The notes under the pieces are model-generated. The model ran no database searches and was not told where the DNA came from. It was given only the letters and a program-made list of their open reading frames with translations. Made by a program: the position numbers and the translations under genes. From IMG/VR virus record IMGVR_UViG_3300042731_009409, positions 44,356-108,355 of that record: a DNA stretch of 64,000 bases, one strand, 5' to 3'. The DNA is from a virus. Of this stretch, positions 1 through 64,000 are shown one piece after another. Within the stretch, counting starts at the first letter, position 1, and each line of letters begins with the position of its first letter.

Positions 1-2171
1 CCAAGAATCATCGCTTTAACAAGGCCTGAACCGGTTCTGTTTGCCACTGCTTGAGCAAACACACCTACACTACCATTTGTGTTTGGCGCGGCCGCTTTAG
101 CAGTCGTGCTTGTATATAGACCGTCTCCTATTGATGTAGTTGCTGTAACATTTACATCCCAAACTCCTTTAGTTGCAACCGTGATATATTCGGTGTCATC
201 ACCTCCAATCGCTATAACGCCTATAACATTTATATCATTTGCGGTTGTTGTATCATCACAACTTTCGGCTGTGCTTTGATGCAAAATAACAACATCACCA
301 GCAACTAATGTTCCACCGCTATTATTTACCAATTTTATAGTTTGCTCGGACAGCCAAATATTGCCGTCATACCAACATGGCAAATTCCAATCCGTGTTAA
401 AACAGGTATCGCCTATTTTAGGATTTAAAACTGAAATCATTTCGGCTGTTGATTTTGGTCCATATGTATAAGGCAGAAGTCCTTTATGGTAAACTATTTC
501 AGATTTTTGATTATTTGAGTCGGAAAAATCAAGTTTTAGTTCTCCATGTTCTACAAATCTCGTATAAAGATCTGTATCTACTAAATCAACCTGTATAGAA
601 GGGCTATTTGTGTAAATTTTGCCTAGCGGAGTCATATCACTTCTGGGCCAATATTTTACAGCGGCAGAACTTGCTCCATAATATTGATCGGAAGTTCCCC
701 ACGCTTCTAAACACCACATCAAAGCGGAAAGTTCGCCAAAATTATATAGATCTTGTCCAATTGAATTGCTATTACTTATAACACCAACAGCAGCAAGATT
801 AATTCCCATTGAATAGCGGTAACTATTCGCTGCAACACCCCTGTTTGCCCAATCTGTTTTTGATTCATATCCATCTGGCGTTGATGCAGTATAAGCAAGA
901 TCGTTTATTGGGAATGATTCCAACAAATACCAATCGTTATAAGTCAAATTTGATGGATCGGAATCGGGATTCCAAGTTGCGTCATAATCACTTGATAAAA
1001 TATCGTCTATATCCCAAGCATTTACAAAACAAATATTGGCCGAACTAAGACCATGTACATGATCAACTTTTGCATTAAATGCGTCTCTACCATTTGTTGC
1101 AGCAGAACCATAATCCCAGCCAGCTTCATCCATGAAAATACCGCTGGTTCCAAGAGTATTCCAATCATCTGCTTTATCATCAAAATTTGCATCTGTTTGA
1201 TTTACTGAAACATAACCAAAAATTTTTACGCTTGGTTTTACAGTTTTTATTCTTTGTATAATTCTCCAGGTATTCGCTATATCTCCATGATCACCTACCA
1301 AATATTCGTCATCAGTATCCCAGTCATTATCCGTTCCACCAGACAAAGTTGCTGTTATTGTTGTAGAAGTATTTGCGGTAATAGTTCCACTACTGCCATC
1401 AGTAGTATTTATAATCACCTTGCCAACAAATTCGTTTGTCGTCCAACTTTTTGAACTATCTGTCAAAACGGATTGCCCATCTGAGCCAGTATGAGATCCT
1501 TGCGTTAATAATTCCTGCAAAGAATTCCCAAGAACGATCAAATCATATTTGCACATATCGAGTGCAACTTTCTTCCAATCCCAACCATTTTGCGCTGAAT
1601 TAAAACTTCCTGGCCACCCATAATAAATAAGTAATTTTTTAGGTCCTGTATACAATGATTGGTCAATTTGCAATTGATGCCAGCCAGTATTGCCATTATG
1701 CAAACCTTCCAAAATTGAAACACGATCATTAATGCAAACAAAAGTCGAAACATAAAGAGGATTTGCAGATGGATTAAGAATTTCACGTTCATTATGCAGC
1801 GCAAGCATAAAAGGCGGCGGACCTTTTTTGCCTGTTACAGAATCTGTCCAAATAGGTGAACCCTCCAACAATGTTTGAATTTCTGTACTTATTGCTGTTG
1901 GATTTAATACAGCAACATTTCTTACAATATCATCCTCAAGTTGATCTTGTTCTTGTTGAGCAATAATTGCGTCAACAGCATCTTTTTCGGCTTGAGACAT
2001 TTCTACTACAGTGTCTGAAACAACTTTCCAATACTTTTGGGCAACACCACTAACGCCTGATAAATTAGGATTTATCAGCCAGGTGCCCGATGGATATTCA
2101 GGCGTATTCACTGTTGTTAAGTATTCATATATACCGTTTGCATCTGCCGTTCTTTTTATTACATCTGCCAT
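1..2171 (-). CDS. Virion fibre/adhesin with glycoside-hydrolase-like barrel, 3' end outside window
   Basis: Open frame of at least 723 codons that starts at the ATG at 2171 and runs off the left edge. Residues ~45-70 carry KYWKVV then MSQAEKDAVDA, a motif common at the start of phage fibre genes. Residues ~180-420 look like a TIM-barrel sugar hydrolase: YYGWPGSFNS, then DLIVLG, then IFMDEAGWDYG, where the acidic pair could be catalytic, as in GH114/TM1410-like proteins. Near the window edge a Gly/Thr/Val-rich beta domain (around DVVILHQST and VATKGVWDV) resembles DUF2190-like fibre domains and the C-terminus of the gene at 4477-6171. Probably a tail or head fibre that binds or trims surface polysaccharide. 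The fold assignment comes from motifs only, so the hydrolase activity is inferred. Confidence 0.72.
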   Translation of the reverse strand, partial: MADVIKRTADANGIYEYLTTVNTPEYPSGTWLINPNLSGVSGVAQKYWKVVSDTVVEMSQAEKDAVDAIIAQQEQDQLEDDIVRNVAVLNPTAISTEIQTLLEGSPIWTDSVTGKKGPPPFMLALHNEREILNPSANPLYVSTFVCINDRVSILEGLHNGNTGWHQLQIDQSLYTGPKKLLIYYGWPGSFNSAQNGWDWKKVALDMCKYDLIVLGNSLQELLTQGSHTGSDGQSVLTDSSKSWTTNEFVGKVIINTTDGSSGTITANTSTTITATLSGGTDNDWDTDDEYLVGDHGDIANTWRIIQRIKTVKPSVKIFGYVSVNQTDANFDDKADDWNTLGTSGIFMDEAGWDYGSAATNGRDAFNAKVDHVHGLSSANICFVNAWDIDDILSSDYDATWNPDSDPSNLTYNDWYLLESFPINDLAYTASTPDGYESKTDWANRGVAANSYRYSMGINLAAVGVISNSNSIGQDLYNFGELSALMWCLEAWGTSDQYYGASSAAVKYWPRSDMTPLGKIYTNSPSIQVDLVDTDLYTRFVEHGELKLDFSDSNNQKSEIVYHKGLLPYTYGPKSTAEMISVLNPKIGDTCFNTDWNLPCWYDGNIWLSEQTIKLVNNSGGTLVAGDVVILHQSTAESCDDTTTANDINVIGVIAIGGDDTEYITVATKGVWDVNVTATTSIGDGLYTSTTAKAAAPNTNGSVGVFAQAVANRTGSGLVKAMIL

Positions 2172-2172
2172 A

Positions 2173-2874
2173 TTATCCCCTCCTGCGTGGCGCAAGAACG
2201 TTGAAAGTCCAATATGAACTTGCATATATTGAACTTCCTGTTACTAAATAATTTGTTCTATCTTTCATATTAGCGTCAGTTCCGGTAGTAGTTTGTGGCA
2301 CTCCTTCATTCAATGGTGCATCAAAAAGTTTGTCATAAACCCTATCGTGTCCTCTGGCATAATAGATTTGGCCAATTTCAGAATCGCTTAATTCTCGATT
2401 AAAAATTTGTAATCCAGAAAGCCTGCCAAAAAAACCTCTTGAATAACCAGACCTATTGCCAGCAATTAAATTTGTTCCACTGTCCGAAACGTTCGAACCA
2501 GAACCGGCCACGGACGTTTGAAGTGATACCGACTCTCCATTGATATATAATTTGCCAAATGTAGAAGTATATACAGCCGCAACATGCTGCCATTGATTTA
2601 ACGTAATAGAATAATCTACAGCCCTATAATTTGCATTTCCTGTTTCACGGTATCTATAAAAAGCCAACGTCTCATTACTTGCATTATCATCCACAAAAAA
2701 CATCCAACCTGTGGATACACCTTCTTTGCACAATATTCTTCCATAAGAAGATTGACCCCAACCTAATGGATAAATCCAAGCACTAACGGCAAGGGGATCT
2801 AAATCTTCAAGATGGGATGGAGCACCAAAATCTATTCCAGAAGTAGAAAAAGAGCTATCTAAACGAACACCCAT
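2173..2874 (-). CDS. LamG/concanavalin-like virion protein
   Basis: 233 residues with a laminin-G-type jelly-roll: SAWIYPLGWG, GWMFFVDD, a WQHVAAVY strand, KLYINGE, and the closing FGRLSGLQIFNRELSD followed by EIGQIYYARG. This pattern is typical of carbohydrate-binding LamG_3 domains in phage fibres. The ATG shares one base with the stop of the upstream 395-residue gene (TAATG), so the two are translationally coupled. It lies between two fibre-type genes and probably decorates the same adhesion structure. No catalytic residues are expected. The ligand is unknown. Confidence 0.75.
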   Translation of the reverse strand: MGVRLDSSFSTSGIDFGAPSHLEDLDPLAVSAWIYPLGWGQSSYGRILCKEGVSTGWMFFVDDNASNETLAFYRYRETGNANYRAVDYSITLNQWQHVAAVYTSTFGKLYINGESVSLQTSVAGSGSNVSDSGTNLIAGNRSGYSRGFFGRLSGLQIFNRELSDSEIGQIYYARGHDRVYDKLFDAPLNEGVPQTTTGTDANMKDRTNYLVTGSSIYASSYWTFNVLAPRRRG

Positions 2875-4061
2875 TAGCTAAACCTTATTCCTAACATCAA
2901 TAGCGTCCAATCGCCGCTCAATTCTGTTCCAGCTTGTGGGTTTACACGTGTCATTTCGAACTGCACTATTTCACCAGCACTAACAGACAAAGAAGAAATA
3001 GCAATTGTTTCTGAATCGTATTGCCATTGTTCGTTATCTGGAATGTCAATGTCATCCATTGTAAAACCAGCTGTCCAACTGTCAACCGTGTTTGGCAAAC
3101 CCCTATTATAAAGTTTTAATCCGACCGTTCTAGATCCGCCTGGAGCAGTTTCAGCCCTGGATACAATATCTATAATTATATTTGTAATTCCTGACGGCAA
3201 TCTGACAGTAAAGCCAATGCCCTCCTCGGTAGTATCGTCAAACCGCCTAACATAAAAAGCCGAGTTGTTAGAATCTACACCACCACCAGCGTGCACATTA
3301 ACTGTCCAATCCGAATTAATAGGGAACTCTAATTGATCAGCAAAGATTTGAAATTCTGGATAAGACGAACCGCCACCAGGAGGTTCTGACCAACTTCCAT
3401 CAGCCCTTAAATAGTTAGTTGTACCACCACCTAATTTAGGCAATAAACCATGTGCTGATGTAGTAGCGTTTAAATCTGTGTTGTCATCAGGAGCGCTTAA
3501 ATCATCTAATTTTATAGCATCTCCACCACCACTCTCATGTGAAGTATTGTGTGAAGTAGGCGTCCTTGAATCGCTCAAACGGCTATCATTTCCTTCGCAA
3601 GCCGTATTCGCAGACGAACCATAAACTTGTTGAGAACCAGTTAATTTACTGCTACCATCTAAACCTGCATAACCGCTAGCAGCATTTTTGTTAGCCGTCA
3701 TTTCGGCTCCTGCTGCCGCTACATTAGTAGCATCTGTTACGTCAGCATTTGCCTCAATATTATCTAACTTGCTACCATCTGTCGACAAATCTCTTCCGTC
3801 TACAGTTCCAGAAGTCGCAATATTTCCGGAATCATCAACGGTAACAGAACTGTTTTGTAAAACTTTTCCGGTCGTACCGTCGAATCTTGCTACGGCGTTA
3901 TCAGTTGAACTTGCATCACCAACAACATTACCTTTTATTTCCGTTTCGGTTCCGCCATCATCTTTTATATACAAACTGCCATCGGTTTTAACATAAAGTT
4001 TTTGATAACCAGTTGCTGGTATATCATGGCTGTCAGTTTCCTTTAGTGTTATTTCTGACAT
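2874..4061 (-). CDS. Tail fibre-like structural protein
   Basis: 395 residues. The N-terminus (LYVKTDGSLYIKDDGGTETEI) and the stretch with ARFDGTTGKVLQNS and VDGRDLSTDGSKLD are the repetitive shaft sequences seen in many phage fibres. Residues ~110-235 are low-complexity Ala/Ser/Gly/Thr. The C-terminal ~155 residues form a separate beta-rich domain starting near YPEFQIFADQLEF. Its location among LamG and hydrolase-like genes supports a virion fibre or appendage role. Which appendage is unknown. Confidence 0.7.
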   Translation of the reverse strand: MSEITLKETDSHDIPATGYQKLYVKTDGSLYIKDDGGTETEIKGNVVGDASSTDNAVARFDGTTGKVLQNSSVTVDDSGNIATSGTVDGRDLSTDGSKLDNIEANADVTDATNVAAAGAEMTANKNAASGYAGLDGSSKLTGSQQVYGSSANTACEGNDSRLSDSRTPTSHNTSHESGGGDAIKLDDLSAPDDNTDLNATTSAHGLLPKLGGGTTNYLRADGSWSEPPGGGSSYPEFQIFADQLEFPINSDWTVNVHAGGGVDSNNSAFYVRRFDDTTEEGIGFTVRLPSGITNIIIDIVSRAETAPGGSRTVGLKLYNRGLPNTVDSWTAGFTMDDIDIPDNEQWQYDSETIAISSLSVSAGEIVQFEMTRVNPQAGTELSGDWTLLMLGIRFS

Positions 4062-4063
4062 TA

Positions 4064-4471
4064 TTACTCCAATACAACAAGCTCACCATCTAATATTAAA
4101 TTACCTTCGATTGTAATATTGTGATGTACAATATATTGATAATGCTCCAAAACAGAAACTGTTGTGCCAACTGGAATAAACTTTCTAACGCCAACTGCAA
4201 CGTTAGCCATTAAATCTGTCAGAGTATGACCAGGATATTGATTACTTGCGTTATCATTATCGAACAAACAGAGATTATTACCGTTTCTATAAATGCCAAC
4301 ATTTTCATCTCTGTTCGATTCGTCTTGTAAAAAAATACCTGCTGTTTCTATAGCATCTTCTTGTGGCTCAATTGGCGTAGGAGCACCAAACGGATTAATA
4401 TCATTATCATCACCTCCAAGAGCTGTTGATTCTACTTTTGTAACTTGTACTCTATCTACGCCAATAGCCAT
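4064..4471 (-). CDS. Small virion-associated protein
   Basis: 135 residues and not assigned to a named family. The middle contains IYRNGNNLCLFDN and the C-terminus VHHNITIEGNLILDGELVVLE, a short beta-helix-like end often found at the tip of phage fibre proteins. It sits 5 bases downstream of the 564-residue fibre gene and 2 bases upstream of the next fibre gene, in the same operon and orientation. The structural assignment rests on context and the fibre-like C-terminus. Confidence 0.55.
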   Translation of the reverse strand: MAIGVDRVQVTKVESTALGGDDNDINPFGAPTPIEPQEDAIETAGIFLQDESNRDENVGIYRNGNNLCLFDNDNASNQYPGHTLTDLMANVAVGVRKFIPVGTTVSVLEHYQYIVHHNITIEGNLILDGELVVLE

Positions 4472-4476
4472 TTTAT

Positions 4477-6171
4477 TTATGCAGCTTTCTTACCAATATA
4501 TTGAGGAGCAACATCAAGATCGGTGGCATTTTTTGCCGTCCCTACAAAAATAACGTGATTTCCTGCTGAGACATTTCCAATCCCACTTACCAAACCGCCA
4601 GAATCGCCGACATAATATCTATCACCAACTGTTGCGCCAGAAATAACACCAACCGCAACACCAAGTTTTACAACCGTACCAGTACCAGATGCGGAGATTC
4701 CACCAGACTCTTCAACAACTCCGATTATATCAATCCTGCCAGTTACACTTGCTTGGCATTCTCGGATTTCATCATTGGTGGTTCCCCATTCAACAGCATC
4801 GCCCTGCGCCAAAGTTTCTTCAGCAGTTAATTCATCTTCCAAACGATCTGCACTTCCAATCGCGTGAGTGTGCAAAGTAGTTGCACCACCACCAGTCAAC
4901 TCGTTTAAATTTGCAGCAGTTACATTTGTAGTCGTTGAAACTCCGTTAACAGTAAATTGCAAAGGAACGCCAAGAACATTTAGAGACGTTGCTTTAGAAA
5001 TAGTAGTCCCATCAACCAAAGCTTCTAAATCGCCAGACCCATCAAATTGCAAACCTGGATCGGATGCTGCTAAATCAATACCGATGCCACTAGAAGTAAT
5101 TTCAATTCCTGCACTGGTATTTGCTTTTGCCTGCAAATCTCCACTTGAAAACTCCAAGCCCGGATCGGTCGCAAGAGAAATAGCAGCGATTCCGCTTGTG
5201 ACAACAAGACCATAATCAGAATCAAAAGTGACTTTACCTTTTGTTCCACCACCACTTGCCGATGTAGCATCAGGAATCGAACTTGCACCCGTCATTGCCT
5301 GCCAGGTATCAGCATCATCATCCCAGATATAAGCTTGATCGAGATTTTCGATTGTATGAATTTCGCCCGGAATCAAAGAACTTTGCGTTCTATTAAATCC
5401 AAAATTGGTGCTCCCGGGAACGGACGAAGGCAGAGTGGATAATGTCTTTTTGGTATATTGAGTTTCGCCGCCAAAATCTACAATTTGACAATCTGCTTGA
5501 GTTCCCCAAGTTCCGTAAATTGAAGATGCAGAACCATCATTGTCATCCTCGATTATTACGACAACGCCATCAGTGTCAATTGCATCTAAATCTGTGGAAA
5601 AATAAGCTCCCCAAATCGCAGAACCATCACCTTGAATTGCTGCAGCAAGGTTTGTCATGCTGTCGGCTACAGTTGCACCAATCGTATACTGCACATCGCC
5701 GCCTGTGCCCGCTCCATATGTTCTTGTAGTAGTTCCATCCGTAACAACAATCGTGTCACCAGAAGAAGGGTTTGAAGCCATCGTGAGAGCCACAGAAGCT
5801 AATACGCCTTCGGTATCATCTAGCTGATTCTCGTGCAACACAAGCTCCTTTACCTGACCACCAGTAATTACAGCAGTATCTAATTGCCCTTTGTTAACGG
5901 CATCTGTTGCAACAGTACCATCGGCTAAGCCAGTGATTTTGTTGGTACCCATTGCCAGGTTAGATGTAAGGGTCAAGCCGGCAAGACTCGCTCCACTTTG
6001 CCCATAAGACAAAGCATCGCCAGATGCACTTGCACTTGCAAGCCCAGTCACCTTGTTTGTACCCATTGTAATATTGCCAGACATTGCCAAACCGCCAAGA
6101 GCAATATCATCTGATGTTGCCATTTCCTCAGCGCCATAGTCACCTAAAAATAGAGGTTTTCGTGTTGCCAT
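4477..6171 (-). CDS. Long fibre protein with C-terminal DUF2190-like beta domain
   Basis: 564 residues. Residues 20-100 hold two imperfect repeats of the type NxTMGTNKVTGLA / NLAMGTNKITGLADGT, a common fibre-shaft motif that often precedes trimeric regions. Residues ~300-400 are again repetitive (LATDPGLEFSSGDLQAKA, then DPGLQFDGSGDLEALV). The last ~100 residues (EWGTTNDEIRECQ, VVKLGVAVGVISG, DRYYVGDSGG) form a beta domain like that near the left window edge. Probably a trimeric virion fibre. The attachment point cannot be read from sequence. Confidence 0.72.
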   Translation of the reverse strand: MATRKPLFLGDYGAEEMATSDDIALGGLAMSGNITMGTNKVTGLASASASGDALSYGQSGASLAGLTLTSNLAMGTNKITGLADGTVATDAVNKGQLDTAVITGGQVKELVLHENQLDDTEGVLASVALTMASNPSSGDTIVVTDGTTTRTYGAGTGGDVQYTIGATVADSMTNLAAAIQGDGSAIWGAYFSTDLDAIDTDGVVVIIEDDNDGSASSIYGTWGTQADCQIVDFGGETQYTKKTLSTLPSSVPGSTNFGFNRTQSSLIPGEIHTIENLDQAYIWDDDADTWQAMTGASSIPDATSASGGGTKGKVTFDSDYGLVVTSGIAAISLATDPGLEFSSGDLQAKANTSAGIEITSSGIGIDLAASDPGLQFDGSGDLEALVDGTTISKATSLNVLGVPLQFTVNGVSTTTNVTAANLNELTGGGATTLHTHAIGSADRLEDELTAEETLAQGDAVEWGTTNDEIRECQASVTGRIDIIGVVEESGGISASGTGTVVKLGVAVGVISGATVGDRYYVGDSGGLVSGIGNVSAGNHVIFVGTAKNATDLDVAPQYIGKKAA

Positions 6172-6197
6172 TTTTTAAATCCTTTCCTCGTTATGTA

Positions 6198-6602
6198 TCA
6201 CGTACTATTTTTCTTATTTTTTTTACGTTCTACTTTTTCTTTTATGTTGTCTTCAATAAAAGTAATGATTCCCGTATCAGAATCATATGTGACTTTTGAA
6301 AAATCTATTTTATATAAATCACCTAATTTGTTCCAAAATCGTTTATTATCATCTCTTAATTTTGAAGATTCGTCGTTAAGATGAGCTATCTCTCTTCTCA
6401 AAGCATCTATTCTTAATTTTGCCTCGTTTTCAACCTTTTGCGCTTCAAATGTTCGAGCCCTTATAGCTTCTACAATTGCCGATTGTTTATAGTTCATCAA
6501 TTCTGCTTCTAGCAAATGTTCTTTTGACAAACAGGGCTTATCAACTCCTTCGATAGTAATAAAAGGTTCTATTTTTTCTTTCTGTTTCTTTTTCTTTGGC
6601 AT
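6198..6602 (-). CDS. Coiled-coil protein in virion operon
   Basis: 134 residues, unrecognised. The N-terminus is lysine-rich (MPKKKKQKEK). Residues ~30-95 predict a continuous alpha-helical coiled coil (EAIRARTFEAQKVENEAKLR onward). The C-terminus is basic (KVERKKNKKNST). It follows the 198-residue gene by one base, so it is co-transcribed with the head/fibre genes. Could be a minor structural or assembly protein. No enzymatic motif is visible. Confidence 0.5.
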   Translation of the reverse strand: MPKKKKQKEKIEPFITIEGVDKPCLSKEHLLEAELMNYKQSAIVEAIRARTFEAQKVENEAKLRIDALRREIAHLNDESSKLRDDNKRFWNKLGDLYKIDFSKVTYDSDTGIITFIEDNIKEKVERKKNKKNST

Positions 6603-6603
6603 T

Positions 6604-7200
6604 TTAATTTGTCCTTTTTATCATTTCCAATGATCCGGTTATCCAAAATATGTTATTAGCCATTGGTTTTCCAAGTTTTTGCGCCATAACATATCCGCCC
6701 GAATTTGCAATCGGTGGCATATATTGCAATCCAGAATCGCCTAGCCAAGCAAGTGGTTTTGTATAATCTAGACTTGTAAAAGATTCGCACGGTCCCATTA
6801 TTTGCATAACGCCGACTGTAGGTGTTGATTTTGAAATCAGCACACCTATTGCTGGCATTTTATCTATATCCCTTGGATCGGCCTTGTGCACTCTCCATTT
6901 TCCGTTTACTCTATCGCCACGTGTGCACATCCAATCCCCAACAGAATCAGACGCAAGGCACGCAACATCTTGTTTATAGACCAACCAACGGACATCACCT
7001 ATAAGACTTATCGGGTCATCAAACCAATTGCCCGGATCGTTACCGTGGATTATCCTTTTTATCTGAGACAATAAAGCTTCAAAAAATTGAGATAAATTTT
7101 CCGAAACAGTTTCAGAATTTGCAATTTCAGAAGCAGTTTTTTGATCGTCAAAACTGTCTGGTTTTGCTATCTGGGATAATCTTTGTAAACTTTTAACCAT
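6604..7200 (-). CDS. Probable minor structural protein
   Basis: 198 residues. The first ~60 are helical. Residues ~70-195 look like a compact beta domain with regularly spaced Gly/Val/Trp (GDVRWLVYKQDV, KMPAIGVLIS, PLAWLGDSGLQYM, ENSGG-like turn, YVMAQKLGKPM). This resembles the small beta domain used repeatedly on phage fibres and capsid decorations. Its start overlaps the preceding zinc-type gene by 8 bases. Structural role inferred from position and fold impression. Confidence 0.5.
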   Translation of the reverse strand: MVKSLQRLSQIAKPDSFDDQKTASEIANSETVSENLSQFFEALLSQIKRIIHGNDPGNWFDDPISLIGDVRWLVYKQDVACLASDSVGDWMCTRGDRVNGKWRVHKADPRDIDKMPAIGVLISKSTPTVGVMQIMGPCESFTSLDYTKPLAWLGDSGLQYMPPIANSGGYVMAQKLGKPMANNIFWITGSLEMIKRTN

Positions 7201-7618
7201 TTTTGTTAAATCTTAAATTTCCATATTTACTTACAGAATAAACTGATGAATTCTGCGATTTATGAACTGTCAAAACTGTTTTTATACCATCATTGAGTAT
7301 TACTATTCTTTCACCTCCATTTGTTTTTTCATTTTCTTCTATAATTTCTGGAAAAAATGATTCTCTTCTGAAGCCTTTCGGTTTTAATAAAACGTTTGTA
7401 AAAGTGTTGTTACATCTTTTGTCTATAATATTGTTTCCACAGCCCTTACAAACAACAAGCCCGCTTCCACAAAATTCACATCTCAATCTTTTATTACAAT
7501 TTTTTAAAATTGAGATAGAAGTTATTTCATTTTGATTTAAAAACTCATTCATTTCTTCCTCATTTTCTTTTAAATCAAAAATTTTAGTGGAACCAGACTT
7601 GGTTTGTATTTTTATCAA
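7193..7618 (-). CDS. Zinc-binding-motif protein, unknown role
   Basis: 141 residues. A central cysteine cluster (RCEFCGSG, then VCKGCGNN, then RCNN) forms two CxxC knuckles plus one extra Cys, consistent with a small zinc ribbon. The rest has no recognisable motif. It overlaps its upstream neighbour by four bases (ATGA) and its downstream neighbour by eight, so it belongs to the capsid operon. Could be a head-tail joining or assembly factor. No function assigned. Confidence 0.5.
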   Translation of the reverse strand: MIKIQTKSGSTKIFDLKENEEEMNEFLNQNEITSISILKNCNKRLRCEFCGSGLVVCKGCGNNIIDKRCNNTFTNVLLKPKGFRRESFFPEIIEENEKTNGGERIVILNDGIKTVLTVHKSQNSSVYSVSKYGNLRFNKNG

Positions 7619-7944
7619 TCTTTGTTCTCTTCTGATTTTTCTTTATCTTTTTTTTTGGTCTTTTTGTAAAGCGATGTCTCGATAATATTTGGAATAATAT
7701 TTGGAACAGGTTTGTTTATTTTTTTATTGCTCTTTTTTTTCTCAAGTAACAAAAACATAAACTCATATCCATTCTTACAAATAAAATCCCATTCTTGAAG
7801 AGTAAGCGTTTTTACAGAGTTTGGGATAAAATGTATAGACCCTTTTTTGCTTCTGCATTTTTGTTCTACACCAAAAAAATCGATTTGGAACGGAGCGTTA
7901 AAACATACTTTGACAGTTATATTTTTATTCATCTTCCTCATCAT
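7615..7944 (-). CDS. Hypothetical protein in capsid operon
   Basis: 109 residues; translation may begin at the internal Met at 7935. The N-terminal half contains EQKCRSKKGSIHFIPNSVKT and LTLQEWDFI, a short beta segment similar in style to small connector proteins. The C-terminal ~40 residues are lysine-rich and probably disordered. It overlaps both neighbours. A head-completion or joining role would fit its place right after the capsid genes, but this is inference. Confidence 0.45.
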   Translation of the reverse strand: MMRKMNKNITVKVCFNAPFQIDFFGVEQKCRSKKGSIHFIPNSVKTLTLQEWDFICKNGYEFMFLLLEKKKSNKKINKPVPNIIPNIIETSLYKKTKKKDKEKSEENKD

Positions 7945-8299
7945 CTTCTTCTTGAGCCAAAAGAATAGATTCTATTATTGCTTTTTTCTTTTCATTTCCT
8001 ATCAGGGGTATATTAAATTTAGAAGCAATTGTTTGTAAAACAGATTTCTTCATCTCTTTAAGACTATCTTTTGTGTAAATTTCATCTTCTTCTTTTTGTT
8101 CTTGTTTTTCTTCTTGTTTTTTTTCGATTTGAGAGCCACTTCCACTCAAATAAGTAACGCTGAAACCATATTCATTTTTATAATATTCAATTTCAGAATT
8201 ACTAGTTAATGTTTGTGGTTGTCCTCTAAGAAATTTCCTTCCTCTCCTTGTATGGGTTGATGGACCTTTACTTGTTAAAACAATTCTTGCTATTGGCAT
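7925..8299 (-). CDS. Connector-like protein with C-terminal HeH/SAP-type motif
   Basis: 124 residues. The N-terminus (ARIVLTSKGPSTHTRRGRKF) is a basic beta segment. The middle (~60-85) is Glu/Lys/Gln-rich linker. The C-terminal helix-extension-helix (KEMKKSVLQTIASKFNIPL then KKKAIIESILLAQ) resembles SAP/Rho-N or HeH motifs that often end phage head-tail joining proteins. It is the first gene after the major capsid protein. The very acidic end (EEDDEEDE) is notable. Confidence 0.5.
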   Translation of the reverse strand: MPIARIVLTSKGPSTHTRRGRKFLRGQPQTLTSNSEIEYYKNEYGFSVTYLSGSGSQIEKKQEEKQEQKEEDEIYTKDSLKEMKKSVLQTIASKFNIPLIGNEKKKAIIESILLAQEEDDEEDE

Positions 8300-8338
8300 T
8301 TATAAACTCCTTTTGTTAAAATGGTGGCCAAAATTAAA

Positions 8339-9532
8339 TTAGACCCCTTCGCCGATATTTTTAACTTTTACTATAGCAGTAGGCTCTTCAATCTGACACG
8401 AAATTTTTGCGGTAATAGCAAATTGATCAACAGATTTGTAGATATCTCGATCTTTTTCGATCCGTATATCTCTTCCAATACCTATGATAAAATTGCTCAT
8501 ATGAGTGAGTAAAAGTTGGGGAGAAGCCAAATAAGTAACTTTTACCGTGTCGCCGTCACCAATACTTCCACCAGCATCTCTAGCAATCGTTCCGGCAGTA
8601 GCATCAAGGGTATAATCAGTGCCGGAAATATACGGAGTCGAAGGTGTATCAGACAAAGTGTTTGGAAGAACGATAACACTTGTAATGTTTTTATATTTTA
8701 GAGTTACTGCAGTTGTACCGCTAAGAACAACATGTTCGACCACTTTAGAATTAAAATCCCACAAAGGAACTTCTACAAGTTTAATACCGAAGGGTTGCAT
8801 TACCATACCTCTGCCCGCTTCATCACCCGCCATAGTCGCCCTTGTGGTCAATCTTTCTGCATATGTTTGTGCAAGGTCAGGGCTCATAAACCAACGTAGA
8901 TTTTTTTTATTTCTTCGAAATTTCGTAGGCATCGCTTTGATTGCGTCCGAAAAAACAGAAAATCCAATGTTGGTACCTTCAGCATCGACAACATTTCCAC
9001 TGTCAGCCAAAAGCTGCCAACCATCCTGCAAGGCAAGATAACTGTCTTTTACATATTGGGTCGAAGAGCCATTGTCAATAATATCGCCCTCAAGAACAGC
9101 TGGTCCGTTTTGATCGCCAATAATATAAAGTTCCTCCATATCGTTGGCCAGTTGGGTGGCAAACATTCTAATAGCGTGATCTTCAAAGTTATCACCTTCG
9201 ATATTCAACTCTTTAAAGTTATCACTAATCTCGGCAGGGACCATAATTTCGGCAGGGGTCAAAGTGATTTTAGATGTAGTGATACCCCTTCTGATTCCCG
9301 GATCCCTTGCTTCATTCTTTGGTACAGCAACTCTCGTTCCAATCCCAACCTTGTCGATATTCATGTTTTCATTGCGAAATCTTACAATCCTTACGTTGTT
9401 TTTAAGGCTCGTTTCGTCGATAACATAATCAATAAATCGATCGCTTTGGGCATCATTAAGTTTCCCGCTTGACGCAAGAGCGTCCGCAGCAGTAATAGTT
9501 TTTCTGACAAGCTCTTCATTCGTGATAGTCAT
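8339..9532 (-). CDS. Major capsid protein (HK97 fold)
   Basis: 397 residues, the only gene of suitable size directly after protease and scaffold genes. The N-arm region reads FIDYVIDETSLKNNVRIVRF, followed by a P-loop/E-loop-like stretch (KITLTPAEIMVPAEISDNFKE) and a helical segment with DMEELYIIGD, all typical of HK97-fold capsids. Residues ~268-335 look like an inserted Ig-like beta domain (TLKYKNITSVIVL, YISGTDYTLDATAGTI, DTVKVTYLAS). The A-domain resumes at LLLTHMSNFIIGIGRDIRIE. A Shine-Dalgarno AAGGAG precedes the ATG. Forms the procapsid lattice with scaffold and is expected to be matured by the XkdF-type protease. Confidence 0.88.
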   Translation of the reverse strand: MTITNEELVRKTITAADALASSGKLNDAQSDRFIDYVIDETSLKNNVRIVRFRNENMNIDKVGIGTRVAVPKNEARDPGIRRGITTSKITLTPAEIMVPAEISDNFKELNIEGDNFEDHAIRMFATQLANDMEELYIIGDQNGPAVLEGDIIDNGSSTQYVKDSYLALQDGWQLLADSGNVVDAEGTNIGFSVFSDAIKAMPTKFRRNKKNLRWFMSPDLAQTYAERLTTRATMAGDEAGRGMVMQPFGIKLVEVPLWDFNSKVVEHVVLSGTTAVTLKYKNITSVIVLPNTLSDTPSTPYISGTDYTLDATAGTIARDAGGSIGDGDTVKVTYLASPQLLLTHMSNFIIGIGRDIRIEKDRDIYKSVDQFAITAKISCQIEEPTAIVKVKNIGEGV

Positions 9533-9561
9533 TATTTTTTTCTCCTTTATATAACACTCTC

Positions 9562-10341
9562 TTAGAGCGATTGGTTAAATATTCCACCCCAAAGATTATC
9601 TGATTTCTTCACTTCTTTTTGTTCGGACTTGTCTAGTGTTTTACTGGGTTGTCCTATTTTTTCAAACTGTTCGACTTTGTTTTTCAACACATTTACAGTT
9701 TCGGCAAGTTTTGAAAAATTTTGCCCAATGTCTTCTACACTTTTCATAATCTGTTTGATTCCAGAATCGCCAAATTGAGAATTTGCTGGGAGATTGTTTT
9801 TGGGAGATTGACCAACACCGATTTGTTTAATTTCGTCCATAAGTTTTGTAAGAAGTTCAGAAGCTTCTTCTAACTTTTTAATTCTGCTAGGTGTAAAAGT
9901 TTTTGCCTTTGTAAGTTCAGTTGTAAGCTCATCAATAAGGCTTTGTTCATCCTTTTTTACATTTTGCTCTTTCAACTTTTCTACAACCATTTTTACAACT
10001 TCATCATTGGCTTGACTTTTTTCATCTTCCTTTTTTACAACTTGTTCTTCAAGTTTAATAGCTTCGATTTTACTTTCAATATCACCAATCTTTTTGATAA
10101 TATCACTTATATTCCCACTATCAAATTCACTTTCTTCTTCTTTCTTGACTTCTTCAATCTCTTGTTTTTTTTCGGCCATTATTTTTTTCTCCAATTCGCT
10201 GTTATTTTCGACTCTTTTAATTACGGCAAACTCTTCTTGATTTGCTGGCAAATCAACGATCGAAATTTCGTTCACTTCTAGATCGGTATATTCATGTTTC
10301 ACGCCAATACTAGAAGACTTTTTTACATCAGACAAGTTCAT
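9562..10341 (-). CDS. Capsid scaffolding protein
   Basis: 259 residues, highly charged and helical with long Glu/Lys coiled-coil stretches (~55-150 and ~185-235), as expected for a scaffold. The first ~40 residues carry VNEISIVDLPANQEEFAVIK, the sequence usually found at the end of XkdF proteases. The protease and scaffold reading frames overlap by 14 bases here, so this junction may reflect a split fusion. Acts inside the procapsid and is lost or cleaved on maturation. The identification combines position between protease and capsid genes with composition. Confidence 0.75.
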   Translation of the reverse strand: MNLSDVKKSSSIGVKHEYTDLEVNEISIVDLPANQEEFAVIKRVENNSELEKKIMAEKKQEIEEVKKEEESEFDSGNISDIIKKIGDIESKIEAIKLEEQVVKKEDEKSQANDEVVKMVVEKLKEQNVKKDEQSLIDELTTELTKAKTFTPSRIKKLEEASELLTKLMDEIKQIGVGQSPKNNLPANSQFGDSGIKQIMKSVEDIGQNFSKLAETVNVLKNKVEQFEKIGQPSKTLDKSEQKEVKKSDNLWGGIFNQSL

Positions 10342-10834
10342 TCTCCTTTTCTAATCTTTTTATTTTTGCTTTACCGCCGATTGAAAACCCGGTAAGTTCT
10401 CCTTTTTTTACTTTGTCCCACAAACTATCACTATTGACCTTGGCGACTATATACCATGTGCCTTTTGTAATAGTTTTATCGCCGAACGAAAAATCAACTG
10501 GTGCAATTGCAGATTCGCACAGTTCTATAGGCTGTTTAAAATCCAAATGTTGCAAACCCATAGTATTTTTTTTATTGTAGCTTGATAAAAATTTATGTGC
10601 AGCATTTCTTATAACAACATCACTTATCGTTGTTTTTTGTGCGTCAAAAACATTAGGTCTAAGTACTACACCAGTAACTTTTCTTTCTTCTCCGGAAACC
10701 TTTATTGTTTCAACATATGCTAAAACCTTTTGTTCAGTAATTTCTCCATTGCTCGAAGATTCATTATTTTTTGACAAAATTGTTTTGCTATTGTTTTTTA
10801 ATTTTTCGTATTGTTGAGCTGACATACGTTTCAT
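10328..10834 (-). CDS. Prohead maturation protease, XkdF type
   Basis: About 168 residues from the ATG at 10834. I chose this start over upstream in-frame options because CAGGAG lies seven bases ahead of it. The core matches the phage serine protease XkdF family (Peptidase_S78_2): VTGVVLRPNVFDAQ, then GLQHLD holding the likely catalytic His, then WYIVAKVNSDSLWDKVKKG and ELTGFSIGGKAK holding the likely catalytic Ser. It heads the protease-scaffold-capsid transcript, behind a candidate promoter and an inverted repeat. Cleaves scaffold and capsid N-termini during maturation. Confidence 0.85.
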   Translation of the reverse strand: MKRMSAQQYEKLKNNSKTILSKNNESSSNGEITEQKVLAYVETIKVSGEERKVTGVVLRPNVFDAQKTTISDVVIRNAAHKFLSSYNKKNTMGLQHLDFKQPIELCESAIAPVDFSFGDKTITKGTWYIVAKVNSDSLWDKVKKGELTGFSIGGKAKIKRLEKENELV

Positions 10835-10851
10835 TTCATAAACTCCTGTAT

Positions 10852-10873
10852 AAATACTATACAAATAGTATTT
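10852..10873. promoter_or_regulatory. Inverted repeat downstream of capsid promoter
   Basis: AAATACTA, six bases, TAGTATTT: an 8-bp perfect dyad between the candidate promoter and the protease Shine-Dalgarno. It could be an operator or a 5' leader hairpin. Confidence 0.4.
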
Positions 10874-10882
10874 AATAGTAAA

Positions 10883-10912
10883 ATTATAAACAAAAATTAC
10901 TTTTTGCTGCAA
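10883..10912 (-). promoter_or_regulatory. Candidate sigma70 promoter for protease-scaffold-capsid
   Basis: Reading the minus strand: TTGCAG, 18 bases, TATAAT, about 50 bases ahead of the protease start. This lies between the gp7-like gene and the protease, one of the few real gaps in the head operon. Confidence 0.5.
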
Positions 10913-10953
10913 TTTCCTACAAAGCGATTTTAGTGTTATATGTTTGTTTTTAT

Positions 10954-12027
10954 TTAGCTTTTTGACTTTTTGTTGAGTAATGGCATAGACAAAGGCTGTA
11001 GATTTTCAAACGTACTAGATTCAGTAGATATATCTACAGTGCACCGACATTTAAAATGGTATGGAGGCAAAGACAAACCGGCCTTTGCCAGTTTTTCCGA
11101 ATCCCTAAGACCATCACTTCCACTTATAAAGCCACCCTTTGATGATATTTTTTTTATCTCGGACAAAGAAGGCCATGGGTGTACTTCTTTTATTTTTTTT
11201 GGATCTTTGAGCGACAATTCTTTGACAATTTGTTCAACCCCGTTTTCTGTTCGGAATACTTTTCCATCGAAATGAGCGCACCTAGAACATGTTCTTTTAT
11301 CACCAGGGTTGCTTATTTCATACGATGTTATTCCAATTTCCGAAAAAGATCTCATTTGGCCGTGAATCCTGGCAACGGTGTAAGAATTTGCGGCCAAACC
11401 TGAAAAATAACTTTCTGGGGTTCCAACAAAACCAGTTGGTAAGATTATAGTTTCAAATATTTTTTCCAAGTTTTCTCTTAATAATTTTGAAGCTTCATCT
11501 GGACCTAATCCCGACTCGACCATAGTTTCTCTGACTGTTCTGGCGATTTCATCTGACATTTTTTCGTTATATACTTCGCCAACCCAAAATGTCTGATGTT
11601 GTATTATTGACTCTACCGTTTTTTCATCAACCAAGTCAAACTCTGGCAAAACAACTTTTGCTTTTTTTATATTTTGCTTTGGCAAGCCATATCTAAGAGG
11701 CTCCTTTGTTTGTTCAGTTGCTTTTTTATAACCAGCAATTCTTGCAAGTTTATAAACATTGGAAAGCTCTAAGGAAAAAACCTTTGAAACGTCGTGTTTC
11801 CAGCTATTCATATTTTTGTTTATCTTTTTTATTATTGTAGAAACACTTTTAATATTTTTTATTATTGTATAATTTTTTTTAACCCTGTCGCTCCATGTTT
11901 TTAAAAAAAAACTTCTAATTCTTTTTTCAGATCTTCCTATTTGAGTTATTTCCGAAACGTTTGCTGTTTTTGATATAATTCTATCAACTATAGACAACCT
12001 TATATAATCCAATTCAGTATCAATCAT
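10954..12027 (-). CDS. SPP1 gp7-like minor head protein
   Basis: About 357 residues if translation starts at the ATG at 12027 (overlapping the portal stop by 8 bases); longer starts up to 12081 exist. The C-terminal third has the head-morphogenesis signature: ANSYTVARIHGQMRSF, EIGITSYEISNPGDKRTCSRC, HFDGKVF, and the closing PPYHFKCRCTVD. This is the Mu-F/SPP1-gp7 pattern, with a CSRC...CRC cysteine set. It lies directly after portal, the family's usual place. Likely one or a few copies bound to the portal, helping DNA exit or procapsid assembly. Confidence 0.85.
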   Translation of the reverse strand: MIDTELDYIRLSIVDRIISKTANVSEITQIGRSEKRIRSFFLKTWSDRVKKNYTIIKNIKSVSTIIKKINKNMNSWKHDVSKVFSLELSNVYKLARIAGYKKATEQTKEPLRYGLPKQNIKKAKVVLPEFDLVDEKTVESIIQHQTFWVGEVYNEKMSDEIARTVRETMVESGLGPDEASKLLRENLEKIFETIILPTGFVGTPESYFSGLAANSYTVARIHGQMRSFSEIGITSYEISNPGDKRTCSRCAHFDGKVFRTENGVEQIVKELSLKDPKKIKEVHPWPSLSEIKKISSKGGFISGSDGLRDSEKLAKAGLSLPPYHFKCRCTVDISTESSTFENLQPLSMPLLNKKSKS

Positions 12028-13732
12028 CTTCGCATTCATAATCATGTTCTTCAGATAAATTTTCTGTCCACTTTTTCTCAATCAAACTTTGTACTTCTAA
12101 TAGATGTTCTATTAAAGGATCCCGTTCTTTCAGGTTCTTTGCAAGTTGTACAAGCATATTAGATTCTTCTAAATTTTTAATAGCAGTAACTTGTTGTCCT
12201 GGTTCGGTTGGATCGGCTTTATTTTTTACAGCCTCGGCCATTGTCAAACTAAAAGGTACATGTGGATCAAATTCTTCTTTAAACTCTGGCAGATCTCTTC
12301 CCAAAATTTCTTCCAACATTTTTCTCGCAATATAAGGCGTCATGCCGCCAGTTTTTTCTGAAGTAGCCAGCATTTTAACAAGTTGTTCGTTATCTGTTGT
12401 GTTAGGTGAATTCGATGTATACTTGTGATAAATAGCTCCAAGCTCAGGCATTATTTTTTTATTCATCAGAGAATCAAATTCGCTTCTTTCTGGAGCAAAA
12501 ACTTGTTCGTCAGTTATTCTTCTTGATATATCGGCAGTACTTTTGTTATAGTCATCTGTACTTCCGATAAAAATAGGTGGCATTCTAAAACATTTTCTTA
12601 CATTTTCCTTATTGTTCTTCGAATACTCTTGAAACAAAGCATCGGTGTGTTGTTCTCTTGTCAACGGTTTTAAATCTAATTTTATCTGATTCCCTTCTTC
12701 CCCCTCTTCTTCCCCTTCTGCTTCCACAATCAATATTTTGCTATAATTGTTTGAACCTTGTACTTGAGACTCCAAAAAACTTTCTATTCTCTGTATAGTC
12801 CCTTCAGTAACTTGACCATTTGAACACAACAGAGCCATAGACGGAATATTGTTGTTCTGAAACGTTGTATAATTTATTTCTTCTGCCGCTCGATCGCCAA
12901 ACATGGACAAAAGCGAACCTATATATCTTGGTAAACCATAAGAACTTCTGGCTGAATAAAGTGATAAACAAATTATTTCGTTGGCCATGTTTTCGGGTTT
13001 TGTATTTGGATCGAATTCGCCTGTTTTATTATTTAAAATTCTTTCATCGCCAAATTCTTTAAACCATACTATTCTGTCTGACGGAACTATTTCTAGATTG
13101 TGTCTATGATTCAGTCTAGATTGGACATAGGTTCTAAACCTTGTCCAATATTTCATTGTTTTGATTTTTACAGATCCGTTTTCTTGCAGTTCGTAAATTT
13201 TTCTTTTTGCAAGTACTTGTTCATCTTCTTTTTTGCCGAGTCTAACTTGATAAGACGGCATATGGACAAACCTTTGCAAGCTTCCGGTTTGACTCCTTAT
13301 TACCTCAAAATAAGCCATGCCGGTTGTCTCAAGATCTTTTCGCAGTTTTCTTCGAAACGAAATAAAAGATTCTTCAGTACAATTCTCGAAAAAATTTTGT
13401 AGTCTTATATTCTCCTTTTTGATTTCGTTTCTGATTTCATCTGGAATTTCTATTCTCGGATCGCTTTTTGTTCTTGGGACAAACCTGTGCCCAAAACCAT
13501 CTATGTTTACCTCCATAGCTTCTATTGATGGGCCAAGCTCGGTACATCGCTCCAACATCAAGGTCAAAGAGAATGGGTCAAATGGCGCTTCTATAACCTT
13601 GCCAGATTCGCCAAGAGTAACAAGAGGATCGTCATTGGCTTTTGTTGATTTTGATTGGGTGTTGAATTGTTTTCTAACTTCAACCACTCTGGCTTTTACA
13701 TTTTTTAAAACTTTCTTATTTGTATCATTCAT
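12020..13732 (-). CDS. Portal protein
   Basis: 570 residues. The N-terminal region PFSLTLMLERCTELGPSIEAM followed by EVNIDGFGHRF matches PBSX/SPP1-type portals. MKYWTRF and SDRIVWFKEFGD belong to the wing, ICLSLYSARSSYGLPRY is the conserved central segment, and FRMPPIFIG near residue 385 is a strong portal signature. It sits between large terminase and the gp7-like gene, the canonical order. Forms the dodecameric DNA-entry channel and terminase docking site. Confidence 0.9.
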   Translation of the reverse strand: MNDTNKKVLKNVKARVVEVRKQFNTQSKSTKANDDPLVTLGESGKVIEAPFDPFSLTLMLERCTELGPSIEAMEVNIDGFGHRFVPRTKSDPRIEIPDEIRNEIKKENIRLQNFFENCTEESFISFRRKLRKDLETTGMAYFEVIRSQTGSLQRFVHMPSYQVRLGKKEDEQVLAKRKIYELQENGSVKIKTMKYWTRFRTYVQSRLNHRHNLEIVPSDRIVWFKEFGDERILNNKTGEFDPNTKPENMANEIICLSLYSARSSYGLPRYIGSLLSMFGDRAAEEINYTTFQNNNIPSMALLCSNGQVTEGTIQRIESFLESQVQGSNNYSKILIVEAEGEEEGEEGNQIKLDLKPLTREQHTDALFQEYSKNNKENVRKCFRMPPIFIGSTDDYNKSTADISRRITDEQVFAPERSEFDSLMNKKIMPELGAIYHKYTSNSPNTTDNEQLVKMLATSEKTGGMTPYIARKMLEEILGRDLPEFKEEFDPHVPFSLTMAEAVKNKADPTEPGQQVTAIKNLEESNMLVQLAKNLKERDPLIEHLLEVQSLIEKKWTENLSEEHDYECEDD

Positions 13733-13736
13733 TTTT

Positions 13737-15236
13737 TTATCCTAATAAACCAGGTTCGTAATTCCTTCTCTTTCTTCTTTTTGCTTTAGATGCGCTAAAA
13801 GCCAAATCCATCGCGTCAAAAAAATCTTTAGACCCAGGGCCATCAGGGAATAAAACTAAATGCTCTATTATTTGGTGTGATTTTGGTATATCCAAAACAA
13901 ATACCCGTTTATCATCAAATTCAGCAGATCTTTTCCATGCTCTAGACACTTTATCTTTGTTTTGTTTTTTTGGTTTTAATCTCATGTCCGGATATTTATC
14001 TTTTAAGTTTTGATATTGTGCTTCTTGATATGCATTTGTCTCTATGTGTGCTTTTATAGGATCGTATCTTTTGTAATAGTCTCTTATTTTTCTTGTTTGA
14101 TCGCTAAATCTTATTTGGCCTTCATAAAAATCAACTATATAATAGTATTCTTCTTTTTTCCCAATGACCACTATAACAAAATTATCATTTTGCTCTTTTT
14201 CGCCAATGGCTAGATCAACACCCATATAATAAGATAAGTCTTTAGGAAGGTCTTCTCTTTTTATCAATTGACAATCGTCATACTTAAAAATCTTGCCCTT
14301 CATAGCTTCGGCATCACATAAATATTGGGCGTTAAACCTTATTATACCAAGCTCCTTGCGTTGTTTTTCGAACCATTCTGGTGGATGTTTTTCCGGCCAT
14401 ACGGTTTTACCCTCTTTGTTTATCCCCATTATTCTTTGATAGTGATCTTTTAATTCATTTTCGATTAAATGACCATACAAGTCGTTGTAATGAAACCTGG
14501 TCCCTTGTCTATGGTGTTCGCCCCTATGTGGCACGTTAGGATCTGGAGGCTCTAAAGTTGGTAAAATTGCAGAATAATAAAAGTCCTTTGTTTTTTCCCT
14601 CATATATTCAGTCAGAGAATTATTCTGATCGACCAAGTCATCAGAAAATATTATGTCATAGTGTTTTGAGACAATCGTTCCATCCACACCTATGCATGTT
14701 ATTGTAGACTCTTTTGTTATTTTTGTTCTTTGCGCAATTTCTATTTCGCGGTTGTCCCATTTTCTATTTTTGTCATAGTATGGGCCAAATATTTCTATAA
14801 GTTTTTCGTTCTTTTCGAAATGTGCTTTTATTTCTTTCAAAAACGACTCTGCATTTCCAGTCGTTTTTGAAGCAATTAAAATTCTAAGGTTCGGATCTTT
14901 TAGTAGAAGGTGTACTGATTTACAAATTGTACATATGCTTGTTTTTCCGGAACCCCTATAAACCAGTTGAAGATTGTCAGGATGCAAAAATTGAAATTGC
15001 ATCATCGAAAGATGAAAAGGTTTTATTATATAATCCAATATTTCTGACGCTAAAAGATCTATTCTATTGTTTTCTAATATTTGTTTTTTTAACCATTGGT
15101 TATATAAAGTTTTCGAAAATCCATAATATTCTAACAGCTCTGAACGCTCTGCATTTTTTATTTTATCTCTATCGATAAACGGAATTTTACGGGCCTTCGA
15201 GTTACTTCTCAAGAATTGGACTTCTGGATTTTTCAT
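13737..15236 (-). CDS. terL: Terminase large subunit
   Basis: 499 residues. ATPase: YRGSGKTS at 93-100 (Walker A), HYDIIFSDD ending near 200 (Walker B with acidic catalytic pair), and a C-motif-like ILIASKTTGNAE at 119-130. Nuclease: YYMGVDLAIGEKE with the first metal-binding Asp at 341, AHIETNAYQEAQYQ near 400, and DFFDAMDLAFS near 475. The length is normal for the family. Pumps DNA into procapsids through the portal encoded next door. The small subunit lies ~1.6 kb upstream, separated by endolysin and two small virion genes. Confidence 0.92.
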   Translation of the reverse strand: MKNPEVQFLRSNSKARKIPFIDRDKIKNAERSELLEYYGFSKTLYNQWLKKQILENNRIDLLASEILDYIIKPFHLSMMQFQFLHPDNLQLVYRGSGKTSICTICKSVHLLLKDPNLRILIASKTTGNAESFLKEIKAHFEKNEKLIEIFGPYYDKNRKWDNREIEIAQRTKITKESTITCIGVDGTIVSKHYDIIFSDDLVDQNNSLTEYMREKTKDFYYSAILPTLEPPDPNVPHRGEHHRQGTRFHYNDLYGHLIENELKDHYQRIMGINKEGKTVWPEKHPPEWFEKQRKELGIIRFNAQYLCDAEAMKGKIFKYDDCQLIKREDLPKDLSYYMGVDLAIGEKEQNDNFVIVVIGKKEEYYYIVDFYEGQIRFSDQTRKIRDYYKRYDPIKAHIETNAYQEAQYQNLKDKYPDMRLKPKKQNKDKVSRAWKRSAEFDDKRVFVLDIPKSHQIIEHLVLFPDGPGSKDFFDAMDLAFSASKAKRRKRRNYEPGLLG

Positions 15237-15239
15237 GTT

Positions 15240-15608
15240 TTACTCGGGGTGAGACGGATCGGCACCAGATACCAAAATATCAACTGTACCAGCTGTCAAC
15301 GCTGTAATTGCAACAAACATGGTCCGACGCAAACAGTCTACGCTAAATTCAAACGGTGTATTTACTCCAATACCAGCTTTTTCCAGCGCAGTATGTTCGC
15401 TTATAAAAGAGTCAGCAGTTTCGGACCACCACATAACTTCTACTGTCGGATTTGCCCCCCCTGACGGAATGACTTGTATGTTTGCCTTATTATGATACGA
15501 TGTATTTATACCACGATCATAATTGTCAAAAGAAGAATCTACAGTTGTAATTCCGTCACGGTGCAAAACGTAGTTTGGAGAATATTTAATAAATTGAGGC
15601 ATTGGCAA
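15240..15608 (-). CDS. Small virion-like protein (possible head decoration)
   Basis: 122 residues, beta-rich (NKANIQVIPSGG, TVEVMWWSETADS, FVAITALTAGTVDILVSG), with no signal peptide or enzyme motif. It lies three bases upstream of large terminase and three bases downstream of another small beta protein. Position and composition suggest a capsid or tail decoration. No family was recognised. Confidence 0.5.
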   Translation of the reverse strand: MPMPQFIKYSPNYVLHRDGITTVDSSFDNYDRGINTSYHNKANIQVIPSGGANPTVEVMWWSETADSFISEHTALEKAGIGVNTPFEFSVDCLRRTMFVAITALTAGTVDILVSGADPSHPE

Positions 15609-15611
15609 TCC

Positions 15612-15911
15612 TTATTCGGACGCATGCCAATAAAATAACTCGCCGTCAACGTTTAGATCGGTATCTGCGCCAAGAGTAAAACCGTTACTCAACGGAGTAA
15701 TTCCACCGCTTGTGACAAACGATGTGGTTCCGGCCGTAACGGTTTTCATAGCTGAAGCATCTGGCATTGGGGCAAACCAGACGGCAAAACAAACACCGCC
15801 TCTGTTCACAATTTCAACTCTTTTGGGTCGAAATCCAACTGTTCGCACATTGATAGCTGCACCAGTACCGGTAAAAGCACCACTCATATTTCTATTAACA
15901 CCACTGCTCAT
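15612..15911 (-). CDS. Small beta-rich virion-like protein
   Basis: 99 residues. NVRTVGFRPKRVEIVNRGGV and a C-terminal LGADTDLNVDGELFYWHA fit a small beta-sandwich that appears as head-fibre or decoration proteins next to terminase in several phages. The ribosome site is strong (AGGAGGTG). The 143-base gap upstream leaves room for its own promoter, although none stands out. Structural role inferred. Confidence 0.5.
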   Translation of the reverse strand: MSSGVNRNMSGAFTGTGAAINVRTVGFRPKRVEIVNRGGVCFAVWFAPMPDASAMKTVTAGTTSFVTSGGITPLSNGFTLGADTDLNVDGELFYWHASE

Positions 15912-16027
15912 TTTACACCTCCTAGTGTATTATGTCCTTGACAGCCCTTGGCATCTGAGCGACAACGCGGGCCTGTGGCTTTATGCCACTGGGACGATAT
16001 TTTTGATATTAATAGATAACAGAATGG

Positions 16028-16047
16028 TTTGTCTAATATTAGACAAA
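16028..16047. promoter_or_regulatory. 20-bp perfect palindrome
   Basis: TTTGTCTAATATTAGACAAA reads identically on both strands with no loop. It lies in the gap between endolysin stop and the small virion gene. The lack of a loop and of an adjacent T-run argues for a dimeric-protein operator rather than a terminator. Confidence 0.45.
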
Positions 16048-16054
16048 AATAGGA

Positions 16055-16852
16055 TCAGAGTTGAAAATTAGAGTTGAAAATATTCCAATATTTTTCAACT
16101 CTTTCTTCGAATTCATAAAAATCCATACCGGCAGGATCCCATTTTCTTTTGGAGCAATGTCGATGAGCTATTAAACCATAATGTTCTCTTGGCCTAAAAA
16201 TTGTATCCCAAGGTATTTCCCCTTCACGGTTTTTCGGGAACTTTGGAGGTTCTTTAAACGTCCATGGAACCACTCCTGTAAGGTGTTTATCGTGTTTCAA
16301 TGCCACCCAACAACCAGCATATAAACGAGCAACAGCATCGATCGTAGCATCTGTCATTTTAAAAATTTTCCTTTTAACGCTAAACACTGGTTGTTCAACA
16401 ATTTCATGCGGAACATTTCCATTTTTATCATTTCTTGCTTGATTATAATAATCCGGCTTTTGCCACGCTGATGGATAATGACAAATTTCTATCCCTACAG
16501 ATGTAGAATTCATTTTCCCCGCGTGCAAACAAACCCAATCAGCATCGACAAATTGATATATAGTTGGCACGCCAAAAGGTTCATCGTATGCAAAATGAAC
16601 TGACAATTTTCTAATATCCCATAACACATGATACATTACTCCAGGGTTCAATCTATCTTGTCCGGCATGATGCACAAGCAGTTGTCTAACATCTCTATTT
16701 CTTTTTTTTATTCTAAGAGGTCTTTTATATCCGTCATAACCATCGATTTCAAACCATTTTTTTACCCTTACGCCTATATCATACTGTCTTCTTGCATACA
16801 CAAAAGTGTTTTTCTCATCAAAACTTCCCGTAAGGCTATACTTATTCATCAC
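16055..16852 (-). CDS. Endolysin, N-acetylmuramoyl-L-alanine amidase (Amidase_2 type)
   Basis: 265 residues. LLVHHAGQ gives the first zinc His (61/62). TIYQFVDADWVCLHAGKMN and SVGIEICHYP (near 120) are the PGRP/T7-lysozyme core strands. LIAHRHCSKRKWDPAGMDF gives the second zinc His (230 or 232) and the conserved Asp-Pro near 239. A ~60-residue insertion sits between the core and the final helix. No signal peptide or membrane segment, so export would need a holin, which I could not identify nearby. Overlaps the small terminase gene by 11 bases. Cleaves the amide bond between MurNAc and the peptide stem at lysis. Confidence 0.87.
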   Translation of the reverse strand: MMNKYSLTGSFDEKNTFVYARRQYDIGVRVKKWFEIDGYDGYKRPLRIKKRNRDVRQLLVHHAGQDRLNPGVMYHVLWDIRKLSVHFAYDEPFGVPTIYQFVDADWVCLHAGKMNSTSVGIEICHYPSAWQKPDYYNQARNDKNGNVPHEIVEQPVFSVKRKIFKMTDATIDAVARLYAGCWVALKHDKHLTGVVPWTFKEPPKFPKNREGEIPWDTIFRPREHYGLIAHRHCSKRKWDPAGMDFYEFEERVEKYWNIFNSNFQL

Positions 16853-17474
16853 TTTTCTTTCTTTTTTTCTTTTTCTTCTTCTTTTTGGGTTTTATATATT
16901 CAGGTTCGGTTATTATTTCTGCATCTACAACTTCTGGCAAGGCTTTTGCTTCTCCATAATGCAAATTACCAATTTGTAAATTTACTATATTATCGTCTGT
17001 TGTACTGGTTGTTATCTTTGCAAATTTTCTAGACTGTTTTATAATTGCTTTTCTAAGTTCGCTTGATGATAGTTCAGTAACAATCGAATATTCGCTTTTT
17101 TGCGTTATGGTCTTTTTGATAACACCTAGCTCTTGTCCATTTTTCAAAATTTTATCAAGTATTTCTGATCTTGCACGAATGGCAGACACCACCCCGCCAT
17201 AATTGCGCGAATTACCATCAAATCCCTTTATTAATTTGCTCAATTCAACAACGTTGTCCAGTTGATTAAGATAATATTCAAAATATATATGTTCTATTGG
17301 CTTGTTTTTTATCTCAGACGATTTTTCTTCTACCACCTCTTTTTTGAGAGACAAAAGTTCATCATTATCAAGCCCCATTATTTCACTAATTTCACTTAAA
17401 TTTCTGCCTTCAGACGCAAGTTCATAAAACAAGCCTATTTTTTCCAACCGTTTTGTTATTTTATTCTTCTTCAT
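16842..17474 (-). CDS. terS: Probable terminase small subunit
   Basis: About 210 residues from the ATG at 17474, which overlaps the upstream stop by 14 bases. An N-terminal helix-turn-helix-like segment (LSEISEIMGLDNDELLSLKK) is followed by a helical core with GGVVSAIRARSEILDKILK and NGQELGVIKK, the arrangement seen in several phage small terminases. The C-terminus is a run of lysines (residues ~195-208), possibly for DNA or large-subunit contact. Expected to recognise the packaging site. Named from helical signature and position at the head of the module. Confidence 0.65.
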   Translation of the reverse strand: MKKNKITKRLEKIGLFYELASEGRNLSEISEIMGLDNDELLSLKKEVVEEKSSEIKNKPIEHIYFEYYLNQLDNVVELSKLIKGFDGNSRNYGGVVSAIRARSEILDKILKNGQELGVIKKTITQKSEYSIVTELSSSELRKAIIKQSRKFAKITTSTTDDNIVNLQIGNLHYGEAKALPEVVDAEIITEPEYIKPKKKKKKKKRKKSDE

Positions 17475-17715
17475 CGTTTGCAATAGACCGCTCGGTTTTC
17501 CAACCAACCAATTCTACAAATTTCGTTTCATTTTTAAAAATTTTATCAAGATCGCTATCTCTAATATAAACAAGATTTTTAACTCCGTTAAAATCTGTTT
17601 TTATAAGAATGCCGTCCTCAGGATAAAAACTGTTGGCGTAAGAATTAGATGCCAATTGTCTAATTCCGTTATCGCCCCCTTTTACACATTTCCCCGATAC
17701 AATAATTTTATTCAT
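17461..17715 (-). CDS. Hypothetical protein
   Basis: 84 residues, unrecognised. Contains DGILIKTDFNGVKNLVYIRD, a small beta segment, and ends EEE. Overlaps the small terminase start by 14 bases and the upstream gene by 8, so it is translationally coupled to both. No membrane segment or metal motif. Confidence 0.5.
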   Translation of the reverse strand: MNKIIVSGKCVKGGDNGIRQLASNSYANSFYPEDGILIKTDFNGVKNLVYIRDSDLDKIFKNETKFVELVGWKTERSIANDEEE

Positions 17716-17890
17716 TACATGCCTCTACGGTCTTTATTTTCATATGACTTTCTGGATGGTTTTTTCTAATTTTTTCATACACTTCATTTTTTGAATTAGC
17801 ACAAAGTATATGACTTCCGCCGCCACATTCGAGTGCAAAAATTATTTTATACAAAGAGATTTTGGATTTCTTCGAGGTATTTATTTTCAT
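17708..17890 (-). CDS. Hypothetical small protein
   Basis: About 60 residues from the ATG at 17890. The longer in-frame GTG start at 17908 would place the clear AAAGGAGG ribosome site inside the gene, so I prefer the shorter form. The sequence (LYKIIFALECGGGSHILCA, then VYEKIRKNHPESH) has no known motif. First gene of the group leading into terminase. Confidence 0.5.
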   Translation of the reverse strand: MKINTSKKSKISLYKIIFALECGGGSHILCANSKNEVYEKIRKNHPESHMKIKTVEACNE

Positions 17891-17946
17891 TTCAAAACCT
17901 CCTTTCACATTTCCACATTAATTGTTTGTTAAATAAAAGTAAAGTA

Positions 17947-18306
17947 TTAAACTTTTTCAGACAGTATTTTTTTAACTATGTCTATTTTTGTATCATATTC
18001 ATATATACAAGCCGAATAATCAAACCAATCTTTTTCATTGTCCAAAACAATAATTTTTCGTTTTGTGCAAATAGTTTTTTTAAAAAACAAAAAATCATAT
18101 GATTTTAACAACAAAAATCTTTTACAGTCAGAAATTGCAGAAACCAACTTCTGCAATTCAATCAAATCGTTTATTTCTTCGGAGCTATACCTAGAGACAA
18201 CAACGGAATGTTTTGTATTGACATGCCTTGTCTTTATATCATTTTTAGACACATATATCCATTTTTGATTTTTTTTGAAGTATTTTCCAAAAATATATTT
18301 TTTCAA
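17947..18306 (-). CDS. Hypothetical protein
   Basis: 119 residues, basic, unrecognised. Overlaps the metallopeptidase gene by four bases (ATGA) and should be co-translated with it. Mixed alpha/beta with KSYDFLFFKKTICTKRK in the middle. Could be a partner or regulator of the peptidase, but only the coupling suggests it. Confidence 0.5.
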   Translation of the reverse strand: MKKYIFGKYFKKNQKWIYVSKNDIKTRHVNTKHSVVVSRYSSEEINDLIELQKLVSAISDCKRFLLLKSYDFLFFKKTICTKRKIIVLDNEKDWFDYSACIYEYDTKIDIVKKILSEKV

Positions 18307-18893
18307 TTTTCTAAAATTTTCTTAACGGCTCGATATGGATAGTCATTTCTATCGTGCAAATATATATCGTCAGCAACGGAAAATGGCCACATGTAATAAT
18401 AAACTGGCCCTGAGAATTTTTTATCAATCGATTTTAATACAACATTATTGTTCCCCCTTAATGCTTTTATCATATAGGTCATAGAGTAGCCTCTAAATTC
18501 AAAATAAGTTCTAAACGGGGCAGGAATCGGCAGCAAAAATAACAAAAATAACAAAAACCATAAATTGTAAAATGCAAAAAATGCAAAAAGCGATAATATT
18601 TGTGGAAACAAATAACCTAGTTCAAATAAAATCGGTAATTTTTTACTGTCATAAACGTGAACATATTCGTGAGACAATATCCGGAAGGTTCTATCACAAT
18701 CTTTCTCAAAAAAATCTTTATTTGGAAAATATACTTTTCCAAATAAAGTTGTTGTATTTCTTGTCATATAATCTTTAGCAAAAAACAATATTTTAGATAT
18801 TGCTTTGTTCATTTTAGATTCGTTCTTGAATCTGATCTCGAATTTCGGATTAACTTTTTTTATTTCTCTTATCAATTCGTCTATTTTCTTCAT
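18303..18893 (-). CDS. Membrane-anchored zinc metallopeptidase
   Basis: 196 residues. ILSHEYVHVYD near residue 75 is an HExxH zinc motif (HEYVH). It is followed by a hydrophobic hairpin of two likely membrane segments (FPQILSLFAFFAFYNLWFL, then FLLFLLPIPAPF), after which YFEFRGYSM supplies a Glu that fits the third zinc ligand of gluzincin-type peptidases. The order motif, membrane hairpin, Glu-x-x-G is unusual and suggests the active site faces the membrane. Substrate unknown; candidates are host membrane proteins or lysis control. ATGA-coupled to the downstream gene. Confidence 0.65.
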   Translation of the reverse strand: MKKIDELIREIKKVNPKFEIRFKNESKMNKAISKILFFAKDYMTRNTTTLFGKVYFPNKDFFEKDCDRTFRILSHEYVHVYDSKKLPILFELGYLFPQILSLFAFFAFYNLWFLLFLLFLLPIPAPFRTYFEFRGYSMTYMIKALRGNNNVVLKSIDKKFSGPVYYYMWPFSVADDIYLHDRNDYPYRAVKKILEN

Positions 18894-18912
18894 CGTTATT
18901 CAACTTCTTTCA

Positions 18913-19323
18913 TCAACTTTTGCTCAAAAAAATCTTTAAATCGTCAATTACACCCTGGAGATCCGCAACAATCTCTTCTCGTTCTTCTTGTCCAGAATGC
19001 TCACTCCACAAACGCATGAGATCATATACACCTTCATATTCGAAAGCTGTCCTGACCACTGCCACAATAAATGAGGTGGGCAATCCGCTTTTCTTCATCT
19101 GACAGCCTATTTCACATAGTTCCGCTTGTCTGTCTGGGTTGAGAATTGCTTGAGAACTCATAACAACATCCCTTGTATTATATTCATCGCATACAAAATA
19201 ATCATATACGTTACATTTAAAATATACACACTTTTTATTTCTGTAGTTTTTACAGTTACTGCAAGTTTCTTTGCCAAAAGTAATCCTATATCTTCTTTTG
19301 GCTCTTTCAATTATATCTTTCAT
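18913..19323 (-). CDS. Cysteine-rich hypothetical protein
   Basis: About 136 residues from the ATG at 19323. The N-terminal third has TCSNCKNYRNKKCVYFKC, a four-cysteine cluster of zinc-knuckle type. The C-terminal ~80 residues are helical (LMRLWSEHSGQEEREEI, then DLQGVIDDLKIFLS). Follows a leader containing a terminator-like hairpin, so its expression may be attenuated. Confidence 0.5.
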   Translation of the reverse strand: MKDIIERAKRRYRITFGKETCSNCKNYRNKKCVYFKCNVYDYFVCDEYNTRDVVMSSQAILNPDRQAELCEIGCQMKKSGLPTSFIVAVVRTAFEYEGVYDLMRLWSEHSGQEEREEIVADLQGVIDDLKIFLSKS

Positions 19324-19356
19324 AAAAACCCTTTTTTGCTTTAGCAATTATAAAAA

Positions 19357-19378
19357 TCGGCTTTTAAGGAAAAGCCGA
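19357..19378 (-). terminator. Intrinsic terminator or attenuator
   Basis: Minus-strand stem TCGGCTTTT / AAAAGCCGA (9 bp) with a 4-base loop, followed by TTTTTATA. It lies ahead of the cysteine-rich gene at 18913-19323, so it could limit transcription into that gene. Confidence 0.65.
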
Positions 19379-19417
19379 AAACCAAGTGTGCATATAAAAT
19401 ATTTCTAATGACAACCT

Positions 19418-19456
19418 TTAAAGGTGTTGTCTTTTAAAACAACTAAAGCCAACCAT
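19418..19456 (-). CDS. Possible 12-codon leader peptide
   Basis: ATG at 19456 behind a near-perfect Shine-Dalgarno (GGAGGTGAT, 19461-19469), encoding MVGFSCFKRQHL then stop. It lies between two terminators and upstream of the second. The RNA around its stop can form alternative stems (GACAAC with GTTGTC), a layout typical of attenuation leaders. Its translation is inferred only from the ribosome site. Confidence 0.3.
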   Translation of the reverse strand: MVGFSCFKRQHL

Positions 19457-19500
19457 AAATATCACCTCCAATCAAAATACTTTTAAAATTTTTAAAAAAC

Positions 19501-19536
19501 ACTTCTGTTTAGAATAATATTATTCTAAACAGAAGT
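19501..19536 (-). terminator. Strong intrinsic terminator (36-bp palindrome)
   Basis: A perfect 36-bp palindrome (half ACTTCTGTTTAGAATAAT) followed on the minus strand by GTTTTTT, starting five bases after the stop of the 188-residue gene. Ends the minus transcript covering 19.5-24.5 kb. Confidence 0.75.
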
Positions 19537-19541
19537 CAACG

Positions 19542-20108
19542 TCAATAATTTCTAACTTCCCAAATCAGCGTATTTATTTTAAACAAACCTACAGGTATAT
19601 TAAAACAAGTAAACTCAATTACAGGACAATTAGTGTTTGCTTCACCGCAATACAAATCTATTAAGTCAAAGATCATGTCATATGACCGTGGGTCACAATA
19701 TCTTTTTAATCTCTGTTTGGCAAGCAAATTGGTCTCAAAAGATATGTCTCCAGTTGCCATTGCCAAACCCAAAGGCATTTTTAAATAAGTGTAATGGAGA
19801 TATAGTTTATCCGCATAAACAATTTCTCCTTGCAAGGTTCTATTCTTATCTAGTGGGCCTTCAAAAAAAATATAATCCTCTACTAAATAGCCATATTTTT
19901 TTATTATGTTTTTTAAATTATGTTTTTTTTCATAATAAATTCTTTTCTTTTGCGGGATTTTGTTTCCATCTAATTTTGTATTCCGAGCCGAAACATATCC
20001 GTCATAACTATCTTCAAGCAATTCATTTATGTTTTTCCAAGCTTTTAGAGTATTGCCGGTTCTGTACAATTCAGTTTGTTTATAATAATCAGATTTGGTT
20101 TTTATCAT
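19542..20108 (-). CDS. Hypothetical protein
   Basis: 188 residues, unrecognised. Aromatic and charged with no transmembrane segment. Contains YLVEDYIFFEGPLDKNR, PLGLAMATGDISFETN and two Cys pairs near the end (CGEANTNC). Last gene of its operon, immediately before a strong terminator; its start overlaps the DUF4406 gene by 20 bases. Confidence 0.5.
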   Translation of the reverse strand: MIKTKSDYYKQTELYRTGNTLKAWKNINELLEDSYDGYVSARNTKLDGNKIPQKKRIYYEKKHNLKNIIKKYGYLVEDYIFFEGPLDKNRTLQGEIVYADKLYLHYTYLKMPLGLAMATGDISFETNLLAKQRLKRYCDPRSYDMIFDLIDLYCGEANTNCPVIEFTCFNIPVGLFKINTLIWEVRNY

Positions 20109-20439
20109 TATCGATTTTCTTCAAAAGCTGCTCAAGATCTGTGTCGTATGGAATATTATGATAACAACAACAGCCCACCTCTGCCATTGTGCCATTGCTA
20201 TCTTTCCAGCCTGGTAGCAACAGCATGCCGTCGCACCTTTTCAGCAATTTTAATAATCCTTGTAACACTTTTCCTTCATGCAATTCACCGTAAAAATTTT
20301 TTCCCAAAAGATGTGGTGTAACGGGCACATTTCCACTCTTCCATATTTCGAGAGTTTTCTCTTCGGACCTTCTTACGTTTTTTTGTATCAACCAGTTTGT
20401 ATTAGCTCTAAACGGCCCCGCAATATAAATTATTTTCAT
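20089..20439 (-). CDS. DUF4406 family, nucleoside deoxyribosyltransferase-like
   Basis: 116 residues. Opens with IIYIAGPFRA, has PVTPHLLGKNF, CDGMLLLPGWKDSNGTMAE, and ends in a helical segment. This is the DUF4406 pattern, a compact Rossmann-like relative of nucleoside 2-deoxyribosyltransferases and TIR/NADase-like folds often carried by phages. The GTMAE Glu aligns with the nucleophile position. A nucleotide-salvage or nucleotide-signal-degrading role is possible. The reaction is unproven. Confidence 0.75.
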   Translation of the reverse strand: MKIIYIAGPFRANTNWLIQKNVRRSEEKTLEIWKSGNVPVTPHLLGKNFYGELHEGKVLQGLLKLLKRCDGMLLLPGWKDSNGTMAEVGCCCYHNIPYDTDLEQLLKKIDNDKNQI

Positions 20440-20453
20440 TTTTTAATAGTATC

Positions 20454-20696
20454 CTAATTTTCACACTCTATCTTAGATTTTTCCATATTATAAACCATGT
20501 CGGAAAATTTTTTTTCATTTTTTAAAATTAATTTTTTATTTTTTTTATCAATTTTTGCGAGATGCCTCGTTTTAAAAAAAATAAAATTTTTGAAATCAAC
20601 TTTTTCTTCACAACGTAGAGTTATATAAACATGGTAGTCTGTTTCGGTTTTGTATAACATATACCTTTTATTGCCGATATTATTAAAAGCCAACAT
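20454..20696 (-). CDS. Hypothetical small basic protein
   Basis: 80 residues. MLYKTETDYHVYITLRCEE then a lysine-rich second half. No motif recognised. One base from the upstream gene and 14 bases before DUF4406, so part of the same operon. Confidence 0.45.
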   Translation of the reverse strand: MLAFNNIGNKRYMLYKTETDYHVYITLRCEEKVDFKNFIFFKTRHLAKIDKKNKKLILKNEKKFSDMVYNMEKSKIECEN

Positions 20697-20915
20697 TTAT
20701 TTATTCCTCTGCTTTCTTCTATTCCTTTTGTTTCTATTTCGCTCCGTTTTTGTCTGAGCGAATGGGTTTGGTGATTTGTCAAATTCCTTTCTAAACCTTT
20801 TCATTTCGTCGTTGTATTTTTTTTGGAGCCTTACGGTTGACATCTTTAAGGTAACGTTCATGCCGCGTTCATTTAAAAAATTTACCATTTGTTGACGTTT
20901 TTCTTTTACAGACAT
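20697..20915 (-). CDS. Hypothetical very basic protein
   Basis: 72 residues with a C-terminal tail of Arg/Lys/Asn (TERNRNKRNRRKQRNK). The helical N-terminal half contains MSVKEKRQQMVNFLNERG. Likely to bind nucleic acid by charge alone. No family recognised. Confidence 0.5.
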   Translation of the reverse strand: MSVKEKRQQMVNFLNERGMNVTLKMSTVRLQKKYNDEMKRFRKEFDKSPNPFAQTKTERNRNKRNRRKQRNK

Positions 20916-20937
20916 TTTTTGTCCCTTTGTTCAGAAA

Positions 20938-21021
20938 TTAACAAAAACAGAAACAAAGTCCAACTATCGTTACCAGTTCTAGTGACGCCAAAAAGATTGT
21001 TGTTTTTACTATGTTGTACAT
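20938..21021 (-). CDS. 27-residue single-pass membrane peptide
   Basis: ATG at 21021 preceded by GGGGGAAACA. The product is MYNIVKTTIFLAS followed by a hydrophobic stretch ending GLCFCFC and TAA. Its size and hydrophobicity suit a small membrane peptide. Supported by the ribosome site and by filling an otherwise empty gap. Function unknown. Confidence 0.4.
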   Translation of the reverse strand: MYNIVKTTIFLASLELVTIVGLCFCFC

Positions 21022-21106
21022 TGTTTCCCCCGTTTCGACATTGTTTTTCAATGTCCTTCTAATATTATGATAGCTCAAACAACAAGGTCGTCAACAAAAA
21101 AAATCA

Positions 21107-21298
21107 TTATTCAAATTTTTCAATCTCTTTTTCCAAACACTGATATTCTCTTATTTTTTCTATAATATTTTTGTTTATACCCCGCTCTTCCCAACGTTCT
21201 ATAAAAGTTTCTAACTTTTCATGTTTGAACGGAATTTGTTTGCAAGCAAAATATCCGGCCAATTCCAACATTTTCCTTTTTATATCATTCTCGTTCAT
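21107..21298 (-). CDS. Hypothetical helical protein
   Basis: About 63 residues from the ATG at 21298, chosen because it overlaps the upstream stop by 14 bases; an earlier in-frame start at 21346 is weaker. Contains KMLELAGYFACKQIPFKHE and a Glu/Lys helix at the end. Unrecognised. Confidence 0.45.
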   Translation of the reverse strand: MNENDIKRKMLELAGYFACKQIPFKHEKLETFIERWEERGINKNIIEKIREYQCLEKEIEKFE

Positions 21299-21518
21299 TC
21301 TCGTTTTGTTCCGCCAAATTTTCAAATAAATGATAAACGGGCACAATTTCTTCTAACATTTTATTTAGACAAAATTTACAACATACTGCAGATTTTAAAA
21401 ATTTCCATCCAAATTTCATAACAATGTGAGTGCCATATTCCTCATTGTCCGAATATATTCTTTCAACACAACCACAATAATCGCATTTGTAAACAAATTC
21501 AAAGTTCTCGGAATCCAT
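21285..21518 (-). CDS. Small zinc-finger-like protein
   Basis: About 77 residues from the ATG at 21518 (21533 is an alternative). YKCDYCGCVERIY and a second set AVCCKFCLNKM give two CxxC pairs ~35 residues apart, the spacing of a zinc ribbon or treble clef. Overlaps both neighbours. DNA, RNA or protein binding cannot be distinguished. Confidence 0.5.
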   Translation of the reverse strand: MDSENFEFVYKCDYCGCVERIYSDNEEYGTHIVMKFGWKFLKSAVCCKFCLNKMLEEIVPVYHLFENLAEQNENERE

Positions 21519-21777
21519 AATATTTATCAACACCATTTGACATATTTTTTGTGGCCAGCCAGACAACGGTTTTTTCCTTGGCCAACACGAAACACGCAAA
21601 TTTTTCACCGATGGTTTTTTTTAAAATCGGAAAAAACCGACAGTTAAAGATAACATAATCTTCGCCATACGTCCATACTGTATTATATGACACAATATTT
21701 TTGTATTGTAAAAAATCTTTATGTTTAAAGTTCAAACTGTTGCACAATGCCTTCAAAGATGGCCTAAAAGGTATCAT
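21499..21777 (-). CDS. Hypothetical protein
   Basis: 92 residues, unrecognised. Contains VWTYGEDYVIFNCRFFP and KFACFVLAKEKTVVWLATK, suggesting a small alpha/beta fold. Starts three bases after the stop of the 163-residue gene. Confidence 0.45.
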   Translation of the reverse strand: MIPFRPSLKALCNSLNFKHKDFLQYKNIVSYNTVWTYGEDYVIFNCRFFPILKKTIGEKFACFVLAKEKTVVWLATKNMSNGVDKYYGFREL

Positions 21778-21779
21778 TT

Positions 21780-22271
21780 TTAAACTGCCTCGTCGTGTTC
21801 GTATGAAACGAACAGGTCTTTTCCTATTTTATGATAGGAAAAAATTACCGATTCTTGAACTATTTTAAAATTCGACAAACCTTTTTTTTCAAAAGGATGT
21901 ACCCAAACATCTATTTTTTGTTTATCTGGCAAAGAATCATATATTTTTGTTATTTTTTTTAATCGTCTAGCCATAGTTTTCCTATTTGCTGTATACGGTT
22001 CTAACAGAGATTTTAAAAAGGCTCTTTTACACCTTCCATACACTTCGTAATATATTTCTAAATCACCGTCACAATCAATCCGAGTATTATTTGCGACAAG
22101 AAAAAATTCGTCAAACCTTTCTGCGTTTTTCTTGTCGCGAACTGGAACTAGATCACGTATACTTAAAGAATAAGATTCATTTTGAAAAACACCAAGAGAT
22201 TCCATGTATTCTTTGGCTTTTTCGCTTCCCGATCTCCATCCAGACAATTCTTTTGCTTCTTTGTAGTTCAT
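21780..22271 (-). CDS. Hypothetical protein
   Basis: 163 residues, unrecognised. The N-terminus (YKEAKELSGWRSGSEKAKEYM) is helical. The middle is FFLVANNTRIDCDGDLEIYY. The C-terminal third holds WVHPFEKKGLSNFKIVQ. ATGA-coupled to the lipoprotein gene upstream, though nothing in it suggests membrane association. Confidence 0.45.
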   Translation of the reverse strand: MNYKEAKELSGWRSGSEKAKEYMESLGVFQNESYSLSIRDLVPVRDKKNAERFDEFFLVANNTRIDCDGDLEIYYEVYGRCKRAFLKSLLEPYTANRKTMARRLKKITKIYDSLPDKQKIDVWVHPFEKKGLSNFKIVQESVIFSYHKIGKDLFVSYEHDEAV

Positions 22272-22792
22272 TTTGCTTTCCTTTGTTTTATTGTTATTGC
22301 ATGGTTTTCAAGCAAATATTCTACCTCTGTGTCACCACAAACCCACTTGTCATTATCATTTTTGCAATTTTTTAAATAGCGATTTATTAATGGATTAAAA
22401 TCAGCTAAAAATTGTGTATCAAACCAACCCATTACACAATACAGACCATACTCGTCAAAAATCAATTGTATCTGGGGATAAGAAGAAACTATATCAATTA
22501 AAAACAGATCGTCAACAGCTATGACTATCACCCTATTTTTGCCTTGTTTTATTGTTTCATGATATATTTTTGCATCGGTCAAAACTTTTTTCACTTGTTC
22601 TCTGGTCATTCCCCATTCGAAAGGTCCAATTCCTTTATCATGGACATGCCAAATTTTCATTTGTTTTTTTCTTGCTTCAAAATAACCATATTCGTTCGAC
22701 AAATAAGAAAAATCAAATTTTTCAAAATAATTTTTCTTTGCACATGCCATTGTTAAAACCAACAACATAAACAATAATACAATTTTTTTCAT
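22268..22792 (-). CDS. Lipoprotein
   Basis: About 174 residues from the ATG at 22792, where MKKIVLLFMLLVLTMAC gives a positively charged start, hydrophobic core and lipobox ending in Cys. The mature part contains GIGPFEWGMTREQVKKVL and NRVIVIAVDDLFLIDIV, resembling small secreted alpha/beta proteins. Predicted to be exported and lipid-anchored, so it may alter the host surface (for example superinfection exclusion). That role is inferred from localisation only. Confidence 0.6.
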   Translation of the reverse strand: MKKIVLLFMLLVLTMACAKKNYFEKFDFSYLSNEYGYFEARKKQMKIWHVHDKGIGPFEWGMTREQVKKVLTDAKIYHETIKQGKNRVIVIAVDDLFLIDIVSSYPQIQLIFDEYGLYCVMGWFDTQFLADFNPLINRYLKNCKNDNDKWVCGDTEVEYLLENHAITIKQRKAK

Positions 22793-22812
22793 TTTATTAC
22801 CCTTTCCTTTAT

Positions 22813-23274
22813 TTACAACCAATTGAAACAAGAATCATGTTTTTCACGATCTTTTGTAAGACCTACCTCTCTAAGATCTGTTCCTGTCAGATCTGCTCCT
22901 GTAAAGTTTACCTCTCTAAGATCTGCCCCTGTCAGGTTTGCCAATCTAAGATCTACATTTTCTAAATTTGATTTGTATAGGTTTGACCGTCTAAGATCTG
23001 CCCATCTAAGATCAGACCGTCTAAAATCTGCCCCCCTAAGATCTGCCCATCTAAGATCCACCCACCTAAGATCCGCCCACCTAAGTTCTGCCCCTCTAAG
23101 TTCTGCTCCTCTGAGATCTGCTCCTCTAAGATCTGCCCAACTAAGATCTGCCCCTCTAAGATCTGCCCCTCTAAGATCCGCTCCGCTCAAATCCGCTCCG
23201 CTCAAAGTGGCTTCGCACAAATCAGCACATTGCAAATCTCTTCTCCCACGTTTTATTTCGTCTATTAAGCTCAT
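22813..23274 (-). CDS. Pentapeptide-repeat protein (short)
   Basis: About 153 residues from the ATG at 23274, which overlaps the upstream stop as ATGA. From residue ~18 nearly the whole protein is A(D/N)LRGADLRWAD-type pentapeptides (~22 repeats), the signature of a right-handed quadrilateral beta-helix. The family includes gyrase-binding DNA mimics, but most members have no known target. A short non-repeat C-terminal cap (KDREKHDSCFNWL) follows. Second of a tandem pair. Confidence 0.8.
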   Translation of the reverse strand: MSLIDEIKRGRRDLQCADLCEATLSGADLSGADLRGADLRGADLSWADLRGADLRGAELRGAELRWADLRWVDLRWADLRGADFRRSDLRWADLRRSNLYKSNLENVDLRLANLTGADLREVNFTGADLTGTDLREVGLTKDREKHDSCFNWL

Positions 23275-24080
23275 TCTACCCCCCCCCAAACTAAGAATTC
23301 GGTGACTCGGTACTTCGATCCCGCTTTGTGGAGATTATGAGCCTCGAAAAGCACGGAGATCACCTCTGAGCGGTATCGAGCTTCGCGCTTCGCTTCTTGA
23401 AATGTAGGAAAAACATAAAGCCCGGGATGACATTCGGTGTCGCAAGTCGAAAACACTGGCGCTTTGTACAACTCGCCTACTTCGTATATCGTCGATCCAA
23501 TATACTTTGATTCCCGAGTCCTATACCCGATCTTCCAACTGGCGTCGTGGTCTACGAAATTGTCAGCCAAGCCGTTTGGGGGATTTGTCGGATCTAAGCA
23601 TGTTTGGGACAAATCGGCTCCGCTCAAATAGGCTTCTCTCAAACAGGCTTCTCTAAGATCGGCTCCGCTCAAACAGGCTTCTCTAAGATCGGCTCCGCTC
23701 AAATAGGCTTCTCTCAAACAGGCTTCTCTAAGATCGGCTTCTCTAAGATCGGCTCCGCTCAAATAGGCTCCGAGCAAATCGGCTCCGCTCAAATAGGCTC
23801 CGAGCAAATCGGCTCCGCTCAAATCGGCTCCGAGCAAATCGGCTCCGCTCAAATCGGCTCCGAGCAAATCGGCTCCGCTCAAATCGGCCCTTCGCAAATC
23901 GGCTCCGCTCAAATCGGCTCCGCTCAAATCGGCTCCTCTAAGATCTGCCCAACTAAGAACTGCTCCTCTAAGAACTGCTCCTCTAAGATCCAACCACCTA
24001 AGATCCAACCACCTAAGATCTGCCCAAGAAAAATCTCTTTCTCCATTTTTATATTTTTTTAGAAGTTCTTCGCGCATCAT
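23271..24080 (-). CDS. Pentapeptide-repeat protein with C-terminal globular domain
   Basis: 269 residues. Residues ~17-165 are pentapeptide repeats dominated by LSGADLLGADLSGADLREA units, highly regular at the DNA level (15-base period). Residues ~170-269 form a distinct domain (KYIGSTIYEVGELYKAPVF, HPGLYVFPTFQEAKREARY) like the domain (DUF5758-type) that follows pentapeptide repeats in other phage proteins. ATGA overlaps join it to the glycosylase gene upstream and the second repeat gene downstream. Target unknown. Confidence 0.8.
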   Translation of the reverse strand: MMREELLKKYKNGERDFSWADLRWLDLRWLDLRGAVLRGAVLSWADLRGADLSGADLSGADLRRADLSGADLLGADLSGADLLGADLSGADLLGAYLSGADLLGAYLSGADLREADLREACLREAYLSGADLREACLSGADLREACLREAYLSGADLSQTCLDPTNPPNGLADNFVDHDASWKIGYRTRESKYIGSTIYEVGELYKAPVFSTCDTECHPGLYVFPTFQEAKREARYRSEVISVLFEAHNLHKAGSKYRVTEFLVWGGVE

Positions 24081-24517
24081 TTTGTTTTATTTTCCTTTGC
24101 CTTGTCATGTTTGTGTTTTGTTGGCCAAAAATATTCTAAATTATCAGTTTCTTTCCAGCCAAATTTTTTATAATATTCAAAATCTTTTCGCAAAAGATTT
24201 GACCGATGCGAAGCATGGAATTTTTCAACACCAAACCACCAAGGTCTTTTTGGGTTTTTTTCGAAACTCCAAAGCGGCATTGTGTTGTTATATCCTCTCC
24301 TGACCCATTCAATTATCATACGATTGCCATATTCGATCAAAGATTGTTCGTAGTCTCGCCACATGAGTACAGCTGGATGATTTCTCCAACGACTTTTTGC
24401 TGGATACATCAACGCATTATATATCTGCCTTGCTTCAACCCTTTGCTTTCCAAGACGCCTATAATCCAAAATTCTAGCCGTCTCTACAAAAGACCGAACA
24501 GGCAAAAACGTTTGCAT
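24077..24517 (-). CDS. Pyrimidine dimer DNA glycosylase family protein
   Basis: 146 residues. MQTFLPVRSFVETARILDYRRLGKQ is the hallmark of the Pyr_excise family related to T4 endonuclease V. WRNHPAVLMWRDYEQSLIEYG follows, with the central Glu expected to assist catalysis. Endonuclease V uses an N-terminal Thr; here the start reads Met-Gln-Thr, so classical Thr2 chemistry is uncertain. The end (HKHDKAKENKTK) is basic. Probably repairs or nicks damaged DNA. Confidence 0.75.
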   Translation of the reverse strand: MQTFLPVRSFVETARILDYRRLGKQRVEARQIYNALMYPAKSRWRNHPAVLMWRDYEQSLIEYGNRMIIEWVRRGYNNTMPLWSFEKNPKRPWWFGVEKFHASHRSNLLRKDFEYYKKFGWKETDNLEYFWPTKHKHDKAKENKTK

Positions 24518-24518
24518 T

Positions 24519-24665
24519 TTAAATCGCTTTCAAGGCAAAATTTATCAGTATCAACAAAATTGTAAAAAATAAAGGAGATAACAAGATGCCTAACAAAACA
24601 GAAACCAAAATCATTAAGGTTTTTTCCCTGTCTGTAAGATAATAATATCTGTCGTCCCTATTCAT
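24519..24665 (-). CDS. Small membrane protein
   Basis: 48 residues. MNRDDRYYYLTDREKTLM then a long hydrophobic helix (ILVSVLLGILLSPLFFTI and on) and a Lys near the end. The ATG overlaps the upstream stop (ATGAATAG). One transmembrane segment, N-terminus probably cytoplasmic. Holin, antiholin or host-membrane effector are all possible. No evidence separates them. Confidence 0.5.
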   Translation of the reverse strand: MNRDDRYYYLTDREKTLMILVSVLLGILLSPLFFTILLILINFALKAI

Positions 24666-24831
24666 AAATAACTACTGTGGGTTTCCCGTCAACGGGAATT
24701 TTTGCCCATAGATCTTCCGAATCATCTAAGATTGCCGAATCTATCCAAGTTTTTGATCTGCGCATTCTGTTAAGGATTTTTTTTTCTTCTTCAAGCTCGA
24801 CCGAATCAAATTGTCTAGTTTTATCTGGCAT
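24658..24831 (-). CDS. Hypothetical 57-residue protein
   Basis: Behind a clear AGGAGG ribosome site. Acidic helical N-terminus (FDSVELEEEKKILNRMRRSK) and beta-like end (LWAKIPVDGKPTVVIYE). Coupled to the membrane protein by an 8-base overlap. Not recognised. Confidence 0.5.
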   Translation of the reverse strand: MPDKTRQFDSVELEEEKKILNRMRRSKTWIDSAILDDSEDLWAKIPVDGKPTVVIYE

Positions 24832-24919
24832 TTGTTACCTCCTATATTTATTATTTAATATGTTTTGTTGGTTGTCAATAAAATAAATTTTTATTTTATT
24901 TTTACAATGCGATTGGAAT

Positions 24920-25272
24920 TCAATTTGCAAGCAAAACAACATAAATTTCATCGTAAAAAGCCACAATATTTTCCAAAATAGCTTTTGACAGTTTTAGAGT
25001 TGTTATGTCATTACCATTCTCAATATCAAGAGCGAGTGCTTCTATTGTTTTGTTAATCGGCATATAAACTAGTTCAGCATTATAAATATCATTAACAAGA
25101 GTATTTGTTTCAACTAGAACTTTGCAATTTTTTTTCTATTTTCTGTTTGTAATTTTAATAAATTCGGAATTGGCTCAACCTTTTCCAAGTCAATCGAAAC
25201 AAGGGTGTCCAAATACAGATTTTTTCCAGTTCTAAAAACCCTGCCAACATAAAAATTTGCCGAATAACCCAT
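24920..25272 (-). CDS. Gene read in two frames: candidate -1 frameshift or broken gene
   Basis: From the ATG at 25272 the first frame gives 52 residues (GYSANFYVGRVFRTGKNLYL onward) and stops at 25114. A second frame continues without a start codon (VLVETNTLVNDIYNAE, then IEALALDIENG) to TGA at 24920. The switch point is a run of eight A (25128-25135) that contains A-AAA-AAA in the reading phase of a classical -1 slip, giving a 117-residue product. Either programmed frameshifting, a real indel, or a homopolymer sequencing error. Product unrecognised. Confidence 0.45.
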
Positions 25273-25306
25273 TTTTTTCCTTTCTATAAAAAAATTGTCT
25301 AGTTTT
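25271..25306. repeat. 36-bp leader repeat, copy 1
   Basis: Nearly identical to 25605-25641. Minus-strand reading: AAAACTAGACAA, a T-run, ATAGAAAGG, an A-run, then the start ATG. Gives two adjacent genes the same 5' leader and ribosome site. Confidence 0.6.
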
Positions 25307-25321
25307 CAAATTCGGTAGGTT

Positions 25322-25606
25322 TTAAAAACGGATCGTCGAATCCTTAAACAAAAACCCTTGGCATACCGAAAAATGTACAGCTTTTCCACTCGGATTTTTT
25401 CCAATCATGTCAAATTTTGCAGCATCTGAATTGCTACAACCCTGCAAAGCAACAAATAAATAATGATGTTGCAAAACATTAACTTCCGAAAACCCCGCTT
25501 TCACAGACGCTTCAATGGCAGATTCTGGCGCATTACACGAACCCCTTACTGTCAAAAGAATTAAAAGCAAAACCATAACAATCGAATAAAACAGTTTTGA
25601 ATACAT
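25322..25606 (-). CDS. Small exported protein
   Basis: 94 residues with an N-terminal signal (KLFYSIVMVLLLILLTV) and probable cleavage near RGSCNA. The mature ~65 residues (AIEASVKAGFSEVNVLQ, LFVALQGCSNSDAAKFD, GKAVHFSVCQG) match a small periplasmic-type protein seen in many tailed phages, with two conserved Cys that may pair. Acts outside the cytoplasm. Function unknown. Shares its leader with the frameshifted gene downstream. Confidence 0.65.
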   Translation of the reverse strand: MYSKLFYSIVMVLLLILLTVRGSCNAPESAIEASVKAGFSEVNVLQHHYLFVALQGCSNSDAAKFDMIGKNPSGKAVHFSVCQGFLFKDSTIRF

Positions 25607-25641
25607 TTTTTTCCTTTCTATAAAAAAAATTGTCTAGTTTT
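25605..25641. repeat. 36-bp leader repeat, copy 2
   Basis: Partner of 25271-25306, differing by one A/T in the homopolymer run. Located across the start of the exported-protein gene. Confidence 0.6.
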
Positions 25642-25697
25642 TATAAAACAAAAAATATTTTTATTCAACAGATATTTATTGGTTTAAAAAGAAATGA

Positions 25698-26672
25698 TTA
25701 GTAGCATTCTGGGAGCAAATTAACAACGGTCAGAACCGCGTTGATTCGTTCGGCCAAACCGGTTTCTGGTGCTTTATCAGCATCCAACAAACGCAATTGT
25801 AAATTTTCTTGCATTGCAGCCTTTTCAATATTTGCTACATATTTCATACCTTTTAAAAACGCAATTTGATCGGCCTGAACTTGGATCGGACCATTGTTGA
25901 TAATATGATCGGCCATTGGAAACCAATCATTTTTACCACACACATCGATCGTGGGAAGCATCAGGTTGACACACAGATGGTCTCCACACTTAACCAGCGC
26001 ATAATATTGGTTTGTCTCTTCATTTCCGCTGTGACAACAACGACACCACATCATATACTCCCCCGGAGGAATGTCCAATTCGAAATGATTAACAATTTGG
26101 CCAGTGCCAGGCCAAATATTGATTCTCTTTGCGCCAACATAATTGCGCCAGTGAACACGCCACCCTGAACCATCGGTAAAACAAAACGCAAGGTCGCAAT
26201 TATTTGACGCCCCAAAGGAAATTGTACAATCAGGGCCACAGTCAATTGATTCAATCATGATTTGCCCATCAACAATCGATACAATCGCCATATCTGATAT
26301 TGCCGCTTTGATTTGGCAGGCAATTTGTTGCGGCGTGACAGCGGGCGCTGTAAATGTTACACTTTTGGTAACGGAATATGCAATTCCCTTGCCATAAGTT
26401 GCACTTGCTGTATTCTCATCGGTTTTAAAACCATCAAAAACCAATTCCAATGTTTTAGTTGCTTGATCCGTCAAACTGCTATAATCAGTAATATCCCTTG
26501 CGATTGCAGGTTTTGCGTATTTTGATTTCAATTGCCCGATAACTTCCGGATAAAAGTCAACCAGCCACTCACCCGAACCATTGCAGCGCTGAATAGCAAA
26601 GTCAATCATCCATGCTTCAAGCAATTTACCCGTTCTTCCCTTGATCCACGTGTTTAATGTACCAGTAGTCAT
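25698..26672 (-). CDS. Unrecognised 324-residue Cys-rich protein with its own promoter
   Basis: Not assigned to any family. Beta-rich, with a cluster MMWCRCCHSGNE near residue 210 and further Cys at ALVKCGDHLC. The C-terminal ~60 residues are helical. No signal peptide. It is flanked by small exported or hypothetical genes yet has a near-consensus promoter and a strong ribosome site. Base composition is richer in G+C than its neighbours, like the virion genes. Could be a late-expressed virion or moron protein. Confidence 0.5.
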   Translation of the reverse strand: MTTGTLNTWIKGRTGKLLEAWMIDFAIQRCNGSGEWLVDFYPEVIGQLKSKYAKPAIARDITDYSSLTDQATKTLELVFDGFKTDENTASATYGKGIAYSVTKSVTFTAPAVTPQQIACQIKAAISDMAIVSIVDGQIMIESIDCGPDCTISFGASNNCDLAFCFTDGSGWRVHWRNYVGAKRINIWPGTGQIVNHFELDIPPGEYMMWCRCCHSGNEETNQYYALVKCGDHLCVNLMLPTIDVCGKNDWFPMADHIINNGPIQVQADQIAFLKGMKYVANIEKAAMQENLQLRLLDADKAPETGLAERINAVLTVVNLLPECY

Positions 26673-26720
26673 TTTTCTTCTCCTTTTTTTGGTAAAAATT
26701 TATTGTATGCATACGAGCGC

Positions 26721-26749
26721 AGTATAACAAAAGGACAAGAAAAATTCAA
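26721..26749 (-). promoter_or_regulatory. Near-consensus sigma70 promoter
   Basis: Minus strand: TTGAAT, 17 bases, TATACT. The start of the 324-residue gene lies ~50 bases downstream of the -10. Confidence 0.7.
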
Positions 26750-26790
26750 CATTTGTTTTTAATCAAATTTAGATATAATCGCAAATAAAC

Positions 26791-27065
26791 CTAATGATCA
26801 AATTCCTTATAACCAGCTATTTGTATATTTATTTTTTCAAACAAAACCGGCTTAAGGGGATCTTTTTCTGATATATAATGCAAAATGCCTTCCTTAATTT
26901 CAATTTCTTTCAGTTCACTATCTGTAAACTCTATATAACCAGAGATTTCCCCTTCTCCGATTGGAAATGATTCTCCAGAAAGGTTTTTATTATATTCTAG
27001 TTCTCTTTACAACAAAATTCTTTTGTCATTTCCTTTTCCTTAAATTCTATTCCCATCTTCCTCAT
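26791..27065 (-). pseudogene. Frameshifted small gene
   Basis: ATG at 27065 overlaps the upstream stop (ATGA) and encodes 22 residues before TAG at 26997 (MRKMGIEFKEKEMTKEF at its start). A -1 shift near 27006 opens a frame that runs to TAG at 26791 (LEYNKNLSGESFPIGEGEIS, SGYIEFTDSELKEIEIKEG, KINIQIAGYKEFDH) but has no start of its own. No slippery heptamer is present, so a mutation or sequencing error is more likely than programmed shifting. Intact product would be ~91 residues. Confidence 0.45.
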
Positions 27066-27262
27066 TTCCTCTTTGCTATCAATTTTTTCCACTCTTCAAT
27101 ACACAAATCACGTGCCATTTCCATTTTGATTATGTCTTGTCGTTCGGTTGGCCACATGTAAAAACAATTTTCTTCAGTAAAATACTCCTCGATTTCTTCT
27201 TCCGATTCGAAATCTTCTACTTTCTTTTTTCCTAACCATTCGCCCAAAATAATAACCTTCAT
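27062..27262 (-). CDS. Hypothetical small protein
   Basis: 66 residues. MKVIILGEWLGKKKVEDF then an acidic helix and a Lys-rich end. Contains FYMWPTERQD. No match recognised. Sits behind a degenerate copy of the repeated promoter leader found upstream of many genes here (CATATTTATAATATGAG). Confidence 0.45.
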   Translation of the reverse strand: MKVIILGEWLGKKKVEDFESEEEIEEYFTEENCFYMWPTERQDIIKMEMARDLCIEEWKKLIAKRK

Positions 27263-27356
27263 TTTTTCTTATCCTTCTGGAATAATGTTTCCCGCTCATA
27301 TTATAAATATGACATAGTACTTTTATTTTTCTTTATGAAATATCAAAAACAATTCT

Positions 27357-27758
27357 TTAAAACCCCCAATTCCAAGTTTTAGTAATTGGATTATAAACCA
27401 TACCTTTATTGTCATCTTCCTTTTCTATTCTACAATTAAGTATCTTGTCTTTTGCTTCCGCAAAAGTTAATATATTATTTGTTCCTGAGTAAAAATATTT
27501 AAACATTTTAAGTAATCCTTGTTTTGTTGTCCTGGTGTAATAGTGACTTAAATAATTGTCTTTCAGGAGCAAAACATTATACGTACCAAATCTTGGGGCA
27601 TATTTAGTCGGTTTACCCACACCTTTCGCCCAAACAAAGTCGGTATTTTCTTCCAACCACTGGAGAATTTCTTTAAGTTCTTCTACCGTTCTATATTCGA
27701 TTAATATTATCTCTTTTAGTTGGTTTATTTCACTTTTTCTGTGTATATCAGTTCTCAT
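27357..27758 (-). CDS. Phage paralogue family member (WLEENTDF type)
   Basis: About 133 residues from the ATG at 27758. Contains LKEILQWLEENTDFVWAKG, YNVLLLKDNYLSHYY, ILTFAEAKDKIL and ends GMVYNPITKTWNWGF. The 34652-35014 gene has the same layout and end, and genes at 35271 and 40814 carry a weaker version, so it is a local gene family. The first ten residues (MRTDIHRKSE) and the 3' flank are instead shared with the unrelated gene at 33023-33868. Function unknown. Confidence 0.6.
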   Translation of the reverse strand: MRTDIHRKSEINQLKEIILIEYRTVEELKEILQWLEENTDFVWAKGVGKPTKYAPRFGTYNVLLLKDNYLSHYYTRTTKQGLLKMFKYFYSGTNNILTFAEAKDKILNCRIEKEDDNKGMVYNPITKTWNWGF

Positions 27759-27797
27759 TCTTTTCCCCTTTGTTTGTATTTCCCGACTCATATTATG

Positions 27798-27825
27798 AAT
27801 ATGACATAGCGTTTGGCTGGTGCAA
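27798..27825 (-). promoter_or_regulatory. Class A repeated promoter
   Basis: Minus strand: TTGCAC, 16 bases, CATATT. The spacer CAGCCAAACGCTATGT is nearly the same as in other class A copies. Upstream of the 27357-27758 gene. Confidence 0.6.
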
Positions 27826-27828
27826 GTA

Positions 27829-28356
27829 TTATTTTGATTTTATTAATATGTCGTTCTCATCTCTCACCCAAGCTTTTCCAAATGGTTGATTTTTATAATG
27901 CGAGCCAATCCCCTGTAACAGTTTTAACCGAAGCACTTCCTCCGCTTCCATACCGAGATGTTTAGCAATTTGTTTTTCTTTCCAACCTAGTGTTAACAAT
28001 TTTTCTACCATATCCCCCATTAAATCTATTTGATGTTTTCCTCTAGCCCGATTATGTCTTATCGTTGACGCCATGCGATCTTTTATATTTTTATTTATAA
28101 CAACAATAGGAATTTTCTCGCATTTAAATTCTCTAGTCAAAACTATAAAACGATGGAATCCATCTACAACTATATATTTATTTATTTCCGAATCAAAATA
28201 AGTAACTATAGGTTGCGTAACACCATCCTCAGAAATAGAGTGTTTCAGTAAAGATAATTCCTTGCTTGCAACTTTGTTAGGGTTATAATCATTTGAAATA
28301 ACTCTGTTTGATTCTACCATTTTAACTTTCAAAACCGGGAATTTTATTTTTTTCAT
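27829..28356 (-). CDS. ibrB: ParB/sulfiredoxin-fold protein, IbrB-like
   Basis: About 175 residues from the ATG at 28356, which overlaps the IbrA-like stop as ATGA. The ParB-type domain reads LLKHSISEDGVTQPIV, YIVVDGFHRFIVLTREF (the GFHR loop), and TIRHNRARGKHQI. A helix-turn-helix-like end follows (KQIAKHLGMEAEEVLRLK). IbrB partners always sit beside a PAPS-reductase-fold IbrA, as here. In E. coli they were described as regulators of immunoglobulin-binding proteins. Their biochemistry in phages is not settled. Confidence 0.8.
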   Translation of the reverse strand: MKKIKFPVLKVKMVESNRVISNDYNPNKVASKELSLLKHSISEDGVTQPIVTYFDSEINKYIVVDGFHRFIVLTREFKCEKIPIVVINKNIKDRMASTIRHNRARGKHQIDLMGDMVEKLLTLGWKEKQIAKHLGMEAEEVLRLKLLQGIGSHYKNQPFGKAWVRDENDILIKSK

Positions 28357-29444
28357 AATATTTTCATCCATTTTTCTTTTATATTTTCTGTTTTTTCTTT
28401 TGTTTTAGAAGTATTGACGGAAATATTGTTTTCCCAATCATTTATCAACAACTGTCTGACTTGTTGTCTATGGACATTTATATCATTAGGTTGTTTATCA
28501 AATCTATTTTTAAATCTTTTCTTCCTATGCTCGGCCATTTCTTCTAATAAAAAATTTCTATATTCCAACCATGATTTAAATTTTTTCGGCAATTTTTTTG
28601 CAGAATACATTTGGTGTTCTTTCGAATATATCCCTGCTGTATGGGCACCTTTTATTCTTTTTGTTAATTTATCATAATTCTCTGGTTCGAATTCTTGAAG
28701 TGTAGCCAGGCTTTTATATGATTTTTCGTGCAACAAAAAACTCACTCTAAAATCATTTATACTTACATTTTTCACCCATAAATAATCATATATTCTATTA
28801 TATTCTATATTATATTTCCCCATATATGTCCAAATATCTTCAAAAGACCAATCATAAACTGGATAGAATCTGATTGATTTTCCTTTTCCTTTTGACGACC
28901 AATTAATATTTTTTATTGCCGGATTTCTAGTTACAGCACCAAATCTATTCAAACTTTCTTCTGTTCTCAATCCGACAAGAAATGCAGTTTTTTTATCTTG
29001 GATTCCTTCAAACCAATCCATAAAATCATAAAATCTTTCTGGTGCATTTGGTTCGCTGTGTATTGCTATAGAATCTTTTTCTCTCAACCAATTTTCGTTT
29101 TTTCCCCAAGCATAAAACCATTCGCTTTCGTAAGATGTTGCATTTGTCATTTTTATTGGTACCTGATACCAGTAAGGTTCTACATTTTTTTTATTCATTA
29201 TTTGTTTTACAACCTTTATGCTAGAATCATATTCTGCTTCTTGATCCAAAAAAAATACCTTAATAATTCTGTCAGATTCTAAAGCAATTTTATACGCTAT
29301 TTCAAATACAACATGACTATCTTTTCCGCCCGAAATTGATACTATTATGTTTTCATATTTATTGAAAATCCATCTTATTCTTTTTTTTGCCGCTTCTAAA
29401 ACGTTACAATTTATATATAATTTTCTACCATCTTTATTTTTCAT
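28353..29444 (-). CDS. ibrA: PAPS-reductase/ATP-pyrophosphatase fold protein, IbrA-like (DUF3440)
   Basis: 363 residues. The PP-loop SISGGKDSHVVFEI (near residue 38) binds ATP. KVFFLDQEAEYDSS and MDWFEGIQDKKTAFLVGLRTEES follow as in PAPS reductases. RFYPVYDWSFEDIWTYMGKY and the YDYLWVKNVSINDFRVSFL to KSYKSLATLQEFEPENYDKL region match the DUF3440 C-terminal part of IbrA. The redox Cys of true PAPS reductases is not evident, so adenylation or thiolation chemistry is more likely than sulfate reduction. Overlaps the helicase-domain gene by 11 bases. Confidence 0.85.
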   Translation of the reverse strand: MKNKDGRKLYINCNVLEAAKKRIRWIFNKYENIIVSISGGKDSHVVFEIAYKIALESDRIIKVFFLDQEAEYDSSIKVVKQIMNKKNVEPYWYQVPIKMTNATSYESEWFYAWGKNENWLREKDSIAIHSEPNAPERFYDFMDWFEGIQDKKTAFLVGLRTEESLNRFGAVTRNPAIKNINWSSKGKGKSIRFYPVYDWSFEDIWTYMGKYNIEYNRIYDYLWVKNVSINDFRVSFLLHEKSYKSLATLQEFEPENYDKLTKRIKGAHTAGIYSKEHQMYSAKKLPKKFKSWLEYRNFLLEEMAEHRKKRFKNRFDKQPNDINVHRQQVRQLLINDWENNISVNTSKTKEKTENIKEKWMKIL

Positions 29445-30459
29445 ATTTCCACAACTCCTTTGTATAAGAATCTATTTGATTTAATTCATTGTTTATTAAA
29501 TTGAACAAATATTTGTCTACATTTGAATCGCCCAATATGTGAAAAACATTTTTACCTTCTGTCAACGTCATAGTGTCTAGAAAATAATAACTATTGGTTA
29601 TTGGGCTTTCCATATATATAACATTTTGTATACCTGACAGATCAACATTGCCCAATTGATAAGAAATGGCTTTTGTATTCCTTATTTTATTTTTTTTTAT
29701 TAATTTGTTTATGTTATTAGCATAATTTGATAGATTTGTATAAACAATCGTATTTTTCTTTAAATTCAACATCAACTCTAATAAAAACTCAAGTCTACTT
29801 TGATCTGCATGTGCTAAATCTGCCAATTTTGTAATTATTCTTCTATAAGACAAATCGGATTCAAAAAGACGTTTCTTTAATTTGGCATATTTTTTTTTCT
29901 CGTCATCGGTAGTATTAAATTTTTTTATTATTCTTTTAGTTGAAAAAAATTCATAATCTATTTCTACATAATCTTTCGTCTTATACGCCAGCAAATCAGA
30001 ATCGTGACAATGTTTTATTTTTCCGTTCCAATATTCTTCATAATTTTCTCTAAAAGCGTACCAATGAGGATAACCTAATATTTGCCTCCCTATATAGCAA
30101 AATGTAGTATATATATATTCTTTTGATATTGTAAACGGAACTATATCTGTTATATAAGCATTTTCTTCACCACACCTCATACTCAATCTCTGCAAATTTT
30201 GAAACTTTGGACTAGTTATTTTTGGATACCTGGTGGGGTTCTCCAACATTATTTTTACACCATCACCAACCAAAGAATTTATATGCAACCAAACATCTTT
30301 ATCATTTATAGATTCGTATGTGGTTTTATAAATTCCATCCAAATTAAAATTTTTTCTATCTAAATTTTTTGGATAGATGTATATTCCATTATTTTTTTCT
30401 AAAATCTTTTTTATAAAATCTTCTCTTCTTTTTTTAGATTTTGAAATAAAAATTTTCAT
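29434..30459 (-). CDS. Helicase-C-domain-only protein linked to SNF2 helicase
   Basis: 341 residues. The C-terminal ~110 residues resemble the second RecA-like domain of SF2 helicases: KNTIVYTNLSNYANNINKL (motif IV), LGNVDLSGIQNVIYMESP (motif V region), and a motif VI-like GDSNVDKYLFNLINNELNQID end. No Walker A, and arginine-finger residues are not obvious, so it is probably inactive alone. The N-terminal ~200 residues are unknown (VWLHINSLVGDGVKIML). ATGA-coupled to the SNF2 gene; likely a partner subunit. Confidence 0.6.
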   Translation of the reverse strand: MKIFISKSKKRREDFIKKILEKNNGIYIYPKNLDRKNFNLDGIYKTTYESINDKDVWLHINSLVGDGVKIMLENPTRYPKITSPKFQNLQRLSMRCGEENAYITDIVPFTISKEYIYTTFCYIGRQILGYPHWYAFRENYEEYWNGKIKHCHDSDLLAYKTKDYVEIDYEFFSTKRIIKKFNTTDDEKKKYAKLKKRLFESDLSYRRIITKLADLAHADQSRLEFLLELMLNLKKNTIVYTNLSNYANNINKLIKKNKIRNTKAISYQLGNVDLSGIQNVIYMESPITNSYYFLDTMTLTEGKNVFHILGDSNVDKYLFNLINNELNQIDSYTKELWKYEK

Positions 30460-31835
30460 AATTCTTCAACTATTTTTTTTATATCATCAAAATTTTTACA
30501 TTTTTCTAAAACTTTTCTAAATGTTTCAGAAGTATCTCTTTTTTTAGATATATTTGAACTTATTTTGTCTTCGATACCACAATCAGCCCAAATACTAATG
30601 TAAAACACTTCGTTTTTTTGTCCTATTCTATGAATTCTATTTTCAGCTTGTATTCTATCTGAATATTTAAATTTATTATCATAAAATATACAATAAGAAG
30701 CATTTGTTAAATTCAAACCATAACCTCCAACACCATATGTTGCAACCAATATTCTGCCATTTTTTTTCCATTTTTCTATAACCGTATTTCTTGTTATATG
30801 GTCTATATTTCCGTTTATCAAAAAACAATTTTCAAGATTATTATAAATATATTCTGAACATTTTAAATATTTGGTAAAAATTATAATTTTATCAGTTTTT
30901 TTTATTTCTTTTGTTATTGTTTTTAGCATACGAAATCTATTGTCAAAACAAACGGTTTCACCATCTTCATTTATATATATCCCTGAAACAATTTTTTGTA
31001 AAGTAGAAAAAAGTTTAAATATATAAAAAGAATACATATATTCTTCACATGAACACATTTTGTCCAAAGCCAATTCTTTTTCTATTTCATAAGTCTTCCT
31101 TTGTAACTCTTCTAAATCAAAAATCTTATTTATATAATTTTTGTCTGGCAAATTCACATATTCTTCTTTGGTAGCCTGGAAAATAAATGGTTTTATTTTG
31201 TTAGTCAATGTGTCTATATTAAAACTTCTAACAATCAAACCGGGATATTTATCGGAATACTCCAAATGATTATTTGCAAAACTATAAAAAGATCTATAAC
31301 CAAGTATTTTATGACTTAAAAACTTCATTTGTGAAAACAAATCTACTATTCCTTGAGACAATGGAGTTCCTGTCAATATAAAGCGATACCTTGATATAGA
31401 TGATAATTCAGTTATCCTTTTCGTTCTTTTGCTGTTGTGTGTTTTTATATACAAAGATTCATCAACAATTACAAATGTCTTTTCTGTAACCAAATTCGAA
31501 ATAGAAAAATATACATTATTACTACTGCTAATTGATTCTATTCCAACACCATACCAATCATATTGCCTATTCGGTTTTTTCGAATAATCGAACAAATACA
31601 GATCAGGTTCGATTAAGTGTTTATTCAATTCGCTTTCAAAAGTTTTCAACAAAGAAACGGGACAAAACCAAATTACTTTATCAATATTTTTTTGCCTTTG
31701 TTCTATAAGCAAAAACGCAGTAAATGTTTTGCCCAGACCCATATCCATAAACAAACCACCTACTTTATTTTTTTTCAAATATTTTAACGCTTTTATTTGA
31801 TGTTCAAGGGGTTTAGTTTTCAAACAAACTTTCAT
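30456..31835 (-). CDS. SNF2-family helicase/ATPase
   Basis: 459 residues, compact for the family. Walker A FMDMGLGKTFTAF near residue 32, Walker B FVIVDESLYIK (DESL instead of DEAH), motif III RFILTGTPLSQG, motif IV KIIIFTKYLKCSEYIYN, motif V ILVATYGVGGYGLNLT, and motif VI SDRIQAENRIHRIGQK. All core motifs are intact. Phage SNF2 proteins of this size usually act in DNA metabolism or counter-defence. Together with its neighbours it forms a tightly coupled block. Confidence 0.9.
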   Translation of the reverse strand: MKVCLKTKPLEHQIKALKYLKKNKVGGLFMDMGLGKTFTAFLLIEQRQKNIDKVIWFCPVSLLKTFESELNKHLIEPDLYLFDYSKKPNRQYDWYGVGIESISSSNNVYFSISNLVTEKTFVIVDESLYIKTHNSKRTKRITELSSISRYRFILTGTPLSQGIVDLFSQMKFLSHKILGYRSFYSFANNHLEYSDKYPGLIVRSFNIDTLTNKIKPFIFQATKEEYVNLPDKNYINKIFDLEELQRKTYEIEKELALDKMCSCEEYMYSFYIFKLFSTLQKIVSGIYINEDGETVCFDNRFRMLKTITKEIKKTDKIIIFTKYLKCSEYIYNNLENCFLINGNIDHITRNTVIEKWKKNGRILVATYGVGGYGLNLTNASYCIFYDNKFKYSDRIQAENRIHRIGQKNEVFYISIWADCGIEDKISSNISKKRDTSETFRKVLEKCKNFDDIKKIVEEL

Positions 31836-32439
31836 TTTTTATATCAGTATTTATTTCTACATTTCCCTTTTTTAAAATAGAGTCGATTTCTTTAATACGT
31901 TGTACCAACCTTTCTCTTTCCTTTTTTAATGCTTCGGGATTGATGCTATTAGGTTCTATTATATCTATGCTTGCCCAACATTTTTCTTCGCGCTTTATTT
32001 TTTTTGCTATGCCAAGCGGAATATCTCTCAGCTCTATTGTAGAATTTTCATCGAGCGATACATACCAGTTTTTTAGTGAACCTGCCGAATCCACATTGCC
32101 ATTTTTCAAAATAGCTTTCCCGGACATTTTAGCACCAGAATCTCTTCCATAAGCTCGCGCAATTTCTACCGGTCCACAAAATAATGCTTTTCTATATCCC
32201 GACTCTATTTTTGTGTTGTTTTTTAGTATTATACAACAATTTTCTTCTTTACCGGTTCCGTCTACACCAAAACAATCTAAAAGAACGTCCTTTATATCAG
32301 ATTCGTCTCTTTCATCAAAAACCCAGCACTTGTCGATCGAATTCCATTTGCCATTTAGGTTTTTGGCAGTTGATATAAAATTTTTATTGTATGGCGTATA
32401 CGTAAATAACTTACCATCTTTTTTTTTCAATTTTACCAT
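31813..32439 (-). CDS. SNF2-associated small-domain protein
   Basis: 208 residues. Residues 10-50 (LFTYTPYNKNFISTAKNLNGKW then KCWVFDERDE) match a short HARP-like domain often found fused to or next to SNF2 helicases. The middle (~80-150) is beta-rich with ELRDIPLGIAKKIKREEK. The C-terminus is a Glu/Lys coiled coil. Overlaps the SNF2 start by 23 bases. Probably a DNA-binding or targeting subunit for the helicase. Confidence 0.55.
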   Translation of the reverse strand: MVKLKKKDGKLFTYTPYNKNFISTAKNLNGKWNSIDKCWVFDERDESDIKDVLLDCFGVDGTGKEENCCIILKNNTKIESGYRKALFCGPVEIARAYGRDSGAKMSGKAILKNGNVDSAGSLKNWYVSLDENSTIELRDIPLGIAKKIKREEKCWASIDIIEPNSINPEALKKERERLVQRIKEIDSILKKGNVEINTDIKNESLFEN

Positions 32440-32456
32440 TGTTTTATATTTTATGA

Positions 32457-32918
32457 TCAGTTAGCTTCACAATCACCAAAACAGTATGTTTCACACTTTT
32501 CACAATACCCAAAGCTGTTGGACAGCTCTGTTTCTTTGCAATCTGACTTTTTGTGTGCAACAATCTCATTCCAATCAATAAACACGGAAAATGTACCGCC
32601 ACCACACCACATACAATTAACAACCGCAACTGATATGGCTTTGGCAACAGAAACTTCTTTTTTGTCTAGCGTTGAACCAATTTTTTTGACAAAACCGTAA
32701 TTATTATCGTTACGAATAGCAATGTTTCCAAATTTTTTTTGTAAGTTCTGGAAACATTCATCTAATGATATACCATACAAATCGGTACTAGGTACCGATT
32801 TGTCATTGTCGACCGTACCATCATCTTTCAAAACAAGTTCATTCCAAAAATAGCCAGCAGCATTTCTAGGACAGCCATCATAATCATCCGGGATAAGGTT
32901 TATTGTTTCGCGTTTCAT
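32457..32918 (-). CDS. Cys-containing hypothetical protein
   Basis: About 153 residues from the ATG at 32918, behind AAAGGGAGA. The C-terminal third has CMWCGGGTFSVFIDW and FGYCEKCETYCFGDCEAN, giving two Cys pairs that could bind zinc. Ahead of it is IPDDYDGCPRNAAGYFWNEL. Transcribed from a class A promoter. Unrecognised. Confidence 0.5.
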   Translation of the reverse strand: MKRETINLIPDDYDGCPRNAAGYFWNELVLKDDGTVDNDKSVPSTDLYGISLDECFQNLQKKFGNIAIRNDNNYGFVKKIGSTLDKKEVSVAKAISVAVVNCMWCGGGTFSVFIDWNEIVAHKKSDCKETELSNSFGYCEKCETYCFGDCEAN

Positions 32919-32960
32919 TTTACTTTCTCCCTTTGTTTGTGTTTTGCTGTTCATAATATT

Positions 32961-32988
32961 ATTATGACACGGTATTTGGTTGGTGCAA
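32961..32988 (-). promoter_or_regulatory. Class A repeated promoter
   Basis: Minus strand: TTGCAC, 16 bases (CAACCAAATACCGTGT), CATAAT, followed by the shared leader with an AAAGGGAGA ribosome site. Confidence 0.65.
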
Positions 32989-33022
32989 GTATTTTTCTTT
33001 ATGAAATATCAAGAGCAATTCT

Positions 33023-33868
33023 TTATTCCGAAATTATTTTTGCGCCAGCTGGACGTTTAAAAAAAGCAAAGTGCTCGTCCCTTGTCCTACTCAGAGTAGC
33101 TTTCAAGCGCACCACTTTGCCTTTCAAACCTTGGCCCAGAAGATTCCCTGGGACAGTCCCATTGGCCAGCCAAACCCCTTCCTCGGTCTCCACTTTGATC
33201 GTCATTCTGGTGTTTAATCCAAAGTTGGTGTGTGACGTCTTTGTACATAACACAACACCTTCGAATTCAACCCTGCCTTGTGGAGCCTTAACGTGTTTTT
33301 CTTCTGCCTTGTTTTTGCTTTCGTTAAACAGCTTGAAAACAAGATCAATCTGTTTTGCAGATATATTACAATAGCGGTCAAATCTGCTTTTTATATCCTG
33401 TACAATATAATGGTCACACTCAAAAGCTTCTTTCAAACCCTGGTGCTTCGACAAAATTTCTTCTTTTTCAATATTTTTTCTGATCTTCTCAATTTCATAA
33501 GCTTTCAAGCCCTTGAGCTTTTTATATTTCGAATTAGCAATTTCTGAAACCATTCCATATTTACCGGCACAGATATGTCCAACGTGGATATGTTCACCAG
33601 TTTCGATATGTTTCCAGATCTCGCCATAGATATAACGTGTTCCACAAACCGTACACTTTCCCGTGCTGCCATGTAATGCAAAATTTACTTTTGCTATATT
33701 GCGCAGAGCAACAATACAACACGTTCCATCTTCTGAGTGTTTTTTTTCACAATTTATATTTTGAGAAGGAACTTCCCAACCATCAAATGTAGTGGCCAAA
33801 GAATAAGATAAAATATATTCATAATTTTCTGGTTTTATTTCACTTTTTCTGTGTATATCAGTTCTCAT
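33023..33868 (-). CDS. Zinc-ribbon/OB-like phage protein of unknown function
   Basis: 281 residues. TGKCTVCGTRYIYGEIW followed by HVGHICAGKYG is a conserved zinc-type motif in a widespread phage protein family. The C-terminal ~90 residues (FEGVVLCTKTSHTNFG, MTIKVETEEGVW, GKVVRLKATLSR) look like an OB-type beta barrel that would suit nucleic acid binding. The first ten residues and the leader are shared with the 27357-27758 gene. Class B promoter with LexA-like box upstream. Confidence 0.65.
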   Translation of the reverse strand: MRTDIHRKSEIKPENYEYILSYSLATTFDGWEVPSQNINCEKKHSEDGTCCIVALRNIAKVNFALHGSTGKCTVCGTRYIYGEIWKHIETGEHIHVGHICAGKYGMVSEIANSKYKKLKGLKAYEIEKIRKNIEKEEILSKHQGLKEAFECDHYIVQDIKSRFDRYCNISAKQIDLVFKLFNESKNKAEEKHVKAPQGRVEFEGVVLCTKTSHTNFGLNTRMTIKVETEEGVWLANGTVPGNLLGQGLKGKVVRLKATLSRTRDEHFAFFKRPAGAKIISE

Positions 33869-33905
33869 TCTTTTTCCCTTTGTTTGTTGTGTCGTTCATA
33901 TTATA

Positions 33906-33934
33906 AATATAGTTGATAAAATACTTCCATGCAA
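33906..33934 (-). promoter_or_regulatory. Class B repeated promoter
   Basis: Minus strand: TTGCAT, 17 bases, TATATT. A GAAC-N4-GTTC box (33937-33948) abuts the -35. Confidence 0.65.
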
Positions 33935-33936
33935 CT

Positions 33937-33948
33937 GAACATTTGTTC
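33937..33948. promoter_or_regulatory. LexA-like operator, copy 1
   Basis: GAACATTTGTTC, a perfect GAAC-N4-GTTC dyad two bases upstream of the class B -35. The same 12 bases recur at 38179 and 39686. Confidence 0.55.
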
Positions 33949-34343
33949 TAAAAAAGTATATTTCTCACATAATCATCAATATAGGTTTCGGCACTAATTC
34001 TGGAACGAATAACATCAAACAGGTATTCAGTTCTAAGATATTGTCCCCTCCTTATATATTCTTCGATCGAATTGTCAAAAAACAAGTGTGTAAATTTTAA
34101 TCCCAAAAACTCTCTTGGATAAGGACCAAGAATGATAAAATTCAGATTTTGAATAAAACCACAAAAGTTTTTATATTCAAAATTAATACCCTTATCAGAG
34201 CACATATTTTGTAATCGCTTTGTCAAATATATAGTTGTATTTTTTGTATTACAAACCAACACAACCGGACCTTTCTCTGATTTGAGCGCAAGATCAATTA
34301 TTTTGTTCAGGATAATACTTGTTTTTCCTTTATTTGCATCCAT
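33948..34343 (-). CDS. Possible degenerate P-loop protein
   Basis: About 131 residues from the ATG at 34343, overlapping the upstream stop by 14 bases. Begins MDANKGKTSIILNKIIDLAL, which looks like the tail end of a Walker A (GKTS) without the preceding Gly-rich half, then GPVVLVCNTKNTTIYLTKRL and LKFTHLFFDNSIEE in the position of Walker B. It reads like a terminase or helicase ATPase that lost part of its P-loop. ATP binding is doubtful. Confidence 0.45.
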   Translation of the reverse strand: MDANKGKTSIILNKIIDLALKSEKGPVVLVCNTKNTTIYLTKRLQNMCSDKGINFEYKNFCGFIQNLNFIILGPYPREFLGLKFTHLFFDNSIEEYIRRGQYLRTEYLFDVIRSRISAETYIDDYVRNILF

Positions 34344-34650
34344 TTTCACATTCCGTAGTAAACAATGAGGTATATGCTCTACCTCCACATTTAGGACAGA
34401 TACTGTTATATTCAGATTCAAATGGAGGCATTTTCGTTTCCGGAAGAGATAAATAAATATATATAAAGAGTGTATCTAAAAAACTAGTTGTTAAAATAAA
34501 ATTTATTTTTAGAGTATTATTTGTAAATTCGACAAGACCATTATTTAAGATATTTGTCACTTCGAGATAAGAACCTTTTGGTATTTTTGTTTTAGAGGAA
34601 AGTTCAAATTCCTTTAACACTTCAAACCTGTATCCTTTTTTATATTCCAT
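34330..34650 (-). CDS. Hypothetical protein with C-terminal zinc motif
   Basis: About 106 residues from the ATG at 34650. YRFEVLKEFELSSKTKIPKG is followed by a beta-rich core and a C-terminal CPKCGG...CENGC. The two Cys pairs near the end suggest a small zinc ribbon. Starts three bases after the preceding gene's stop. Unrecognised. Confidence 0.45.
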   Translation of the reverse strand: MEYKKGYRFEVLKEFELSSKTKIPKGSYLEVTNILNNGLVEFTNNTLKINFILTTSFLDTLFIYIYLSLPETKMPPFESEYNSICPKCGGRAYTSLFTTECENGCK

Positions 34651-34651
34651 T

Positions 34652-35014
34652 TTAAAACCCCCAGTTCCATTTACCTGATACTGGGTTATAGACCATACCT
34701 CTATTATGGTCTTCTTTTTCTTTTTCAACACCAAGAATTTTGTCTTTTGCTTCTTCAAAGGTTAATATTTCACGGATCCCCGAACAAGTTTTCAAAAAAC
34801 CTAGTGCTTCTTTTTTTTTGTCGAAGCGGGCATAACCCAAAGTATCGTCGCTTATCAATATCAGGATATTATAGTTCTTGATAAAATTGGGGATATATGC
34901 AGTTGGTTTATCCATGCTATAGTGCCAAATGAAATCAGTATTTTCTTCTAACCACTGGAGTATTTCGTTTACTTCTTCTTTTGTTTTATATTCGATGGCA
35001 AATTTTTTTGACAT
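34652..35014 (-). CDS. Phage paralogue family member (WLEENTDF type)
   Basis: 120 residues, clearly related to the gene at 27357-27758: EILQWLEENTDFIWHYSMDK, YIPNFIKNYNILILI, ILTFEEAKDKILG, and the same end GMVYNPVSGKWNWGF. Ribosome site AAGGAGAAG. Overlaps the 101-residue zinc-type gene by 46 bases. No function known; the Trp/Gly-rich end is the most conserved part. Confidence 0.6.
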   Translation of the reverse strand: MSKKFAIEYKTKEEVNEILQWLEENTDFIWHYSMDKPTAYIPNFIKNYNILILISDDTLGYARFDKKKEALGFLKTCSGIREILTFEEAKDKILGVEKEKEDHNRGMVYNPVSGKWNWGF

Positions 35015-35274
35015 TTCTCTTCTCCTTCTTCTGTTTTATATTGAAGATAAAACATCTCTTTTGGTATACTTTTACCACAAAACGGGCAAAATCTAAATGG
35101 AAAGTTTAGTTTCCACTGAGGATTGCCTTCATTCCACCCTCTATATTTCTCGAAAGAGATACCTTTGCTGGAAATTTGTACACACGTATCACATTCGTAT
35201 ATAGCGGACATATTCCAAGAACGGATGTTTTTGTCAAATTCGCTCATTTTTTTACAGCAATATTTTCGTTTCAT
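34969..35274 (-). CDS. Zinc-ribbon-like protein
   Basis: 101 residues. YECDTCVQIS and FRFCPFCGKS form two CxxC knuckles ~35 residues apart, typical of a zinc ribbon; RKYCCKK precedes them. Resembles the small phage and host Lar-type restriction-alleviation proteins in the order of Cys pairs plus a Trp (YRGWNEG) between them. That assignment is tentative. Overlaps the next gene by 46 bases. Confidence 0.5.
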   Translation of the reverse strand: MKRKYCCKKMSEFDKNIRSWNMSAIYECDTCVQISSKGISFEKYRGWNEGNPQWKLNFPFRFCPFCGKSIPKEMFYLQYKTEEGEEKCQKNLPSNIKQKKK

Positions 35275-35537
35275 TTTTTCAGGAACTGTTTTGGTATATT
35301 TTCTTCTAGATCTTCGAAATTAACAACAGTTGGATAAACTGTTGTCGCACCAATCACAAAATCAAAATGTGGTTTGTGTGTGTATAATATCAGAACGCCT
35401 TGGTTGTCCAACCTGTCTATTTCCGGAAACCGGGATAATGGCGAGCCATCAATAACCCACCTATATATCGTATTTTCTTCTAGCCATTTCGAAGCCTTTT
35501 TTGTAAAATTTATGTATATTCTATTGTTTTCTTTCAT
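35271..35537 (-). CDS. Distant member of the WLEENT family
   Basis: About 88 residues from the ATG at 35537, which has AAGGAG eight bases ahead; an upstream ATG at 35564 would bury that site. FTKKASKWLEENTIYRWVIDG and NQGVLILYTHKPHFD follow the layout of the two longer paralogues but the conserved end is missing. ATGA-coupled to the zinc-ribbon gene. A weak TATAAT with TTGGAG 16 bases upstream lies in the 140-base leader. Confidence 0.5.
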   Translation of the reverse strand: MKENNRIYINFTKKASKWLEENTIYRWVIDGSPLSRFPEIDRLDNQGVLILYTHKPHFDFVIGATTVYPTVVNFEDLEENIPKQFLKK

Positions 35538-35680
35538 TATTTTTTTCTCCTTGGTTATTTGCATAATTTAGTGGGGTAGTATTTTGGCTATTTTCAAAAA
35601 AATTATTTGCATTATATGATGGGGTGCTATGCCTCCAATAAAAGCCACCCGGCCCAGAACCGATCGTGAGTGGGGGCCTA

Positions 35681-35878
35681 TCAACCTATTGTCCCATTTC
35701 TATTCCACAATAATACATCATTATATAATGACAGTACTTCAGATAGCGTATCTACTCTGGTTTGGAGCTCTATTATGCTTAAGTACTTTTCATCACAAAA
35801 ATCTATATTCCGGATGTATTCTAGATCTCTTGTGGTTGTTCTAATTAATCTTTCTAGTACTTTTTCAAAGGCTACCAT
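35681..35878 (-). CDS. Hypothetical helical protein
   Basis: 65 residues, almost entirely helical with heptad-like leucines (LERLIRTTTRDLEYIRNI, LQTRVDTLSEVLSLYNDVLL). Could form a coiled-coil dimer. Follows the small membrane protein by five bases. Unrecognised. Confidence 0.45.
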   Translation of the reverse strand: MVAFEKVLERLIRTTTRDLEYIRNIDFCDEKYLSIIELQTRVDTLSEVLSLYNDVLLWNRNGTIG

Positions 35879-35883
35879 TTTAT

Positions 35884-36042
35884 TTATTTTCCTTGGGGTG
35901 GTTCCGTATGGGTATTGTGTTTCTCCTCTGCTTGTTCAGCTATTATTTTGAGCAAAATACTTAAAATACAAATACACACAAATACGCCCATAACAGCGAT
36001 TATACCCAACATGATCATTAATATAATAGCAAATATATCCAT
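35884..36042 (-). CDS. 52-residue membrane protein
   Basis: One long hydrophobic helix (FAIILMIMLGIIAVMGVFVC and on) followed by a charged cytoplasmic tail (AEQAEEKHNTHTEPPQGK). ATG at 36042 nine bases after the previous stop. Small single-pass inner-membrane protein; holin-like size but no pairing with the endolysin, which is 20 kb away. Confidence 0.5.
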   Translation of the reverse strand: MDIFAIILMIMLGIIAVMGVFVCICILSILLKIIAEQAEEKHNTHTEPPQGK

Positions 36043-36050
36043 TTTATTTA

Positions 36051-36275
36051 TCAATCCCAACAATCGTCATAATCATCGTCGTCATCATACTCATCTTCGA
36101 TATAGTCGTCATTATCAACGTCATCCTCATCATCAACACAAACAATCTCTGTTTTCACGCTTTGGATAAATTGTTTTTTACTTTTTGTTTTTTCTTCCCG
36201 GAAGAAATAATTCTCGGTATTCTTGTTTGTGGGTTTGGCCGAATATTTCTCGATTATTTTATCTAGATAGTCCAC
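36051..36275 (-). CDS. Hypothetical protein with acidic tail
   Basis: 74 residues. Helical basic start (YLDKIIEKYSAKPTNKN) and a C-terminal ~30 residues dominated by Asp/Glu (CVDDEDDVDNDDYIED and on), ending CWD. The acidic tail may mimic DNA or bind basic host proteins. No family recognised. Confidence 0.5.
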   Translation of the reverse strand: MDYLDKIIEKYSAKPTNKNTENYFFREEKTKSKKQFIQSVKTEIVCVDDEDDVDNDDYIEDEYDDDDDYDDCWD

Positions 36276-36364
36276 TTTCTTTTTTTTCCTCTTTGTTTCT
36301 CACGGTATTTCTCCGCGTACCACTATGGAGCGGATGGAGAAGACATCGATCCCAGTCTAGCTTC

Positions 36365-36751
36365 TTACCCCTTCCCATGCCTCTGTCTCCCGCTAAGGTC
36401 AAAGACGTCCCCGACACGCATATTCCCGACAGGACAACTCTCACCAGTCTCGGACAGGTACTCTGCCAACTGTTCGGCCGGGACCGCCTCAAGCCTCGTC
36501 CCTGGGTAATGCTGATACAGCCACGCGCTGAACATTCGACCAAGCTCACCACAGGGGAAACTCCGCTGTATCCTCACCTGTTGCTGAATACCACGGATGA
36601 TAGAGGCGATGTCAGCCACCATCGCCTGGTCGAACCAGTTGAGCTGCTGCCCCCTCGATGCCCGCTCCAACGCGTCTAGCTGGTCGTCAAAGTCCTCTGG
36701 AACAGGGTCGAGCCCCTCTTTGCCTGCCTTTACCTCAATAATAATCTTCAT
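36365..36751 (-). CDS. G+C-rich hypothetical gene, probably recently acquired
   Basis: 128 residues. The stretch 36,300-36,740 is clearly richer in G and C than everything around it, with Arg, Gly and Ala codons unlike the neighbours. DFDDQLDALERASRGQQLNW and PGTRLEAVPAEQLAEYLS are helical. Not recognised. It uses a class A promoter identical to those of AT-rich genes, so it has been placed behind a resident leader. Confidence 0.55.
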   Translation of the reverse strand: MKIIIEVKAGKEGLDPVPEDFDDQLDALERASRGQQLNWFDQAMVADIASIIRGIQQQVRIQRSFPCGELGRMFSAWLYQHYPGTRLEAVPAEQLAEYLSETGESCPVGNMRVGDVFDLSGRQRHGKG

Positions 36752-36795
36752 TTATAACCTACTTACTTTCCTTTATTTATTTCTCTGCTCACATT

Positions 36796-36823
36796 ATTAT
36801 GACACGGCGTTTGGCTGGCGCAA
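36796..36823 (-). promoter_or_regulatory. Class A repeated promoter
   Basis: Minus strand: TTGCGC, 16 bases (CAGCCAAACGCCGTGT), CATAAT. Upstream of the G+C-rich gene. Confidence 0.65.
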
Positions 36824-36840
36824 GTATTTTATCTAAATAG

Positions 36841-36885
36841 TCTATTACCTTTTCATCCAATCTTCGTATTCTGCTTCTGTGAATT
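36841..36885 (-). pseudogene. 3' remnant of a Cys-x-x repeat gene
   Basis: Encodes FTEAEYEDWMKR and stop, the same as the end of the 37474-37872 gene. The identity continues through the class A promoter to ~36,779, making a ~105-bp near-perfect direct repeat with 37,409-37,515. The rest of the gene is absent; a different 58-residue gene lies upstream. Confidence 0.7.
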
Positions 36886-36906
36886 TTTACCTCTTTATTT
36901 CTTGCG

Positions 36907-37083
36907 CTAAGCGCAAGCGCATTTAAACCCATGACGCTTCAAAGCAGTTTCGGCCGCTTTGATTGATTCAAATAGCATTTTGTCGCCAGTAATTTGGTTA
37001 ATCACCCAGGTTTGTTTTTTGGTTTGGCCGAGCATATTGGAAACTTCCTTTTGCATTATTGTGTAGATCCCTTTTTCAAACAT
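36907..37083 (-). CDS. Hypothetical 58-residue protein
   Basis: ATG at 37083 behind AAGGAGAGG. FEKGIYTIMQKEVSNMLGQ is followed by QTWVINQITGDKMLFESIKA and an end with two Cys (FKCACA). The stop overlaps a 7-bp stem (CTTGCGC/GCGCAAG). Lies directly upstream of the Cys-gene remnant. Unrecognised. Confidence 0.5.
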   Translation of the reverse strand: MFEKGIYTIMQKEVSNMLGQTKKQTWVINQITGDKMLFESIKAAETALKRHGFKCACA

Positions 37084-37114
37084 TTTTCCTCTCCTTGTTT
37101 CTCACGGTATTTCT

Positions 37115-37137
37115 CCGTGTCTCATTTCTGGTACACG
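37115..37137. repeat. 24-bp dispersed element (copy 1, reverse)
   Basis: CCGTGTCTCATTTCTGGTAC then ACG. Same element as 11 other intergenic copies; see consensus in the findings. Confidence 0.7.
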
Positions 37138-37150
37138 TAAGGCTATAAGG

Positions 37151-37387
37151 CTAAGCAACGCTCATTTTACTAAAAGTACAAACAAAGGCTTTCCAGGTCA
37201 GCTTGAAATACTCAAGCTTTAAATACCCGATTACTTCGCGAATATCTTGGGTTTCTTTGCTGTCGCTGGAAAGCATTAAACGAGTAAATTGACCGTTTAG
37301 AGCACAAGTGATCATGTTTTTGGCCATTTCGCTGTCATCCCATTGTTTACGCCATGCAATTGCTTCGTTTATATTTGTTATTTGCAT
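37151..37387 (-). CDS. Hypothetical protein
   Basis: 78 residues, helical. NINEAIAWRKQWDDSEMAKN followed by VIGYLKLEYFKLTWKAFVC. No motif recognised. Transcribed from a class A promoter 50 bases upstream, with the shared AAAGGAAAGT ribosome leader. Confidence 0.5.
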   Translation of the reverse strand: MQITNINEAIAWRKQWDDSEMAKNMITCALNGQFTRLMLSSDSKETQDIREVIGYLKLEYFKLTWKAFVCTFSKMSVA

Positions 37388-37434
37388 TTTACTTTCCTTT
37401 GTTTGTTTCTCTGCTCACATTATTATTATGACAT

Positions 37435-37462
37435 AGTATTTGGCTGGCGCAAGTATTTTATC
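37435..37462 (-). promoter_or_regulatory. Class A repeated promoter
   Basis: Minus strand: TTGCGC, 16 bases, CATAAT. Part of the 105-bp repeat shared with 36,779-36,883. Confidence 0.65.
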
Positions 37463-37473
37463 TAAATAGTCTA

Positions 37474-37872
37474 TTACCTTTTCATCCAATCTTCGTATTC
37501 TGCTTCTGTGAATTGGATGTTTTTTATCATGTATCTTGAATCTTGAATATTTGAACAGTTTGAGCATTTTGAGCAATCTGAGCAGTCTGAGCAGTCAGAA
37601 CAATCTGAACAACCTGAGCATTCTGAACAACCATAACAATCTGAACAATTTGAGCAGTCTGAGCAGTCTGAGCAACCATAACAATCTGAACAATTTGAGC
37701 AGTCTGAGCAGTCTGAGCAACCATAACAATCTGAACAATTTGAGCAGTCTGAGCAGTCTGAGCAATTTGAGCAGTCTGAGCATCCAAAACAATCTGAACA
37801 ACGTATACAGTCTTTGTTCGTTTTTTTCAAAAAACCTGTTCTTCCCAATTTTAATATTTCTTCTTTTTTCAT
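37474..37872 (-). CDS. Cys-x-x repeat protein, member 1
   Basis: 132 residues. The start EEILKLGRTGFLKKTNKDC and end IQFTEAEYEDWMKR are conserved in all four family members here. Between them ~85 residues are repeats of Cys every third position (CSDCSNCSDCYGCSDC), built from a 45-base DNA unit repeated about three times exactly. Around 30 Cys could bind metal clusters or line the inside of a solenoid like pentapeptide repeats. Family not named. Class A promoter. Confidence 0.65.
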   Translation of the reverse strand: MKKEEILKLGRTGFLKKTNKDCIRCSDCFGCSDCSNCSDCSDCSNCSDCYGCSDCSDCSNCSDCYGCSDCSDCSNCSDCYGCSECSGCSDCSDCSDCSDCSKCSNCSNIQDSRYMIKNIQFTEAEYEDWMKR

Positions 37873-37908
37873 TTTACTTTCCTTTGTTTGTTTGTTGCTC
37901 ACAATATT

Positions 37909-37936
37909 ATTATGACACGGTGTTTAGTTGGTGCAA
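37909..37936 (-). promoter_or_regulatory. Class A repeated promoter
   Basis: Minus strand: TTGCAC, 16 bases (CAACTAAACACCGTGT), CATAAT. Drives Cys-x-x repeat member 1. Confidence 0.65.
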
Positions 37937-37939
37937 CTT

Positions 37940-38104
37940 TTATTTGAAAATTTCTGAATTTATGGCCATATCCATAAAAGCGTTCCCGGCGTCAATAAGT
38001 GTTTTCGAACAGTGGTCACAAAATAGTTCGTTATCCTCGGACAACCAGCCATTTTCGCTCAAATCTACTTCTTTGCCACAGATTTCACATTTCAAAGTTT
38101 CCAT
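37940..38104 (-). CDS. 54-residue zinc-knuckle protein
   Basis: METLKCEICGKEVDLSENGW then ELFCDHCSKTLIDAG: two CxxC knuckles 20 residues apart, a minimal zinc-binding module. The C-terminus is a short hydrophobic helix. Class B promoter with LexA-like box. Several such tiny zinc proteins occur in this region; host-factor binding is plausible. Confidence 0.6.
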   Translation of the reverse strand: METLKCEICGKEVDLSENGWLSEDNELFCDHCSKTLIDAGNAFMDMAINSEIFK

Positions 38105-38148
38105 TTTATTTTCCTTTGTTTGTTTGTTTGTTTGTTGCTCACAATATA

Positions 38149-38176
38149 AATATAGCTGGTAAAATACTTCCCGCAA
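38149..38176 (-). promoter_or_regulatory. Class B repeated promoter
   Basis: Minus strand: TTGCGG, 16 bases, TATATT, with the operator at 38179-38190 just upstream. Confidence 0.65.
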
Positions 38177-38178
38177 CT

Positions 38179-38190
38179 GAACATTTGTTC
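38179..38190. promoter_or_regulatory. LexA-like operator, copy 2
   Basis: GAACATTTGTTC, identical to copies at 33937 and 39686. Confidence 0.55.
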
Positions 38191-38208
38191 TAAAAAAGTA
38201 CTTTAAAT

Positions 38209-38244
38209 GCATAATCCTTGCTCTTTGATTTGCAAGGATTATGC
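38209..38244. other. Perfect 13-bp hairpin
   Basis: Arms GCATAATCCTTGC and GCAAGGATTATGC with a 10-base loop. No T-run directly follows on either strand. Confidence 0.65.
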
Positions 38245-38245
38245 C

Positions 38246-38268
38246 CGGTAGGCGCGAAGCGCCTACCG
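38246..38268. other. Perfect 10-bp hairpin with GAA loop
   Basis: Arms CGGTAGGCGC and GCGCCTACCG around GAA, one base from the previous hairpin. The GCGAAGC tip is an unusually stable DNA mini-hairpin. May act with its neighbour as a terminator pair or a single-strand signal. Confidence 0.6.
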
Positions 38269-38299
38269 TATATTCTGTGTTCTTCAAATATGTATTTCT

Positions 38300-38323
38300 C
38301 CGTGGCTCATTTCTGGTACACGG
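38300..38323. repeat. 24-bp dispersed element (copy 2, reverse)
   Basis: CCGTGGCTCATTTCTGGTAC then ACGG, just after the stop of the small helical gene. Confidence 0.7.
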
Positions 38324-38328
38324 GTATT

Positions 38329-38493
38329 TTAGTTTGTTTTAGATTTTTCTGATTTCTGAAATTCTTCCCATTCCTTTAATTCTTTCCGGGCAGATATAAG
38401 CATTTCTTCAATCTTTTCCGGAGTGGTATTTGATTCTAGATACAGATCAATAATCTTGGTTATTCTTTTTCCGTATTCCTCTATATTCAACAT
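38329..38493 (-). CDS. Hypothetical helical protein
   Basis: About 54 residues from the ATG at 38493 (site AAGGAAG). LNIEEYGKRITKIIDLYLES and EKIEEMLISARKELKEWEEF form two amphipathic helices. A copy of the 24-bp element lies in its leader and another after its stop. Unrecognised. Confidence 0.5.
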   Translation of the reverse strand: MLNIEEYGKRITKIIDLYLESNTTPEKIEEMLISARKELKEWEEFQKSEKSKTN

Positions 38494-38506
38494 TTTGCTT
38501 CCTTTC

Positions 38507-38530
38507 CCGTGTACCATAAATGAGCCACGG
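38507..38530. repeat. 24-bp dispersed element (copy 3, forward)
   Basis: CCGTGTACCATAAATGAGCC then ACGG, in the leader of the gene at 38329-38493. Confidence 0.7.
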
Positions 38531-38587
38531 AGTAGTTTGTGGGGTTGGCTTTATATTATCCGAATACTTATTTATTCGGATATTTCC

Positions 38588-38609
38588 CCGTGTCTCATTT
38601 TTGGTACAC
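38588..38609. repeat. 24-bp dispersed element (copy 4, reverse)
   Basis: CCGTGTCTCATTTTTGGTAC then AC. Confidence 0.7.
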
Positions 38610-38681
38610 AGCAACTCCATTTATTATTGTGGCATACAAAAGTACTTGTGCAAACATAAAAGTACTTTTTCAAATATTTTC

Positions 38682-38705
38682 CCGTGTACCATTTTTGGGC
38701 CACGG
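38682..38705. repeat. 24-bp dispersed element (copy 5, forward)
   Basis: CCGTGTACCATTTTTGGGCC then ACGG. Confidence 0.7.
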
Positions 38706-38780
38706 AGATATTCTGGGATAAGTATCCTATTGTCCTATTTGCCTATTTTGGTTTACTTTTAAAAAGGTGAGCCGCCACAA

Positions 38781-38920
38781 GCTCATTTCACCAGAATAAA
38801 CTATTCTCACTCGCTCATTTCACCAGAATAAACTATTCTCACCAACAAGAATCACCATATTCTCACTAACCTGTTTCACCTATCCTCACTAACTTATATC
38901 CTCTACTATCATATTCTTAC
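38781..38920. repeat. Iteron-like tandem repeats
   Basis: GCTCATTTCACC followed by AGAATAAACTATTCTCAC at 38781-38810, exactly repeated at 38813-38842. Degenerate TATTCTCAC, TATCCTCAC and TATTCTTAC follow at 38858, 38881 and 38912. Each full unit has an internal dyad AGAATA-AAC-TATTCT. Confidence 0.65.
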
Positions 38921-39147
38921 CAGTTCATTTTATTATATTCTCTCTCTTCTTGTATATATATTGGGAGGTAAAGAAGTGTTTTTCCTATATATATCCTTTA
39001 TATTGTTCTTATCTCTCTTTATATCCTCTCTCTCTTATATAGGAGAACTTTATTTTTATATTGTGGGGGATTTGGAATATGGTATGTTTTTGAAAGAATA
39101 GATGATTTGAAAGTACTTAATATATCTTCCTTCTCTATATATACTCT

Positions 39148-39169
39148 CGTGTCTCATTTCTGGTACACG
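39148..39169. repeat. 24-bp dispersed element (copy 6, reverse)
   Basis: CGTGTCTCATTTCTGGTACA then CG, inside the AT-rich gene-free tract. Confidence 0.7.
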
Positions 39170-39320
39170 ATGGTTTATTCTTTATATTCTTTTATGGGGG
39201 AAATATTTATATTTTTTATTTTATTTTGTGTTTATTTTGTGTTTATTTTGGAAAAGAATGTAACTAGTTGAAATCATTGAAGAAAATTGTATTTAAGCAA
39301 AATATGTTAAAAATATGGCT

Positions 39321-39345
39321 CCGTGTACCAGAAATGAGACACGAG
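39321..39345. repeat. 24-bp dispersed element (copy 7, forward)
   Basis: CCGTGTACCAGAAATGAGAC then ACGAG. Confidence 0.7.
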
Positions 39346-39390
39346 AGCGTATTTTCAACCGTCTACATTTATGTTTCATCAGCAAGTATT

Positions 39391-39615
39391 TTACCTACTC
39401 ATCCAGTCTTCGTATTCTTCTTGCGTGAATTGGATGTTGTTTATCTTGTATTTTGAATTTTGAATATTTAAGCAATCAAAACACTTATAACAATCTGAGC
39501 AGTCGGAGTTTTCGCAGTCCAAACAATATAAGCAATACGTGCAATTCTTGTTTGGACCGTTCCATTGTCTTAAATATCCTGTTCTTCCTAGTTTTAGTAA
39601 TTCGGTTTTTTCCAT
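39391..39615 (-). CDS. Cys-x-x repeat protein, member 2 (shortest)
   Basis: 74 residues. Family start TELLKLGRTGYLRQWN and end IQFTQEEYEDWMSR enclose only ~25 repeat residues (CTYCLYCLDC, then CSDCYKCFDC). The conserved caps with a variable number of Cys-x-x units show length change by repeat gain or loss. Class B promoter with LexA-like box. Confidence 0.65.
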   Translation of the reverse strand: MEKTELLKLGRTGYLRQWNGPNKNCTYCLYCLDCENSDCSDCYKCFDCLNIQNSKYKINNIQFTQEEYEDWMSR

Positions 39616-39655
39616 TATTGTTTCTTTCTTTTTTTGTTGTGTCGTTCACATTATA

Positions 39656-39683
39656 AATATAGTACTTCAAATACTTTCGACAA
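39656..39683 (-). promoter_or_regulatory. Class B repeated promoter
   Basis: Minus strand: TTGTCG, 16 bases, TATATT, with the operator two bases upstream. Confidence 0.65.
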
Positions 39684-39685
39684 CT

Positions 39686-39697
39686 GAACATTTGTTC
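39686..39697. promoter_or_regulatory. LexA-like operator, copy 3
   Basis: GAACATTTGTTC, identical to copies at 33937 and 38179. Confidence 0.55.
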
Positions 39698-39703
39698 TAT
39701 TTT

Positions 39704-40066
39704 TCAGACAAGCCTTAAAAAAGGGGGATCTTTCTGCGTTTTTTCTGCAGAAGCTTGAGGAATGGAATTTTCAATCGTTCCTGCCAACGAATTGAGGTTG
39801 ATACAATCATAATTGATGTCGATGTAAGTAAATGGAACATCATAGTTTCCACATGCACATGGTTCTGCACGCAAACCGCGTCGATTTTTTCCTGCAAAAG
39901 GCACGATTACTTCTAGTAGACTGTCACAATCCATGCATTTTGCCTTAAATGGTGCAAGATCATATTCCTTGCACCATTTTTCTAGATCGACATTATAGAT
40001 CACCATATGATGAAAACCCAGATCAATATGCTTTCTTTTCCATTTTTGAGTTCTGTTCTTTTTCAT
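39704..40066 (-). CDS. Zinc-ribbon-like protein
   Basis: 120 residues. AKCMDCDSLLEVIVPFAG and AEPCACGNYD give two Cys pairs ~25 residues apart around a beta hairpin. The N-terminus is strongly basic (KKNRTQKWKRKHIDLG). Nucleic-acid binding is plausible. Last gene before the LexA-like box of the next transcript. Confidence 0.5.
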   Translation of the reverse strand: MKKNRTQKWKRKHIDLGFHHMVIYNVDLEKWCKEYDLAPFKAKCMDCDSLLEVIVPFAGKNRRGLRAEPCACGNYDVPFTYIDINYDCINLNSLAGTIENSIPQASAEKTQKDPPFLRLV

Positions 40067-40103
40067 TTTCTTTGCTCAAATATAATCATTTGGTATTATC
40101 TTT

Positions 40104-40316
40104 CTATTTGTATGGATATATCATTTCGCTTAAATTTTTGTCTTTCTTTCGTTGGACATAAAATTTACCACCATTTTCAGTTATTTCAGAAAAATACTTT
40201 TCCAACCCAATTGCATGCCGAATAACCGATGATACAGTTATTTCATTATCCTCGGCTATTTTCTCCAAAATTTTCCAAACCTTTTCTGGCAGAGTAGCTT
40301 CTATTCTCTTTTTCAT
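40104..40316 (-). CDS. Ribbon-helix-helix-type DNA-binding protein, copy 1
   Basis: 70 residues. KKRIEATLPEKVWKILEKIA is the beta strand plus first helix and NEITVSSVIRHAIGLEKYF the second helix of a CopG/MetJ-like fold; a C-terminal extension ends LSEMIYPYK. Nearly identical to the gene at 42577-42789, differing only at the ends. Probably a dimeric repressor, possibly of the repeated promoters. It directly follows a Cys-x-x repeat gene. Confidence 0.65.
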   Translation of the reverse strand: MKKRIEATLPEKVWKILEKIAEDNEITVSSVIRHAIGLEKYFSEITENGGKFYVQRKKDKNLSEMIYPYK

Positions 40317-40318
40317 TT

Positions 40319-40645
40319 TTACCTACTCATCCAGTCTTTATATTCTGTTTCTGTGAATTGGATATTTTTTATCATGAATTTTGAATTTTTAATATTTGAA
40401 CAACCAAAACAATTTGAGCATTTAGAACAATTTAAACAACCAGAACAACCAGAACAACCAGAACAACCAATACAATCTAAACAATCTTGGCATTTAGAAC
40501 AATCTAAACAATCTTGGCATTTAGAACAATCTAAACAATCTTGGCATTCTGAGCAATCAAAACAATCTATGCAACGGTGGCAGTCCTTATTTGTTCTTTT
40601 CAAAAATCCAGTTTTTCCTAATTTTAACAATTCGGTTTTTTCCAT
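40319..40645 (-). CDS. Cys-x-x repeat protein, member 3
   Basis: 108 residues. Start TELLKLGKTGFLKRTNKDC and end IQFTETEYKDWMSR. The repeat tract is ~65 residues (CQDCLDCSKC repeated, then CIGCSGCSGC). Its repeat units differ in sequence from member 1, so copies have evolved separately while keeping Cys every third residue. The start overlaps the neighbouring gene's stop by 22 bases. Confidence 0.65.
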   Translation of the reverse strand: MEKTELLKLGKTGFLKRTNKDCHRCIDCFDCSECQDCLDCSKCQDCLDCSKCQDCLDCIGCSGCSGCSGCLNCSKCSNCFGCSNIKNSKFMIKNIQFTETEYKDWMSR

Positions 40646-40830
40646 TGCTTTTCCACTTTCGTTTCTATCTTTCCATAATATTCTGGAAACTCACTGATAT
40701 GTCTCAATCTGGCTTGATAAATGGTTTCATCATCCTTTTTATAACCTTCCGGAAGAGATGGAATTAAATATACTTCTCCTTCGTCGATATTTTCATTTAC
40801 AACAAATTCAAAGTTAAATGTCTTGTTCAT
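40624..40830 (-). CDS. Hypothetical protein
   Basis: 68 residues. NFEFVVNENIDEGEVYLIPS followed by TIYQARLRHISEFPEYYGK. Acidic start, basic end. No motif recognised. Overlaps both neighbours slightly, in line with a real gene in a compact operon. Confidence 0.45.
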   Translation of the reverse strand: MNKTFNFEFVVNENIDEGEVYLIPSLPEGYKKDDETIYQARLRHISEFPEYYGKIETKVEKQWKKPNC

Positions 40831-41089
40831 GTATCCCGTATCTTTCTTTTATTTTGTTCTTTTGTCCATCAAGGGGCAAATTTATTTCTTTCGGCTTGCC
40901 CCACAGTAATTTCCCGCAATTCCATCTGTCAATCCCAATTGACAATGATACTGGTGTTTCTGGTGGAATAAACTCGGTTGGCATTAAACCATTAAACCAC
41001 TTTATGCACGTGTTTGATTCAATCCATTTCAGAGTTTTTACTAATTTTTCGCGATTTCTACAAAATATTCTAATTTTTTCCATTTTCAT
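40814..41089 (-). CDS. Distant member of the WLEENT family
   Basis: About 91 residues from the ATG at 41089 (41083 also possible). REKLVKTLKWIESNTCIKWF and MPTEFIPPETPVSLSIG follow the same order as the 27357 and 34652 genes (helix, WIESNT, Pro-rich strand). No conserved end. Unknown function. Confidence 0.5.
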   Translation of the reverse strand: MKMEKIRIFCRNREKLVKTLKWIESNTCIKWFNGLMPTEFIPPETPVSLSIGIDRWNCGKLLWGKPKEINLPLDGQKNKIKERYGIHEQDI

Positions 41090-41097
41090 AATATTTA

Positions 41098-41490
41098 TCA
41101 ACCCATTTTTTTATATATTTCTCGTATTCTTTGGACATATTCCTCAAACCCAGGCATTTTTACGCCGTCTTCATCCTGCATTTTTAAAAAAATGCCCCAA
41201 GCTCTTCTACTAACATAATGTGCTTTCATTGCTTCGCGTTTATTTTTGAATGGGCCTAAAGTATGACTTCCACAAATATTGCAGATATATGAAAGGCTTA
41301 TAATGTCCTTTGGTTTGTTTGAATGATCACCACAATCCTGACAGACATAAAAATGCAAGTCTTCCTCATTTTCTGGCCCTAAAATAAAATCGAATTCATT
41401 AAACAATTTGTAGTCTTCTTTATTTTTTGACATTTTTGGTTTTCTTAGTTTATTTTCCGACTGCCCAACCTCTTTTTTCATACGTTCCAT
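41098..41490 (-). CDS. Zinc-ribbon-like protein
   Basis: 130 residues; translation may begin at 41433 instead. YVCQDCGDHSNK and YICNICGSHTLG are two CxxC knuckles ~20 residues apart, a typical ribbon. The rest is charged (KREAMKAHYVSRRAWGIFLK). Neither start has a good ribosome site. Binding partner unknown. Confidence 0.5.
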   Translation of the reverse strand: MERMKKEVGQSENKLRKPKMSKNKEDYKLFNEFDFILGPENEEDLHFYVCQDCGDHSNKPKDIISLSYICNICGSHTLGPFKNKREAMKAHYVSRRAWGIFLKMQDEDGVKMPGFEEYVQRIREIYKKMG

Positions 41491-41644
41491 GTTTATAATG
41501 TACTTTTATGACAATTGGATATATTTGTTCACCTTCTTTTCTTTCGTCAAATACTTTAGAGTACTCTGCATCATCATAAATTTTTCTGCAAGTTAGTTTT
41601 TTATCTTTTTCATATTCTGGTGTGATTTCTATTCTCTTTTTCAT
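41450..41644 (-). CDS. Hypothetical protein, possible chimera with RHH gene start
   Basis: 64 residues. The first residues and leader (MKKRIE, with identical upstream bases through the end of a Cys-x-x repeat gene) match those of the ribbon-helix-helix gene at 40104, but the rest (YEKDKKLTCRKIYDDAEYSK) is unrelated. Suggests replacement of the body of the gene by recombination just after the start codon. Function unknown. Confidence 0.45.
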   Translation of the reverse strand: MKKRIEITPEYEKDKKLTCRKIYDDAEYSKVFDERKEGEQIYPIVIKVHYKHGTYEKRGWAVGK

Positions 41645-41646
41645 TT

Positions 41647-42117
41647 TTACCTACCCATCCAGTTTTCGTATTCTTCTTGCGTAAATTGGATATTATCTAT
41701 CATATACTTTGAATTTTGAATATCAGAACAACCAGCGCAATCAGAACAGCGTGAACACTCTGAACAACTTAAACATTTTTTACAGCCCGAACACTCTAAA
41801 CAACCTAAACACTCTGAACAGTTTGAACAGTCTAAACAGTCTAAACAGTCTAAACAACGTGAGCAGTCTAAACAGTATAAACAGTATAAACAATGTGAGC
41901 AACGCGAACAGTCCGAACAACGTGAACAGTCCGAACAACCAGAGCAAGACGAACAACCAGAACAACCAGAGCAAGACGAACAACTATAACAATGCGAGCA
42001 ATCAGAGCATTCTGAACAATCTAAACAATACAAGCATTTGGAACAATTCTTATTTGAATTGTTCCATTGTCTTAAATATCCTGTTCTTCCTAGTTTTAGT
42101 AATTCGGTTTTTTCCAT
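41647..42117 (-). CDS. Cys-x-x repeat protein, member 4 (longest)
   Basis: About 156 residues from the ATG at 42117. Start TELLKLGRTGYLRQWNNSNK and end IQFTQEEYENWMGR. About 110 residues of Cys-x-x (CSGCSGCSSCSGCSDCSRC, then CLDCLDCLDC), ~38 Cys. The upstream stop shares a base with the ATG (TAATG). Same leader region as member 2. See findings for the family. Confidence 0.65.
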   Translation of the reverse strand: MEKTELLKLGRTGYLRQWNNSNKNCSKCLYCLDCSECSDCSHCYSCSSCSGCSGCSSCSGCSDCSRCSDCSRCSHCLYCLYCLDCSRCLDCLDCLDCSNCSECLGCLECSGCKKCLSCSECSRCSDCAGCSDIQNSKYMIDNIQFTQEEYENWMGR

Positions 42118-42332
42118 TATTGTTTCTTTCTTTTTTTGTACCGGTATCGGATATGAAAAGCCGATGAACAACCCATCACATCACAATTATGCGTTTCATC
42201 GATTGGGTCGCCTAATACTATAATTTCTGTGTCCGTTTCATAACATTCTCTTAGTATACCCTCCGGGAAATTCGACAAGGGGACATGGACAATAATTTTA
42301 TCGTCCCTAAGAATATGTAAAGATGTATTCAT
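42117..42332 (-). CDS. Hypothetical protein
   Basis: About 71 residues from the ATG at 42332 (site AAGGA eight bases ahead; 42338 is an alternative). LHILRDDKIIVHVPLSNFPE and ETDTEIIVLGDPIDETHNCD. Small beta-rich fold, basic end (RYKKRKKQ). Overlaps the Cys-x-x gene start by one base. Unrecognised. Confidence 0.45.
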   Translation of the reverse strand: MNTSLHILRDDKIIVHVPLSNFPEGILRECYETDTEIIVLGDPIDETHNCDVMGCSSAFHIRYRYKKRKKQ

Positions 42333-42345
42333 TGCCATTTCCTTA

Positions 42346-42564
42346 CTAAAACAAAATATCCAGACGTTTATTTTCGAATTCAATTATTTTTTCAACATCT
42401 CCGGTCATCTCGATATAATCTGCAATTTCATTGTATTTTTTAAAATTGCAAGATCTCAAATATTTACAAAACTCAGTTATACAAGCGTTAAATTTGTTTT
42501 TATCAAATTTAAGATATCTTGTTTTCCTCACAAAATTATCTATAGTTTCAATATGTTTAATCAT
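42346..42564 (-). CDS. Hypothetical helical protein
   Basis: 72 residues, all helical. IKHIETIDNFVRKTRYLKFD and YNEIADYIEMTGDVEKIIEF. Two Cys in FNACITEFCKYLRSCNF. No family recognised. Confidence 0.45.
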   Translation of the reverse strand: MIKHIETIDNFVRKTRYLKFDKNKFNACITEFCKYLRSCNFKKYNEIADYIEMTGDVEKIIEFENKRLDILF

Positions 42565-42576
42565 TTATCATTTCCT

Positions 42577-42789
42577 TTATCTATATGGATATATCATTTC
42601 GCTTAAATTTTTGTCTTTCTTTCGTTGGACATAAAATTTACCACCATTTTCAGTTATTTCAGAAAAATACTTTTCCAACCCAATTGCATGCCGAATAACC
42701 GATGATACAGTTATTTCATTATCCTCGGCTATTTTCTCCAAAATTTTCCAAACCTTTTCTGGCAGAGTGAATTCTATTCTCTTTTCCAT
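42577..42789 (-). CDS. Ribbon-helix-helix-type DNA-binding protein, copy 2
   Basis: 70 residues, a near-identical duplicate of the gene at 40104-40316 (changes only in the first ~7 residues and the last). The DNA identity covers almost the full gene, so duplication is recent or is maintained by recombination. Same predicted dimeric DNA-binding fold. Confidence 0.65.
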   Translation of the reverse strand: MEKRIEFTLPEKVWKILEKIAEDNEITVSSVIRHAIGLEKYFSEITENGGKFYVQRKKDKNLSEMIYPYR

Positions 42790-42790
42790 T

Positions 42791-43198
42791 TTACACTACC
42801 GTTCCGGTTGTAATCACCAGATCAAATGAGCCTTTCGGAAGACCTTTTGATACATCAATTTTATTTTTGTTCCACTTTGAAAACCATTCAGTTAATTTTT
42901 TAAATTTTGTTTTAGAGACTGTTTCATCTTCCTCCCACCATTCTTGATAATCCTTTATTTCATCGCAAGATCTTGTTGCGGCTTGCACCAAATACAGATC
43001 TAAAGGCAAATCATCTGTATTAATAATATATTTTTGATTTACGTTTAAAAGACTCAATTCTTCCTTGGTTGGGTCTTTAATTTTAATGTATTCTTGGTTT
43101 ACGCGTTTCAAAACCCTCAATTCCTCTTCGGTTGGTTTCTCAATTTTAAAATATGATGCCACTTCGGGCATTTCGTTCCAAATCAGTAATACATTCAT
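42791..43198 (-). CDS. Hypothetical protein with internal repeat
   Basis: 135 residues. Two related segments, KPTEEELRVLKRVNQEYIK and DPTKEELSLLNVNQKYI, indicate an internal duplication in residues ~20-55. The C-terminal part has DYQEWWEEDETVSK and KLTEWFSKWNKNK. ATGA-coupled upstream. Unrecognised. Confidence 0.45.
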   Translation of the reverse strand: MNVLLIWNEMPEVASYFKIEKPTEEELRVLKRVNQEYIKIKDPTKEELSLLNVNQKYIINTDDLPLDLYLVQAATRSCDEIKDYQEWWEEDETVSKTKFKKLTEWFSKWNKNKIDVSKGLPKGSFDLVITTGTVV

Positions 43199-43632
43199 TT
43201 CTTACACTCCTTTTTTTGTTTCAAATAATCATACGCTTCTGCAAAGCTCTCGGCTCTAAACCTCTCCTGTTTGGCTAAACATTTGCTGCATATGGTTATA
43301 TGTGGGTCTCCATCTTTGCGCGGCCAGGATGCCCCACAATGTCTGCAACAAGTATCTTGTCTTAAAACTACGAGATAACCATCTTTCTCACATTTGTGTA
43401 AAATGTCGCACAAAGAGTCGGAAATCTCTTCGACCGACTTTCCGGTTGCATCAAACCATTCGAATTTTTCCAACCAATCCAAAAATATCGCTTTGATCGT
43501 GTCCCAACTTGCCAATTTTGCACGCTTTTTGTCTTCTGCCAAACAAAGTGGACATTCATCTATATTATCTGTCCACGATATATTTATTGATTTTGGATGA
43601 TTCAGACATTTAGTATAATATTTTTTATTCAT
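43195..43632 (-). CDS. Cys-rich zinc-type protein
   Basis: About 145 residues from the ATG at 43632, which shares a base with the upstream stop (TAATG). Three Cys pairs (ECPLCLAED, DTCCRHCGASWP, ICSKCLAKQ) and one helical block (WDTIKAIFLDWLEKFEWF). The last two pairs form a zinc ribbon. Could bind nucleic acid. Unrecognised. Confidence 0.5.
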   Translation of the reverse strand: MNKKYYTKCLNHPKSINISWTDNIDECPLCLAEDKKRAKLASWDTIKAIFLDWLEKFEWFDATGKSVEEISDSLCDILHKCEKDGYLVVLRQDTCCRHCGASWPRKDGDPHITICSKCLAKQERFRAESFAEAYDYLKQKKECKK

Positions 43633-43907
43633 TATTTTTGGCCTTTTGACAAAAAATATAATATCCAGCATGAAACACCAAAACTCGAAGAATTGTCGCA
43701 TACCATTGCGCATTCTTCGGGGTGAACCCAATCACCATCACTATAATCGTGTGGACACGTGCCAGTATGATCGGCAACAAATTGACAAGCTCTTTTTAAG
43801 GCCTGTTCAAATTCGTTTTCTTCTGAATCTGAACATTCGCAACCAAAACATTTATCGAATTTTACCCTACAAATCGGGCAAATTTGGTTTTTTAGTTTGT
43901 CTTCCAT
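43632..43907 (-). CDS. Cys-rich hypothetical protein
   Basis: About 91 residues from the ATG at 43907 (site GGAAAGGA). QICPICRVKFDKCFGCECSD at the start and further Cys near the end. CxxC pairs suggest zinc binding. HDYSDGDWVHPEECAMVC has two possible acid/His ligands. First gene of the minus transcript that diverges from the plus-strand genes at 44062. Confidence 0.5.
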   Translation of the reverse strand: MEDKLKNQICPICRVKFDKCFGCECSDSEENEFEQALKRACQFVADHTGTCPHDYSDGDWVHPEECAMVCDNSSSFGVSCWILYFLSKGQK

Positions 43908-43986
43908 GTTTTTTTCCTTTCCATTCCATTCCATTCTAAGGTCCCTTAATATTCAGTTTATTGTTTTTTTTTGATTTGAGCAAATC

Positions 43987-44014
43987 ATTTTTTTTGCTTG
44001 CAAGCAAAAAAAAT
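43987..44014. promoter_or_regulatory. 28-bp perfect palindrome in divergent intergenic region
   Basis: A, T8, GCTTGCAAGC, A8, T. It lies between divergently transcribed genes and overlaps the -35 of the plus-strand class A promoter. It could be a shared operator, or a bidirectional terminator. Confidence 0.5.
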
Positions 44015-44025
44015 TATGGCACAAT
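43998..44025 (+). promoter_or_regulatory. Class A repeated promoter, plus strand
   Basis: TTGCAA, 16 bases, CACAAT, followed by AATATTGC as in minus-strand copies. The only class A copy facing right. Upstream of the 44062 gene. Confidence 0.55.
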
Positions 44026-44061
44026 AATATTGCAGATGGGCAAACACAAAAGGAAAATAAA

Positions 44062-44271
44062 ATGCAAAAAGAAGAGCCAAAATCAAAAAAAAGAAAAGTC
44101 AAAATTGAAAAATATACTAAAAACGTCGGCTGGAGAACAAACTCTCTGGTAGGCAATTCGGTTTTGTTTGGTTTCGAAAAAGTAAAAAAAGGAATTGTTT
44201 ACAAAACTGTAGAACGAAAACCATTAGAAGAAGAAGGAGAAAAAAATGTTTTTACAAAAGTTGGCCTATAA
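44062..44271 (+). CDS. Hypothetical basic protein
   Basis: 69 residues. Lysine-rich start (KEEPKSKKRKVKIEKYTK), then VGWRTNSLVGNSVLFGFEKV. AAAAGGAA precedes the ATG. Overlaps the next gene by 26 bases. First of a short plus-strand trio. Unrecognised. Confidence 0.45.
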   Translation: MQKEEPKSKKRKVKIEKYTKNVGWRTNSLVGNSVLFGFEKVKKGIVYKTVERKPLEEEGEKNVFTKVGL

Positions 44272-44440
44272 AACACAAACGGGCGAAATCGACATAAAAA
44301 AATTTGAATTTTTATGTGATATAGAAGGTTTGCCACACAAACCACAAAGATGTGTGGCCGTGGCCACCGAAAAGGATAAAAAAGGAAATATAATTAAGAC
44401 TTATATTTCTACACTAAAAATTAATTTCGGAAGAAGTTAA
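44246..44440 (+). CDS. Hypothetical protein
   Basis: 64 residues. FLCDIEGLPHKPQRCVAVAT, then a basic beta hairpin ending NFGRS. Site AGAAGAAGGAG ten bases upstream. Second of the trio at 44.1-44.7 kb. No family recognised. Confidence 0.45.
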   Translation: MFLQKLAYKTQTGEIDIKKFEFLCDIEGLPHKPQRCVAVATEKDKKGNIIKTYISTLKINFGRS

Positions 44441-44442
44441 CA

Positions 44443-44703
44443 ATGGAAATAGATTTTAACAAACTTTCAGAACAACTGACGGCTGCGATCATAAAAGAAT
44501 CTGAAAAATATACCGGCTTACATGAAAAAATAGTAAATGAAGTTGTAAATGAAGCAATCATGCAACAACGCGGTATTTTTTCCGAACTGTGTGAAAAAAT
44601 ATTGACAACATACACAAGCGAGTGTAGAAAAGTTTTTAAACAAACTGTTAGCGATATTGTGTTGGAATATGCCACTAAAGATCAGGCCGGCCCATCGGCT
44701 TGA
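44443..44703 (+). CDS. Hypothetical helical protein
   Basis: 86 residues, helical. FNKLSEQLTAAIIKESEKYT and IFSELCEKILTTYTSECRKV. Its 3' end overlaps the convergent minus gene by 22 bases, so the two transcripts run into each other. Function unknown. Confidence 0.45.
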   Translation: MEIDFNKLSEQLTAAIIKESEKYTGLHEKIVNEVVNEAIMQQRGIFSELCEKILTTYTSECRKVFKQTVSDIVLEYATKDQAGPSA

Positions 44704-44939
44704 AAAACCAATCTAACCGTATTCAAATCACCTATAAAATAGATACACCCTACATACGGCCCCACAGCCCCATCCTGAAGGATTTTGTAAATATCCGTAC
44801 CAACCCCTACATAATACCGTTTTCGGCCACCAGACCGACAATATTCCAGTTCAACAATGGAATTTTTCGGCAAGTTAAGGATTTGCCGTTTGGATAAGAC
44901 TTTTTTTACAGGTATTTTGCAAATTTCCTCAAAATTCAT
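44682..44939 (-). CDS. Hypothetical protein
   Basis: About 85 residues from the ATG at 44939, which overlaps the upstream stop as ATGA. LSKRQILNLPKNSIVELEYC then KRYYVGVGTDIYKILQDG. Beta-rich. Converges with the plus gene at 44443-44703. Unrecognised. Confidence 0.45.
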   Translation of the reverse strand: MNFEEICKIPVKKVLSKRQILNLPKNSIVELEYCRSGGRKRYYVGVGTDIYKILQDGAVGPYVGCIYFIGDLNTVRLVFQADGPA

Positions 44940-45172
44940 TTTTTGCAACCTCCAACACATTGGCAATTTTTACAACTGTCTTCTTTTTCGTCCAAAAACT
45001 TTTTGAGATCCGGAGATTGCTGAAAATCAAACAATTCACACGCATTTTTCAATTTGTTTACAAATCTACACTTCTTTTTTGCATTAAATGGAATGTCTGA
45101 CTTTTCATTCCGACAACTGCTGAATAAATAACTATAATATCGACAATCACAACACGTTTTTTCACCAATCAT
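44936..45172 (-). CDS. Cys-rich small protein
   Basis: About 78 residues from the ATG at 45172. GEKTCCDCRYYSYLFSSC, then KNACELFDF, then CKNCQCVGGC: nine Cys in 78 residues, typical of small metal-binding proteins. ATGA-coupled to the next gene. A candidate promoter lies at 45226-45254. Confidence 0.5.
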   Translation of the reverse strand: MIGEKTCCDCRYYSYLFSSCRNEKSDIPFNAKKKCRFVNKLKNACELFDFQQSPDLKKFLDEKEDSCKNCQCVGGCKK

Positions 45173-45225
45173 TTTAAAACCCTTTCTAAGGGAAAGTTTA
45201 AACTGTTTTGAAATCCTATGCAAAT

Positions 45226-45254
45226 ATTATTGACATATTAAAAAAAACAAACAA
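45226..45254 (-). promoter_or_regulatory. Class A-like promoter
   Basis: Minus strand: TTGTTT, 17 bases, AATAAT, followed by ATTTGC as in class A copies. Spacer one base longer than the others. Confidence 0.45.
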
Positions 45255-45281
45255 ACTTATATATTGACGAAAGGAAGCAAA

Positions 45282-45620
45282 ATGAAAAACAAAATCTCAA
45301 AAATTTTACAAAAAAACTTCGAAAAAAACATTTCGATTCCAGCAATCGATTCTGGAAATGGTTCGAGCGGATCTTTTTTAATGGAACCCGACATTTATAT
45401 GAATATCGATTTAGTCGATCCAAGAGATTGTGAAAGGGTCGAAATGGACAAAAAACTATTTGTCAAGGTGTTTGAAGATTTATTGATTTCCGGCGAAATG
45501 TCAAAGGATTGGGAACAATGGCAGATTTTAAAAGGGAGTGGAGATAACCCTTACACCATTACATTTTGGGTTAAAGAAATTTTCAAAAACGTTGTTGTGC
45601 ATTATGTACAAAAAATTTAG
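45282..45620 (+). CDS. Hypothetical protein
   Basis: About 112 residues from the ATG at 45282 (site AAAGGAAG). NISIPAIDSGNGSSGSFLME and KDWEQWQILKGSGDNPYTIT. The end (IFKNVVVHYVQKI) is strikingly like residues ~45-60 of the DnaC-like loader at 49015 (IFENIVVRYVQKI), at the DNA level too. Ends four bases inside the convergent exported-protein gene. Confidence 0.45.
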   Translation: MKNKISKILQKNFEKNISIPAIDSGNGSSGSFLMEPDIYMNIDLVDPRDCERVEMDKKLFVKVFEDLLISGEMSKDWEQWQILKGSGDNPYTITFWVKEIFKNVVVHYVQKI

Positions 45621-45844
45621 GAGTCTGTATCTTCGTCGCAATCCGGGACGCCATCGCCCCTTCCGTGTTCGTTTGTGTCTCCATAATCAGTAGCATCCCA
45701 ATCGTCAGTATCGGCTATTCCGTCGCCGTCCATATCTCCGTTGTCCTCACACTGTTCGGCTTTGGCATTTCCAGCGCAGATTGTAATTATAAACGCAACT
45801 GCAAACAAAATTATCGAAATTAGTACAACTTTAAAATTTTTCAT
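45617..45844 (-). CDS. Exported Asp-rich protein, thrombospondin-type-3-like
   Basis: 75 residues. A signal peptide (KVVLISIILFAVAFIITICA, likely cut near AKA-EQ) precedes ~45 residues of Asp/Gly repeats (DNGDMDGDGIADTDDWD, then GDGVPDCDEDTD), the calcium-binding pattern of thrombospondin type 3 or dockerin loops. Two Cys may pair. Acts outside the cytoplasm, probably calcium dependent. Class A-type promoter at 45883. Role unknown. Confidence 0.6.
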   Translation of the reverse strand: MKNFKVVLISIILFAVAFIITICAGNAKAEQCEDNGDMDGDGIADTDDWDATDYGDTNEHGRGDGVPDCDEDTDS

Positions 45845-45882
45845 TTTTTTTCCTTTGTTTGTGTTTTTCTGTTCATAATATT

Positions 45883-45910
45883 ATTGTGACATTATTTTTT
45901 TTGTTTTCAA
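45883..45910 (-). promoter_or_regulatory. Class A repeated promoter
   Basis: Minus strand: TTGAAA, 16 bases, CACAAT, then AATATTATGAACAG as in the copy at 32961. Confidence 0.6.
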
Positions 45911-45938
45911 ACAAAAAACTTGTCTTTTCTAAAAAAAC

Positions 45939-45967
45939 TTGTCTTTTCTAAAAAAATGCAATATATT
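45939..45967 (+). promoter_or_regulatory. Promoter directly abutting the UvsW-like start
   Basis: TTGTCT, 17 bases, TATATT. The TTGTCTTTTCTAAAAAAA unit is tandemly repeated (first copy at 45920). The expected RNA start would fall only a few bases before the ATG at 45977, so the message may be almost leaderless. Confidence 0.5.
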
Positions 45968-45976
45968 TGCATAGTT

Positions 45977-47416
45977 ATGAAAAAAATAAAAATAGAAATA
46001 GAAAATTGTTATACAAAAATTTTTGGTATAAACAGAGAAACAGTGCGAAAATTATCGGATATAACATCGTACATTTTAAAAGGTTCGTGGTTTTCAAAAT
46101 CGTATCAAAAGGGGAATTGGAGCGGAAAGGAAAAATTGCTCGAAATGGTAAAAACCGGCGGTTACAGGTTTCCAACCGGCCTTTTATACGATGTTACAAA
46201 ATATTTAGAAAAACAAAAAATCCAATATAAAATAATAGACAAGAGGCGAAAACCAAAACACAAAGATTTTGTTCTTTATTCATGGAATCAAAAAATAAAG
46301 CTCAGAAATTATCAAAATAAAGCTTTCGAAAAAATATCAAAAAAAGATTTGTATTTCGGCAATGGAATTTTAAAAATGCCAATCCGATCTGGAAAAACAA
46401 AAACAATTGCCTGGATAATAGGGTTTTTGTCTGTAAGGACATTGTTTATCGTACCATCAAAATCCTTATTGTACCAAACCCAAAAAAGTCTAGAAGAATC
46501 TCTATTGTGCAAGGTTGGTTTGATCGGTGATGGAAAGTGGGAAGAACAAAATATAACAGTTGCCACAGCCCAGACTTTATCTAAATCCAGAATGTCCAAT
46601 GATCCGAAGTGGAAAAAACTCATAAAGCGATATTTTTGTATAATTTTTGATGAAGCACACCATTTGACAGCACCAACGTGGCATAAAACAATGATGGAGT
46701 TTGACGCTCCATATAAACTCGGTTTAAGTGCCACTGCATTCCCGGAAATGGATGGAAGCCAGTGGGATAAAGGATCGATATGGCTCAAGGCGTGTTGTGG
46801 CAGAATCCGTGTAAGTGTCGATACAAGTGATTTGATTGAACAAGGGTATCTGACAAAACCAATCGTAAAACTTTATAAGATAGACAAGCCTGATTTAAGC
46901 GGCAAAGGTTGGTCTCAAAGCCTGAGAAACAAGGCAATTTACGAAAATAAAATACGAAACAAAAAAATAACGGAAGTAGCAAAAAAATATACAAAAAAAG
47001 GAAAACTCGTCCTAGTTGTAACAAATCGACTCAACCAAGTTAAAATATTGTCTGAAATGTTTGATAAAGCTGGAATAAATCACGAAACAATGACAAGCGC
47101 AGACTCGACTGAGTCGAGAGAAAACAAAGTTTCGGATTTCGTAAATCACAAAACAGACGCATTGATTGGTACGATTTTATCTGAAGGCGTTGATATACCT
47201 GAAATTGATGTTGTGATAAATGCAGAAGGCGGAACCGATATAAAATCAACTGTCCAAAAGATGAGAAATTTAACAGTTTGCGATGGAAAAAAGAATGCAA
47301 TTTTTGTTGACTTTATTGATTTGACCAACAAATATTTCGCAAACCATTCAAAATCACGCCTATCCGTATATAAATCTGAAAGAGCGTTTAGGGTAAAACT
47401 CGTGGCCCAAAAATGA
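45977..47416 (+). CDS. uvsW: SF2 helicase, UvsW-like
   Basis: About 479 residues from the ATG at 45977. A ~110-residue N-terminal domain precedes KLRNYQNKAFEKI (Q motif), MPIRSGKTKT near 133 (Walker A), CIIFDEAHHLTAP near 224 (DEAH), LGLSATAF (motif III), LVLVVTNRLNQVKIL (IV), ALIGTILSEGVDIPE (V) and VQKMRN (VI region). Size and order match T4 UvsW and other phage recombination helicases that unwind D-loops and R-loops. Its stop codon lies inside a copy of the 24-bp element. Confidence 0.85.
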   Translation: MKKIKIEIENCYTKIFGINRETVRKLSDITSYILKGSWFSKSYQKGNWSGKEKLLEMVKTGGYRFPTGLLYDVTKYLEKQKIQYKIIDKRRKPKHKDFVLYSWNQKIKLRNYQNKAFEKISKKDLYFGNGILKMPIRSGKTKTIAWIIGFLSVRTLFIVPSKSLLYQTQKSLEESLLCKVGLIGDGKWEEQNITVATAQTLSKSRMSNDPKWKKLIKRYFCIIFDEAHHLTAPTWHKTMMEFDAPYKLGLSATAFPEMDGSQWDKGSIWLKACCGRIRVSVDTSDLIEQGYLTKPIVKLYKIDKPDLSGKGWSQSLRNKAIYENKIRNKKITEVAKKYTKKGKLVLVVTNRLNQVKILSEMFDKAGINHETMTSADSTESRENKVSDFVNHKTDALIGTILSEGVDIPEIDVVINAEGGTDIKSTVQKMRNLTVCDGKKNAIFVDFIDLTNKYFANHSKSRLSVYKSERAFRVKLVAQK

Positions 47417-47424
47417 TACACGAG
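47399..47424. repeat. 24-bp dispersed element (copy 8, divergent)
   Basis: CTCGTGGCCCAAAAATGATA then CACGAG. Overlaps and supplies the UvsW-like stop codon. Confidence 0.6.
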
Positions 47425-47430
47425 ACTTCT

Positions 47431-47454
47431 CCGTGTACCAAAAATGAGCCACAC
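47431..47454. repeat. 24-bp dispersed element (copy 9, forward)
   Basis: CCGTGTACCAAAAATGAGCC then ACAC, touching the next copy. Confidence 0.7.
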
Positions 47455-47476
47455 GTGTACCAAAAATGAGCCACGG
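47454..47476. repeat. 24-bp dispersed element (copy 10, forward)
   Basis: CGTGTACCAAAAATGAGCCA then CGG, in tandem with copy 9. Confidence 0.7.
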
Positions 47477-47485
47477 GAGAAAATG

Positions 47486-47509
47486 CCGTGTACCAGAAAT
47501 GAGCCACGG
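47486..47509. repeat. 24-bp dispersed element (copy 11, forward)
   Basis: CCGTGTACCAGAAATGAGCC then ACGG, ~90 bases ahead of the winged-helix gene. Confidence 0.7.
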
Positions 47510-47598
47510 GGAAATTTAAGCTTGTATAAGAATCTAAAAACATGTTAAAACCCTTATATTGGCTATGCATTTTTTTAATTTACAAAACAAAATAAAAA

Positions 47599-47898
47599 AT
47601 GATTAAAAAAGTAGGGATAAAGACAAAAACAGTTAGTTTGCCGGAAGCTTATAGCGAATTATCGCCGAATGTTTTTGCTGCTTTTGTGGTACTTTCTACA
47701 ATTCAAAAAAAGACGTACAAAAGAAACAAAATTCCTAAACTTTTGGGCAAAACAAGATCAAGTTGTTCCAGATTTCTGGAACAGTTGGTTGCATTAAAAT
47801 ACATTAAAATAAAAAATAAAGGAATTGGAAAACCATCAGTAATTTATTTTCTAAAACGCTTAGAGGTAGAAAAAGACTCAAGGTTTGTGATCTCATGA
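47599..47898 (+). CDS. Winged-helix transcription regulator
   Basis: 99 residues. VFAAFVVLSTIQKKTYKRN, IPKLLGKTRSSCSRFLEQLV and LKYIKIKNKGIGKPSVIYFL read as helix, recognition helix, and wing of a MarR/ArsR-like winged helix. It lies inside the densest cluster of 24-bp elements and is followed by a strong terminator, so it is a monocistronic regulator. It may bind the elements. That is inference from position. Confidence 0.6.
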   Translation: MIKKVGIKTKTVSLPEAYSELSPNVFAAFVVLSTIQKKTYKRNKIPKLLGKTRSSCSRFLEQLVALKYIKIKNKGIGKPSVIYFLKRLEVEKDSRFVIS

Positions 47899-47921
47899 AG
47901 TATTTTAAAAGACCGAAGGTC

Positions 47922-47958
47922 AAGAATGATTATTCTTTTTTAAAGAATAATCATTCTT
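47922..47958 (+). terminator. Terminator after winged-helix gene
   Basis: Perfect 16-bp stem AAGAATGATTATTCTT / AAGAATAATCATTCTT with loop TTTTA, then TTC-rich sequence, 24 bases after the regulator's stop. Confidence 0.65.
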
Positions 47959-48041
47959 TTCTATATTCTGGGAGCAGTATTTCTTTTTTAAAAAACAGAA
48001 AAACAAAAAAATTTAAAAAAATGCACAGGAAGTGGATTTCT

Positions 48042-48065
48042 CCGTGTACCAAAAATGAGCCACGG
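48042..48065. repeat. 24-bp dispersed element (copy 12, forward)
   Basis: CCGTGTACCAAAAATGAGCC then ACGG, at the head of the structured region before the replication genes. Confidence 0.7.
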
Positions 48066-48149
48066 GGTTTTTCTTTCTTTCTTTTTTTCTTTCTTTCTTT
48101 AATAGCTTGTTATATAGCTTATTATATAACTTATTATATAACAGGTGAC

Positions 48150-48203
48150 AAACTTTATATATATATGACTCAGCTAAAGCTTCGTCATATATATATAAAG
48201 TTT
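48150..48203. other. Long hairpin, 20-bp perfect stem
   Basis: Arms AAACTTTATATATATATGAC and GTCATATATATATAAAGTTT with a 14-base loop that itself contains AGCT-AAA-GCT. No T-run follows. Candidate structured RNA or origin element. Confidence 0.6.
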
Positions 48204-48347
48204 CACTTCGTGATATTTTATATTATACACTTATTTATCTTATCTGCTCTATACAAACTAATATACTTAGACATATGTTCTATGTTATATGTCAATTACG
48301 ATTTGAATCTAATCTAAATCGTATGACTAGAAAAGGATTTCGGAAAG

Positions 48348-49037
48348 ATGCTCGTTGAAGAGATAAAAAAGATGAAAAATGGTGAAAGGATGAACCCAAA
48401 GAAAATTTTGAAGAGGGTTAAAGCAGAAAAGAAGAAAATTGATTGGGGAAAGTTCCCGGAACCTGGAATATTTTTGACCAGAAATGAAAAAATGAATAAA
48501 GATCTTTCCCGGAAAGGAAAGGTAAAAAAAATTGCTCTTGATAAGCTTGGGAAAAAATTTGGCGAATGCTATGTGCTTTACAGGAATGCTGCTGAAATAG
48601 AATTGGGAAGAAAAAAGGTTTTTATCATAACCGTCAAAAATGAAAAATATTGTGTTGGTGGTGGGAGCTTTTGTTTTGCCAATATGTTTAACCCATTTTT
48701 GTTGTTTCGATATTGGCACGAAATGAAAGATCATTTTTTTGATTTCACGTTTCCACCACTTTCTTTTATTGCAAGTTCTTATGCTCTGGAAACTGCGTAC
48801 AACAATGTTTCTCAAATAGAGTTTGGCAATTCTTATTCCAGCATTTGTTGTGGTCTGTCTAAAATAAAAACAATTTTGAAAAAAAACAATTTTGACATCC
48901 CGGATGATGACAGGTTTGTTTTGCAGATAAAACAAACGGCAGAATTTATTAAAAGCGGTAGAAAAATGTTTGTGACAGAAAATATTAAAAGAATGGTTGA
49001 TTGTTTGGTGGAATATGAGAACAGAAAAAGAAGTTGA
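48348..49037 (+). CDS. Unknown protein, first gene of replication operon
   Basis: 229 residues, unrecognised. Basic helical start (EEIKKMKNGERMNPKKILKR), beta-rich middle (GECYVLYRNAAEIELGRKKV, CVGGGSFCFANMF), and a helical C-terminus (LQIKQTAEFIKSGRKMFV). Three Cys in the middle. The DnaC-like loader overlaps its end by 23 bases. An origin- or primosome-related role is suggested only by position. Confidence 0.5.
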   Translation: MLVEEIKKMKNGERMNPKKILKRVKAEKKKIDWGKFPEPGIFLTRNEKMNKDLSRKGKVKKIALDKLGKKFGECYVLYRNAAEIELGRKKVFIITVKNEKYCVGGGSFCFANMFNPFLLFRYWHEMKDHFFDFTFPPLSFIASSYALETAYNNVSQIEFGNSYSSICCGLSKIKTILKKNNFDIPDDDRFVLQIKQTAEFIKSGRKMFVTENIKRMVDCLVEYENRKRS

Positions 49038-49692
49038 AAAATTTTTTGAATCTGTAAACAGCAGAAATCTAAATAGCGAAAAAAAATATTTTTATAAACA
49101 AGCGTATGAGGGCTGTTTGCCTTTTGGTTTTTTTAATGTTTTGCACAAAAAAATAACACACAATAAAGAAATTTTTGAAAACATTGTTGTGCGCTATGTG
49201 CAAAAAATAGATGTTGTTCTAAAAAATGGTTACGGTTTAATTTTTACTGGCGATAACGGAACCGGGAAAACACATTTTGTTTCTTACATTTTGTCATCAG
49301 CGATTAAAAAAAGAAGGACCGTTTATTACACAACTCTTCCAGAGCTTGAAAATAATTTAAAGCGAGGGTTTTCAGAATGGGACATAAATAAAAGATTGGA
49401 TTATTTTTTAAGTTCTGATTTTCTAGCAATAGACGAAGTCGGCAAAGAGCTTGTTGGAAAAAGAAGAGCCGACAATTATATAAATTGTCAGTTTGAGAGA
49501 ATACTAAAGAAACGCTTTGACGACAATATGCCAACCATACTCGTATCCAACCTAAGTGCGTCAGACATGTGTAAAACATATGGTTCGTCAGTCGAATCAA
49601 TTTTGAACGGGAAATACAGATTTGTCCAGTTTGAGACTGGCGACTACCGCGCAAAATTGTCAAAGCGCATGGGTGACGAGATGGGTTACTAG
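49015..49692 (+). CDS. dnaC: DnaC/IstB-like helicase loader
   Basis: About 225 residues from the ATG at 49015 (site GGTGGA). An N-terminal helical region precedes the AAA+ core: LIFTGDNGTGKTHFVSYIL near 78 (Walker A), FLAIDEVGKE (Walker B, DE), MPTILVSNLSASDM (sensor 1) and GKYRFVQFETGDYR (arginine finger region). Matches DnaC-type loaders, which place DnaB on ssDNA. The DnaB-type helicase is the next gene but one gap away. Confidence 0.8.
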   Translation: MRTEKEVEKFFESVNSRNLNSEKKYFYKQAYEGCLPFGFFNVLHKKITHNKEIFENIVVRYVQKIDVVLKNGYGLIFTGDNGTGKTHFVSYILSSAIKKRRTVYYTTLPELENNLKRGFSEWDINKRLDYFLSSDFLAIDEVGKELVGKRRADNYINCQFERILKKRFDDNMPTILVSNLSASDMCKTYGSSVESILNGKYRFVQFETGDYRAKLSKRMGDEMGY

Positions 49693-49702
49693 GCTTCTTT
49701 GT

Positions 49703-49731
49703 TTGTTGATTTGGGTATATCGGTATATACT
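49703..49731 (+). promoter_or_regulatory. Promoter for DnaB-primase genes
   Basis: TTGTTG, 17 bases, TATACT, ~90 bases upstream of the DnaB-like ATG. Its -10 overlaps a dyad. Confidence 0.55.
49715..49730. promoter_or_regulatory. Dyad overlapping the -10, possible operator
   Basis: GTATATCGGTATATAC: 6-bp arms with a 4-base centre, covering most of the TATACT hexamer. Confidence 0.45.
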
Positions 49732-49822
49732 GTTACAAAAGTCGGTCTCGGAGGCGTTTAGGGCCGGTAGAAAAAAAATGGGTTACGAATATATAAGGAC
49801 ATACATTTACTAATATAACATC

Positions 49823-51169
49823 ATGGACTTTGATTTAGAATTTGAAACCGATATTTTATCGAATTGCCTTGTTGATAAAAAGTATCTCAAAGAGGCATTT
49901 TCTGTGCTTAGTGCACATCACTTTGGTACGGACGAACTTTCTTGGTGTTGGGATGTAATATCAGACGTCTGGAGAAAAAATAAGGAGCTTGCAAGAGGAA
50001 AAGTTTTTGTATATCGTGCGAAAAAACTAAGAGATGAAAACAGACTCGAATATCTCAAGGTTGTCTCTAAACTTTTTAAAAACAAACCAAAAGCTCCAAA
50101 AACAGCTTTCGATGAATTGAAAAAATTTGTCCTGACAGTAGAGGCACAAAAAACTTTAGAGAATGCTTTAGATAAAATTGAGAAAAACGATATCGAAGGC
50201 GCATACAAAGAATTTAGTCTCGCTGGCAGAAAAAAAGAAAATGTAGAAACGTACAAGTCGTCAAAATGGATTGAAGAATTTGAAGAAAGACAAACTCAGA
50301 GAAAAAAAGAGAAAGAAAATCCAGAACTAGTAACCAGGATACCCACTGGAATAAATAAGATTGATAAGATTTTAAATGGTGGTATACAAAAAGGCGAACT
50401 TGGTTTGGTAATGGCAACAACGTCGCAAGGAAAGTCAAGCTTGCTAACTAATTTTGCTTACATTGCCGTTGCAAATAAATATAAAGTTGTTTATTTTACT
50501 TTCGAAATGTCAATAAAACAGATTGCAATGAGGCAAGATGCGCGTTGGCTAAAAATTGATTATGACAAATTTAAAACTTATAACTTCACGAAAGAAGAAA
50601 AAAATTATATAAAAAGAAGATTAAAAAAAGCAAGAAAAAAATATTTAAACAGTTTGAGAATAGCTTATTATCCTATGGGTAAGCCGTCGATAGAATCACT
50701 TTATAAAGTTTTGGATGACTATTATGAAGAAGACAAGTTTGTCCCAGATCTTGTGATTATTGATTCGCCAGATCATATGAGATCTGTAAAAAATCAAAAA
50801 GAGATCAGGATTGAACAAAAATTAGTTTATCAGGATTGTAAAGCGTTGGCAGACGATTATGCGGTTTGGGTATCGACACATGCAGGTAGAGAGTGGAAGA
50901 AAAAAATTGCAACATCAGAAGCGGCTGGTGAATCCTACGACAAGTCTAGAATTGCTGACATTGTTTTAACCCTTAATACGCCAGATAAAAATTCAAGGAC
51001 TACAAAATTGCCATTTGATGACGAATTTGATGATGATGAAGAATCTATTTTGGAACCTGGTCACAGATTTATAGAATTTTATTTGGCAAAATATCGTGAT
51101 GGAGAAGCCAGAATATCAATTCCGATAGATTCTAATTTTAAGCAATATGTTTTCACAGAAATATTATAA
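49823..51169 (+). CDS. dnaB: Replicative DnaB-type helicase
   Basis: 448 residues. A DnaB N-terminal helical domain (DILSNCLVDKKYLKEAF onward) precedes the RecA core: RIPTGINKIDKILNGGIQKG, VMATTSQGKSSLLTN near 197 (Walker A with Ala in place of the first Gly), VVYFTFEMSIKQIAMR (motif H1a), PDLVIIDSPDHM (H2) and ADDYAVWVSTHAGREW. The Walker A variant and an unusual acidic stretch before the end (DDEFDDDEES) are notable. Unwinds the phage replication fork. Confidence 0.88.
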   Translation: MDFDLEFETDILSNCLVDKKYLKEAFSVLSAHHFGTDELSWCWDVISDVWRKNKELARGKVFVYRAKKLRDENRLEYLKVVSKLFKNKPKAPKTAFDELKKFVLTVEAQKTLENALDKIEKNDIEGAYKEFSLAGRKKENVETYKSSKWIEEFEERQTQRKKEKENPELVTRIPTGINKIDKILNGGIQKGELGLVMATTSQGKSSLLTNFAYIAVANKYKVVYFTFEMSIKQIAMRQDARWLKIDYDKFKTYNFTKEEKNYIKRRLKKARKKYLNSLRIAYYPMGKPSIESLYKVLDDYYEEDKFVPDLVIIDSPDHMRSVKNQKEIRIEQKLVYQDCKALADDYAVWVSTHAGREWKKKIATSEAAGESYDKSRIADIVLTLNTPDKNSRTTKLPFDDEFDDDEESILEPGHRFIEFYLAKYRDGEARISIPIDSNFKQYVFTEIL

Positions 51170-52152
51170 TGGATTTTGACATAGAAGAATATTGTTTGTC
51201 GAATCTCGATAGAGCAAAAAAAGGAAAAACAAATCAGATTAGTGCCGTCTGTCCTTGGTGTGAAAAATATGGATCATTTTACGTAAGCGTAAAAAGTGGC
51301 GATTATATTTGTTTTAAATGCGAATCAAAAGGAAAAATGTTAGTCGGCCTAGTTGCAAAAATTGAAAATATTTCTTGGTACCAAGCTAAAGCATTTTTGC
51401 TTAAAAAATTATTAAAAAGAAAAAGAAAATATACTATACCATCACTTGAACAGCGGATAAGAAACTTAAGGGAATTAGAAAACGAAAACGAAGAAATAGA
51501 AAAAATATATCCCTTGCCAAAAGAATTTATACCGATCTATCAAAATGGAAAATGGAAATATCCAAAATATCTTAAAGATAGAAAAATAAAAAAAGAAACG
51601 GCAAAAAAATGGGGGCTTGGATTTTGTAATAGAGGTAGATACAAAAACAGAATAATAATACCCCTTATATGCGACAATGGGGTTTCATTTACTTCCAGAT
51701 CTGTAAAACCGGAAATACAACCAAAATATCTAAATCCAGTTTGCGATTTTCAGAAAGACATTTTAGGTGGTTGGAATCTATTTGACAAGAACTCGGATTT
51801 TGTCCTTGTTGAAGGTCCTTTTGACGCGATCAAAATGCATCAGCATGGTTTTAATGTTTTGTTCCTTGGTGGAAAAACATTAAGCCAAAAGCAAAAAGAA
51901 CTATTTTATACAATTTCCAGAAATGTTTCTGTAACTATAATGTTGGATCCGGAAGAGATAAGCGCTCCGTTGGATGTTGCGAAAGAACTTTTTTTTATAT
52001 TTGAGGGAAAGGTATATATAGCCGAATTGAAAAATGGTATAGATCCTGGTAGTTCTACTTTGCAACAAGCTTTTAAGGCTTACGATAATTCGGTAAGGTA
52101 CAAAGGTAACGAAAAGTTATCAATTTTTCGTAAAAGAATCGAAAAAATATAG
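51169..52152 (+). CDS. dnaG: DnaG-type primase
   Basis: 327 residues; the ATG shares a base with the helicase stop. The N-terminal zinc ribbon is VCPWCEKYGS and YICFKCESKG (residues ~28-53). The TOPRIM domain is FVLVEGPFDAIKMHQHGF near 211 with the catalytic Glu, then VTIMLDPEEI (the DxD site here reads D-P-E). The linker includes IRNLRELENENEEIEKI. Makes primers for the DnaE polymerase. The Asp pair of the TOPRIM metal site being D-P-E is atypical. Confidence 0.85.
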   Translation: MDFDIEEYCLSNLDRAKKGKTNQISAVCPWCEKYGSFYVSVKSGDYICFKCESKGKMLVGLVAKIENISWYQAKAFLLKKLLKRKRKYTIPSLEQRIRNLRELENENEEIEKIYPLPKEFIPIYQNGKWKYPKYLKDRKIKKETAKKWGLGFCNRGRYKNRIIIPLICDNGVSFTSRSVKPEIQPKYLNPVCDFQKDILGGWNLFDKNSDFVLVEGPFDAIKMHQHGFNVLFLGGKTLSQKQKELFYTISRNVSVTIMLDPEEISAPLDVAKELFFIFEGKVYIAELKNGIDPGSSTLQQAFKAYDNSVRYKGNEKLSIFRKRIEKI

Positions 52153-52171
52153 TTATGTGTGTTGTTTTTTA

Positions 52172-52200
52172 TTGACTTTTAATTTGTAATTTTGTAGAAA
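52172..52200 (+). promoter_or_regulatory. Candidate promoter for polymerase operon
   Basis: TTGACT, 17 bases, TAGAAA, right before the gene at 52204. The -10 is poor. Confidence 0.35.
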
Positions 52201-52203
52201 ATT

Positions 52204-52872
52204 ATGATGATTGAAAAACTTCCAGGATGTTTTGGAACATATGACGAATTCGAAGATGAATGTTACGAATGTTCAGTAAACCAAGAGTGTTCTAATTTTT
52301 TGTCTTATAAAAATGACGATAAATACAAATACCTAAAAGAATCTGGTGATCAATTTATTACAAAATGTCCTTATGATGTTTTTATTGATTTTTGTTCGAA
52401 ATTGTATAAAAAAAAGGTCATAAAAAAAATAAAAAGTGGAAAAAAAAGAAGATATAATGCGATAGCGAAAAGGACTGTCGACATAATCAAAGAATTTTTT
52501 TCAGATGTGAATTCACAATTAAAAGAAAAAATATATGATACAAACAGAATCTTGTATGATAAACAATTGTATTTTATACATGACAAGAAAAAAAGAAAAT
52601 TTTTGGTAAATTGCAAAAATGTTTTTAAAAAAGATACACCAATATTAAAATTAAAATACAGAATTATGACAAATACATTTGATGTCTCAATTTTTTGTGG
52701 TTTGGATTTATTGTATGACAAAATAGCGAAAAAAGATCTCAAGGTATTAAAATTTGTTGGAACTGATAACAAAAAGTACTCTTCAACATCAAAAAATTTG
52801 AATGTTAGAAAATTGGCAATATTTAAAAAAGTTTTTATAAAAATATTAAAATTATACTGTTTCGAGAAATGA
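52204..52872 (+). CDS. Unknown protein with N-terminal Cys cluster
   Basis: 222 residues. LPGCFGTYDEFEDECYECSV then NQECSNF gives four Cys in the first 30 residues, as in small zinc or Fe-S sites. The rest is basic and helical (KKVIKKIKSGKKRRYNAIAK). Overlaps the FAD-type gene by four bases (ATGA). Unrecognised; the basic core suggests nucleic acid contact. Confidence 0.45.
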   Translation: MMIEKLPGCFGTYDEFEDECYECSVNQECSNFLSYKNDDKYKYLKESGDQFITKCPYDVFIDFCSKLYKKKVIKKIKSGKKRRYNAIAKRTVDIIKEFFSDVNSQLKEKIYDTNRILYDKQLYFIHDKKKRKFLVNCKNVFKKDTPILKLKYRIMTNTFDVSIFCGLDLLYDKIAKKDLKVLKFVGTDNKKYSSTSKNLNVRKLAIFKKVFIKILKLYCFEK

Positions 52873-53852
52873 AAAATTTAATAGTTGTTGGTTCAAATTA
52901 TATTGGTTTAAGTGCTGCTTATCTATTAAAAGATAGGTTTAATGTTAAAGTTATAGATGTTTATTCAAAAGATGATATTGTAAAATTAGGAAATAAGTTT
53001 TTTTCGTGTAAAAAAAATGTTGTTAATTTTTTTGAAAAACTTAATATACCTTATAATATAGATTATTTAAGCAGAGGGGTTTTGATCAGAGGCGAAGTTT
53101 ACGATATATTTAATTATTTCAAAGATATGGATATTAATAGTTATAAAAGAATAAAAGTTGATTATTTTAAAAAAACAAGGTGTTTTAATTGTAGGACCGA
53201 ACAAGTTCACATTAATGAAAATATAAAATCAGAAGTTTTTGATTGGGGTAAGAGAACAACTGATAAAAAATTTATTTTTTTTGATGGACGTACATTTGTA
53301 GAAGTTTTGAAAAAAAACTTGTCTGATATTGAGTTTATAAAATCAAATGTAAAATCTGTTGGTGTTAAAACTTTGGAATTAAATGACTTAAAAATTGACT
53401 ACGACATTATTGTTTTTACAATCCCTATTTGGGATATAAAAAAATTTTTGTGGTTAAATATACCAAAATGTAATTCTATTAAAAGAAATTTAATAAAAGT
53501 GTTTTCTAGAAAAAATTTATATTTAGAATATGATTATGTTCTTACTCCATATACCCCAAATAATGCAATATTTTCAACGTCTTTGTACGAAGGTGATTAT
53601 ATTGTAGAAGCGAATGGAGACATAAACAAAAGATTACCTGATATTGTTGGCGATCTGTATTTTTTGTTTGGTGATTATTGGTACATAAAAGATCATGATA
53701 CATTAAATGGACCGTTTGTATATCCCTATACAAACAGAAATACAAAAGATACAAATAAAATCAAATTTATAGGAAAATATTCAGAATTTAATTCTAATGT
53801 TATTTTTTCAGATAATTTAAAAAAAATAGTGAGGTTGAATGATTTTAGTTGA
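52869..53852 (+). CDS. FAD/NAD(P)-fold oxidoreductase-like protein
   Basis: 327 residues. NLIVVGSNYIGLSAAYLLKD is a Rossmann dinucleotide-binding start (G-x-N-x-x-G, with Asn where Gly is usual), followed by VKVID as the acidic end of strand 2. DYDIIVFTIPIWDIKKFL and the C-terminal KIKFIGKYSEFNSNVIFSDN resemble the FAD-binding end of UDP-galactopyranose-mutase and amine-oxidase-like flavoproteins. Its place between primase and polymerase suggests a link to DNA or nucleotide chemistry. The substrate is unknown. Confidence 0.6.
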   Translation: MKNLIVVGSNYIGLSAAYLLKDRFNVKVIDVYSKDDIVKLGNKFFSCKKNVVNFFEKLNIPYNIDYLSRGVLIRGEVYDIFNYFKDMDINSYKRIKVDYFKKTRCFNCRTEQVHINENIKSEVFDWGKRTTDKKFIFFDGRTFVEVLKKNLSDIEFIKSNVKSVGVKTLELNDLKIDYDIIVFTIPIWDIKKFLWLNIPKCNSIKRNLIKVFSRKNLYLEYDYVLTPYTPNNAIFSTSLYEGDYIVEANGDINKRLPDIVGDLYFLFGDYWYIKDHDTLNGPFVYPYTNRNTKDTNKIKFIGKYSEFNSNVIFSDNLKKIVRLNDFS

Positions 53853-54177
53853 ATTGTATCCCGAAATACAAGATTCTTTTCCAAATATTAACAGTGTGGT
53901 TACTGTTTCGTTTTTGAAAAATTGTTTTGATTTGGGAATTAAGAAAAAAAAACATTTTAAAGAAAATGAAAAAAAATTGAAAGAAACATATGGTAAAGAT
54001 ATAAATTATATACTCATTTTTAATAAGCCCCAAAAAAAAACAAGAGAATGTAGAAGGTTAATGAATTATTATAATTGGTCTTTTAGCTCCCTAACTGTAA
54101 AAAAAATGAAAATAGATTTTGATCTTTTTGAAGTTGACGAAATAATAAACAAAATAAAAAATATAACAGAATGTTAA
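53839..54177 (+). CDS. Hypothetical protein
   Basis: 112 residues. LVELYPEIQDSFPNINSVVT, DINYILIFNKPQKKTRECRR, ending DEIINKIKNITEC. Overlaps the flavoprotein gene by 14 bases and the polymerase by 7, so all three are translationally coupled. No family recognised. Confidence 0.45.
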   Translation: MILVELYPEIQDSFPNINSVVTVSFLKNCFDLGIKKKKHFKENEKKLKETYGKDINYILIFNKPQKKTRECRRLMNYYNWSFSSLTVKKMKIDFDLFEVDEIINKIKNITEC

Positions 54178-57100
54178 AAACTGAAGACTTTGTGCATCTA
54201 CATGTACATTCAGACATGTCTGAGTTGGATGGTTGTTGTACAATAGAAAATTATGTTAAAAGAGCAAAAAAAAGGGGTAATCCTGCCATTGCTATAACCG
54301 ATCATGGCACCATGAGAGGTTACTACAGACAACATATTGCCTGTAAAGAAAATGATATAAAGCCGATTTATGGTATTGAAATGTATTTGTCTAACGACAT
54401 GTATCGTAAAGGCTTGACCGAAGAAGAAAAAAGTTTTTTTTACGACAAATATAATAAGACAGAAGCAAAAATAAAAATAAAAGAATATGAAGAAAAAGAA
54501 GGGATAAGGGATCGTTGGCATCTTACTTTGTGGGCAAAAAATGAACAGGGGTTGGAAAATCTGTTTTATTTGTCCTCTATAGCTTATATTGATGGTTTTT
54601 ACTACAAACCTAGAATAGATATCGAAAAATTAATAGAGCACGGCGATGGCATTATGGTTGGATCCGGCTGTTTGGCAAGTATTGTCAACGACAATCATCT
54701 ATCCGGCAAAAGAAAAAAATCTATTGAGATTGTAGATAAACTTTATGAAAAATTCGGTGCAGATTTTTGGTTTGAACTTCAGCCACATGATATCGATGCT
54801 CAAAGAAAAGCGAATTTATTTTGCTCTAAAATTAGGAAAAGATATAAAAACATAGGCTTGCTTGCCACTCAGGATTCGCATTATTTGGATAAAAAAGATA
54901 GTGTACATCATGATGTTATGCTTTGTGTTGGGACACATGCTTATCTGGATCAAGAAAATAGATTCCGGTTTAGTGGAAATGAATTTCATTTTCGAAGTCG
55001 AAAATCCATGAAGAATGCATTCGAAAAAAATCATGATTTTTTGACCAAAGGACAAATAAAAGAAGCATTGGACAATACTGTCCTTTTTGCTGAAAAAACA
55101 AACGTAGAAATAGAAATTGATTATCTAAAAACAATTTTGCCTGATTTGGGTATTGATGATGAATCGGAATATTTCAAAAGTTTATGTTTTAAGGGTTGGA
55201 AATGGAGAGATATTCGTAAGAAGGCAAAATTTGTTTCAAAAATTAAAAACAGAAAATATAGTGATGTTTTACAACAATATAAAAAACAATTAGCTTATGA
55301 AATAAACATAATAAATGAGAAAAAGTTTATACCTTATTTTTTAGTTGTTCACGATATTTGTAATTGGGCAAGAAAACAGAACATAATGATCGGTCCGGGA
55401 AGGGGCAGTGCAAGCGGAAGTATAGTTACATTTTTATTGGGGATTACATCTGTAGATCCGATTGAACATGATCTTCTTTTCGAAAGGTTTATGAATCCAG
55501 AAAGGATAGATGCACCGGATATTGATATTGATTTTCAAGACTCGAAAAGACAAGAAATTATTACATATTTAAAAGAAAAGTATGGCAAAGAAAAGGTTGC
55601 TCAAATAGCGAATGTTACAACGCTCAAGGGTAAACAGTGTCTAAGGGATGTGAGCCGCGTTCTGAGGGTTCCAATCGCTGATGTCAATGCTGTATCAAAC
55701 ACAATAATAGAACGGCTTGGAAAGCATCCTAGACTAAACAAAACACTTATTGACTCTTTTAAAGAATTTGATTCTTTAAAAAATTTCAACTCAAAATATC
55801 CTGGCGTTTTATATCATGGCAGAAAATTGGAAGGTCTTGCAAAATCTCTTGGGATACATGCTGCAGGCGTCGTCATTACACCAGAGCCAGTTTGGAAATA
55901 TACACCAATAGAACACCGGAAGTATAAAGACAACTACGTGCCTGTTACAGCTTTAGATAAAGATGGGGTTGCAGCAATTGGGCTTGTCAAAATTGATATT
56001 CTAGGCCTTAAAACTTTAACTGTTTTAATGGATACAACTGAAAGTATTAAAAATAGATTTGGTAAAACAATAGATCTTGAAAGAATAAATTTGTATGACA
56101 AAAAGGTCCTCGGAAAATTTTCAGAAAGAGATTTTTCTGGTGTTTTTCAATTTGATACGCCTTCGGCTTATAAAATATGTGAAGGTATAGACTTTGAAGG
56201 TTTTGGTGACATACCAGCTCTAAATGCATTAAATAGACCGGGGGCAACGCAGAGCGGATTGACAAAACAATGGATAAATAAAAAAAAGAATCCTGAAAAG
56301 AGAAAAAAATATGAGTTACATAAACTTGTGTCAGAGATTGCTTATGATACGCTCGGCGTAATATGTTATCAGGAACATGTAACAAAAATTTTAAAACAAC
56401 TTGCGTCTTTTGATAGTGGTAAGGCCGAGACTATACGTAAAGCAATAGCCAAATCAAAAGGAAAAGAACAAATAGAAAAATTTAGGAATGATTTTGTTGT
56501 TGGTTGTAATAAAAACGGAATAGACAAGCAAGTTGCGAACACCATAATGAGCGCTATTGTAAATTTTGGGAAGTATGCATTTAATAAAGCCCACGCAACA
56601 GCTTATGGAATCATAGCGTATTGGGCAATGTGGTTAAAAACATATTATCCGCTTGATTTTTATTGTTCTTTGCTGAAAAACGAAGACAAAATTGAGAAGA
56701 TCCAAAAAATTGCTAATGATGTAAAAAGAAACGGCATAAAAATATTACCTCCGGATGTTTCAGTTAGTGGTAAACATTTTTCCATCGATCCGGATAAAGA
56801 AAACACAATACGCGGATCTTTGTTGGACATTAAAGGCTTGGGTGAAAAGGCTGTTGAAGAAATAATAAGCAAACAGCCTTATAGTGATTTTTGTGATTTT
56901 GTACAAAGGATTGAAAGAAGAAAATGCAACAAAGCAAAAGTTGAAGTGTTGATCAAGGCCGGTGCTTTTAGTAAATTTTTGCCCAACACAAAATGGTCAA
57001 TTGAAAATATCGAATTATTACTATCCAGCGATAACAAAAAACTTAAAAATTTAATATCAGAACAAACAGAAAAAGAAGATTATGATACAGAAGAAAAGAA

Positions 57101-57926
57101 CCTGATCTCTTCTTCAGTTAACCCTTTTAGTTTTGGTGAACACCCGATAGTTAGTTATCATAATTTTATTGAAAATAATATAAAGGTAGAAATATCTGAA
57201 ATAAGCGATAATTTTTATAAGATGTACAATAATAAAAATCCTTATATCGTTGGAATAATTGCCAGTACAAAGTATGCAAGGATTGGCGATTATCATACTG
57301 GCGAATTACCGAACAGAATCGAACGTAAAGAAAAATTTTGGGGTGCGCGTTATGGAAATGTCAATATTGAAGGAAGAAATGGAGAACAAATACGCGTAAA
57401 GTTTGACAGAGATGTTTTTGAAAAGTACCAACATGTTTTAGATAAAGGTGTTGGTACGCCAATTTTATTACATATTTGTTCGATCAACAAGCAATACAAA
57501 ACGTCAAAAGCAGATCTTGCTATAGATGTAGAAGAATTAAGAAAAAAGATAAAAAACAGAGATAAATTGAGCATATACGATAAAATTGTGATTGGAAAAC
57601 ATCCGGCAATTTTTTATAGATGGAAAAATAAAAAAATTAGAAAAGAGATGACCAGTGGTGATTTATTCCACAAAAATAAAACAAATAATTTTTGTGGGAT
57701 TATTACACATGTCATGATAAGATATGACAAAAATCATAGAAAAATGGCTTTTGTTGGCGTGTTGGGCGTAAAAAGGTATGTAGAAGTTGTGTTTTTTGCA
57801 GATATGTATGACAAAGAAAGAAAAAAGTTAAAAGAGGAAAGTTTGGTTAGGATAAAGATAAGGAAACAGAGAAAGGATGGGGCTTTGTCATTTATTTATG
57901 ATGGGAGATTAAAAGAATTAAAATGA
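54171..57926 (+). CDS. dnaE: DNA polymerase III alpha subunit (DnaE type)
   Basis: 1251 residues. The N-terminal PHP domain starts DFVHLHVHSDMSELDG with IAITDHGTMRGYYRQ. The palm includes GPGRGSASGS near 408 and PDIDIDFQDSKRQEIITYL near 448 (catalytic Asp pair). Fingers, a helix-hairpin-helix (RKAIAKSKGKEQ, FNKAHATAYGIIAYWAMWLK) and a C-terminal OB-like region (GIITHVMIRYDKN onward) follow. A full-length C-family polymerase, replacing the host enzyme at the phage fork. Confidence 0.95.
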   Translation: MLKTEDFVHLHVHSDMSELDGCCTIENYVKRAKKRGNPAIAITDHGTMRGYYRQHIACKENDIKPIYGIEMYLSNDMYRKGLTEEEKSFFYDKYNKTEAKIKIKEYEEKEGIRDRWHLTLWAKNEQGLENLFYLSSIAYIDGFYYKPRIDIEKLIEHGDGIMVGSGCLASIVNDNHLSGKRKKSIEIVDKLYEKFGADFWFELQPHDIDAQRKANLFCSKIRKRYKNIGLLATQDSHYLDKKDSVHHDVMLCVGTHAYLDQENRFRFSGNEFHFRSRKSMKNAFEKNHDFLTKGQIKEALDNTVLFAEKTNVEIEIDYLKTILPDLGIDDESEYFKSLCFKGWKWRDIRKKAKFVSKIKNRKYSDVLQQYKKQLAYEINIINEKKFIPYFLVVHDICNWARKQNIMIGPGRGSASGSIVTFLLGITSVDPIEHDLLFERFMNPERIDAPDIDIDFQDSKRQEIITYLKEKYGKEKVAQIANVTTLKGKQCLRDVSRVLRVPIADVNAVSNTIIERLGKHPRLNKTLIDSFKEFDSLKNFNSKYPGVLYHGRKLEGLAKSLGIHAAGVVITPEPVWKYTPIEHRKYKDNYVPVTALDKDGVAAIGLVKIDILGLKTLTVLMDTTESIKNRFGKTIDLERINLYDKKVLGKFSERDFSGVFQFDTPSAYKICEGIDFEGFGDIPALNALNRPGATQSGLTKQWINKKKNPEKRKKYELHKLVSEIAYDTLGVICYQEHVTKILKQLASFDSGKAETIRKAIAKSKGKEQIEKFRNDFVVGCNKNGIDKQVANTIMSAIVNFGKYAFNKAHATAYGIIAYWAMWLKTYYPLDFYCSLLKNEDKIEKIQKIANDVKRNGIKILPPDVSVSGKHFSIDPDKENTIRGSLLDIKGLGEKAVEEIISKQPYSDFCDFVQRIERRKCNKAKVEVLIKAGAFSKFLPNTKWSIENIELLLSSDNKKLKNLISEQTEKEDYDTEEKNLISSSVNPFSFGEHPIVSYHNFIENNIKVEISEISDNFYKMYNNKNPYIVGIIASTKYARIGDYHTGELPNRIERKEKFWGARYGNVNIEGRNGEQIRVKFDRDVFEKYQHVLDKGVGTPILLHICSINKQYKTSKADLAIDVEELRKKIKNRDKLSIYDKIVIGKHPAIFYRWKNKKIRKEMTSGDLFHKNKTNNFCGIITHVMIRYDKNHRKMAFVGVLGVKRYVEVVFFADMYDKERKKLKEESLVRIKIRKQRKDGALSFIYDGRLKELK

Positions 57927-58240
57927 AAAAAAATGTAACTAGCATGAGAGATCTTGCAAAAAGAAGTGGTTTGTATTATATAAAATGTCCAAAATGTAAA
58001 AAAAGATTGTATGCTATACCTGCAATAAGAAATTTTTTTAAATTAATTTTGGATGATGCAATAGAAGGGAAGAGTGTTAGAATAATTGGCTTTGGTAGAT
58101 TCCGTATATCTCAATGGGAAGCGCCAAAAATGATAAAAACTATGAGGATAGTGAATAGATTATTTTTTAGACCGTCGAACAAAACTAAAAAATATATTGC
58201 TGAAAAAATAAAGGAGAAAAACAATGCCGAGAGGAAGTAG
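57923..58240 (+). CDS. HU/IHF-like DNA-bending protein with zinc knuckle
   Basis: 105 residues. ILDDAIEGKSVRIIGFGRFR, VNRLFFRPSNKTKKYI and the surrounding order match the HU arm and body. Ahead of that, IKCPKCKKRLY is a CxxC insertion absent from ordinary HU. An N-terminal basic helix (SMRDLAKRSGLYY) replaces the usual start. ATGA-coupled to the polymerase. Probably binds and bends phage DNA. Confidence 0.6.
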   Translation: MKKNVTSMRDLAKRSGLYYIKCPKCKKRLYAIPAIRNFFKLILDDAIEGKSVRIIGFGRFRISQWEAPKMIKTMRIVNRLFFRPSNKTKKYIAEKIKEKNNAERK

Positions 58241-58562
58241 TCCGAAATGTCCATCTTGCGGACGTGCTATGTACAAAGTTTTAGAAAAAGGCGCAAAAGC
58301 ATCGCTAAAAATGCCTTTTAAATTTTGTCGTAATGAAAAGTGTAAGCTGTTTGGTGTAGATCAAACAAGCGAAGAATTTGAGAAGGAAGGACCAAAACAA
58401 GAAAGTGATGATAATATCGTTGTAGAAGAAGAACAAAAACAAAAACAAAATGGCTCAGAATCTATAAGTATTGACGATGAACAGATGGAAAATACATTTG
58501 TTAGTTTGAAACAAGCTCTTTTGGATTGTCGATATGATGATCGTTTTGTGGATGAGCTATGA
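58224..58562 (+). CDS. Zinc-ribbon protein with acidic tail
   Basis: 112 residues. PKCPSCGRAMYKV and KFCRNEKCKLF form a zinc ribbon (CxxC, CxxxxC). The second half is Glu/Gln/Asp rich (EEEQKQKQNGSESISIDD). Site AAAGGAG ahead of the ATG. Could be a topoisomerase-type ribbon without the enzyme, or an adaptor. ATGA-coupled to the next gene. Confidence 0.5.
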   Translation: MPRGSSPKCPSCGRAMYKVLEKGAKASLKMPFKFCRNEKCKLFGVDQTSEEFEKEGPKQESDDNIVVEEEQKQKQNGSESISIDDEQMENTFVSLKQALLDCRYDDRFVDEL

Positions 58563-58998
58563 AAGAACTTGATAAGATAAAGTTGGTTGTCGACGGGAAA
58601 AAGGCGACTGTACCATTTAATCTGCTGAAGATAAATGATGTTGATGACTCAATGCGTAAAATAGGCTATGAAACAGCGTATTGGGGCAGACTGTTAGCAA
58701 AAGCAGAAAGAGAACATTCGCTTTGCGAGATACAATATCGGAATTGGAGAGCCAAAGAAACTGAAAAATTAATTAGTGAGAATAATAAACTTGCAGAGTG
58801 GAAAGTTAAAACAATTGTAGAATCTGGAGAATTATTTGTGAAGTTTAAAGAAGCGATTGTCAATGCGAAATTTAATGTAAATGTTTTAGAGAGATTTTTT
58901 CAAGCATTAAACAATAACGCTTTTATTCTCCCGTCAAAAGGGAAAAGAGAATACGAAAACAGTAAGAATTATGATATTGCTACAAAAGGAGAAAAGTA

Positions 58999-58999
<1 letters not shown>
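58559..58999 (+). CDS. Small helical protein of phage recombination loci
   Basis: 146 residues, helical. MRKIGYETAYWGRLLAKAER, CEIQYRNWRAKETEKLI and VNVLERFFQALNNNAFIL follow the layout of a protein seen next to SSB and RecA genes in many phages, with no settled function. The ATG shares a base with the ssDNA-binding protein's stop region on the far side. Likely a mediator or fork-associated factor. Confidence 0.55.
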
Positions 59000-60237
<1,238 letters not shown>

Positions 60238-60246
60238 ATAAAAGAT

Positions 60247-61305
60247 ATGGCCAAATCAAAAATAGATATTAAGAAAATTAAAAACATAAAAAATAAAGAT
60301 AACGGTTATGAGACACTTTTAAAAGATATTTTAGTATCTATGGATAATGCACAATTGCTAGGTGGCGATGATTTGGTCAGAAAAGTGCGTGGAGTATTAA
60401 GTACACAATCGCCCGGGTTGGATGTTGCTATAGGCAGAGGCGGGATACCACTTGGAAGACTATCTATTATAGCTGGCGCTGATGGAACCGGGAAAACGAC
60501 ACTTGCGCTGCATGTCGCAGCCGAGTGTCAAAAAATGGGCGGAATAGTTATTTATATAGATCTGGAATACAAGCTAGACCCAGATTATGCCCGGGCGATT
60601 GGTATTGATACCGAACACTTTATTATTTCTTATCCACCTTATTTAGAGGCAGTTTTTGAAAAGGGTGAGAAATTAATAGAGATAGCAAAAAGGTATAGAG
60701 AAGAAACAAAAGCAAGAGTGCCCATATTAATCATATTAGACAGTATGAATTCGGCAATTACGAAGGAACAAACTGAAGCAAATTATGAAGACAAGCACTA
60801 TTCGCCCCAAGCAAGAGTATTTTCCAATTGTCTCCCAAAATTCATGAGAAAAATTTCTGAAGAAGATGTTGCACTTCTTTTTATTGCTCAATATAGAAAA
60901 AAAATAGGCGTTATTTTTGGTGATGATTTTTCAATGATCGGGGGTTTTGCACCAAAACATAATGCTAGCCTAATTATGATGATTAATAGGGTAGGGTTTG
61001 ACAAAGACAAAAATGATAAGGTTGGCAATAGAGTAAAGATAGAGTGTGTTAAAAATCAGATAGCGCCGCCTTTTAAAAAAACAGAATGTCTTATAGAATA
61101 TGGAAAAGGCTTCAATAGAGAATATTCACTGCTTTGGCATGCAGAAAATTGTGGGATAATTGAGAAAAAATCTAATTATTATATTTTTGAAAGTGAAAAA
61201 ATTGGTTATGGAACCAAAAAAACTATTAAAGTATTAAAGAGTAATAAAGAACTTTATAAAAAAATATTAAAAAAATTAAATAAAAAAGAGCTTGTAGGAA
61301 ATTAG
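60247..61305 (+). CDS. recA: RecA/UvsX recombinase
   Basis: 352 residues. SPGLDVAIGRGGIPLGRLSI, then IAGADGTGKTTLALHVAAEC near 77 (Walker A), GIVIYIDLEYKLD, VPILIILDSMNSAIT (Walker B) and ALLFIAQYRKKIG (L1/L2 region). VRKVRGVLSTQSP precedes the core. Closer to phage UvsX/SbcD-associated recombinases than to host RecA by the shortened C-terminus. Catalyses strand exchange for repair and recombination-dependent replication. Confidence 0.85.
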   Translation: MAKSKIDIKKIKNIKNKDNGYETLLKDILVSMDNAQLLGGDDLVRKVRGVLSTQSPGLDVAIGRGGIPLGRLSIIAGADGTGKTTLALHVAAECQKMGGIVIYIDLEYKLDPDYARAIGIDTEHFIISYPPYLEAVFEKGEKLIEIAKRYREETKARVPILIILDSMNSAITKEQTEANYEDKHYSPQARVFSNCLPKFMRKISEEDVALLFIAQYRKKIGVIFGDDFSMIGGFAPKHNASLIMMINRVGFDKDKNDKVGNRVKIECVKNQIAPPFKKTECLIEYGKGFNREYSLLWHAENCGIIEKKSNYYIFESEKIGYGTKKTIKVLKSNKELYKKILKKLNKKELVGN

Positions 61306-61307
61306 AA

Positions 61308-62354
61308 ATGAATTTTGTTTTTACAGCAGATATACATATGAGCAACAGCCTGCCATTTTCGAAAGTTTTAGAAAACGGATATACAGACAGAATATTAGAA
61401 CAAAGAAAAGTGTGGGAAGAGTTATATAAAATAATCAAAAATAAAAAGGCCAAGGCTTTGTTTATACTTGGCGATTTGTTTGACAGATCTAAAGTCGATC
61501 CAATAACACTTAAAGAAACTGTCAAACAAATCGTCAAATCTTCTGTAAAAACTTTTATATTGCCAGGAAACCATGATGCATCGGGTGATAAATTTATTGT
61601 TGAAGCTTTTGGTGAAATTGGCAACAAAAGAATAAAATTAATTGGCAATGGTGATAAACCAATAAAATATGGCAATATATATTTTCATTCGGTATCATAC
61701 AGATCTATTGAAGATACAGAGAAAGCTATAAAAAAAATAAGGCTTAAAAAAAGTGGCAAAAACATATTGCTGTTACATACGTCAATAGTTGGTGCTGAAT
61801 ATTGCGGCTGTGCTTGTGGCGATGGTGTAAAACAAAAATTTTTAAAAAGATTTGATTTTGTTCTTTCTGGACATTTTCACAATACTCATAAATTTTCAGA
61901 TAATGGTTTGTATGTAGGCACTCCGTTCAGAACAAGTTATGGCGAAAAAGATTTTTCAACCGGCGTATGGAATATAGATTTTGATAAAGACAAATTCGAA
62001 TATGTTGAAATAGATTGCCCAAACTTTTACACATTTGATCTTGATAAAATTGATGATTCGAAATTAAAAAAGAACGATTTTGTCAGAATAAATGTAAAAT
62101 GTAAAACATACGAGTTTGCATCAAAAGAAAACGAAGTTAAAAATTTAATTAGCAAATATATAGAAAATGGTATTAGAGCTGAATATAAACACATTCCAAC
62201 AACTGAAACAGATAATAGACTTGGTATAGATTTGTCTAAAAAGTTAAATTATAGTAGTATAATAAAAAAATATGTTGAACTTAACAATACGGGCATCAAT
62301 AGCAAATTGTTAATAAATTATGGTAAAAAAATAATCAAAGAGGCGAAAAAATGA
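61308..62354 (+). CDS. sbcD: SbcD/Mre11 (gp47-like) nuclease subunit
   Basis: 348 residues. Metallophosphatase motifs: VFTADIHMS, FILGDLFDRSKVD, FILPGNHDASGDKF, LLLHTSIVGAE and FVLSGHFHNTHKF, all five with metal-binding Asp, His and Asn. A CGCACGDG stretch near residue 165 adds Cys not typical of the family. The C-terminal capping domain is short. Starts two bases after RecA stop. Works with the SbcC-like ATPase next door to process DNA ends. Confidence 0.9.
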   Translation: MNFVFTADIHMSNSLPFSKVLENGYTDRILEQRKVWEELYKIIKNKKAKALFILGDLFDRSKVDPITLKETVKQIVKSSVKTFILPGNHDASGDKFIVEAFGEIGNKRIKLIGNGDKPIKYGNIYFHSVSYRSIEDTEKAIKKIRLKKSGKNILLLHTSIVGAEYCGCACGDGVKQKFLKRFDFVLSGHFHNTHKFSDNGLYVGTPFRTSYGEKDFSTGVWNIDFDKDKFEYVEIDCPNFYTFDLDKIDDSKLKKNDFVRINVKCKTYEFASKENEVKNLISKYIENGIRAEYKHIPTTETDNRLGIDLSKKLNYSSIIKKYVELNNTGINSKLLINYGKKIIKEAKK

Positions 62355-64000
62355 AACTTTTGAGCCTAAAAGCAGAAAATTTTTGTTGCTTTGAAAAAAT
62401 AGAATGTGATTTATTATTGAACGGTCTTGTTTGGGTTACTGGGAACAATAAAGATAGTAAATCTGCATCAAACAATGGTTGTGGCAAAACAACATTGTTT
62501 AAATCGATTATATGGTGTTTATATGGCTCTGTATTGGTCGGAAATTCTGGTGATGGTATTATCCGCGAAGGGTGCAAAGAAGCCAGTGTGGAACTTTGTA
62601 TAAAGTCTGGTGGTACAGAATATAAGATTTGGCGGAAGAGAAAAAAGGGCCAACCATTTTTAAAATTGTTTGTTGGTGATAAAGATTTGAATTTATCAAA
62701 AACAGAAATTCAAAATTATATTGAAAAACTTGTAGGTCTTGATTATGAATCTTTTAAAAACACAATTTCTTATGGTCAGGGCGATAGTTTTAGATTTGCA
62801 AATTTAAGCACCAGAGATAGTGTTAGAAAATCAATATTGCATAGCATTTTGAATTTAGATATTTTTGAAAAATGTTATAAAATAGTAAATTCGAAGCGAC
62901 AAGAAAAGATCAGAGAATTGTATATTGCTGAACAAAGGGTTGAAAAATTTGATGAATTGATAAGGGAAACAGATCTTTCTACATTAAAAACAGAAATGAT
63001 AAGTTTTGAATCTGATAGAGAAAAACAAATAAGAAAATTAAATACATCGTTAAAAACATATAATGATGATAAAAACAACTTAAAAAAAGATAAAGAAGAA
63101 GATATAAAGATTTCTATAAGAAAAGCAAAAGAATCTATCGAAAGAATAAAAAAAACATTGGAAGATTATGATATTGATGAGATTAACAATAATATAAAAA
63201 ATAAAAAAAGAAATTTAAGAAAAATAAGAACTATAGTTGACGATCTTGAAAAGCAGAAAATAGTATTTGAGACAAGCAAAAAACAACTTTCTGCGAGGTT
63301 GGAAGAATTGGGGAGCAACGAATGTCCGCTTTGTGGCACCGACTCAAATAGTGACTCGGTGGTCAACACAAAAGAAAAGTTGGGATTTGAAATAAATTCA
63401 TATGAGATAGAGATTGATAAATTTGAAAAGTTAATTGAAAAATCCGTTTCTGGAAAAATCGACATTGAACATGAAATTTCTAACTTGTTAGAAAAAATAA
63501 GCAATATAGACGATCTAAAATACAGACTCAATGATCTTGAAAAAGATATGAAACATAATAAAGAATATCTAAAATATGAAAAGACACGTTTTGATAATGA
63601 AAAAAAACATGCTGAATATAGAATACAAGATACAAAAGAAAAAATAGATGATATAAAAAATCAGAAAAACCCATATTTAAATATTGTGAAAAAAGCATTG
63701 AAAGACGTTAAGCGTTATAGAGTTGAGAAAAGAAGTGCGAACAAATCTCGTAAAGGTCTTGAAAAAAATATCGAAATGCTTGAATTTTGGAAAGAAGGTT
63801 TTTCTAATAGGGGCCTAAGATCTATGATACTTGATGGTGTTATGGGTATATTGACAGATAGGACAAATCACTATCTAAGTATATTGGCCGATGGCGATAT
63901 AACGGCTGAATTTGCAACCAAAAGAGAACTTAAAACAAACCGCGAATTAAAAGACGAAATATCTATAAGTTGGAATATTGAAGGTGGTGCAAATCACCAA
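62351..64000 (+). CDS. sbcC: SbcC/Rad50 (gp46-like) ATPase subunit, truncated by window end
   Basis: At least 550 residues; the 3' end is outside the window. ENFCCFEKIECDLLL opens the ABC-type head. Walker A reads SASNNGCGKTTLFKSII near 40. NTISYGQGDSFRFANLSTRD is the Q-loop region. A long coiled coil runs ~200-480, with the zinc hook NECPLCGTDS near 325 (CxxC). The second half (FSNRGLRSMILDGVMGILTD) returns to the head; Walker B lies beyond the edge. The ATG overlaps the SbcD stop as ATGA. Confidence 0.88.
   Translation, partial: MKLLSLKAENFCCFEKIECDLLLNGLVWVTGNNKDSKSASNNGCGKTTLFKSIIWCLYGSVLVGNSGDGIIREGCKEASVELCIKSGGTEYKIWRKRKKGQPFLKLFVGDKDLNLSKTEIQNYIEKLVGLDYESFKNTISYGQGDSFRFANLSTRDSVRKSILHSILNLDIFEKCYKIVNSKRQEKIRELYIAEQRVEKFDELIRETDLSTLKTEMISFESDREKQIRKLNTSLKTYNDDKNNLKKDKEEDIKISIRKAKESIERIKKTLEDYDIDEINNNIKNKKRNLRKIRTIVDDLEKQKIVFETSKKQLSARLEELGSNECPLCGTDSNSDSVVNTKEKLGFEINSYEIEIDKFEKLIEKSVSGKIDIEHEISNLLEKISNIDDLKYRLNDLEKDMKHNKEYLKYEKTRFDNEKKHAEYRIQDTKEKIDDIKNQKNPYLNIVKKALKDVKRYRVEKRSANKSRKGLEKNIEMLEFWKEGFSNRGLRSMILDGVMGILTDRTNHYLSILADGDITAEFATKRELKTNRELKDEISISWNIEGGANHQ

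Follow-up and report, generated by a model that had tools for sequence, protein, structure and literature searches.

Two clusters of a two-armed repeat in a phage genome, probably binding boxes of a split replication initiator

RESULTS

A repeated box in the replication module and at a gene-free stretch

The window, a 64,000-nt stretch (positions 44,356 to 108,355) of the 108-kb viral record IMGVR_UViG_3300042731_009409, carries the box CGTGTACC-6 bp-GAGMCACG 12 times, where 0 copies are expected by chance. Half-site A (CGTGTACC) and half-site B (CGTGKCTC, read inward) are separated by an A/T-rich spacer of fixed length, 6 bp. With the 22-mer CGTGTACCADAAATGAGNCACG and up to three mismatches, we obtained 11 matches in the window versus 0 in 100 dinucleotide shuffles; the twelfth copy, at 38682, has four mismatches to this 22-mer. 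Outside the window, the remaining 44 kb contain zero boxes, even at up to six mismatches. An earlier note, made from the letters of the window, had listed twelve copies, and the element is indeed present at all 12 places; nine of its coordinates are exact and three are off by one (true starts 39147, 47400 and 47453). There may be one more, degenerate copy, the thirteenth, near 36306-36334 within a duplicated leader (families D9/D10).

The boxes fall into two groups, at 37.1-39.3 kb and 47.4-48.1 kb, about 8 kb apart (Table 1). Our gene map agrees with the earlier description of the copies as intergenic apart from the one on the UvsW-like stop codon, as only box 47400 overlaps a gene; box 48042 lies within a mechanical ORF (47895-48317) that we take to be non-coding. 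Eight of the 12 boxes are oriented with transcription. On the half-site reading, the centre is ARAAAT or ATAAAT in 10 of the 12 copies and ATTTTT in the other two (38682 and 47400).

In the right cluster, four boxes form an array upstream of, not within, the winged-helix gene, and the fifth sits between the two putative initiator genes. Spacings in the array are 31, 22 and 33 bp, near whole helical turns, as is the ∼21-bp spacing in the relatives G002, G008 and G009. AT content reaches 80% at 47510-47610 and 78% at 48066-48240. The right array is not unusual in this respect, its AT-richness being matched by 26% of random 900-bp segments of this genome; for the left cluster the figure is 10%, and AT-richness was judged not exceptional. 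GC skew, being confounded with gene direction, was dropped as evidence for an origin. In the left cluster, the ORF-free stretch contains two boxes, and three others lie immediately to its left.

Table 1. Boxes and neighboring features, in window coordinates
Feature	Position	Strand	Remarks
Box	37115..37138	-	centre AGAAAT; stop codon 14 bp before; 32 bp to ATG of gene 36907-37083 (-)
Box	38300..38323	-	centre AGAAAT; ∼6 bp past stop of gene 38329-38493 (-)
Box	38507..38530	+	centre ATAAAT; 14 bp before ATG at 38493 (-), immediately upstream of its ribosome-binding site
Box	38588..38611	-	centre AAAAAT
Box	38682..38705	+	centre ATTTTT; GGG in half-site B
ORF-free stretch	38763..39703		G000 83118-84058; no ATG ORF of at least 75 aa; longest such stretch in the 108-kb record
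Box	39147..39170	-	centre AGAAAT; inside the record's largest ORF-free stretch
Box	39321..39344	+	centre AGAAAT; inside the record's largest ORF-free stretch
UvsW-like helicase gene	45920..47416	+
Box	47400..47423	-	centre ATTTTT; spans uvsW stop codon
Box	47431..47454	+	centre AAAAAT; part of array upstream of winged-helix gene
Box	47453..47476	+	centre AAAAAT; 22 bp from preceding copy, 2 bp in common
Box	47486..47509	+	centre AGAAAT; 33 bp from preceding copy
Winged-helix protein, 99 aa	47599..47898	+	proposed DNA-binding half of initiator
Box	48042..48065	+	centre AAAAAT; between winged-helix and C-domain genes; AT-rich DNA after
C-domain protein, 229 aa	48348..49037	+	homologous to C-terminal region of the relatives' fused initiators
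DnaC/IstB-like helicase loader	48997..49692	+
DnaB-like replicative helicase	49823..51169	+

The adjacent proteins and database searches

The structural model of the 99-aa protein is a winged helix, with the plasmid RepA initiators 4pql, 5kbj and 4pt7 among its nearest folds; in the same comparison, MarR-type regulators fit about as well as initiators. Every weak PHROG match of this protein is to a replication protein: 678 (O-like, E 0.023), 186 (DnaD-like, 0.029), 270 (0.049) and 428 (0.091). Comparing profiles with lambda O gave no significant match (hhalign probability 2%, E 0.024), and the RepA_N domain (PF06970) was absent from the Pfam matches of 15 members up to E 0.1. For the C-domain protein, no fold match exceeded Z 3.5 among 243 chains aligned, a result that excludes nothing.

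The exact box pattern had 0 matches in IMG/VR. In 84,980 GTDB genomes it occurred as two single copies in unrelated MAGs, with no more copies nearby, and these isolated matches were taken as chance. No paper with the box sequence was found, and Rfam gave no match. Hence the letters of the box belong to no named family in IMG/VR, GTDB or the literature, as the earlier note had supposed, although boxes of this kind, bound by an initiator at two places, are known. No near match at the DNA level was found among GenBank phages, and the 50,697-record phage collection contains no close relative. Single-protein queries (winged helix, C-domain, PolIII) likewise brought up no relatives; alignment searches with PolIII, loader and terminase did recover them.

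Gene order is conserved in relatives with different box sequences

Distant relatives keep the gene order uvsW, winged-helix, C-domain, DnaC-like loader, DnaB. The winged helix was found in the window and 14 other loci, and four loci outside the seed match the profile at E 1e-26 to 1e-32. In 8 of these 15 loci, the winged helix and C-domain form a single protein of 470-620 aa, with the winged helix N-terminal and the C-part next to the helicase loader.

Repeat arrays were tested in the window plus 14 loci out of 21. Those excluded were L118, which does not differ from L117 over 14,672 bases; L120, judged by its ORF sizes, which are those of L121; L124 and L134, which lack the uvsW side; and the partial loci L135-L137. 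A direct-repeat array in the initiator interval exceeded all 25 shuffles in 8 of the 15 loci (the window, L122, L123, L126, L127, L128, L129 and L132), lying within the initiator or winged-helix gene in six of the eight; by this 25-shuffle test, the interval held no significant array in the other seven. Genomes with the array inside the initiator gene are G002, G003, G007, G008 and G009.

Among nine records read whole, four (G000, which is the record of the window, G002, G008 and G010) carry the box again in another cluster far from the first, within or beside a gene-poor stretch. This stretch is the largest ORF-free gap in G000 and G002 and the second largest in G010, where the two-cluster status was assigned by eye only, the automatic test having failed; G018 differs. 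In the automatic test, 3/9 initiator regions passed versus 9/501 random regions, and the nine random ones read as low-complexity or coding repeats. With these methods, no second cluster was found in five of the nine records. Repeats in G001 (88-96 kb) and G003 (46-51 kb) were left uncounted as counterparts because they read as sigma70-like promoter modules.

The window motif is absent from six further records. In G011, a plain scan found two exact copies of CGAATAGTCG, both between the winged-helix and C-domain genes. G002, G008, G009 and G010 share helix 3 of the form YS[QR]R..-E.-ELERKG, and a TTACC-type box is common to all four; in G002 and G008, some boxes run with transcription and others against it.

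The closer relative G018 (syntenic record, terminase 85% identical) has eight boxes in its early region, at similar spacing, in which the arms of the window box are kept and the centre is AGATCT or AGATTT. These come from a scan that returned 11 rows at eight places, and all eight were used in the half-site comparison. They occupy the gaps between small early genes rather than one long gap, and five of the eight are oriented with transcription. The earlier note had taken the centre for a specific conserved core. It is uniform within the window genome, but it is replaced in G018 while the arms are kept, so the arms are the constant part and the fixed-length 6-bp centre a spacer. Half-sites A and B are related yet unequal in all 20 boxes (window and G018), a difference that a simple symmetric dimer would not predict and that counts against the initiator reading.

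DISCUSSION

The boxes are most likely docking sites for an initiator, because they cluster at the probable initiator gene and at the longest gene-free stretch, and relatives show the same layout with different box sequences. We think it probable that the phage encodes a split replication initiator of the lambda-O/SPP1-G38P kind and that this initiator binds the element, which would mark one or two origins. Earlier suggestions of a sequence-specific DNA ligand, of the winged-helix protein as its candidate and of a link to an origin-like region all fit the comparative evidence, which points to the ligand class just named and to a putative origin. The initiator would be divided between a DNA-binding winged-helix protein, the presumed box reader, and the C-domain protein. 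Several units could assemble on the phased array (47400-47509) and on box 48042, melt the AT-rich DNA beside them and pass it to the DnaC-like loader and DnaB, whose genes are adjacent. The left cluster would be a second initiator-bound region, serving as a second candidate origin or as a fork barrier of the sort proposed for SPP1 oriR. Its outlying copies lie between stop codons and ribosome-binding sites of small genes, which the initiator probably controls as well, so that the boxes would probably double as early-gene operators. Counting against the initiator reading are the position of the window array outside the winged-helix gene, the seven loci with no significant array, the five records in which no second cluster was found, the non-significant comparison with lambda O and the comparable fit of MarR-type regulators.

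A purely regulatory account, in which a MarR-like winged-helix protein represses itself and the small early genes while replication starts elsewhere, seems unlikely to us. In both the window and G018, boxes do follow directly on stop codons and precede the ribosome-binding sites of small genes; the siting of the G018 boxes between small early genes favors operators, four boxes precede the winged-helix gene itself, and MarR-type folds are among the best structural matches. However, the long fused protein of 8 of 15 loci begins with the winged helix and has its C-part beside the helicase loader, the weak family matches of the window protein are replication proteins, and in six loci the array is inside the initiator gene, a poor site for its own operator. 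The boxes might instead be L5-type stoperators, at which an immunity repressor on asymmetric intergenic sites halts RNA polymerase genome-wide. The boxes are likewise asymmetric, intergenic and dispersed, and most in the window (8/12) point with transcription; but orientation is mixed overall (8/12 in the window, 5/8 in G018, and in G002 and G008), the boxes are confined to two clusters, and L5-type sites are described in passages of PMC9283540 as 13-mers whose reversal abolishes repression. This makes stoperators very improbable.

The 5-bp ends can pair, and several copies (39147, 39321, 38682) fold better than shuffles, as would hairpins in early-mRNA leaders or trailers that are bound by protein or serve as processing signals. 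The covariation check proposed in the earlier note lent this no support: pairing is 81.8% versus 83.7% with randomly dealt partners, and both sides change in 2/66 cells. Four of 10 folded copies have z above -1 (38507, 47431 and 47486, -0.27 to -0.66) or close to it (48042, -1.1), a single gap that looks untranscribed has boxes on both strands, and Rfam holds no counterpart, leaving RNA hairpins scarcely probable. Least credible of all is that the boxes belong to a mobile element or serve in recombination (IS21-like end repeats, dif/lox-like sites), as two arms flanking an asymmetric 6-bp spacer, mixed orientations and a nearby IstB-like ATPase might suggest. In every relative, however, the IstB-like protein is the DnaC-type loader of the replication operon, no transposase or recombinase was seen among the proteins scanned (a subset of ORFs), and in the syntenic record G018 the arms recur at similar spacing around a different 6-bp spacer.

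If the boxes are initiator sites, they are likely replication control points for a phage family without a close relative in the 50,697-record collection, and an unexplained repeat becomes a testable initiator/box pair. Fused versus split initiators with different boxes would make the relatives a natural experiment on how initiator and site change together, and they also bear on the purpose of the second cluster as second origin, fork barrier or regulatory hub. More tentatively, and with well under even confidence, we propose an undescribed large phage family with one split or fused winged-helix initiator, whose private box marks a gene-proximal origin, a distant origin or fork barrier, and early-gene operators. 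Reader and boxes would be re-tuned jointly in each lineage, giving mutually orthogonal pairs in a conserved gene frame.

Comparison with known systems

L5-type stoperators, as portrayed in parts of PMC9283540, resemble the boxes in being dispersed, asymmetric and intergenic; the window boxes differ in following no orientation rule, in forming two clusters only and in being longer, two-armed sites. RepA_N initiators (pSK41, pTZ2162, PLE RepA) use semi-palindromic iterons with inverted repeats converging on a poly-A tract, according to sections of PMC7145576. Ten of the 12 window boxes are likewise semi-palindromic and converge on a poly-A tract, whereas those of G018 do not, and RepA structures are among the folds nearest the window winged helix. 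Unlike these systems, the 15 members lack a RepA_N Pfam match, and the window has phage replisome genes alongside and two clusters.

In ori-lambda, a phased array of iterons lies within the O initiator gene, and the N-terminus of O is winged-helix-like (excerpts of PMC7466680). The box in the lambda record, ATCCCTC-AAAA-CGAGGGA, is semi-palindromic with an A-tract centre. Phased semi-palindromic boxes with an A-tract centre, a winged-helix initiator N-terminus and a downstream loader gene are shared, at the level of detail those excerpts give. Relatives also have the array inside the initiator gene, whereas that of the window is outside. The window further differs in its loader, which is DnaC/IstB-like rather than P, in its second distant cluster and in the lack of a significant match to O.

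SPP1, as far as the relevant passages of PMC6316719 and PMC3485210 describe it, has initiator boxes in two distant clusters, oriL at the initiator gene and oriR in a long intergenic region. The layout in the window is similar, with boxes at two distant places, one cluster by the putative initiator gene and the other in a long intergenic region; in both phages, going by the same passages, genes for a loader and a DnaB-like helicase follow. Boxes at two distant places recur in G002, G008 and G010, and in G002, G003, G007, G008 and G009 one cluster does lie within the initiator gene. The window differs in that the initiator is apparently split into two genes, in that its boxes precede and separate these genes, whereas SPP1 has one cluster within its initiator gene, and in that outlying boxes lie at the leaders of small genes.

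Twelve boxes and those of a close relative

All 12 copies claimed by the earlier note for the box, a 24-bp two-armed element proposed as the binding site of the phage replication initiator, are real. At ≤3 mismatches, a 22-mer gave 11 matches in the window and 0 in shuffled sequence; the twelfth copy, box 38682, has 4 mismatches to the 22-mer. The window comprises bases 44356–108355 of a 108,355-bp IMG/VR virus record, and no box copy was found in the left 44 kb of that record. The claimed intergenic position, with one exception, also holds: only box 47400 overlaps a mapped gene (the uvsW stop). Oriented by half-sites, all 12 boxes read CGTGTAYC (one TGTGTACC) – 6 bp – GRGMCACG, or close variants. 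Because the two half-sites of a box are never identical, the sequences suggest an asymmetric reading of the box.

The centres of the window boxes are AGAAAT (5), AAAAAT (4), ATTTTT (2) and ATAAAT (1). A close relative of 23 kb (L191/G018; terminase 85%, ∼72% DNA identity across the structural region) carries 8 boxes at 62–2377, with the same arms and with centres AGATCT (4), AGATTT (2), ATATTT (1) and GGATCT (1). The centre had been taken for the conserved part; in the window and G018 it is the arms and the 6-bp spacing that are constant (20/20 boxes), and the centre is not. The G018 contig is without initiator genes. Its boxes lie between small genes, favouring an operator role, alongside or instead of an origin role.

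Boxes and neighbouring features (window coordinates)
Feature	Position	Remarks
Possible degenerate thirteenth box	36306–36334	in leader duplicated from 37094–37136
Left box group	37115–39344	among small minus-strand genes
Box	37115	between a stop and a start
Box	38300	directly past a stop
Box	38507	14 bp ahead of an ATG
Dyad ATCCGAATA-CTTAT-TTATTCGGAT	38561–38590	between boxes 38507 and 38588 (by eye)
Related small minus-strand ORFs	37454–42118	9-base repeats; perhaps repeat-rich small proteins
Largest ORF-free stretch of record	38763–39703	contains or adjoins left group
Right group, phased array	47400, 47431, 47453, 47486	spacings 31, 22, 33 bp; precedes 99-aa winged-helix gene
Box	48042	one further copy, ahead of gene next after winged-helix gene

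The proposed initiator and its arrays

Downstream, the gene order is DnaC/IstB-like loader, DnaB, primase and PolIII alpha. Among GenBank phages, we found neither a near-DNA match to the window nor a hit for either of two fused initiators used as queries. Distant kin were found in IMG/VR via PolIII and loader alignments; their terminase and portal are 50–66% identical, and their replication gene order is that of the window. In 8 loci, the winged-helix and C-domain proteins of the window are the two ends of one protein (552 aa in G001, 621 aa in G003); in 7, the window among them, they are split. A winged-helix profile finds a member at the same place in 15/15 loci, 4 of them absent from the seed. 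In G003 (L114), the PolIII alpha match (62706–67541) falls into two pieces ∼1 kb apart, possibly reflecting an intron, intein or frameshift, and the RecA match (59297–60256) is also split.

Structure prediction gives the 99-aa protein a winged-helix fold (pLDDT 79). Among solved structures, MarR-like regulators and plasmid RepA initiators come closest to it, a likeness too unspecific to settle the matter. The PHROG families that it matches, all weakly, are replication proteins without exception, and phrog_186 (DnaD-like loader) matches 9/15 winged-helix members. TTACC-type boxes are common to G002, G008, G009 and G010, the four phages whose recognition helices resemble each other (pattern by eye). 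The C-domain model is helical (pLDDT 85), with no Pfam match above noise.

Each locus received the score of its best set of three direct 14-mers in the interval from uvsW to the loader, and this was compared with 25 shuffles. No shuffle (0/25) reached the score in 8/15 loci, and the other 7 had no significant array by this measure. In lambda, our control, the score peaks at the annotated iterons (value 34). Arrays lie within coding sequence in G002 (unit CGTCACACACTTGC, spacing 21 bp), G003 (CCTAGATCCTTAACC, 15 bp), G007, G008, G009 and L122; that scored in L123 lies upstream of the winged-helix gene, like the window's.

A second, distant cluster

Nine records were read whole (G000–G003, G007–G011; G000 is the window's own). 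Four, G000 included, have a second cluster of the phage's box, and none is visible in the other five. Further copies of their own boxes occur in G002 (6.0–8.7 kb) and G008 (46.6–48.5 kb); G010 has many TAACYCTATTACCCTA at 92.4–92.9 kb and, in the interval separating its winged-helix gene from its C-domain gene, related TTACC boxes. An automatic test for such a cluster was passed by 3/9 initiator regions versus 9/501 random regions; the hits in the random regions are, by our reading, simple or coding repeats. The ORF-free gap that the cluster touches is the largest of its record in G000 and G002 and the second largest in G010 (G008 is not in the gap list).

Other repeats were seen in these records. 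Coding repeats of 15 bases in tandem (AGATCTGCTCCTGT and related units) lie at ∼22.8–24.0 kb of the window and 13.9–14.4 kb of G000, possibly in pentapeptide-repeat proteins. Repeated sigma70-like promoter modules, differing in sequence between the two records, precede small genes in G001 (L104, 88–96 kb) and G003 (L113, 46–51 kb), and AAAACGTTTTTC occurs 10 times, dispersed, in G002 (L106–L110).

Comparison with known systems

As described in the excerpts consulted of two SPP1 papers (PMC6316719, PMC3485210), gp38 boxes lie at oriL, within gene 38, and at oriR, a long intergenic region 12–13 kb away, where fork stalling by gp38 is proposed; gp39 is the loader and gp40 the helicase. Lambda O binds four iterons within its own gene (excerpt of PMC7466680), and the semi-palindromic iterons of RepA_N converge on poly-A (excerpt of PMC7145576). 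The window's array lies outside the proposed initiator gene; for this reason, and as homology is not shown, we do not file the window system as a member of these systems. By analogy, the putative box system of the window would work like those of SPP1, lambda O and RepA_N.
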